From a virus: 23,220 nt of DNA. The stretch is taken from positions 1 through 23,220 of IMG/VR virus record IMGVR_UViG_3300006637_000782. One strand, written 5' to 3'. The position numbers and the translations under genes were made by a program. The notes under the pieces are model-generated. The model searched no databases and was not told the DNA's origin. It saw only the letters and a program-made list of their open reading frames with translations. Positions 1 to 23,220 of this stretch are shown one piece after another; position 1 is the first letter of the stretch, and the number at the start of each line of letters is the position of its first letter.

Positions 1-703
1 CAGACTTGAAGAAGACACCCCTTGGGTTCGTGTCTTCTGGAGTCACGGAGTAGTATGTCGAATAAGACGCCGTCGAAATATCCCACGCAGTGCTCAAGCC
101 GTATTCATTTACGCGGTTATAGACATCCTCAGACACGTACATCTTGGTGCCGTCAGACTTAAAAAATATCCCCGACGGGGCACCACCCTGCCCAACTATA
201 GAAAAGTTTTGCAGATAGGACACCGTCGAAATATCCCACGCAGTACTCAGGTCGTATTCATTAACCTCGTCGCCATTAGACCCCACGACGTACATCTTGA
301 TGCCGTCGGACCTGAAGTACAGTCCAGTGGGGGCGGACTCTTGCGTGGAGATATCCTTGTAGGTGGAGACCGTGGCTGTCGAAACATCCCACGCAGTACT
401 CAGGCCGTACTCGTACACCCTGTCAAGTTGAGATCCTACGACATACATCTTGGTGCCGTCAGACTTGAAGAATACGTCTTGGGGGAATGAATCTTGCGAC
501 ACACTGACATTCTGCACGTAAGACGCCGTCGAAATATCCCAAGCAGTACTCAGGTCGTATTCGTTTACGTCGTCTCCAAAATTACCCACGACATACATCT
601 TGGTGCCGTCTGGTTTAAAAAACAGGCCCTCGGGTTGAGTTTCTTGCGCGCCGACCCCAAAGACACCGATCGTGTTTGTTCCGACCCAGTAACGGTCTGC
701 CAT
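1..703 (-). CDS. Propeller-repeat tail protein, second paralogue (3' end missing)
   Basis: Incomplete: 234 codons are present and the frame runs off the left edge still open. I chose the ATG at 703 because CGGAGA lies at 710-715 just upstream. The protein begins MADRYWVG, a start I recall from phage tail proteins, and then carries four full and one cut copy of a repeat of about 51 residues with the pattern FFKxDGTKMYVxG, VNEYxLSTAWDISTASY. The repeat looks like a beta-propeller blade and matches the blades of the larger gene at 3907-5511. Base use is richer in G and C here than in that paralogue. It sits last in the fibre block, so I infer an exposed receptor-binding or carbohydrate-contacting role. 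The number of missing blades is unknown. Confidence 0.8.
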   Translation of the reverse strand, partial: MADRYWVGTNTIGVFGVGAQETQPEGLFFKPDGTKMYVVGNFGDDVNEYDLSTAWDISTASYVQNVSVSQDSFPQDVFFKSDGTKMYVVGSQLDRVYEYGLSTAWDVSTATVSTYKDISTQESAPTGLYFRSDGIKMYVVGSNGDEVNEYDLSTAWDISTVSYLQNFSIVGQGGAPSGIFFKSDGTKMYVSEDVYNRVNEYGLSTAWDISTASYSTYYSVTPEDTNPRGVFFKS

Positions 704-745
704 GTCAGGTCTCCGACTTAAAAACTATATCGACAGTCATGGCAG

Positions 746-1984
746 TCACGCTTGCGTTACGGTGGCAACAGCGTCCCAATAACTATCCGTGGCGTTATAT
801 ATGCAACCCACGTAAGTGACTTTCGTGGCAACCGTTGTTGTCGGAAGCGTGATGCCCATTTCGCGGAACGCACCGGATGACGTAGTCCAAGTGATCGCGC
901 GAGCAGTGCCATTATCCTCAATTCGAATCACAAGTTTTTGCCCATCAGCCGGAGTCCCGCTTGGTTGAGCAATGGTGATATCCCCCGTAAGACCCTCTAC
1001 CTTATAGACATCAGTGGTATCCCCATTTGGGGTGATACTCCCCGTGGTTGCGGATGCTGCAACGACGCGAGGATTGACGCGCTTGTTTGTCAGCGTCTGA
1101 GTGTCGCTCGTTCCAACAACAGATCCGGAGGGGGCCGTGAGAGAAGTACTCCACGCAGTGCCCGTGCTTACAGCGATTCCCGCCCCAGGGTATACTTGTG
1201 CTGCCGGTCCTGCGGCACTTGTCCAAGTAGTTCCATTAGAGGTGAGAACATTCCCATTACTGCCGGGAGCGACAACTTGAAATGCAGAAGTGCCATTGCC
1301 GAGCAGTACATTGTTCGCTGTAAAGGACGACGCACCAGTGCCCCCATCGGAGACCGTTAAATCCGTGATGCCAGTGATGGAGCCGCCGGTAATCGCGACA
1401 TTGCTCGCGGCCTGCGTAGCCATGGTGCCAAGGCCCAAGGATGTACGCGCAGTTGACCCGTTCTCCACCACCCACGTTGAGCCGTTGCCCACGATGATGT
1501 TGCCGTCTGCAACACCCAACGCACCGATCGCCGTCAGCGTTGCTGTCAGAGGCTGGAAGTTGAAAGTGCTGGTCACATCAACAACAGCGGCCCCCGCACC
1601 AGCGCCATCCGCATATACAATCACGCTGTTGCCATCCGCCACCGTGACGTTTCCACCCGACCCCTGCGTAAGGACGACGCTCTGGCCAGAGTTGTTCTTC
1701 ACGATATAAACGTGCTGCACGGTGTTGGGAGAAATGATGACGGTGTTTGTGCCGCTCGGACTACCACCAAAAACCAGGACAGAGTACTGACCGTCGGAAA
1801 GAGTCGCACTTCCGCTAACGGTAGTCGTCAGAGTGTGTGTTGTTCCAGAAAGAGCGATCGCACCGACGCCATTCGTGAGACGGTCAACAATCTCAAGGTT
1901 TACGTTCGTGGTGCCGCCCCACGTTCCGGACTGCTCGCCGGTAGCAATTAGCTCAAGGCCGACGTTGCTAAAAGTGCTTGCCAT
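746..1984 (-). CDS. Tail fibre protein
   Basis: 412 residues, ATG start with AGGA eight bases upstream. The N-terminal part (about 1-140) is a beta-rich Gly/Thr/Ser-rich domain opening MASTFSNVGLELIATGEQSG, of a type I recall at the head of phage fibre proteins, including a QHVYIVKNNSGQSVVL stretch. Residues about 145-270 contain fibre-shaft motifs such as SLGLGTMATQ, ITGGSITG and VLTSNGTTWT. The C-terminal third, from about residue 290, resembles a compact beta domain of the kind found at fibre tips. There are no charged helical segments and no signal peptide. It follows the repeat protein 2089-3459 after a gap of about 100 bases that holds a possible promoter. Role as a virion fibre is well supported by composition and motifs; the receptor is unknown. 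Confidence 0.8.
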   Translation of the reverse strand: MASTFSNVGLELIATGEQSGTWGGTTNVNLEIVDRLTNGVGAIALSGTTHTLTTTVSGSATLSDGQYSVLVFGGSPSGTNTVIISPNTVQHVYIVKNNSGQSVVLTQGSGGNVTVADGNSVIVYADGAGAGAAVVDVTSTFNFQPLTATLTAIGALGVADGNIIVGNGSTWVVENGSTARTSLGLGTMATQAASNVAITGGSITGITDLTVSDGGTGASSFTANNVLLGNGTSAFQVVAPGSNGNVLTSNGTTWTSAAGPAAQVYPGAGIAVSTGTAWSTSLTAPSGSVVGTSDTQTLTNKRVNPRVVAASATTGSITPNGDTTDVYKVEGLTGDITIAQPSGTPADGQKLVIRIEDNGTARAITWTTSSGAFREMGITLPTTTVATKVTYVGCIYNATDSYWDAVATVTQA

Positions 1985-2041
1985 TTGGGTGTCCTACGTT
2001 GCGGTTTCCGTCAAAACCCTCCCAGATGACGGGTTCTCCTC

Positions 2042-2070
2042 AATATAACTTGTTCGCGGCTTAGAGACAA
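2042..2070 (-). promoter_or_regulatory. Possible sigma70-type promoter
   Basis: On the minus strand the 104-base gap upstream of the fibre gene 746-1984 reads TTGTCT, 17 bases, TATATT. The -10 matches consensus at five of six bases, the -35 at four of six, and the spacing is ideal. This is one of only two sizeable gaps in the window (the other is 13406-13580). Seen only as a motif; activity is inferred. Confidence 0.35.
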
Positions 2071-2088
2071 CGCTCCTGTTGACCCCGC

Positions 2089-3459
2089 TTATGCCGCCGT
2101 GCACATCCAGTTGGGGCCTTGGGATGGTAGCTCCTCGGTCCACCCAGAAGATTGCACTGGGTTCTCCGGGGAATACCCAGGGTTTTGGTTCGGGGTAATT
2201 CTGCCCCACACAAGCACGGGGCCAACAACCCCTGTCGCCGCAACCCCAGTAACAGGGATGCTCGCGGTACCGGATGTCGTTACGCTGCCCACAAAACCCG
2301 CAACCGAGAGGCCGCTAACCGAAACGTCTGCTCCTGCCTCTGCGCTCGCAGACCCAACAACCCCTGTCGCCGCAACCCCAGTAACAAGAACACTGATAGT
2401 CTGCGGTATAATAACGTCGCCAACTTGACCTGCCGCAGAGAGGCCCCCAGCCACCACATCAGCAGAGGCCGTTACGGTTACCGACCCCGTCGACCCTGTC
2501 GCAGAGAGCCCCGTTTGTGGGACGTTGGCGTCGGCATTGACCGTTGTGGTGCCAACGGCGCCTGTCGCGGCGAGGCCCACAGGGGAGATGTTCGCGGTCC
2601 CAGAAGCTTGGACCTCGGAAACAGCAGCAGCCGCAGAGACCCCCGTCACGTTGACATCAACGCCCGACCCTTCGACAATCGAGACCTGGCCAACAGCGGC
2701 GGATGCAGACAACGACCCTGTTTGCACAACCTGATCTATCGAGACGACGACGCTGCCTACCAGGCCTGTCGCAGAAAGCCCCGTTTGAGGGACGTTAGCG
2801 TCACCTGTGACAGAGACAGACGAAACCGATCCTGCCGCAGACACCCCGGTAACAGCGGCGGAAACTCCGGAACCTTCTTCTACCGTCACGCCGCCGACAG
2901 AGCCGGTGGAAGACACGCCATTTGTTTGCGCCTCGGCGGATGCCGTGATGGCTACAGTCCCAACAGCGCCTGTTGCCGAAAGGCCAGTGACCGACGCGTT
3001 GGCGTCAGCTGCGACCGCTGCCAGGCCAATCTGCCCTGTTCCCCCCACACCCGTGATATCAACAACGGTGCCAAGGTCAACGGTGACACCATTCACCGCC
3101 CCTGTAGCGGACGAGCCAGTGACCGACGCATTTGCATCCGCCGAGACGGCCACAGATCCGACAGAGCCGCTGGCAGATAGGCCCGTCTGCGGGACGTTAA
3201 CATCCGCCGTGACCGTTGCCGTGCCGACAGAGCCCGTTGCCGAAAGGCCAGAGACAGACACGTTGGCGTCAGCTGCAACCGTTGCCGTTCCAACAGAGCC
3301 TGTTGCCGAAAGGCCAGTGACAGACACGTTGGCGTCAGCTGCAACCGTTGCCGTTCCAACAGAGCCTGTTGCCGAAAGGCCAGTAACGGAAACCGCCACC
3401 TCTACGCTGGCGATGTCATCCGCTAGGGCGACAGCAGCTAATGGGGCGAATCCAAGCAT
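2089..3459 (-). CDS. Tandem 22-residue-repeat structural protein
   Basis: 456 residues with ATG at 3459 and a clear GGAG ribosome binding site (CGGAGTAACACATG). After a hydrophobic start, MLGFAPLAAVALADD, nearly the whole protein is a tandem repeat of about 20-22 residues with the pattern VTGLSATGSVGTATVAADAN, giving roughly 18 to 20 copies, very rich in Ala, Gly, Val, Ser and Thr and poor in charge. The last 45 residues differ and are rich in Pro, Trp and Asn (GPVLVWGRITPNQNPGY). At DNA level the first copies are almost identical with a 66-base period. The protein probably forms an extended beta-strand stalk or solenoid in the tail. The N-terminus could be read as a weak signal peptide, but this start type is one I recall from marine phage virion proteins. 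Function beyond structure is not known. Confidence 0.75.
   Translation of the reverse strand: MLGFAPLAAVALADDIASVEVAVSVTGLSATGSVGTATVAADANVSVTGLSATGSVGTATVAADANVSVSGLSATGSVGTATVTADVNVPQTGLSASGSVGSVAVSADANASVTGSSATGAVNGVTVDLGTVVDITGVGGTGQIGLAAVAADANASVTGLSATGAVGTVAITASAEAQTNGVSSTGSVGGVTVEEGSGVSAAVTGVSAAGSVSSVSVTGDANVPQTGLSATGLVGSVVVSIDQVVQTGSLSASAAVGQVSIVEGSGVDVNVTGVSAAAAVSEVQASGTANISPVGLAATGAVGTTTVNADANVPQTGLSATGSTGSVTVTASADVVAGGLSAAGQVGDVIIPQTISVLVTGVAATGVVGSASAEAGADVSVSGLSVAGFVGSVTTSGTASIPVTGVAATGVVGPVLVWGRITPNQNPGYSPENPVQSSGWTEELPSQGPNWMCTAA
3236..3385. repeat. 66-base near-perfect tandem repeat inside the 22-residue-repeat gene
   Basis: Units start with GTTGCCGAAAGGCCA at 3236, 3302 and 3368 (plus-strand reading), exactly 66 bases apart. 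The first two units differ at only a few bases, and the third starts identically before diverging. The period equals 22 codons, so changes in copy number keep the frame. More diverged copies continue down to about 2200. Confidence 0.85.
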
Positions 3460-3462
3460 GTG

Positions 3463-3891
3463 TTACTCCGGTTTAACGGGCCACTCGACGCTATGAGGAA
3501 ACCCCTGTTGTGCTGTTATATCACGAAGTGCCTGCCTATAGGTAGCCATGTCAGGTGCCATCGCGACATCAGAAAGGGCCATCCAGTCCGTCTGGCGCAG
3601 AAGATCGTCGCGATGCGCGCGGATATTCGCCGCCGCGCGATCTGTAGCAATTTCTTGCACCGTCCAAACCTGCAACCAACCCGCATCCCCCTGCTCCACG
3701 GACTGGATGACGCGATGCGTCTTGCTGTCAAAAGCTGGTGTTGCAACCTGTTGCACGGGGTAAACGTCATATGCCGCTAGAACATCGTCGGGAACCTGCT
3801 TGGGAAAGCTGGTCTGCGGGTTATCACGGCGGAGTTGCCCAACGGTGTAAGGAAATTGGCTGGGCTGGCCGTTTGTGAGTTTGACGTACAT
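3463..3891 (-). CDS. Phage tail assembly chaperone-like protein
   Basis: 142 residues, ATG at 3891 with GGGAG five bases upstream. The C-terminal half has the signature of the Phage_tail_APC family (Pfam PF16778, recalled): an Arg/Asp helix RAHRDDLLRQTDWMAL, then YRQALRDITAQQGFP and a closing WPVKP. The N-terminal half (YVKLTNGQPSQFPYTVGQLR) is the part that in related genes varies with the fibre. Proteins of this family are encoded beside tail fibre genes and are thought to help fibre folding or attachment. Here the gene lies between a propeller protein and a repeat protein, which fits. Confident on family, less so on the partner. Confidence 0.85.
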   Translation of the reverse strand: MYVKLTNGQPSQFPYTVGQLRRDNPQTSFPKQVPDDVLAAYDVYPVQQVATPAFDSKTHRVIQSVEQGDAGWLQVWTVQEIATDRAAANIRAHRDDLLRQTDWMALSDVAMAPDMATYRQALRDITAQQGFPHSVEWPVKPE

Positions 3892-3906
3892 GTTTTTCTC
3901 CCATGT

Positions 3907-5511
3907 CTACGATAGATCAAAGCTATACACAGCCATTCCGGTTTGCGTGACAATGTACAGCTTACGTCCAGTTGGTCTAAAGAACAGCCCGAATGGGTTA
4001 GTGAACACGCTGCCGAAGGCAAAAACTTGTAGGAAGGAAGCTGTAGAGACATCCCACTCAGTGGTGAGGTCATATTCGTTCACTTCGTACCCGAATTGCC
4101 CAATAACATACATCTTGGTGCCATCTGGTTTGAAAAATATCCCTGCGTTAGCGGCATCCTGTGCGAGAGTAAAATACTGCAAAAAAGAAGCAGTGGATAC
4201 ATCCCAAGCAGTACTTAGATCGTATTCGTTCACACGGGAGTTAGTGCGACCGACAACATACATCTTCGAACCATCTGGTTTGAAGAACAGGCCTTGCGGT
4301 AAGGTATCTTGCGTTAAAACACTAAAGACTTGAACATACGAAGCCGTGGACACATCCCAAGCAGTGCTTAGGTTATATTCATTTACATCACGCCCAGAGG
4401 TTCCGAGAACATACATTTTGGTGCCGTCTGGCTTAAAAAACAGCGAGTTTGGGTTGGCCTCTTGTGCAGCAACACTAAAGGCTTGATTATAAGAAGCGGT
4501 AGAAATATCCCAAGCACTGCTTAACGCGTATTCGTTTATGTCGTCTCCGATAACGCCAGTAATGTACATCTTAGTGCCGTCAGATTTGAAGAACACATCT
4601 CTAGGTGATGTCTCTTCCGCCGACACATTCTTGTAGTTTGTTGCAGGGGCATTCCAAGCTGCGGTAGAAATATCCCAAGCAGTACTTAGGTCGTACTCAA
4701 ACACATTGGCCGTCTGACCAATAATATACATCTTGGTGCCGTCAGACTTAAAAAATACGTCCCTAAGTTGAGTCTCTTCTGTAGCAACACTAAAGTTCTG
4801 GGAATACGATGCTGTCGAAATGTCCCAAGCAGTGCTTAGATCATATTCGTTTATGTCATTGCCTGAATCTCCGGAAATGTACATCTTTGTACCATCCGAC
4901 TTAAAGTAGACCCCGGTCGGTGCGCTGTCTTGTGCAACAACACTAAAATTTTGAGAATACGATGCTGTCGAAATGTCCCAAGCAGTGCTTAGGTTGTATT
5001 CGTTTACGTCATCTCCTGAGGTGCCGACAATATACATTTTAGTCCCATCGGACTTAAAAGACAGGCCTTGCGGTGCTGTCTCTTCTGTAGCAACACTAAA
5101 GTTCTGGGAATACGATGCTGTCGAAATGTCCCAAGCAGTGCTTAGGTTATATTCATTTACGTCATCTCCGCTGGCACCAGTGACGTACATTTTGGTCCCA
5201 TCAGGTTTGAAAAACAAACCCGCTGGAATTGACTCTTGTGCAGAAACGCTGAAGGATTGATTGTACGATGCTGTCGAAATGCTCCAAGCAGTGCTTAGGT
5301 CATATTCGTACACGACACGATTTTGCGAGCCAACAACATACATCTTCAAACCATCTGGCTTGAAGAACATTGTCTGGGGGAATTTTTCTTGACTTAAAAC
5401 CGAAAACTGACCGTAGCCAGACGCATTAAAAAAAGCAGTGGAAATATCCCAACCGCCTGTTCCAGCCCCGCCAGCAGAACTTGCGGCCTGCATTAGGCGA
5501 GAAATGCTCAT
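3907..5511 (-). CDS. Ten-blade propeller-repeat tail protein
   Basis: 534 residues. I chose the ATG at 5511 (MSISRLMQAASS) because it overlaps the upstream stop as ATGA. The protein consists of ten copies of a repeat of about 51 residues: FFKPDGTKMYVxG, xxDVNEYxLSTAWDISTASYxQxFSVxxQExxPxGL. The sequence begins part way through a unit (GGWDISTAFF) and ends part way through one (GRKLYIVTQTGMAVYSFDLS), the Velcro arrangement that closes beta-propellers. Four units share near-identical DNA at 153-base spacing. No catalytic motif is seen. Placed among fibre genes, it is likely a receptor-binding or adhesive tail protein. It is a paralogue of the gene at 1-703 but uses more A and T. Confidence 0.85.
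   Translation of the reverse strand: MSISRLMQAASSAGGAGTGGWDISTAFFNASGYGQFSVLSQEKFPQTMFFKPDGLKMYVVGSQNRVVYEYDLSTAWSISTASYNQSFSVSAQESIPAGLFFKPDGTKMYVTGASGDDVNEYNLSTAWDISTASYSQNFSVATEETAPQGLSFKSDGTKMYIVGTSGDDVNEYNLSTAWDISTASYSQNFSVVAQDSAPTGVYFKSDGTKMYISGDSGNDINEYDLSTAWDISTASYSQNFSVATEETQLRDVFFKSDGTKMYIIGQTANVFEYDLSTAWDISTAAWNAPATNYKNVSAEETSPRDVFFKSDGTKMYITGVIGDDINEYALSSAWDISTASYNQAFSVAAQEANPNSLFFKPDGTKMYVLGTSGRDVNEYNLSTAWDVSTASYVQVFSVLTQDTLPQGLFFKPDGSKMYVVGRTNSRVNEYDLSTAWDVSTASFLQYFTLAQDAANAGIFFKPDGTKMYVIGQFGYEVNEYDLTTEWDVSTASFLQVFAFGSVFTNPFGLFFRPTGRKLYIVTQTGMAVYSFDLS
4808..5300. repeat. 153-base repeats coding propeller blades
   Basis: The plus-strand segment GATGCTGTCGAAATG starts at 4808, 4961, 5114 and 5267, exactly 153 bases (51 codons) apart, and the surrounding bases are nearly identical. 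Flanking blades are more diverged. This points to recent duplication or gene conversion within the propeller gene. Confidence 0.85.
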
Positions 5512-5867
5512 GCCATTGCATCCCCTGCTTGAAAACCATACCACGTTGTGCCGCCGTCCTGGGTGTAAAACGTGAATACATCTGTCTCACCGCTTGCAGG
5601 GGCATCAGGGGCAGTGCCAGACGGCCAATCGACAGCCGCAGGCCAAGTGATCGTCACCGTGGCAGATGGCGTTACCTTCAGCGTGAAGCCGTAAGCAGTG
5701 CCCGAGGCAGGCGGGCTGCTAAAGGCATAGGTTACGTTGGCCGACGGAGCATCCGAGAAGACGTTGCCGCTTGTCAGATCAAGAGTGCCAGAAGTAATGT
5801 CACCGACTGTTTCACCAGACGGCGAAGCATCAAAGAACCCCTTGGTGTAGTCGATGACAATTCCCAT
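5508..5867 (-). CDS. Small tail-associated structural protein
   Basis: 119 residues, from the ATG at 5867 (MGIVIDYTKGFFDASPSGE), which overlaps the stop of the previous gene as TAATG. An upstream Met in the same frame would run back through the previous gene and has no ribosome binding site. The protein is a single beta-rich domain with WPAAVDWPSGTAPDAPASG, then TFYTQDGGTTWYGFQAGDA. The second motif is one I recall as the end of phage fibre or tail-tip modules. Its stop overlaps the start of the propeller gene. It may be a short fibre-tip or connector component. Confidence 0.7.
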   Translation of the reverse strand: MGIVIDYTKGFFDASPSGETVGDITSGTLDLTSGNVFSDAPSANVTYAFSSPPASGTAYGFTLKVTPSATVTITWPAAVDWPSGTAPDAPASGETDVFTFYTQDGGTTWYGFQAGDAMA

Positions 5868-6166
5868 TAGACTGCAACGCTCCCGTTCATATCTTCCTGC
5901 GCCATAACCCAAGCATAGCACTTGTCGAGGAAGTTAGCGCCAGCCGCAGCTTCGACCTCAGCCAGGTCAGCGTGATAGCGACGGAAGTCCACTTCACGGG
6001 TGTCGTCACCGGGCGTGGCAGTGGCATAGCCAGAGACATCAATCATCACCGTGAACTTGGGGCCACCCTCACGCATCCGAGAGACAGCCGCAGTGACGAT
6101 GCGGAAGTAAGCGCCAGCAAAGGGAGTACCGTACTGGCTGGTGGTCAGGTCGAGAGAGATAGCCAT
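5867..6166 (-). CDS. Conserved hypothetical phage protein
   Basis: 99 residues. The start at 6166 has a very strong Shine-Dalgarno sequence (TAAAGGAGGCC) nine bases upstream; an in-frame Met farther upstream lies inside the preceding gene and is unlikely. The protein reads MAISLDLTTSQYGTPFAGAY, followed by a beta segment (KFTVMIDVSGYA) and an acidic helical C-terminal half (YHADLAEVEAAAGANFLDK). I know of no named domain. The position between fibre genes and the strong ribosome binding site suggest an abundant virion or assembly protein. Function unknown. Confidence 0.7.
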   Translation of the reverse strand: MAISLDLTTSQYGTPFAGAYFRIVTAAVSRMREGGPKFTVMIDVSGYATATPGDDTREVDFRRYHADLAEVEAAAGANFLDKCYAWVMAQEDMNGSVAV

Positions 6167-6177
6167 GTTGGCCTCCT

Positions 6178-7539
6178 TTAGTAGGTTACTTCGCTGGTAT
6201 GCACAGTGGCGACCCAGCGAATGTTTGTTGCAGCAGCCCCAGTGACTTCGATCTTCAGGCCACCATTGGTAGTATCTGCACTCAGGGCCATGCCCCATGC
6301 AGGTGTGTTGTCCAGAACAGTTGTAGCACTATTCACCAGCACTGTCGTCCCCGCCGATCCTTCCCTGCGGATCAAGCCCTCAATCTTCCATGCTGCACAC
6401 GCTGTGCCTGCCGAGGCTTGCTGACGGGCTACGATGGTGCCGTGGAAGGCGTAGGCAGAGTTGTTGGGCAGGATGATTTGGTTGGTGGCTGAAGGCGTTG
6501 TCAAGAATGTAGTCAACGTTGTTGGCGTTGCATCTGTTGTAGCGATGGTCAGAACCATGCGCCCTTCTTGAGACGACCCGTCATTACTGCCGGAAATACT
6601 TGCCCCAGACCACGCATACTTACCCGTAATGCCGTTTACATCCGTGCGAAAGCCAAGCGCAAAACTTCGCAATGCGTCTGCTTGACACCCCTGCCCAATA
6701 GCCACGGCGGCGGAGTTTGAAGCGGTTGTCCCATCCCCAATGGCGATAGACCAGTTGCCAGATGCGGTGCCATCCCCAAGCACAATTGATTCAAGGCCAG
6801 ATGAAAGACCAGCAGGGCCTATGGCGACACTATCCGTTCCCGTTGACTGACAAAGACGCCCTATTGCAATGCTGCCTGTCCCAGTGGCACCGTAGCTTGA
6901 TGTGTTCAAAAGGTTAGCTGCGGCGAAGCTGTCGGTGCCGGATGCGTAGGAGCCGCCGAGAGAAACTGCACCGCCCCCTGTTCCCGCCGAAGCACCTGCA
7001 CCCGCAGAACTAGCACCCGCCGCAAAGTTGTAACCACCGCTTGCAGTCGCACCATATCCAATAGCAACAGCACCAGAGCCGCTTGCATTTGCAGCCGCAG
7101 CGTTATTGGCGTTGTCATAAGAAAAACCACGGGGAAAGTCACTTTCTGTGACCAGCCAGTTCGTGCCGTCAGATACAATCTTCACGGTTTGACCACGCTT
7201 TACTGATAACGTAGTCGCCCCCTCAATAGTCTCTGACCCATCTGGATCAATAGTGGCAGAGCCAGTGGTTTTATTTGAACGAATGTAGGCATACCAGCCA
7301 GCGCCAAGCGTAGAAGCAGAAGTCAGGCTGGCAGTTACCGCACCAGTGCCTGTGAACTCAATAATCTTACCGAGATCACCAGACACCACAGTATAAGCGC
7401 CTGTCTTGGTGTCGATGGTCAGGGCAGATGCACCGCCGCCACCGCCAATCGCAGTGCCATTCAGCAGCAGGTCAGTGCCATCGCTCGACAGCGTAATGCC
7501 AGAGCCAGCACCCGTGTGATCTAGTTCGATCTTACCCAT
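6178..7539 (-). CDS. Tail fibre with YadA-like head repeats (paralogue 1)
   Basis: 453 residues, ATG at 7539 ([12 protein letters not shown]) overlapping the upstream stop as TGATG. Residues about 1-130 form an attachment domain (IDTKTGAYTVVSGDLGKIIE and VKRGQTVKIVSDGTNW) of a type common in phage tails. From about 145 to 320 the sequence has repeats such as AVAIGYGATASG, SIAIGRLCQSTGTDSVAIG and SIAIGDGTTASNSAAVAIG, the pattern of YadA/Hep_Hag trimeric adhesin heads. The last 120 residues ([48 protein letters not shown]) closely match the end of the neighbouring gene. I infer a trimeric fibre. It shares its C-terminus but not its N-terminus with 7539-8882. Confidence 0.85.
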   Translation of the reverse strand: MGKIELDHTGAGSGITLSSDGTDLLLNGTAIGGGGGASALTIDTKTGAYTVVSGDLGKIIEFTGTGAVTASLTSASTLGAGWYAYIRSNKTTGSATIDPDGSETIEGATTLSVKRGQTVKIVSDGTNWLVTESDFPRGFSYDNANNAAAANASGSGAVAIGYGATASGGYNFAAGASSAGAGASAGTGGGAVSLGGSYASGTDSFAAANLLNTSSYGATGTGSIAIGRLCQSTGTDSVAIGPAGLSSGLESIVLGDGTASGNWSIAIGDGTTASNSAAVAIGQGCQADALRSFALGFRTDVNGITGKYAWSGASISGSNDGSSQEGRMVLTIATTDATPTTLTTFLTTPSATNQIILPNNSAYAFHGTIVARQQASAGTACAAWKIEGLIRREGSAGTTVLVNSATTVLDNTPAWGMALSADTTNGGLKIEVTGAAATNIRWVATVHTSEVTY

Positions 7540-8882
7540 CAGTAAGTAACCTCGCTTGTGTTCACAGTGGCGACCCACCGAATGTTTGTAGCGGCTGCAC
7601 CCGTGACAGTAATGGCCAAGCCGCCGTTGGTCGTGTCAGCGGTCAATGCAATGTCCCAAGCAGACGCACCAGCCGAGGCATACAGCTTGTTCTTGATCCC
7701 GTTGCCCAGCACAGTCGATGCAGCGTTGGCGTCACGCAACAATGCCCCCTTGATCTCCCAGCTTGCGTAGTCCGATCCAGCCGAAGCCTGTTGCCGTGCG
7801 ATGATCGTGCCTGAAAAACTGTAGGCAGAGTTGTTGGGTAGGATGATTTGGTTGGTGGTGCCAGCGGTGGTGTTACTAGTTGTAAGAGCTTCTGGGGTAG
7901 CGTCTGTGGTGTCAGAGCGCAGGACGAAGGTGCCAGCTTGGGCATCGCCTTGTGCAGCAAACTTACTTGCGGCAAATGACATTTTGCCCTGAATATCTGC
8001 CAAAGAGGCTTCGCCTAGTGCAACGGTTCCCCGTGCTGACGCTGTTGTATCACGCCCCGCAGAAAACGAATAGTTACCAGAAGCCAATGAGCCAAAGCCT
8101 ATTGAATAAGCATAGCTTGTTGTAGCTTGAGCCGCCTGCCCTACGGCGCATGATCCACTGCCTGTCGCCTTAGAAAGGCTCCCCATCGCCACAGAGTTAG
8201 CACCAGTGGCACCATAGCTAGAGGTATTGCTGGCTATGGCTGCTGCGAAGGAGTTAGTGCCAGAGGCGTAAGAACCGCCGAGGGCCATCGCACCCGCGCC
8301 TGTTTCTGCTTGTGAACCACCGCCAGACGAGTTTGCGCCAATAGCCGTTGAAAAAGAAGACTTAGCGTCAGGCTGGTTTCCTATAGCTAAGCTGTTTGCG
8401 CCTGTTGCGTCAGCGTTAAAGCCTATCGCAACGCTTGAACCACCGGTAGCGTCAGATACGAAACCAATCCCAATACCGTAATTACCGGCGGCAGTTGCAC
8501 CACTGCCAATGGCTATTGCATTCGTGCCAGTAGCACTAGGTGCAGTAGGACTAGACGGGTTCTCAGCATACAACTCAAGAGCAGGTGGAATATCCTCAGC
8601 CGCAGCCGACACATAAACCACCGCCGAGCCGCTTAGGTTCAACGCAGCATCAGCATTGGAACTCTCAAGCACAGTGCGAGACAGGGTAGTGCCAGAGGCC
8701 GTGTAGGTGCCGCTGCCGATCTCCCAGTCCGTGCCATCCTCGATGACGTAGCGGACGACATCACCGTCAGCCACGCCTGCATCAGAAAAGGTCTGGTAGC
8801 CGCTTTCGGCGGAACCCAGAGTGACAGTCCCCGTTCCGGTAGTCGAGGTGCTGACTTTTGCTCTATTTACTAAAGTGACCAT
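7539..8882 (-). CDS. Tail fibre with YadA-like head repeats (paralogue 2)
   Basis: 447 residues, ATG at 8882 with GAGGTG seven bases upstream. Residues 1-98 form an N-terminal phage tail module ([39 protein letters not shown]). Residues about 120-300 hold head repeats with the spacing of trimeric autotransporter adhesins: [59 protein letters not shown]. Residues about 320-447 are the C-terminal domain shared with the gene at 6178-7539. The heads of YadA-like adhesins are trimeric left-handed beta-rolls, so this is likely a trimeric receptor-binding fibre. No translocator domain is present, as expected for a virion protein. Confidence 0.85.
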
Positions 8883-8901
8883 AGGTCAACACCTCGTTTA
8901 A

Positions 8902-9012
8902 TTATGCCGGGTCCGGGGTGCCGATCTCCCATGACGTAGTAACGTCCTCCGTCGTGTTCCGGACAGTCGGGCCGATGGCTACGCTCTTCGTCAGACGGAC
9001 AAGCGTAACCAC
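8902..9012 (-). CDS. Small 36-residue protein with GTG start
   Basis: A short ORF in the 141-base space between the structural gene ending at 9024 and the fibre starting at 8882. It begins with GTG at 9012, about nine bases after an AAAGG motif, and reads VVTLVRLTKSVAIGPTVRN, ending in TSWEIGTPDPA before TAA. It fills the gap without overlapping either neighbour, which fits the packing elsewhere. The longer ORF in another frame here overlaps neighbours on both sides and is Arg/Pro-rich, so it looks like a shadow. No domain recognised. It could be a small tail component or nothing at all. Confidence 0.5.
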   Translation of the reverse strand: MVTLVRLTKSVAIGPTVRNTTEDVTTSWEIGTPDPA

Positions 9013-9023
9013 GGCGCGTGCCT

Positions 9024-9461
9024 TTAGGCGATGCGGATGATGGCGTTCGAAGCGTCTGCCGTAGGGAACACAATCGTAAAATCGCCGGACGTCGAGGTTT
9101 TGTCCGCACCAAAGTCCAGAACAACCACGCTCGGGTCACCCGCTGCGGTGTCGTTGTAGATCAGCGCACCACGTGCCGTAATCGTCGCGGAGGTGAACGT
9201 CAGGTCAGCGAAATCCGTGAGCGCCGTAGTACCGCTCGTAGTCGGGGTGACATTGGTCAAAGTGCCACCACCCGCGGTATACGAACCAGATGCGCTCACC
9301 TCATTGGTGGCTGTGTACGCAGTCGTCGCCGCCGTAAACGACGCAGAATTGGTGTACAGAGCCAACTTAAAGTTGTCGCCCGTAGAAGCAGTAAAGTTGT
9401 GCACACCCTGCATAAGCTCTTTCTTGAAAGAGGTGCACATGAAGTTGCCGGTAAAAGCCAT
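9024..9461 (-). CDS. Virion structural protein, beta-rich
   Basis: 145 residues, ATG at 9461 with AGGAG ten bases upstream (AGGAGACTCTGACATG). It starts MAFTGNFMCTSFKKELMQGV, then HNFTASTGDNFKLALYTNSA, a type of opening I recall from conserved phage structural proteins. The rest is beta-rich and dominated by Thr, Ala and Ser (ALIYNDTAAGDPSVVVLDFG, GDFTIVFPTADASNAIIRIA). There are no membrane segments or catalytic motifs. Its position between the neck genes and the fibres suggests a tail hub, fibre-base or surface protein. Structural role is inferred from composition and context. Confidence 0.7.
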   Translation of the reverse strand: MAFTGNFMCTSFKKELMQGVHNFTASTGDNFKLALYTNSASFTAATTAYTATNEVSASGSYTAGGGTLTNVTPTTSGTTALTDFADLTFTSATITARGALIYNDTAAGDPSVVVLDFGADKTSTSGDFTIVFPTADASNAIIRIA

Positions 9462-9462
9462 G

Positions 9463-9759
9463 TCAGAGTCTCCTAATTAGCTCGGCCAGTTCAGGATGCC
9501 CTGCATCCGCTAAGGCATTATACACAGTCGTGCGGTCGCTTGCTATAGCCTCTTTAAGATGGAGGATTATCACGGTTTCTATAGCAGACTTAAACGCCGT
9601 CGCCTGATCACGTAGCGCGGGGTGGGCCGATTGTGACACCCCAACGATCTTGCTAACACACCGAGATGCGATCTCCTCCGGAGTAAACCCTCGGTTGTTC
9701 GTTGTGTGGACCTGCACCAGAGATTCATTCCTTGGCACGTCCAAGTTAACCTGAAACAT
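9463..9759 (-). CDS. Conserved hypothetical phage protein
   Basis: 98 residues, ATG at 9759 preceded by AAAGG. The N-terminal third is beta-like (MFQVNLDVPRNESLVQVHTT); the rest is helical (FTPEEIASRCVSKIVG, RDQATAFKSAIETVIILHLK, TVYNALADAGHPELAELIRR). No membrane segment is clear; the VIILHLK stretch is amphipathic. No known domain is recognised. It lies between the adaptor-like protein and a structural protein and is about the size of small tail-completion or chaperone proteins, but that is only a size argument. Confidence 0.65.
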   Translation of the reverse strand: MFQVNLDVPRNESLVQVHTTNNRGFTPEEIASRCVSKIVGVSQSAHPALRDQATAFKSAIETVIILHLKEAIASDRTTVYNALADAGHPELAELIRRL

Positions 9760-9771
9760 TCGTCTTTGCCT

Positions 9772-10419
9772 TTATGTACGCTGTGAACGAAGCTTGCCGG
9801 AACGATACTCATCAATCGTTTCCCTGGCTTCGCCCAGGTTTTTCAGTCGAGACAGAGACTCAGCAAGACGTTGAGTGTAGAGACCAAGCAGAGCCTGCTC
9901 CCCCTTCATAAACGTGTACGCTTCGCACAGGCAACCGTAAAGAAGGGCCAACTCTGCGTTTTCCGACAGCCAGCTGGTGCCGCTTTCCGATCCTGCCGTA
10001 AGAGAAGCAGGGCGGTACAAGTAGTGAATGTCTACGGTGTAGTTTGCGTCCGGAGTCGGCGCGAGAATGAAGTAGCCTACATCAAACTGAGCATAATACT
10101 TAGGTTGACCCGTCGTCGCAGCATCAGGCGTGTAGGTCTGAACAAAGTCCAGGTCTTTGAAAAGCAAGAACTCCTTGGATCCGCTGACGTCAATCGAAAG
10201 TGAAAAAGGAGCGAGAAAGTCACTCGGTGCTGCAAGGTACTCGTTGCCGCTGGTCATGTTGCCAAACTGGTTCTTTTGGAACAAATTTAACTGCACACTC
10301 TTCAAGATGCGTTCCTCTGCCAATCGGATGAACAGAGGAAGGTTGTTGACGAATGTGGTCTCGTCATTCTCCGTATAATCGACAATCGCCTGCTTTAGCT
10401 GCGCGTAGGTAAAGGCCAT
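9772..10419 (-). CDS. Adaptor-like neck protein (P22 gp4-like layout)
   Basis: 215 residues, ATG at 10419 one base after the previous stop. A helical N-terminus (FTYAQLKQAIVDYTENDETT, then LPLFIRLAEERILKSV) is followed by a beta middle (YLAAPSDFLAPFSLSIDVSG, KYYAQFDVGYFILAPTPDAN, YTVDIHYLYRP) and a helical C-terminus (ENAELALLYGCLCEAYTFMK). This helix-beta-helix layout is that of head-to-tail adaptor proteins of the gp4 type, and it parallels the gene at 10747-11412. Such proteins bind beneath the portal ring and close the filled head. Family assignment rests on layout and position, not on a strong motif. Confidence 0.65.
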   Translation of the reverse strand: MAFTYAQLKQAIVDYTENDETTFVNNLPLFIRLAEERILKSVQLNLFQKNQFGNMTSGNEYLAAPSDFLAPFSLSIDVSGSKEFLLFKDLDFVQTYTPDAATTGQPKYYAQFDVGYFILAPTPDANYTVDIHYLYRPASLTAGSESGTSWLSENAELALLYGCLCEAYTFMKGEQALLGLYTQRLAESLSRLKNLGEARETIDEYRSGKLRSQRT

Positions 10420-10420
10420 C

Positions 10421-10747
10421 TCAGCTCACCGCCACTGTAATGGTGCCCACCGAACAGGTAGCCACAAGGTTGTTCGGAGGGTTGATCCCATTCGTGGGAG
10501 GACCACCGACCGGATCCCAGCTCCACTGAATATTCCGTTGCTCCGGGAGATCCTGCTCTGGACGCGGGTTCTGAAGAGCCTGCGGGTCCGGTCCGACCTT
10601 TGGAGGGTAGAGTTGCGGGTGCTTGGGTTCGTACTCATCCGGACCAACCAACGCACCAGTCCACTCCTTCTTCATCTCCCGAAGGCGGTAGCGCCGACCG
10701 GAGCGGTCGGAGATTCCCCATGCGTTCTTGCCAGATGCAAATGCCAT
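10421..10747 (-). CDS. Conserved phage structural protein
   Basis: 108 residues, ATG at 10747 overlapping the upstream stop as TAATG. It opens MAFASGKNAWGISDRSGRRY, continues with a basic stretch (RLREMKKEW), then GALVGPDEYEPKHPQLYPP and a Pro/Gln-rich segment, and ends in a short beta region (LVATCSVGTITVAVS). I recall this type of protein from marine phage genomes but know of no assigned function. It is sandwiched between two adaptor-like genes, so a neck or connector role is plausible. The Pro-rich middle suggests an extended linker. Confidence 0.7.
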   Translation of the reverse strand: MAFASGKNAWGISDRSGRRYRLREMKKEWTGALVGPDEYEPKHPQLYPPKVGPDPQALQNPRPEQDLPEQRNIQWSWDPVGGPPTNGINPPNNLVATCSVGTITVAVS

Positions 10748-11412
10748 TACGTCCTCAGATACTGAACACTAGGCTGTAGCCGCATTGACACGCGATCTCG
10801 GTCTTCATCCGCGGCGCGCTGGAACTCCTCATCGTAGATCGCCTTCAGGAACTGTAGACGATCCGGTGCACGTTTCATAGCGATGTAATACGCCAAGCCC
10901 GCAACCATGCATGGGTAAAACCGGAACGGGACACCCGCTGTGTTGACTAGGGCATCCGCATCTTCCAAACGGCGCACATAGTAATAAACAATCTGGTCCG
11001 TCGAGTTCTCCGGCGTCTGCCAGAGATTGATGACAGGCGAGATCTGGCGATCAAAATAAAACTGCGAGGGCCGACCCTGATCCGTCTTGTTCGGGAAATT
11101 CATGTAGTCCGAACGGCTGATACGGTCCATCTCGTAATCAGTTCCGTCACGACGAAGAACCATTTCCAGAATGTCCACGACGTCAGCGGCAAGGGTATAG
11201 GTCGAAGTCCCCTGAGTCAGCGTCGTCGTAGTCTGCGTCACTGTCCAGAGATTGAGGCCTCGGTTGGCCCACTCAGCAAACATGAGGTTAAGAGACCGAC
11301 GAGCCGTACGGGCATCGTAGCCAGTGCGGACTTCCAGCCCACAACGCTCGTAGGCCTCTTCGATCATCTCGCCTACGTCTAAATTGAAGTCTCTTGAACC
11401 AGATGTTGTCAT
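10747..11412 (-). CDS. Head-to-tail adaptor, P22 gp4-like
   Basis: 221 residues; the start ATG at 11412 overlaps the upstream stop as ATGA. The N-terminal helices (DVGEMIEEAYERCGLEVRTG, ARTARRSLNLMFAEWANRGL) with Leu-Trp, then TSTYTLAADVVDILEMVLRR, a beta middle (GRPSQFYFDRQISPVINLWQ, IVYYYVRRLED) and a helical end (MVAGLAYYIAMKRAPDRLQF) agree with the phage adaptor family to which the P22 tail accessory factor gp4 belongs. These bind the portal from below after packaging. Length is somewhat above that of P22 gp4. The gene shows the same layout as 9772-10419. Confidence 0.75.
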   Translation of the reverse strand: MTTSGSRDFNLDVGEMIEEAYERCGLEVRTGYDARTARRSLNLMFAEWANRGLNLWTVTQTTTTLTQGTSTYTLAADVVDILEMVLRRDGTDYEMDRISRSDYMNFPNKTDQGRPSQFYFDRQISPVINLWQTPENSTDQIVYYYVRRLEDADALVNTAGVPFRFYPCMVAGLAYYIAMKRAPDRLQFLKAIYDEEFQRAADEDRDRVSMRLQPSVQYLRT

Positions 11413-11597
11413 TTCTTCTTCGCCGTTTTGGCCGACTCACGGAACGCCTTTGCAGTCGGCGCTCCCCTGGAACCGGGCTTCCTCATCTTCTCGCCAGAGC
11501 CTTCAGCAATCCGCTTACGCTTGGCGTTGATGTTGGCATACAACCCCTTTTTCATCGGAGCCTCCGTAATTTGCTTAGCCATACTAGCACGGTTCAT
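11409..11597 (-). CDS. Small Lys/Arg-rich phage protein
   Basis: 62 residues from the ATG at 11597, which follows GGGAA and the TAA stop of the previous gene. A GTG immediately before it and an ATG at 11582 are other possible starts. The body reads MKKGLYANINAKRKRIAEGS, then GEKMRKPGSRGAPTAKAF, and the protein ends in KTAKKK; it is very basic. I recall this type from many phage genomes without an assigned function. The charge suggests binding to DNA or to acidic partners inside the head. Confidence 0.7.
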   Translation of the reverse strand: MNRASMAKQITEAPMKKGLYANINAKRKRIAEGSGEKMRKPGSRGAPTAKAFRESAKTAKKK

Positions 11598-11600
11598 CAC

Positions 11601-11867
11601 TTAATTCCCAGAGTTGTTCTTAACGTAGAACCCGACCGCACCCGCTATGAAGAGCAGGAACGTGGTCGTAACGACACGGATTACTGTAGACCACACCGCT
11701 TTCTTGGTATCACGCCATGATACAAGCAGGCTACGCAGCTCGTTCAGATCCCGCTCCGCATTCTCGTCGTGAAGCCCAAGCTCTTCAAGCGCGGCCCTCG
11801 CACCTCGCTTCGCTGCACGATCCAGCATTGCTTCTAGTTCTTCCGGGGTGATCTGGACGTTTCCCAT
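11601..11867 (-). CDS. Small membrane protein, DUF6127-like
   Basis: 88 residues from the ATG at 11867 (MGNVQITPEELEAMLDRAAK), with GGAA upstream; a longer form of 105 residues from an upstream start would overlap the previous gene. A helical acidic and Ala-rich first half (RGARAALEELGLHDENAERD) is followed by LNELRSLLVSWRDTKKAV and one transmembrane segment at about residues 60-82 (VIRVVTTTFLLFIAGAVGFY). The pattern resembles the DUF6127 family, which I recall from phages and gene transfer agents. It has the size of a single-pass holin or a membrane-anchored assembly protein; the sequence does not decide between these. Confidence 0.7.
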   Translation of the reverse strand: MGNVQITPEELEAMLDRAAKRGARAALEELGLHDENAERDLNELRSLLVSWRDTKKAVWSTVIRVVTTTFLLFIAGAVGFYVKNNSGN

Positions 11868-11868
11868 G

Positions 11869-12129
11869 TTAACAATTCCACGCTCTGAGGGACTTATTGA
11901 TCCGGCTGTTCGGATCACGCTTCGTCTTCTCGCTCGTGAGCTTCTTCTTCATGCCTTCCATCCGGGCACAGAAGCTCTTGCGACGACCTTTGTCAGCCTT
12001 CGTCTTCGGGTTCGGTGCAGGGGGCTTCAGATCCATACCCTGCTTTTTAGCCGAAGCTCGGCCCTTGGCATTCAATCCACCCTTGGGATCCTTGCCTTCC
12101 TTACGCTGCCATGCGGGAGACTTAGCCAT
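11869..12129 (-). CDS. Small basic phage protein, DUF6321-like
   Basis: 86 residues; the ATG at 12129 overlaps the upstream stop as TGATG. It is strongly basic and begins MAKSPAWQRKEGKDPKGGLN, followed by KGRASAKKQGMDLKPPAPNP, RRKSFCARMEGMKKKL and SRINKSLRAWNC. The SPAWQRKEGK...GGLNAKGR signature matches the DUF6321 family as I recall it, seen in many marine and cyanobacterial phages. Function is not established. It belongs with two other small basic genes in this window (11409-11597, 18608-18805). Confidence 0.75.
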   Translation of the reverse strand: MAKSPAWQRKEGKDPKGGLNAKGRASAKKQGMDLKPPAPNPKTKADKGRRKSFCARMEGMKKKLTSEKTKRDPNSRINKSLRAWNC

Positions 12130-12926
12130 CAGAGCGGCCCCGTATTTTGAATGTAAACAAAGTCCATTGACGCCGAAACATTAAAGCTAACAGCTCCAGA
12201 GGAAGAAAACGCTCTCATTTCTAGGTCTGTTTTTTCTGTAAACCTTAAAGGAAAAGTATAAAATTGCTCGTGTGCGCCATCTGTAAGAGTAAATCTCTCT
12301 TTTATCTGAAAGACTTCTCCATACGGTCTAGCAACAAGACTAGCATTCAAAAGAGCTTGGGTGTTAGTAGATGTGCCTGTGGATAAAGACATCTTTGTGA
12401 GAAACGCTGTGTATCCTGCGGGAACTGTCCAAAGAGCCATCAATGTTTGGTTGTCGCCATCCCCATTTATGGTCAGGTAAATATTAGCTGGAACCCCAGA
12501 TGTAACCGTACCTGTTCCTGCGTAAAGTGTGCCAGCGTTTGCGCCACCACTACCTGCACTGCGAACAATGCCGCGATTTATACGCAGATAAGATTTTGTG
12601 GTATTAACAGCCGTTTGCCCGTTCAAGGTGACAACTTCGTTTATTTCGTTGTAATCACCATCTAGGCCAAAAATTTCAACCGTTCTTGCCCCAGTACCTG
12701 CGGCAGTGTCGTCAACCGAACTGCTTGATATAGTCATTACTGTGGCTGATGCGGGGTAGGAATACAAACCGCCTTGTTCCCAGATGGTTTCTTTTGTGGC
12801 TCCAACATCAGCGTTGTAACCAAACTTAAACACAGTTTTATGGCCAGGGATTTGACCCCTGGCCACCTGAAGCTCGAACGGCTCAGATGTCCCGACCTGA
12901 GAAATGGATCGGATCTGGTAAGCCAT
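12129..12926 (-). CDS. Virion structural protein of unknown role
   Basis: 265 residues, ATG at 12926. Mostly beta-rich: YSYPASATVMTISSSSVDDT, then AAGTGARTVEIFGLDGDYNE, SYLRINRGIVRSAG, LMALWTVPAGYTAFLTKMSL and a closing SFNVSASMDFVYIQN. There is no signal peptide, membrane segment or catalytic motif. I recall relatives in marine phage genomes annotated only as structural or hypothetical. It sits downstream of the capsid gene among small capsid-associated proteins and could be a head surface or tail protein. Its DNA is visibly richer in A and T than the neighbouring capsid genes, with codons such as AAA, TTT and GTA. Confidence 0.75.
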   Translation of the reverse strand: MAYQIRSISQVGTSEPFELQVARGQIPGHKTVFKFGYNADVGATKETIWEQGGLYSYPASATVMTISSSSVDDTAAGTGARTVEIFGLDGDYNEINEVVTLNGQTAVNTTKSYLRINRGIVRSAGSGGANAGTLYAGTGTVTSGVPANIYLTINGDGDNQTLMALWTVPAGYTAFLTKMSLSTGTSTNTQALLNASLVARPYGEVFQIKERFTLTDGAHEQFYTFPLRFTEKTDLEMRAFSSSGAVSFNVSASMDFVYIQNTGPL

Positions 12927-12935
12927 GACGCCCCC

Positions 12936-13211
12936 TTACGAGTAGAAGAACGTCAGCGCGGTGATGTTGGTAGCAGCCGAGATATACGGATCCGACGTGG
13001 ACAGAACACCATCAGACGGAATGTTTACCGAATGCGTGTCGCTTGCCGCGAAGTCGAGATCCAGAATCGTGGAGCCACCATTACCGTCAGTGATCGTCAA
13101 ACGGCCAGCACCCGCCCCAACAGTAACTTGGAGCTGGCGGATACGGGCACGACCGACGCCTACTGCGCCTGTGCCCGTCAGCCGTTTGGCTTTGATATCG
13201 GAGCTAGCCAT
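12936..13211 (-). CDS. Small structural protein
   Basis: 91 residues, ATG at 13211 with AAGGAG eight bases upstream. It begins MASSDIKAKRLTGTGAVGVG, then RARIRQLQVTVGAGAGRLTI and a beta-rich end (NITALTFFYS). No helix-rich or membrane region is visible. It lies directly after a head-fibre-like small protein and just before a large structural gene, and is probably a minor virion component. I know of no named family. Confidence 0.65.
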   Translation of the reverse strand: MASSDIKAKRLTGTGAVGVGRARIRQLQVTVGAGAGRLTITDGNGGSTILDLDFAASDTHSVNIPSDGVLSTSDPYISAATNITALTFFYS

Positions 13212-13222
13212 GTGTCAGCTCC

Positions 13223-13405
13223 TTAGCCCGCGGAGATCGAGAGAGTGCCCGCGTTGTTCCAGATAGCGCCTGCGACACCCGGATCCGAGGTCGGGATCAC
13301 GATGACGTTTGCAGTTGAGGTGGCAGAAATCGCAGCAGTTGTGGTGAGGCCGCCGATGAAACCGTTGGTGGAGGTTACGGGGCCGGAGAAAGTAGTCGAA
13401 GCCAT
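13223..13405 (-). CDS. Small head-fibre-like protein
   Basis: 60 residues, ATG at 13405 with AAAGG ten bases upstream. The opening MASTTFSGPVTSTNGFIGG is one I recall from short phage head-fibre or collagen-like surface proteins, which often continue into Gly-rich repeats; here the protein stops after a short Ala/Thr-rich beta segment (AISATSTANVIVIPTSD, WNNAGTLSISAG). It is the first gene after the capsid terminator. It may be a minimal capsid surface protein or a shortened version of such a fibre. Confidence 0.6.
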   Translation of the reverse strand: MASTTFSGPVTSTNGFIGGLTTTAAISATSTANVIVIPTSDPGVAGAIWNNAGTLSISAG

Positions 13406-13416
13406 GTGTACACCTT

Positions 13417-13448
13417 TTGCACAAGGATTCGCTTCGCAGTCTGTGCAA
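13417..13448. repeat. Seven-base inverted repeat in the capsid downstream gap
   Basis: TTGCACA at 13417-13423 is mirrored by TGTGCAA at 13442-13448, with 18 bases between. It lies between the capsid terminator and the next gene's ribosome binding site. It could form a hairpin in the leader RNA or bind a dimeric regulator; with arms this short it may also be chance. Confidence 0.35.
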
Positions 13449-13516
13449 CGTCAGGAGGGCGGATACCTGTCTGCAAAGCTGATTTTTGCCCTGCGTGGAG
13501 TTTATAGCAAGGTTGC

Positions 13517-13549
13517 AGAAAAAGAAAGGGGCGATCCGAAGACCGCCCC
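13517..13549 (-). terminator. Rho-independent terminator after the major capsid gene
   Basis: On the minus strand, GGGGCGGTC (13549-13541), loop TTCG, GATCGCCCC (13536-13528) form a nine-base stem with one G-U pair, closed by a stable UUCG tetraloop and followed by TTTCTTTTTC. It begins about 30 bases after the capsid stop codon. It is the best terminator in the window and should make the capsid message end or be attenuated here. Confidence 0.9.
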
Positions 13550-13580
13550 AGTCAATAAGCCCACAAGGGAGGAGTAGGGC

Positions 13581-14495
13581 TTATGCTGCCCCAGCCGAAC
13601 CGAACACCGCGCGCGGGTCGGAGAAGCCGAAGGAGTAACGCTCACGAGCCTTGAAGCGCATGTTGCCGGTGTCAAAATCGGCTTCCATGTTTGTCGAAAG
13701 AGCGGCGCGCTCAAAGTGGACGAAGCCACGGGGAGCGTCCGTCTTAACGAACCATGCGTCGGGATCGGTGAGGAAGTCGTTAACGGCGTAGCCGTCCGGA
13801 AGCATGCCCATGCTGCGGATCGCGTTTACGTCGTTATCTGCGGTGCCAACGCGGAGGTTGGAAACCATCAAACGCTCAGCGACAAACTGCAGCTGACGCG
13901 GAATGATGAGCTTCATACCACGAAGGGCAACCTTGAGACCACGCTCGTCCACGAAACCAGCGACCGCGATGAGAGCATCTTCGAGCGAGGTTTCGTTCAG
14001 GTCAGCAGCGACCGCCGGGGTGTTGGCAAAAGTGCCACCGTTGGTCAGCGGGTGGGTGGTAGCGCAGAGCGCAACACCGTCACCGCCTGCGTAAGCGCCT
14101 GCCGTGAACGCGTTGTTCAGAACGGCAGCAGCTTTCACCTGCTTGGTGTGAGCCATCGAGCGGGCGAGGGCTTTCGTGTAACGGCTGCCGAGGCGGTCGT
14201 ACAGGTTGTCCTCGATTGCTTCCTCGGTGATCGAGAAGGCAAGCGCGATGGTTTCGTGGTTGTACCGAGCGGTGTATGCTTCGTTGGCATCGTCGTAATT
14301 GATGCCAGCGCCTTCCGATTTGGTCGGTGCCGATCCAAACCCGGATAGCATGACTTCCTCTTCGAATGCTCGATCCGAAGACTCGGTGGTGTAGATTTCG
14401 GAGTGCTGGTTCTCGTAACGAGAGTACTCCATGCCGAAGAGGGCGTTAAGACCCGGCTCCAGCTCTTTCGCGAGTTGTGCGCGCGAGATAGCCAT
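13581..14495 (-). CDS. Major capsid protein (HK97-fold, Mu gpT-like)
   Basis: 304 residues, ATG at 14495 with AGGAGG upstream. Features include MAISRAQLAKELEPGLNALF, an Asn/Glu-rich N-arm (YSRYENQHSEIYTTESSDRA), helix EEAIEDNLYDRLGSRYTKAL (the position of the HK97 spine helix), and the ATTHPLTNGGTFAN motif at about 145-158, which matches the HPL-NGG motif I recall from Mu gpT-type head subunits. The C-terminal part has RGMKLIIPRQLQFVAERLMV and ends FGFSDPRAVFGSAGAA. It follows the scaffold-like and decoration-like genes and is followed by a strong terminator, as expected for the most highly expressed virion protein. No protease gene was seen, so maturation by cleavage is not evident. Confidence 0.9.
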   Translation of the reverse strand: MAISRAQLAKELEPGLNALFGMEYSRYENQHSEIYTTESSDRAFEEEVMLSGFGSAPTKSEGAGINYDDANEAYTARYNHETIALAFSITEEAIEDNLYDRLGSRYTKALARSMAHTKQVKAAAVLNNAFTAGAYAGGDGVALCATTHPLTNGGTFANTPAVAADLNETSLEDALIAVAGFVDERGLKVALRGMKLIIPRQLQFVAERLMVSNLRVGTADNDVNAIRSMGMLPDGYAVNDFLTDPDAWFVKTDAPRGFVHFERAALSTNMEADFDTGNMRFKARERYSFGFSDPRAVFGSAGAA

Positions 14496-14508
14496 GTTTC
14501 AGCCCTCC

Positions 14509-15144
14509 TTAGACGCCGGTCGTCGAAACAGTGCCAGCAGCAATCGAGCCGTTCGGCGCGTTGAAGCTGTTGTTCAGACGAACGATTACCGGAATACCAG
14601 CAGCGGCGAAGTCCTGGTTCTCAACATCATCCTGAATGCCGATGATGCGGAGGTGCAGAGCCGCGGTGGTCGCGATGGTGCTCACGCCAAGCTTGGCCGA
14701 CGAGATACCGGTCGTGGACGAGCCGGAAGTCGCGGTGGCGAAGTTTGCGTTTGCGAAGACGTGGCCACGAGCCGTCGCTTCGTTGGTGAGCGAGGCGTCT
14801 GCCGCGATCACGAAGGTCTGGTTCGGGTTGTCGTAGACATACGCCTTCACCGGGTGATTCGAGTCAGCACCCGAACCCGGCCAGTGGTTCGACCACACCG
14901 TCTTACCGGTGGTGGACGAGACGTATTCACAGCCCCAGAAAACACCCAAGAGACTAACAGAGCCACCCGCAGCCGCGCCGACGATGTCGATATAACCGGT
15001 CGAAAGCGGAATAACGGGAGAGCCCTGATAGATCGCGTTGGTGTTCCCTGCGGCAATACGATATTCGGTTGCACCGGTGGTGTTGGCACCCTGGCCGTTA
15101 ACACCAACGGGGCGCAGACCGAAGGCAACATTGGAGTTTGCCAT
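14509..15144 (-). CDS. Probable capsid decoration protein
   Basis: 211 residues, ATG at 15144 with GAGGAGC upstream. It begins MANSNVAFGLRPVGVNGQGA, a beginning I recall from proteins encoded next to the capsid gene in marine phages. It is beta-rich and Gly/Ala/Ser/Thr-rich: EYRIAAGNTNAIYQGSPVIP, VSLLGVFWGCEYVSSTTGKT, LHLRIIGIQDDVENQ and VIVRLNNSFNAPNGSIAAGT. No catalytic or membrane motif. Placement between the scaffold region and the major capsid gene, with a strong ribosome binding site, fits a head decoration or accessory coat protein. Distinguishing these needs structural evidence. Confidence 0.7.
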   Translation of the reverse strand: MANSNVAFGLRPVGVNGQGANTTGATEYRIAAGNTNAIYQGSPVIPLSTGYIDIVGAAAGGSVSLLGVFWGCEYVSSTTGKTVWSNHWPGSGADSNHPVKAYVYDNPNQTFVIAADASLTNEATARGHVFANANFATATSGSSTTGISSAKLGVSTIATTAALHLRIIGIQDDVENQDFAAAGIPVIVRLNNSFNAPNGSIAAGTVSTTGV

Positions 15145-15164
15145 GGTATTGCTCCTCTAAGCAG

Positions 15165-15623
15165 TTACTCGGAGTCGCGAGCGCGGCCTCCGAAGGATAC
15201 ACGACTTTGCCGACTAGAATTAATCGGCATTGAAGGATGCTGTTCCTTCATGAGATCCTGATCAACGGCCTGCATTTGTTCTCGGGTACGGCCCCCGTAA
15301 TACGCGTTTCTTTCAGATGCAGTCTCGACAGGCATGCGGCACAACATCAAGCCACCTTGTCCAATAACACCCTCGTACTTCCCGCTGTCGATGACAGGCG
15401 CTTGGTAGTTCGGATATTCTTCGGCACGAACAGGTTCCCATCCTTCACGGATCTTGGCGTGTACGTTCATCTTGTCCTCTTCCCCACGCATGGAGACACG
15501 GACCCAGCGATGTACATACCCTTCCGGGGGAGGCGGGGCCTCAAGGTGACTGGGCGGTGCCCATGGTTTGCGGCGCGTGGTAGTTTCACGCGTTTCGGTC
15601 TCACGCGGTGCTCTGTTTGTCAT
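15165..15623 (-). CDS. Conserved phage protein next to scaffold
   Basis: 152 residues from the ATG at 15623, chosen because AAGGAG lies eight bases upstream; a GTG at 15632 that overlaps the scaffold stop would add three residues. The N-terminus is Arg/Thr/Glu-rich and disordered (RAPRETETRETTTRRKPWAP), then PPPEGYVHRWVRVSMRGEED, REGWEPVRAEEYPNY, GGLMLCRMPVETASERNAYY and a polar tail. I recall such proteins beside capsid genes in marine phages; none has a proven role. Likely a minor head or assembly protein. Confidence 0.7.
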   Translation of the reverse strand: MTNRAPRETETRETTTRRKPWAPPSHLEAPPPPEGYVHRWVRVSMRGEEDKMNVHAKIREGWEPVRAEEYPNYQAPVIDSGKYEGVIGQGGLMLCRMPVETASERNAYYGGRTREQMQAVDQDLMKEQHPSMPINSSRQSRVSFGGRARDSE

Positions 15624-15628
15624 GCCGG

Positions 15629-16492
15629 TCACTCCTTTACGTACTTGGCATATTCCTCGAGAGGAACGTTAAGCTTTTTCGCAATGGCGACCTGCGATGG
15701 CGTGAGCTTCACGGTCCTGCGCCCCGGTTTTGTACTGCGAGATGCGGAGGATACAGCCGAGGCGACCTGAGATCCCCCTCCCGATTTCTTCTCCGTAAAC
15801 TTGTGCGGAAACTCTTTCCGCAGTCTACGGTCAAGCTCACTATAATACTCATCGCTCTGCGGGTCAAACCCCTCGTCTTCGATGAGCGTCTGGTGAATCG
15901 CAAAAGCACCGGTCGTCATGACACGGTCTTCCCCAAACCACTTGTTCCGTTCCGCCCAGGACTGTGCCTTGGGGTCCGGTTGTGCTTGGCGCTGCGGCTG
16001 AGCCTGAACCTGCTGTGGAGCAGGTTGTGGAGCAGGTTTTGCTTGCTGCCGCTCAAACTGAGCCTTCGCCGTGCTATAGCGTTGCTGCTCATTCGTGAGC
16101 TTCGTCAGCTGGATCTGTGCTTCTGCCAGAGCCTCCGAGTCACCCGCGTCGTACGCAGCCTTGTACGCCTGTTTTGCAGCTGCCAGCTGAGTGGTCAACC
16201 GCGAGCCATACTCACTGAGGTAGCCAGAGTCGAGCTTCTGCACTCGGCTCTTGAGCTGCTTGTTCTCCTCAAGGAGCTGCTGTGCCATTCGAACAGCCTC
16301 CTCACGGTCCCGCTCTTCTTTGCGGTACTTCTCCGTGAGCTTTTTGATGCGCTGCTGCACACCCTTGCTGTAGGAATCAAGTTCAGAGTCGGCCTCCGCC
16401 TCCGCCTCCGGACGCTGCTCCTCAGAAGTATCTTCCGTCTCAGCGACGGCCTCCACTTCCTCTGTTTCAACTTCAATTCGTTCTTCAGACAT
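15629..16492 (-). CDS. Capsid scaffold-like protein
   Basis: 287 residues, ATG at 16492. The first 40 residues are very acidic (Glu/Ala/Thr, e.g. VETEEVEAVAETEDTSEEQR). Residues about 42-140 predict long coiled-coil helices (KLTEKYRKEERDREEAVRMA, LLEENKQLKSRVQKL, AYDAGDSEALAEAQIQLTKL). Residues about 147-177 are a Pro/Gln/Ala linker. The C-terminus is basic and helical (KPGRRTVKLTPSQVAIAKKL, NVPLEEYAKYVKE), as in scaffolds that bind coat protein through a basic helical end. The gene stands between portal and capsid, the usual scaffold site. No protease motif seen. Assigned from composition, layout and position. Confidence 0.8.
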   Translation of the reverse strand: MSEERIEVETEEVEAVAETEDTSEEQRPEAEAEADSELDSYSKGVQQRIKKLTEKYRKEERDREEAVRMAQQLLEENKQLKSRVQKLDSGYLSEYGSRLTTQLAAAKQAYKAAYDAGDSEALAEAQIQLTKLTNEQQRYSTAKAQFERQQAKPAPQPAPQQVQAQPQRQAQPDPKAQSWAERNKWFGEDRVMTTGAFAIHQTLIEDEGFDPQSDEYYSELDRRLRKEFPHKFTEKKSGGGSQVASAVSSASRSTKPGRRTVKLTPSQVAIAKKLNVPLEEYAKYVKE

Positions 16493-16501
16493 GGGACCCC
16501 C

Positions 16502-16990
16502 TTATACGTGCTTGACGTCGTCTGGTTCTAGAAGTGTGGCAATGACCTCGTCGTCATTGATGATGCGAACCTCGCCACCATCAATCTTGAACCGAGATCC
16601 AGAATACCTGCCGATACAGATCCACTGCCCTGCTTTGCACCAGGGCTCTGCTCCGGGGCCAAACTTGTTGGGGTCCTGATAAGCGAGCGGCCCAAGCTTC
16701 AGCACGTAGGCCACAACGGTTGCCACAGACTCGCGTTCCCGAACCTCGTCGGGGACATACAACCCGCCAGCGGTCTTGGCGCTGCCTTGGTAGGGCATGA
16801 CCAGAATACGCCAGCCCGTGGGCTGTGGAAGTCGCTCTAGGAGGGGTTTGTCCAGGAGAGAGGGGTCTAACACCCTCTCGTCCGATTTCACGTACGCGCT
16901 TTCCAAAGACGTAGCTGGAGCTACTTGCTCCGCTCGTTCCTTGTTGATTTTCTGCGCGACATGGTCAGGAAGATATAAGGTCTTCGACAT
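16502..16990 (-). CDS. groES: GroES-like co-chaperonin
   Basis: 162 residues; the start overlaps the upstream gene by 26 bases. The Cpn10 fold covers residues about 58-155: PQPTGWRILVMPYQGSAKTA, then GGLYVPDEVRERESVATVV, KAGQWICIGRYSGSRFKIDG and VRIINDDEVIATL. The GSAKTAGGLYVPDEVRE stretch corresponds to the mobile loop that contacts GroEL. The first 55 residues are an extension not found in bacterial GroES (about 97 residues). Phage co-chaperonins such as T4 gp31 adapt host GroEL for folding the capsid protein, and this gene lies just ahead of scaffold and capsid. No GroEL homologue is in the window, so it presumably works with the host's. Confidence 0.85.
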   Translation of the reverse strand: MSKTLYLPDHVAQKINKERAEQVAPATSLESAYVKSDERVLDPSLLDKPLLERLPQPTGWRILVMPYQGSAKTAGGLYVPDEVRERESVATVVAYVLKLGPLAYQDPNKFGPGAEPWCKAGQWICIGRYSGSRFKIDGGEVRIINDDEVIATLLEPDDVKHV

Positions 16991-17177
16991 CGTCTACGTT
17001 TTTCTCCAGCAGGGCCTTGATTTCTTCTCGGGCAAAGGAGAGGCCCCGGATCTCCCCTACCGTCATCTTATACTGCTCCCAGCTCTGGACAGAACCGTGA
17101 GTGATAGCAGAAGCGAGATCTTTCTCCCGCTCATGCAACTTCTTATACAAGTACTGCGCGAGTTGTACTATGTCCAT
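16965..17177 (-). CDS. Small helical phage protein
   Basis: 70 residues from the ATG at 17177, which overlaps the upstream TGA by one base (a GTG directly before it is the other option). Almost all helix: DIVQLAQYLYKKLHEREKDL, then MTVGEIRGLSFAREEIKALL, ending NVDDVEDLISS. No membrane segment. It overlaps the co-chaperonin start. Function unknown; small acidic helical proteins in this place may be assembly factors, but I have no motif to support that. Confidence 0.65.
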   Translation of the reverse strand: MDIVQLAQYLYKKLHEREKDLASAITHGSVQSWEQYKMTVGEIRGLSFAREEIKALLEKNVDDVEDLISS

Positions 17178-17554
17178 CACAAATAGTCACTGTATTCGTC
17201 CTGCATGTCGGAGGTGATCGGACCACCCTCCACCCATTCATCGCAGGTGTTGTCGCGCATACATGCGAATTTCAGCATCTGGCAGTAGCCCGTCTCCCCA
17301 GACTCGTCGCCCAAGCAGTCCAGCATGTCTTCCGTCTGGTTGTACATGCCACAGTTTCCGCACACCTCGGTGAGGCGGAATGCCGATCCTTCGTTCGGGC
17401 CACGGTAGTTGTGCTCGTCGATCGCCATCTGGCGGTTCTCGGCGTTCAACTCCGGATCCTGAGTCGGAAGAGGGCAGGACTTGCCTTCCTCGTTCTCTTC
17501 CATCTTATCCACCGGCATGCCGTCTGGCAGGATGGTGATCATAAACGTGGTCAT
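17177..17554 (-). CDS. Cysteine-rich, probably metal-binding protein
   Basis: 125 residues from the ATG at 17554 (MTTFMITILPDGMPVDKMEE). That start lies three bases after the spanin stop and behind GGGGG; an ATG at 17578 would add eight residues but has no ribosome binding site. The C-terminal half has six Cys with spacing C-x2-C-x11-C-x10-C-x6-C-x5-C in the context VCGNCGMYN, DCLGDESGETGYCQMLKFAC and NTCDEWVEGG. The arrangement resembles small iron-sulphur or zinc domains, HiPIP-like in general form, but no family can be named. The rest is acidic and polar. It could be a redox, metal-binding or virion component. Conserved function unknown. Confidence 0.75.
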   Translation of the reverse strand: MTTFMITILPDGMPVDKMEENEEGKSCPLPTQDPELNAENRQMAIDEHNYRGPNEGSAFRLTEVCGNCGMYNQTEDMLDCLGDESGETGYCQMLKFACMRDNTCDEWVEGGPITSDMQDEYSDYL

Positions 17555-17555
17555 G

Positions 17556-17768
17556 TTAGCCCCCACATTGGCGCTCATAGGTTTCGTTATGAACGACGGT
17601 GTCAGCCAGGAGCTGACGATCGTTCTGCAGCAACCAGTCTACAACATGCTCGTTCGCAAATAAATGCGGCTTTGCAATGTCGCAGTAGGTGTCAACTGGG
17701 ATCAGCTTCGCGCAGCCACTTAGAAGCACGCTTGCCAAGGCCAATGTCGTCCAAAGTCTCAACTTCAT
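17556..17768 (-). CDS. Rz1-like outer-membrane spanin lipoprotein
   Basis: 70 residues, ATG at 17768 inside the end of the inner spanin gene, in another frame, with AGAGG six bases upstream. A signal peptide with lipobox (MKLRLWTTLALASVLLSGC, Cys19) predicts a lipidated mature protein of about 52 residues. The rest reads KLIPVDTYCDIAKPHLFANE, then HVVDWLLQNDRQLLADTVVH, ending NETYERQCGG, like the Rz1-type proteins of many phages. It would sit in the outer membrane and pair with the upstream gene product to fuse the two membranes at lysis. The shared 77 bases with the inner spanin are typical of overlapping spanin pairs. Confidence 0.8.
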   Translation of the reverse strand: MKLRLWTTLALASVLLSGCAKLIPVDTYCDIAKPHLFANEHVVDWLLQNDRQLLADTVVHNETYERQCGG

Positions 17769-17934
17769 TCTCTACCTCTCGGCGCATCCGCATGCTATCG
17801 ATCAAGTGCTGATCAGCTTCGCGCTCATACTCATGCTGCCCTTGCTTCTTGCCGCGGAAGTAGGCCGCTGCAATCGCAGCAAGAACAACCCCCGCAGCCA
17901 TCAAGTACATCTTGAAACGGGCAAGCAAGAACAT
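17692..17934 (-). CDS. Rz-like inner-membrane spanin
   Basis: 80 residues from the ATG at 17934 (MFLLARFKMYLMAAGVVLAA), which overlaps the endolysin stop as TGATG and has GGGAG upstream; an in-frame ATG at 17955 is possible. One transmembrane segment covers about residues 9-26 (MYLMAAGVVLAAIAAAYF), followed by a basic RGKKQGQHEYEREADQHLID and a helical segment rich in Arg and Glu, as in Rz proteins whose periplasmic coil contacts Rz1. It is short for Rz (lambda Rz is about 150 residues). The overlap with the downstream lipoprotein gene supports the call. Confidence 0.75.
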   Translation of the reverse strand: MFLLARFKMYLMAAGVVLAAIAAAYFRGKKQGQHEYEREADQHLIDSMRMRREVENEVETLDDIGLGKRASKWLREADPS

Positions 17935-18608
17935 CAGCGGTCTCCCGCCTTCCACTTCTTGATGCGCTCCATGTCAATGATCCCGGTCGCGCCGAGTACG
18001 ATCACCGCCAAAACAGCCATGATCAGGAGCTGAGGCCACTCCAGCCCACCGAAAACGCCAACCATCGGGGTAGCAATGCTCGCAATCTTGGTGACCTGAG
18101 AAGCTTGGATCGTCTTCGACTGTGCGAGAGACGTCCGTTGTTCTGGAGATGGTTTGTTTTCCAGCCATGGCTTCACCTTAAATCCGGGGCATGCCTTGTT
18201 CGCGTACTCGTTATGTCCCGAAACCTTCGTAATAGATGGGAACTCCACCTTCAGGGAAGCGATCAATTTACGCAAAGCACGTTCTTGCGCGGGAGTGTAA
18301 TGGTCTTCAAATTTGTCGGTGGCCTCAGAACCACGTCCGCCCAGCAAGCACACCCCGATAGTCGTTGCGTTCTTGCCCTTGGTGTGCGCGCCAGGGATTT
18401 CTTCAGGGCGGCCAGGAGCCATGGACCCATCGCGGTCCATGACCCAATGATATCCGATATTGTACGTCTGACCTTGGTACTCGGCACCCCAGCCGTTGTC
18501 CTTGTGCCACTTGTTGATCTCGTCTCGCTTCCACTCAACGGGCTGACCTTCGCCCCAGTTTGGCGCAGTGGCCGAGCAGTGGATCACGATTTCGTCTATC
18601 TGTCGCAT
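17934..18608 (-). CDS. Endolysin: N-acetylmuramoyl-L-alanine amidase with C-terminal membrane segment
   Basis: 224 residues; ATG at 18608 overlaps the upstream stop as TAATG. Amidase_2 domain at about 4-147, cutting the bond between muramic acid and L-alanine. Zinc ligands His10 (VIHCSAT), His132 and Cys140 (SGHNEYANKACPGF) and the likely catalytic Tyr53 and Lys138 agree with T7 lysozyme, including the His-x5-Lys-x-Cys spacing. After a linker (KPSPEQRTSLAQSKTIQASQ) comes a hydrophobic segment at about 192-211 (PQLLIMAVLAVIVLGATGII) with a basic end. That tail, of a type I recall in alphaproteobacterial phage endolysins, may anchor the enzyme or act in place of a separate holin. No signal peptide. 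Confidence 0.9.
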   Translation of the reverse strand: MRQIDEIVIHCSATAPNWGEGQPVEWKRDEINKWHKDNGWGAEYQGQTYNIGYHWVMDRDGSMAPGRPEEIPGAHTKGKNATTIGVCLLGGRGSEATDKFEDHYTPAQERALRKLIASLKVEFPSITKVSGHNEYANKACPGFKVKPWLENKPSPEQRTSLAQSKTIQASQVTKIASIATPMVGVFGGLEWPQLLIMAVLAVIVLGATGIIDMERIKKWKAGDR

Positions 18609-18805
18609 TAGAATGTCCCTCTGAACGTGTTCGCCTTAGCGGATGACGAGAACCGAGATGATACAAGACCCCCGGTTTTCATTTTCTTCTTGCCAGCTTC
18701 ACTCAACGCAATAGCAATGGCCTGCTTCTGAGGGCGGCCCTCTTTCATGAGGGTGCCGATGTTGCTGCTGATCGCCTTTTGAGACTTACCTTTTTTCAAC
18801 GGCAT
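18608..18805 (-). CDS. Small basic phage protein, DUF6496-like
   Basis: 65 residues, ATG at 18805 behind GGTGAG. It reads [20 protein letters not shown], then [20 protein letters not shown], and ends with a Ser-rich tail ([15 protein letters not shown]). The [14 protein letters not shown] motif is that of the DUF6496 family as I recall it, very common in phage genomes. It is strongly basic and would bind nucleic acid or acidic partners, but no function is established. The gene links the portal to the lysis cassette; its stop overlaps the endolysin start. Confidence 0.75.
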
Positions 18806-18808
18806 AGC

Positions 18809-21289
18809 TCACCCCATCATCATCTTCTGGCGTTGGACATCAATCCGCTCGCGGTTCGTGTCGTCACGCTGCGCGGCGATATCTTCTTGGCTCTCGATCC
18901 GTGCAGCGTCGGTCGTTGCCCGCTGCTGCATCTTCTGGGTCTCCAGCTGGATCTGAGCCGCATCGCTCATGGCCTTGCGCTGCAGATCCTGCTGTCTGAT
19001 GCCCAGCTCCTGCATGCGGATCTGAACAAGCGGATCGGCCATCGGATCCTGGCCGGTAGGCATGAGCTGCGCCAGAACCTCCTGCATGATGTTGGCTTCC
19101 TGCATGGTCACCAAACGCTCAAGCTCTTCCGGCTTCTGCATCTCTTGCTGTACCTCAGCGATCTTCTGCTGCGCCATCATCGGATCAATCCCGCCCGCCT
19201 GAGCCAGGATTTGCGTCTGCTTGATCAGGGCCTCAATATCAGCCATGACCATCTGACGTGCACGTTGCGAGACGTGCTCCATGATGTGGGCATAGAACGT
19301 GCCGATGACCTGCGGCGACGTAGACACCAGAGGCGTCTTCATGAACATCAGGTGCATCTTGATGTGCAGGTCGTGATCCTGATCCGGGAAGGTCCGCAGA
19401 AGCTCGCCCATCAGAGCACGAGCATTCTCGATCGCCGGATCCATAGGCTTGGGCTCCGGAGGCGGAGGTAGGATCTCATCGATGTTCTGCACCTCCAGTG
19501 CTTGGTACATTCGACGGAACGCCGCATGCATGTTGTGGAGCTGCGGGTTGGACTGTGCCAGCTGGAGTTGCGTCTGCGCCAGAGTAACACGTTGCGCCAT
19601 TGAGAAGATATTCGGATCACTAACTGGAACAACGTCCACGCGACCGTCAAAGTCCTCGGCCTTAATCGTACGCTCTGCACCCGCTATGTCATACGGGTAT
19701 TCCGGAGGCAGGTTGTCCGCAAAGATGCGGGCCAGGATCCGGAACTCCAGTTTCTGTGCATAGTGCAGACGTTTATGGATCGCAGACATAACCTTCATGC
19801 CACGCTCCAAGAGCGCCACGGTCGTCCCAACCGGGGCCTCCTGGTTCATGTTGCTGGTCTGCTGGTCCGCCAACGAAACAAAACGACGACCACCGTCTAT
19901 CAATGCACCGAGCAGCTGACCAAGGGTCGCACTCGGTTCTTTATACGGCAGAGGCACAATAGAGTTCTTAATGTCTCCGCCAGGTGCATCAATGTCCCGC
20001 CACTCGCCCGGTTGTAAGGGCTCGTCGTCATTACGAACCCGAACTCCCCTAGCCTTAAAGCCCGCGGGGAGGTTCGCCAGAGTACCAGCGTCAATAAGTT
20101 GACGCAGGATACTCGTGGCCGCGCGGCCAAGGCCCCCAATCATGTGGATCAGGCCGAAACCATAGAAGCCCAGACCCGGCATGAACTTGTAGTGGACAAA
20201 GTATTGACGCTTCCGCGCCAAGTCCCCGCCCTCGTCAAAATTTCGACGGATCGACAGGATCTGACCGGAGCCTTCGTCAATCGTCACAATGTAGGGAAGC
20301 TGGATGCCGGTGGCGTTGCCCTCCGGATCGAGGTCCTCGAACCCCTCAAGGTCAAGGTCCACATGCATCTCAAGCAGCGTATAGTTTTCGTCGTCGTAGG
20401 TCTTCGAAAGACCCTGGATCTGGTCCACCTTTTCGCGAACCTTGTCCGAGTCTTCGTCATAACGGGTCAGTTCTACGGTACGGTAGAACCCTGCAACCTG
20501 CATCTTGCGGATGTCGTTACCATCCATCCGCAGAACATGCGTCACACGGGGCGAAGTCTGCAGGTCAGACGCCGCATACGGCACAACCAGATCCTGAGCC
20601 GGGACAAACTTGGCTACAGGGCGCTGCTTGGCCTCGTCAAAATACACCTTCTTGAAGGTCGAACCGGATAACGGGAGATAGAACAAGAGCTGGTCCATGT
20701 CCGGGTCATACTCTTCCATGACCTCGGTGATCTGGTAGTTCATGAAGTCCTTAACGCGAGCCGCTTGTTCTTCACGAGCTGCGTCCTGCAGACCCAGAAC
20801 CTGCGTCTGTACAGGGCCCCCCGCCGGGAGAAGCTCTTTATACGCTTGGGCCTGGAACTGTGTCACACTCTCCGCGATAAGCGGATGGGTCACGCCCGAT
20901 GCGCCCTCGAACGGCTGAGTGCGCTCCTCATACCGAACGCCCAGTTGGTCGAGGCCTTTGGTGTAACCGTCTTCCCACTCCTGGCGAGAAGACAGATCCT
21001 CTTCATAGGAAGCCCGCAGATCCGAAGACAGCTCGCCAAGATACCCGTCGTCCAGGTACTCCGCCAGGTTGTCGTCGTGCGCGATCAGCTGCTCTCCAGA
21101 CTCCTCCAGCTGCGCCACCAGCTCCTGGATTATCGCGCCACCCTGGCCATCATCGATGACCTCAGCTCCGCCATCGAAATTAATCGGCTCGTTCACAGGA
21201 ACGTCAACGGACGGGAGGTCCTCGGACATCCCACCTTGCATCATTCCAGCATCAGTCAAACTGCCCATGGGGCGCGGCGGCATAGCCAT
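18809..21289 (-). CDS. Portal protein, P22 type
   Basis: 826 residues, longer than P22 gp1 (725); the start overlaps the terminase stop as TAATG. Key segments: YTKGLDQLGVRYEERTQPFE, THPLIAESVTQFQAQAYKEL, then the wing and stem region with DFMNYQITEVMEEYDPDMDQ and LLFYLPLSGSTFKKVYFDEA, and further GLIHMIGGLGRAATSILRQL and PVGTTVALLERGMKVMSAIH (tunnel region). After a Pro stretch near residue 610 the C-terminal 200 residues are helix with many Gln, Met and Ala, forming the barrel seen in P22. Twelve copies form the ring at the head vertex through which DNA is pumped. The very long Gln/Met-rich end is notable. Confidence 0.92.
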   Translation of the reverse strand: MAMPPRPMGSLTDAGMMQGGMSEDLPSVDVPVNEPINFDGGAEVIDDGQGGAIIQELVAQLEESGEQLIAHDDNLAEYLDDGYLGELSSDLRASYEEDLSSRQEWEDGYTKGLDQLGVRYEERTQPFEGASGVTHPLIAESVTQFQAQAYKELLPAGGPVQTQVLGLQDAAREEQAARVKDFMNYQITEVMEEYDPDMDQLLFYLPLSGSTFKKVYFDEAKQRPVAKFVPAQDLVVPYAASDLQTSPRVTHVLRMDGNDIRKMQVAGFYRTVELTRYDEDSDKVREKVDQIQGLSKTYDDENYTLLEMHVDLDLEGFEDLDPEGNATGIQLPYIVTIDEGSGQILSIRRNFDEGGDLARKRQYFVHYKFMPGLGFYGFGLIHMIGGLGRAATSILRQLIDAGTLANLPAGFKARGVRVRNDDEPLQPGEWRDIDAPGGDIKNSIVPLPYKEPSATLGQLLGALIDGGRRFVSLADQQTSNMNQEAPVGTTVALLERGMKVMSAIHKRLHYAQKLEFRILARIFADNLPPEYPYDIAGAERTIKAEDFDGRVDVVPVSDPNIFSMAQRVTLAQTQLQLAQSNPQLHNMHAAFRRMYQALEVQNIDEILPPPPEPKPMDPAIENARALMGELLRTFPDQDHDLHIKMHLMFMKTPLVSTSPQVIGTFYAHIMEHVSQRARQMVMADIEALIKQTQILAQAGGIDPMMAQQKIAEVQQEMQKPEELERLVTMQEANIMQEVLAQLMPTGQDPMADPLVQIRMQELGIRQQDLQRKAMSDAAQIQLETQKMQQRATTDAARIESQEDIAAQRDDTNRERIDVQRQKMMMG

Positions 21290-22767
21290 TAGTAGTACTC
21301 CCGTTTACGAGGATAATACTCGTCCTCGCGCTCTTCGTTCTCCAGCGCGATAAACCCGCCCTGACGAAACCTCATTAAAGCTAACGTCATGCTATCACAA
21401 AAGTCGTCATGATCGCCATTCGGAAATGAAGCCACCTCTTCGATGACCTCATCCGAAAACTTCTTGTCACTTGGTGCCCATACTACCCCAGCCTCGAACA
21501 ACGGCGCAACCATGTGCATTCGGGTGGTTTTGTCCAACCCGCCTCCGCCTGTTCTTTTCCCCGGAGAGAAGCCAAGTGCTGGAATACCGCGAAGCCGCAA
21601 CTCGTCGATAAGCGGGCGACCTGACGCCTTTGCTTCGACCAGCACCATATCTGGCTCCCAGTATTCGTATTCTTCATACGCCACCTCCTTCAGCTCTGGA
21701 AAGTTCCATCTACCACGTTGGGCATCCAGCAAGATGATGTTATCGGCTTCCCCCTCGTCCGGCTCAAAGATCCCCCAAGTGGTGATCGCCGAATAGTCAG
21801 CCGTTTCTTTCTTTGAAAAAGCGGTGTCGTAAGCTTGTAAAATGTACTTGAGCGGTGGGATCTTCTCCTTCTCCCAAGACTTCCACCAATCTCTGCGGAC
21901 AATCGCGGACTCCGTCGATGTCGGCTGCTGCTGCCACTGCGCGCTCCACTTGCCAACAGGAAGCGAGGCTTTGATTGAAAGGAGAGCATCCTTCTCCCAG
22001 AACTCCGGCCAAAGCGGATTACCGCTAGGCAGAATAGCCGGGAACTCGATAACCTCCCACTTGTCCGCCATCGTATCGGAGGACTGGTTCGCCAGTAGAC
22101 GACCTGTCAGGTCCTTTTTTCCCCAGCGCGTCATAACGACGATAATCGCACCACCAGGCTGCAAACGCTGGCGGGGACCAGAAGTGTACCACTCATACGC
22201 ATGGTCAAACGCTGTCTCGCTCAGAGCATCTTGTTCCGAGTGAGGGTCATCGATGATGAACAGGTCTGCGCCACGGCCCGTAACTGCAGCGCCCACGCCA
22301 GCGGCAAAGTACTCGCCGCCCTTGTTGGTGCCCCACTTACCCGCGCCCTTGTTGTCTTCCTTCAAAACCGTGTTTGGAAAGATCTCTTTGTACGCAGGGT
22401 CGTCGATCAGATCTCGAACCTTGCGGCCAAAGCGCACCGCCAGTTCCGTGTTGTGCGTAGCCTGAATAATCTTGAGCTTCGGGTTTCGTCCCAAGAACCA
22501 GGCAGGCATCAAGAAAGACGCAAACTCGGACTTAGAATGACGAGGCGGCATGTTGATGATCAGGCGTTTGATCTCCCCACGCGCTACCGCTTCAAGCTTT
22601 CCTGCAATCACACGGTGGTGAGCGCCCTCAATGAAGTTCTCATACACATGATGGGCAAACGCCATAAACTTGTTCTGGGCCTTCTCTCGAAGGTCCAGCT
22701 TCCGTTTAGCCTCGGTAAGCGCCAAAATCTCTTTCAGCGCCTCTTCCGGCAGTCCGTGCAAATTCAT
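21289..22767 (-). CDS. terL: Terminase large subunit
   Basis: 492 residues; ATG at 22767 overlaps the stop of the repeat gene as ATGA. ATPase domain: Walker A at 73-81 (MPPRHSKSE), Walker B at 169-175 (LFIIDDP), coupling motif VVMTRW at 210-215. RNase H-like nuclease: Asp314 (QAYDTAFSK), Glu378 (LVEAKASGRPLIDEL), Asp452/454/455 (NGDHDDFCDSM). The protein pumps DNA into the procapsid through the portal and cuts the concatemer. Length is normal for this family. The usual small terminase gene is not visible in the window; the upstream ORF has a different character. Confidence 0.95.
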   Translation of the reverse strand: MNLHGLPEEALKEILALTEAKRKLDLREKAQNKFMAFAHHVYENFIEGAHHRVIAGKLEAVARGEIKRLIINMPPRHSKSEFASFLMPAWFLGRNPKLKIIQATHNTELAVRFGRKVRDLIDDPAYKEIFPNTVLKEDNKGAGKWGTNKGGEYFAAGVGAAVTGRGADLFIIDDPHSEQDALSETAFDHAYEWYTSGPRQRLQPGGAIIVVMTRWGKKDLTGRLLANQSSDTMADKWEVIEFPAILPSGNPLWPEFWEKDALLSIKASLPVGKWSAQWQQQPTSTESAIVRRDWWKSWEKEKIPPLKYILQAYDTAFSKKETADYSAITTWGIFEPDEGEADNIILLDAQRGRWNFPELKEVAYEEYEYWEPDMVLVEAKASGRPLIDELRLRGIPALGFSPGKRTGGGGLDKTTRMHMVAPLFEAGVVWAPSDKKFSDEVIEEVASFPNGDHDDFCDSMTLALMRFRQGGFIALENEEREDEYYPRKREYY

Positions 22768-23220
22768 CTAGGACGTACCCCAGGTCGATACGGTGTGTAC
22801 CCCGGCGCAGGGAGCGCACGAGATGGATCTTCGCCATACAGAGAAGGTCCCGGCCCAGTCTGTAGATAAGGCGCAATCTTCGGACGCATAGCCTCGATCG
22901 GCTGACATGTCACGCCGCCACCAGGAACAGGGACTTTCTGGTAACCAGGGGGGCATTCGAAGTCGACCGTCGGTAGGATGTCCCCGGTGGTTTCTCCGCC
23001 TTCGTAGATAGGGCCGTCGCCAGTATCTCCACCGCCAGTATCTCCACCGCCAGTATCTCCACCGCCAGTCTCTCCACCGCCAAGCTCTCCACCGCCAGTA
23101 TCTCCACCGCCAGTATCTACGCCGCCAGTATCTCCACCGCCAGTATCTACGCCGCCAGTCTCTCCACCGCCAAGCTCTACGCCGCCAGTCTCTCCACCGC
23201 CAAGCTCTACGCCGCCAGTC
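22764..23220 (-). CDS. Pentapeptide-repeat protein upstream of terminase (5' end missing)
   Basis: The frame is open from the right edge to TGA at 22764, which overlaps the terminase start; no start codon is visible, so the N-terminus lies outside. The first 60 residues are twelve units of (T/L)GG(G/V)(D/E). Then come TGDGPIYEGGETTGDILPTV and a two-Cys segment FECPPGYQKVPVPGGGVTCQ, and a Pro-rich tail ending GYTPYRPGVRPR. The frame is chosen because it stays open throughout and meets the terminase start exactly; a competing ORF at 22910-23107 on the same strand stops short. The repeat may form a flexible acidic spacer. It does not look like a small terminase. Function unknown. Confidence 0.7.
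   Translation of the reverse strand, partial: TGGVELGGGETGGVELGGGETGGVDTGGGDTGGVDTGGGDTGGGELGGGETGGGDTGGGDTGGGDTGDGPIYEGGETTGDILPTVDFECPPGYQKVPVPGGGVTCQPIEAMRPKIAPYLQTGPGPSLYGEDPSRALPAPGYTPYRPGVRPR
23040..23219. repeat. 15-base tandem repeat with 30- and 60-base higher order
   Basis: Twelve 15-base units (plus-strand form TCTCCACCGCCAGTA and variants). On the minus strand they code TGGVE LGGGE twice, TGGVD TGGGD twice, then TGGGE LGGGE and TGGGD TGGGD. Variants group in pairs and in blocks, so expansion has occurred by whole 30- and 60-base blocks. The array continues past the right edge. Confidence 0.92.

Follow-up and report, generated by a model that had tools for sequence, protein, structure and literature searches.

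The window analysed here is a 23,220-nt stretch of viral DNA that carries a block of fibre-like genes at one end; its features are collected in Table 1. All seven products that the sequence-only reading had named in this block were borne out (a shaft fibre, a 22-residue-repeat protein, a tail-fibre chaperone, and a pair each of propellers and YadA-head fibres), and two small genes that it had overlooked, p99 and the knob gene, were added. One of the propellers, propB, is truncated at the contig end. Five different N-termini were found among the fibre-like genes of the block, that of the knob and four others. TerL was 57.6% identical to that of Pelagibacter phage HTVC027P and 53.9% identical to that of HTVC023P, and against HTVC027P the values for TerL, portal, and MCP were 58%, 50%, and 68%, respectively. 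TerL, portal, and capsid are therefore homologous to those of cultured members of the HTVC023P-like group by pairwise identity, and the HTVC023P type is classed as Podoviridae (PMC9599517). Going by these relatives, the virus is a short-tailed, uncultured podovirus of that group. Megablast, which may have omitted very near records, returned no close DNA relative among named phages, and no tRNA genes were found within the window. Cultured relatives also carry several fibre-sized genes at this place, four in HTVC023P (443-491 aa) and three in 023Pt_psg01 (460-473 aa).

Table 1. Features of the adhesive block and its edge in the 23,220-nt window.
Feature	Position	Strand	Basis or remark
Adhesive block	1-8882	minus	the seven named products with ATG starts
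propB, second propeller protein, cut by contig end	1..703	-	SGL, Lactonase at or above Pfam cut-off
Shaft fibre, 412 aa	746..1984	-	phrog_31104 N-terminus, phrog_3030 C-terminus
rep22, 22-residue-repeat protein	2089..3459	-	66-bp tandem repeat
Tail-fibre assembly chaperone (Phage_tail_APC, PF16778)	3463..3891	-	Pfam 69.2 bits, cut-off 26.6
propA, ten-blade tip protein, 534 aa	3907..5511	-	blade spacing; AlphaFold2
Putative docking peptide MSISRLMQAASSAGGA, first 16 residues of propA	5464..5511	-	peptide family after knob ends
Knob fibC120, 119-aa fibre C-terminal domain, putative socket	5508..5867	-	PHROG matches
p99, 99-aa connector-like protein	5867..6166	-	gene order
YadA2 fibre	6178..7539	-	Pfam YadA_head 26.9 bits, cut-off 25
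YadA1 fibre	7539..8882	-	Pfam YadA_head 51.3 bits, cut-off 25
phrog_644 core gene	9024..9461	-	phrog_644 E 8.8e-20; variable-region edge by gene order

The tandem repeat of rep22 lies at 3212-3384 (2.6 copies, 96% matches), and degenerate repeats were seen by eye along the protein. Direct searches with rep22 matched nothing in named phages, and no candidate from viral contigs was confirmed; no solved relative was found by sequence, and its relatives were found by synteny only. A homologue of 231-833 aa was present in 27/27 loci (24 distinct sequences), where 30 of the best 80 loci had been picked manually for downstream length, of which 27 cleared a 4.5-kb cut; rep22 looks like a core tail gene by this synteny. 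The N-terminus of the shaft fibre is common to fibres of 424-1597 aa in relatives. The readable part of propB (2-703) encodes 234 aa and begins with MADRYWVG..., an N-terminus that differs from that of propA. In YadA1, an N-terminal domain precedes the head repeats, and the C-terminal domain recurs in YadA2, whose N-terminus is unlike that of YadA1; the head repeats were found in both proteins. YadA1 matches solved trimeric autotransporter heads, and by analogy with these heads only, the YadA fibres may be trimeric. Elsewhere, the N-terminal domain of YadA1 is fused to knob and/or propeller domains (23/103 unique ORFs having this domain). p99 had no match in Pfam or PHROG. It lies downstream of YadA-type C-termini in 67/127 unique neighbour pairs, with the knob gene next after it in 35/73, and its identity across the compared loci was 61-96%, with values of 88-96% in several that show hardly any core similarity or none.

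Viral contigs were scanned three times, keeping the best 80 loci per scan, with totals of at least 80. Among the matches listed, at least nine contigs had TerL at 85-87% identity; these nine are part of 13 contigs whose blocks were examined, and five of the nine reach the block. Gene content differed from the window in 5/5 of those, in line with the earlier expectation that the block would be hypervariable among close relatives. YadA1, YadA2, p99, the knob, the propeller, and the chaperone form a cassette of ~5.5 kb flanked by the phrog_644 gene and rep22. From the phrog_644 gene to the rep22 gene, the two were adjoining in 74 loci and at least 100 bases apart in 16, and rep22 was not seen in 25 (counts of loci, not collapsed by contig). 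By gene order, the two core tail genes adjoin in most relatives seen, and an exchangeable cassette is inserted between them in the window.

The knob matches several tail-fibre families at their extreme C-termini (phrog_7760, 9017, 3904, and others) and gave no Pfam match and no PDB sequence match. Its stop overlaps the start of the tip gene as ATGA in the window, as is also the case in 59/74 scored knob-tip cases. Fusion of the knob and tip by frameshifting was considered and seems unlikely, as the overlap is ATGA and no slippery heptamer was seen by eye. Bacterial genomes held 100 stretches matching the knob pattern, none of which was confirmed, so they gave no host clue. The tip protein propA opens with the short peptide MSISRLMQAASSAG; ten blades come after it at a spacing of 50-54 aa, and a single glycine-rich stretch, GGAGTGG, was seen by eye right after the peptide. 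The AlphaFold2 model of propA had a mean pLDDT of 91.8 and is read as two tandem five-bladed beta-propellers, with a helix predicted at residues 4-11 of the peptide, where the pLDDT of residues 1-18 was under 50. The first unit (approximately residues 33-291) aligned to Trim71 (8j72_B) in VIA-align with Z 18.5, rmsd 3.5, and 219 aligned, and a 245-column match at 0.8 A was obtained against BFVD; with Foldseek and VIA-align, the matches were to propellers in general only, and superposition over both propellers was poor. Exactly 5, 10, or 15 blades were counted in 93/109 complete ORFs. After merging overlapping calls, multiples of five were found in 101/109, and in 30/35 in knob-anchored loci, the fairer set, because propeller-anchored loci were kept by best whole-protein match and so favour ten blades. 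A further model (L397) showed five sets of four strands each, 20 in all.

The peptide was scored using a matrix made from nine seed peptides of the same data (that of the window and others of CRP type), with a threshold of 8 that was fixed before its counts were seen. A next ORF exists for 118 of the 122 unique knob ends, and the peptide (score >= 8) was present in 74/118 of these ORFs vs 7/2749 other ORFs; peptide and tip counts are of unique sequences, from loci that are related and with some contigs entered twice. The 44/118 next ORFs below the threshold included knob-gene chains, p99, cis-propeller types, and divergent peptides. Among the seven off-position ORFs, L238 is a propeller gene and three (L407, L411, and L419) come behind a knob and p99, in that order; the tip of L414 has this position too and also keeps the peptide. 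The peptide is thus retained with a gene between knob and tip in four loci, two having the same tip N-terminus. For clustering of tip bodies, a score >= 2.5 and a length of at least 150 aa were used, giving 75 unique complete tips in 17 body clusters, with 54 tips in the propeller cluster. Behind knobs at least 75% identical to that of the window there were 44 tips in 9 body clusters (34 in the propeller cluster). Pfam names were obtained for 7/12 scanned tips: DUF7483 (3), Laminin_G_3, Lcl_C, DUF6242, and WD40.

Similarity matrices were compared over 80 knob-tip pairs selected by a non-negative peptide score. Knob and peptide similarity were correlated (Mantel r 0.675, 0/2000 permutations as high), and the partial r given the body was 0.68; the values were r 0.03 for knob and body (696/2000 permutations) and r 0.18 for peptide and body (24/2000 permutations). 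The type of knob end was also associated with the peptide, which followed 71/89 GF-type ends vs 0/17 GDNFS-type ends; these 17 loci are close relatives of each other, and all of them have the propeller inside the knob protein (in cis). One locus (L192) is an exception: its cis-propeller protein has a docking-type end, and the chaperone, not a tip, comes next. A chaperone homologue is next after 71/72 tips with at least 400 bases downstream, and after cis-propeller knobs without the peptide in 17/29 unique neighbour pairs. Among named phages outside the seeds, 5/10 opened records from the knob search have a peptide start (scores 19.2-24.0) after the knob and then a Phage_tail_APC gene scoring above the Pfam cut-off: Roseobacter phages CRP-603, CRP-9, CRP-13, and CRP-4, and Limnohabitans phage DC31. 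The peptide was absent in the other five records (Mel-JY34 2.9, Vibrio G1 -4.8, Atoyac13 -10.4, phAPEC8 -11.6, and BUCT-ZZ01 -11.6). On these sequence comparisons, the knob, tip, and chaperone are a conserved triad in which the tip body is replaced repeatedly while the tip's first ~16 residues keep their match to the knob. Adjoining in the DNA, the knob and the peptide could owe part of their co-variation to joint inheritance, which counts against docking.

Parts of this arrangement are known from other phages. In gp38, the distal tail-fibre adhesin of Salmonella phage S16 and T2-like phages, short N-terminal helices attach to a hydrophobic platform on gp37 (PMC9608196), and the tip resembles gp38 in being a separate protein with a short N-terminal helix, here predicted. 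The tip genes are also encoded directly after a fibre gene, and the tip would cap the fibre. Unlike gp38, propA is a propeller protein without a glycine-rich receptor-binding domain and has a Phage_tail_APC gene next to it. The tip of one locus (L212; peptide score 2.6, below the threshold) has Gly_rich_2 (28.6 bits, cut-off 24.3), and some tips may be nearer to gp38, as judged by domain content. Anchor-branched receptor-binding proteins (G7C, K1-5, and KP32) have a docking domain on one protein and a conserved, sometimes very short, N-terminal peptide on the other (PMC6872550). The tips, with a conserved N-terminal attachment peptide and greatly different central sequences on a second protein, are like these; the socket there is a T4gp10-like domain, whereas here it would be the C-terminal knob of a fibre, which matched neither Pfam nor PDB by sequence. 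The chaperone after the tip and the cis insertion of propellers in the knob are features seen here and not in the parts of the G7C, K1-5, and KP32 account drawn on (PMC6872550). The distantly related Alteromonas phages A5 and V22 share a tail fibre and its cognate chaperone (PMC10579305, PMC7289586), likewise a fibre-chaperone module common to distantly related marine phages, but their chaperone is DUF4376 and their fibre bears its own head. In the triad, a separate exchangeable protein, encoded between the knob and the chaperone, provides the head. In metaviromic islands, host-recognition genes (tail fibre, lectin-like, C1q-like, YadA, and gp38) are prominent where related marine phages vary; variability is described there, and the knob-peptide-tip-chaperone triad was not seen in the part of that source used (PMC3909814). 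No description of the triad was found in the literature searched, which covered few subscription journals.

By analogy with gp37/gp38 adhesins and anchor-branched proteins, we infer that the tip docks on the knob through the peptide. The knob would end a very short fibre of 119 residues and is probably trimeric, since fibre ends usually are. The N-terminal helix of the tip would dock on the knob end, and the tip body, which in propA consists of two five-bladed propellers in tandem, would bind a glycan or a protein on a surface. The product of the Phage_tail_APC gene would help the knob fold and is not expected to be an adhesin itself, and the ATGA overlap would couple translation of the knob and tip genes. 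Other phages carry such a propeller in cis, inserted in loops of that knob, with the chaperone directly after.

The near-constant position of the chaperone after tips would also fit a peptide that serves as a recognition tag for the chaperone, with knob and tip as separate proteins sharing only an assembly factor. This is unlikely, as the chaperone also follows cis-propeller knobs that have no peptide, none of the GDNFS-type ends has the peptide next to it, and the peptide co-varies with the knob end. A recombination platform, in which the conserved knob end and tip start provide homology and the proteins make no contact, would account for two stretches that adjoin in the DNA and for bodies that change right after the peptide; retention of the peptide with p99 in between and the cis insertions, which show that knobs can bear propellers, make it a somewhat less probable explanation than the tag.

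The sequence-only reading had proposed a set of separate receptor-binding proteins that may broaden the host range or let the phage attach to particles or gels. The five N-termini among the fibre-like genes do suggest several branches, and surface binding is common for propeller, YadA, and lectin folds. The presence of the adhesive set stood, while its division into five separate adhesives looks unlikely: knob, propeller, and chaperone act as a single unit by synteny and co-variation, rep22 is core-like, and multi-gene fibre blocks occur in cultured relatives too, so that independent action is considered the least probable of the alternatives. Docking of the tip is preferred, and the block, instead of encoding five adhesins that work independently, is likely a composite region for host recognition, containing a knob-tip-chaperone triad with the tip docked through its N-terminal peptide. 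The YadA fibres, the shaft fibre, and propB, which carry the four further N-termini, are for that reason probably separate branches.

A wider reading, to which we give an even chance, is that marine and freshwater phages have a common plug-and-socket standard, consisting of one knob family, one peptide family co-evolving with the last residues of the knob, and one chaperone family. Interchangeable tips (five-blade multiples, lectin-like, and other folds) would be shared through it, with propellers also carried in cis in at least two knob loops. If the docking is true, the specificity part of many uncultured aquatic phages would be readable from sequence, the gene after the knob encoding the receptor-binding part in its body, and a set of 'hypothetical proteins', some of them from Roseobacter and Limnohabitans phages in culture, would become predicted adhesins. 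It would likewise offer a simple in vitro route to how phages swap host-recognition heads while the rest of the tail is kept. The triad appears to be common to unrelated water-dwelling phages, re-equipped with different binding heads, and may help explain host change.

The adhesive-protein block is transcribed from the phrog_644 core gene through YadA1, YadA2, p99, the knob (fibC120), propA, the Phage_tail_APC chaperone, rep22 and the shaft fibre to propB. The gene list of the sequence-only reading was correct, and the key genes of the block proved to be two that it does not mention, p99 and the knob. Most block junctions are tight. Coordinates are collected in the table.

Features of the window and their coordinates
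Feature	Position	Remarks
propB	1-703	Propeller, cut
Shaft fibre	746-1984	
rep22	2089-3459	22-residue-repeat protein; near-identical 66-bp units at 3212-3384
Chaperone	3463-3891	Phage_tail_APC
propA	3907-5511	Propeller
Knob (fibC120)	5508-5867	
p99	5867-6166	Up to 96% conserved across phages with unrelated cores; no family match in Pfam or PHROG
YadA2	6178-7539	
YadA1	7539-8882	
Gap before YadA1	8883-9023	141 bases, cassette edge
Conserved protein	9772-10419	Used to gather relatives
GroES-like protein	16502-16990	Phage-encoded; Pfam Cpn10, 33.8 bits (cut-off 21.1); same place as the annotated co-chaperonin GroES gene of cultured relatives
Amidase_2 lysis-type enzyme	17934-18608	49.6 bits (cut-off 26); amid head genes
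TerL	21289-22767	60.9% identity to 023Pt_psg01, 57.8% to DSL-LC04, 57.6% to Pelagibacter phage HTVC027P, 53.9% to HTVC023P
15-bp tandem repeat	23018-23219	12.3 copies, in the truncated gene that lies upstream of TerL; translates to repeats of five residues, e.g., GGGDT/GGVEL

The window is a linear-class virus record of 23,220 bases, a class in which records are often fragments, and its main genes are carried on the minus strand. Capsid and portal comparison agrees with the TerL affiliation; the HTVC023P type is placed in Podoviridae in PMC9599517. No DNA-level match to the window was found among named phage records using megablast.

Relatives were gathered by the conserved protein, giving a best 80 loci at 79-85% identity; 30 were tried, of which 27 had at least 4.5 kb downstream, with 24 distinct rep22 sequences. 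The order phrog_644, rep22 homologue, large fibre was found in all 27 loci, and the shaft N-terminus of the window was matched by 26 of these fibres using BLAST; the printed N-terminus of the remaining one (L114) resembles the window's shaft fibre. YadA, p99, knob, propeller, and chaperone were all absent from the matches listed for these ORFs (up to three each). Among all loci then collected whose phrog_644 match reached 50% or more, some contigs being counted twice, rep22 was adjacent to phrog_644 in 74, at least 100 bases away in 16, and not seen in 25. rep22 appears to be a core component of the tail, and its near-identical 66-bp units, together with homologue lengths of 155-833 residues, suggest changes in repeat number.

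Nine contigs carry a TerL 85-87% identical to that of the window, and five of them extend to the block. The region is hypervariable, as had been expected for close relatives from the sequence alone, because all five differ from the window. Four had no YadA, knob, propeller, or chaperone match; the fifth (L431) has a different fibre that ends like a knob, and its shaft is followed by a tip (the protein following a knob, with an N-terminal peptide and a variable body; here peptide score 8.5 and a DUF7483 body) and then a Phage_tail_APC gene; the shaft meant is that of L431. The cassette is exchanged horizontally, with core and cassette identities discordant between loci. L084 has a core protein 85% identical and lacks the cassette; the best TerL-like match of L351 is 21%, yet p99 is 96% and the knob 86% identical; and L257/L258 have a core protein at 43%, yet p99 at 89%, the knob at 79%, and YadA1 at 64%, with the gene order of L258 being that of the window.

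The knob is similar to sequences at the far C-terminal end of tail-fibre proteins from several families. The fetched loci held 122 unique knob ends, 118 with a next ORF, and the peptide family MSIARLMQxAAAG (score ≥8) starts 74 of these 118 versus 7 of 2,749 other ORFs, a description of the pattern, the matrix having been built from nine seeds of the same data, the window's included. In 59 of the 74, the ORF start and the knob stop share an ATGA overlap. Clustering of the 75 unique complete tips resulted in 17 body clusters (propeller cluster, 54), and the 44 tips whose preceding knob shares 75% or more identity with that of the window fall into 9 clusters, with 34 propellers. A Pfam scan of 12 tips named seven (DUF7483 three times, Laminin_G_3, Lcl_C, DUF6242, and WD40) and gave no name for five. 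A chaperone homologue comes next after 71 of 72 tips with enough downstream sequence (exception, L399); a second count gave 73 of 74 unique pairs. At L212 (11399-12748), a sub-threshold tip-like gene with Gly_rich_2 and phrog_4474 matches follows a knob-like end, and its glycine-rich domain is reminiscent of gp38-type adhesins.

Ten of 395 knob-matching named phage records, all outside the peptide seeds, were opened. In Roseobacter phages CRP-603, CRP-9, CRP-13, and CRP-4 and Limnohabitans phage DC31, the gene after the knob has a peptide score of 19.2-24.0, and a Phage_tail_APC gene above cut-off (36.6-70.5 bits) comes next. The next gene scored 2.9 to -11.6 in Microcystis phage Mel-JY34, Vibrio phage G1, Aeromonas phage Atoyac13, phAPEC8, and Synechococcus phage BUCT-ZZ01; in the last of these, this gene is a Phage_tail_APC match in its own right, weak and slightly below cut-off. 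A large protein overlaps or abuts the knob-like end in G1 (L426 3578-7197), Atoyac13 (L438 3467-7076), and phAPEC8 (L425 3815-7164), with N-termini that differ from the peptide and are alike in G1 and Atoyac13; these may be other docking pairs. Lentibacter phage ICBM2, found via the propeller, encodes a propeller protein whose end looks like a knob by eye, and next to it a following gene annotated as tail fiber assembly protein.

Co-variation was assessed for 80 knob-tip pairs with a peptide score of 0 or more using Mantel tests (2,000 permutations) on the 40 C-terminal knob residues, the 16 N-terminal tip residues (peptide), and tip residues 31-130 (body). Knob end and peptide similarities co-vary (r = 0.675; no permutation as high), knob end and body do not (r = 0.03; 696 permutations), and peptide and body do weakly (r = 0.18; 24 permutations); the partial r for knob and peptide given the body is 0.68, all figures with relatedness and DNA neighbourhood of the pairs only partly removed. 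The peptide is kept in four loci with p99 between knob and tip (L407, L411, L414, and L419).

In other loci, the propeller lies within the knob protein, as knob first half, five or ten blades, and knob end; by eye, insertions occur at two knob loops, both filled in L388. The peptide follows none of 17 GDNFS-type ends, all with internal propellers and from close relatives, and 71 of 89 GF-type ends; L192 is an exception to this pattern. At L335 (2920-7159), a gene with the peptide comes after a row of three knob-plus-propeller genes, each sharing 4 bases with its successor, an apparent chain of knobs. Propellers are built in five-blade units: exactly 5, 10, or 15 blades were counted in 93 of 109 complete propeller ORFs (36, 52, and 5, respectively), in 101 after merging overlapping blade calls, and in 30 of 35 from knob-anchored loci, which were unselected for propeller length. 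The propA model (28 sequences) has a mean pLDDT of 91.8, with residues 1-18 below 50 and a helix predicted at 4-11. Its best VIA-align match is residues 33-291 to Trim71 8j72_B (Z 18.5, rmsd 3.5, 219 aligned), and 245 columns matched a viral model at 0.8 Å. In the L397 model (pLDDT 77.4), the strands at 160-406 form five groups of four.

The docking principle is already known, with precedents in PMC9608196 (gp38 on gp37) and PMC6872550 (anchor-branched proteins with conserved peptides). Among the literature listings searched, there was no account of this knob-peptide-tip-chaperone family or its use across unrelated aquatic phages, or of cis/trans use of five-blade propellers. Gene order, exchange, co-variation, and five-blade units are what the analysis shows; by inference from these, the tip would dock on the knob through the peptide, the knob would be served by the chaperone, and the host would be bound by the tip body. 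The YadA fibres, shaft fibre, and propB, which have four other N-termini, are probably further branches.

Follow-up and report, generated by a model that had tools for sequence, protein, structure and literature searches.

The 15-base repeat array at the right-hand end of the window, a linear virus fragment of 23,220 bases, most likely encodes a linker on a virion-associated protein that would hold a disulfide hairpin and be used at cell entry. We give roughly even chances to the full form of this proposal, in which the array forms the C-terminal linker within a giant (about 430-1,575 amino acids), modular, mostly low-complexity protein encoded in an accessory gene slot directly upstream of the terminase large subunit gene (terL) and acts as an entry tether with a conserved disulfide hairpin. 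The giant-protein setting is observed in relatives of this phage; the contig protein, whose beginning lies beyond the contig end, would have a similar length.

The array belongs to the minus strand, where it is read in the same frame as an ORF (22764 to 23219) that is open to the contig edge, lacks its 5' end and encodes 151 amino acids on the contig. Its first 65 residues are formed by 13 intact units encoding (T/L)GG(G/V)(D/E) (23025 to 23219), followed by a decayed 14th unit, TGDGP (23010 to 23024); an earlier sequence-only reading had recognised the array but counted 12 units. From 5' to 3', the order is TGGVE-LGGGE twice, TGGVD-TGGGD twice, TGGGE-LGGGE once and TGGGD three times. Tandem Repeats Finder scored the array at 265 for period 15 and at 292 for period 60, while the best score after dinucleotide shuffling of the array region was 54 (300 shuffles). 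Compared with itself, the array matches best at offsets of 30 (91.5%) and 90 bases (90.5%), against 84% at an offset of 15. As units two apart are more alike than neighbours, the array has grown at least partly by duplication of 30-base pairs of units, in line with the 30-base block duplication that had been proposed. The array reaches the end of the contig, its copy number is therefore a lower bound, and the number of copies seen may reflect assembly truncation; the contig likely broke at this place because such a repeat is difficult to resolve with short reads. Two further tandem repeats are present in the contig, at 4772 to 5309 (period 153) and 3212 to 3384 (period 66), inside ORFs 3907 to 5544 and 2089 to 3459, which are possibly fibre-type genes.

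A second minus-strand frame, P0002, is likewise open across the array, because the 15-base unit is free of stop codons. We took ORF 22764 to 23219 as the coding frame since its product, P0001, has a homologue: it is 65% identical (E 3e-28) to the last 71 residues of the protein encoded upstream of terL in the related locus L009, an open frame of 1,584 codons, with residues 86 to 147 of P0001 aligning with the end of that protein. This homologue upholds the frame chosen in the earlier reading, whose description of the array as coding, acidic and Gly-rich is also supported. The array is followed on the minus strand by the rest of the acidic linker, IYEGGETTGDILPTVDFE (22956 to 23009), a hairpin with two cysteines, CPPGYQKVPVPGGGVTC (22905 to 22955), and a C-terminal tail, QPIEAMRPKIAPYLQTG...GYTPYRPGVRPR (22767 to 22904), which has a net charge of +3 and carries an RPxxxPY motif. 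In a structural model of the protein end, the cysteine segment is predicted to form a two-stranded beta hairpin (pLDDT about 80), with little other structure. The stop codon of the ORF overlaps the start codon of terL (ATGA), the downstream gene on the minus strand (21289 to 22767; phrog_38, E 1.8e-106). Stop/start overlaps at terL recur in several relatives, which suggests translational coupling.

At least 600 stretches in IMG/VR encode relatives of this terminase, and our survey covered 80 loci in which the terminase is at least 83% identical, 5 of which had too little upstream sequence, leaving 75 readable loci. In 46 of these, the ORF that immediately precedes terL has the pattern CPxG(Y/F)...C close to its end, and L004 has the same hairpin ending once it is read in the correct frame, giving 47 of 75. 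The ending with two cysteines, which had been regarded as unusual, is thus a common feature of this slot. At 19 loci, a GNAT-like ORF (assigned from sequence without a profile search) precedes terL instead, and several of these have a lytic-transglycosylase-like ORF, also assigned by sequence, just before it; the assignment was confirmed for L045, where the best match is phrog_342, "internal virion protein with endolysin domain" (E 1.7e-23). In L045 (3375 to 7553), a 984-amino-acid protein, the lytic transglycosylase and a small Gly-rich protein precede the GNAT-like ORF and terL. The other nine loci have different endings, most of them without cysteines yet with a YYQPQ-type tail. Complete hairpin-bearing slot proteins range from about 340 to about 1,575 amino acids and are mostly of low complexity, and slot proteins have short modules in common, of roughly 50-82% identity, in differing settings within otherwise unlike chains. 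The contig ORF shares the features by which we recognise the family, namely a position directly upstream of terL with overlapping or abutting ends, a low-complexity acidic linker, a CPxG(Y/F)...C hairpin and an RPxxxPY tail. A related phage genome of 61,206 bases, assigned to a Gammaproteobacteria MAG by binning (NYWC01000010.1), carries a terminase region at each end of its contig (L098 and L099), the two being almost the same, and a slot without a large gene; the slot gene is therefore dispensable in that phage. P0001 had no relative in a search of viral contigs; an alignment query returned L009, L004 and three weaker loci only, none with the same repeat units. We found neither a Pfam or PHROGs model for the slot protein family nor a description of it in the published literature that we searched.

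The linker varies strongly between phages while its acidity is largely retained. In the relatives, the 100-residue stretch preceding the hairpin carries a net charge of -26 at the median, and it is the most acidic 100-residue window in 17 of 21 proteins of at least 500 amino acids; on the contig, 88 residues are present before the hairpin, and their net charge is -19. The linker of L009, the nearest relative, is Gly/Ala-rich and barely acidic. The repeat unit itself differs, being TGG(G/V)(D/E) on the contig, GA in L009, EKEV in L058 and L062, DDTT in L060, DG in L080 and poly-Asp in L015 to L018. Alignments of 16 related pairs contain dozens of in-frame gaps 70 to 400 residues from the C-terminus, whereas the last 70 residues are 80-100% identical and show only two single-residue gaps. 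Because linkers change in frame while the ends stay fixed, we regard the array as one version of a hypervariable tether. The predicted in-frame length change between phages thus applies to the equivalent linker but not to these exact units, which we found in no relative. An apparent difference in copy number between L062 and L076 was dropped, as L076 starts inside the array. At the fixed end, an alignment of 14 protein ends gives the invariant residues C, P, G, C, R and P; the two cysteines are 12 to 17 residues apart in 31 distinct hairpins, and the tail that follows usually contains RPxxxPY and is usually basic in the relatives. The hairpin cysteines are the only ones in 10 of 11 full-length proteins checked, L009 having a third at residue 5, and they presumably form a disulfide. 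A search of the PDB with the hairpin profile gave the PBCV-1 minor capsid protein P7 (6ncl, residues 169-191, 22 residues, E 0.02), a match too weak to be used; this likeness is probably due to chance or convergence.

Domain scans of 36 slot proteins gave an FtsK gamma domain, a LysM domain, coiled-coil type matches and almost nothing else. The FtsK gamma domain (PF09397, E 1e-15, above the cut-off) occupies residues 1005-1061 of the 1,293-amino-acid protein of L052 (ORF 516-4394), the only such case among the 36, and is suggestive of DNA reading. The LysM domain (E 1.8e-10) lies at residues 92-137 of the 1,274-amino-acid protein of L024 (ORF 2861-6682), which keeps the YYQPQ tail and is devoid of the Cys hairpin. 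The L009 protein (ORF 1784-6535) contains many near-identical coiled-coil repeats between residues of about 600 and 1390 and an EF-hand/dockerin-like stretch; hydrophobic segments are present in several other slot proteins, but not in this one. None of the 36 proteins matched an ejection protein by sequence or profile, the only match to a known ejection protein being the separate transglycosylase ORF of L045, and none contained an enzyme or LPD domain of polyvalent proteins at Pfam significance. With tblastn, the L009 and L025 proteins had no full-length relative among 50,697 phage records and matched only through coiled coils or a 37-residue module; a 44-residue module of L009 had no relative among cultured phages. 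The central domain of L052 was modelled poorly (mean pLDDT 45.7), and the best fold likenesses of this prediction, to a large polyvalent protein (E 0.026) and to a virion-type RNA polymerase fragment (E 0.35), fell below significance; a fold search against the PDB returned nothing.

Downstream of the slot, the minus strand encodes in succession the terminase large subunit, a portal, an amidase, a GroES-like protein, the major head protein and tail-type genes. By terminase, the nearest cultured relatives are 023Pt_psg01 (61%), HTVC027P (58%) and DSL-LC04 (58%), phages of seawater and lake with genomes of 57-62 kb, and each of them has an annotated small terminase at a distance of 3-5 kb from the large one. 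In G003, an uncultured 48-kb relative with the large terminase at 4283-5746 and the giant gene at 5743-9510, a small-terminase homologue (phrog_51; L086, 13254-13856) is encoded 3.7 kb upstream of the giant gene. Since the small terminase sits elsewhere in relatives, the slot upstream of terL is not the small-terminase slot as had been assumed, and the homologue sought elsewhere was indeed found in them. We also rejected the idea that the array protein is itself a small terminase, as P0001 showed no similarity to one.

We propose that the slot protein is expressed alongside the late genes, travels in or on the virion and has its action at the cell envelope as the phage enters. The disulfide of the hairpin would close outside the cytoplasm, and the linker would be a flexible spacer under weak constraint in exact sequence and length, leaving slippage and recombination free to alter it. 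In the relatives, linkers lengthen, shorten or swap their repeat unit by in-frame duplication and deletion, with hairpin and tail being kept. We infer the virion and envelope role from the isolated cysteine pair, the LysM and lytic transglycosylase functions in the slot, the hydrophobic segments of several members and the weak fold likeness to polyvalent and virion RNA polymerase proteins. Counting against an entry role, we found no virion proteomics and no cultured phage with a slot protein. Further points against it are the insignificant fold match based on a poor model, the coiled coils that L009, the nearest relative, has in place of a hydrophobic domain, its barely acidic linker, and the slot without a large gene in the 61-kb phage. 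One might further speculate, as a rather improbable extension, that members of this giant and nearly Cys-free family enter the periplasm, where the pair oxidises and the hairpin anchors, the hypervariable acidic tether setting a reach that slippage can retune.

Alternatively, the Gly-rich acidic array could be the surface tether of an external fibre or adhesin whose small disulfide head touches the host, comparable to the glycine linkers of pIII in filamentous phages. The disulfide-type hairpin close to the very C-terminus would suit such a protein, the long coiled-coil repeats of L009 could make a rod, and Vibrio phage records of 7-12 kb, probably from filamentous phages, contain hypothetical proteins with stretches similar to the array DNA. 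However, this last likeness is one of composition only, and the contig has other candidate fibre genes, e.g. ORF 3907-5544. Moreover, hairpin and tail are the best-kept parts among close relatives, whereas receptor-binding tips usually diversify, and we therefore consider a fibre unlikely, while granting it some weight. A neutral origin, in which the array is a product of slippage with no particular function and its exact copy number an assembly truncation at the contig end, fits the ending of the contig within the array and the quite different low-complexity units that relatives have at the same place. Yet the reading frame is preserved, and the linker stays acidic ahead of the hairpin despite the differing units, which neutral slippage alone does not predict; we hold this explanation to be improbable.

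The coupling to terL raises a further alternative, an accessory protein for packaging or DNA handling that works with the motor or the DNA and in which the acidic tether is a DNA mimic or a spacer. The ATGA overlap on the contig and in several relatives, the DNA-reading FtsK gamma domain of L052 and the juxtaposition of the acidic linker with a tail that is usually basic are all in keeping with it. Set against these points, the FtsK gamma domain is confined to that one protein, relatives have a separate small terminase, and the slot gene is missing in a relative with a 73% identical terminase, so that we find a packaging role very doubtful.

Our preferred reading, a virion-associated entry protein, invites comparison with the ejection (internal virion) proteins of short-tailed phages, gp14-gp16 of T7 and gp7, gp16 and gp20 of P22, which, according to the part of the review PMC8954989 that we read, are likewise long, late and conserved in a mosaic manner; T7 gp16, equipped with a transglycosylase domain, passes through the periplasm into the inner membrane. 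The slot of some relatives similarly contains a lytic transglycosylase or LysM domain, and some members have hydrophobic segments. In contrast to the T7 and P22 proteins, the slot family is dominated by low complexity, has no sequence match to them and is encoded next to terL, and its acidic hypervariable linker and ending with two cysteines are not described for ejection proteins in that part of the source. For the polyvalent proteins of phages, packaging in the capsid is assumed, and peptidoglycan-cleaving domains are frequent among them (PMC5512222). The slot proteins resemble them in being very long and built of many modules with assorted small domains (LysM, FtsK gamma, EF-hand-like), and the predicted central domain of L052 may bear a weak likeness to one; the lack of significant enzyme or LPD domains sets them apart. 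We assign the slot family to neither group.

In the pIII protein of filamentous phages, Gly-rich linkers consist of short repeated units. The contig array is similar in its short Gly-rich repeats, while phage type and gene differ, and the match to the Vibrio phage records covers the array alone (17% of the query). The array itself is an ordinary low-complexity linker; the interest lies in what it points to, an unclassified family of giant proteins, common in uncultured phages, and an accessory slot beside the terminase. If these are entry proteins, they would provide an example of phages that vary a tether while the end piece stays fixed, and a function for an accessory slot flanked by the small and large terminase genes. 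The Roseobacter phage CRP-345 encodes gp62 (L085, 8836-12576), a hypothetical protein of 1,246 amino acids, downstream of the portal gene. It has a long poly-Gly stretch followed by CCFIMLEARYG in place of a CPxGY hairpin, and it has a 37-residue module in common with L025 (73% identity) that is also present in L080. Like the slot proteins, gp62 is a giant low-complexity protein encoded in the packaging region.
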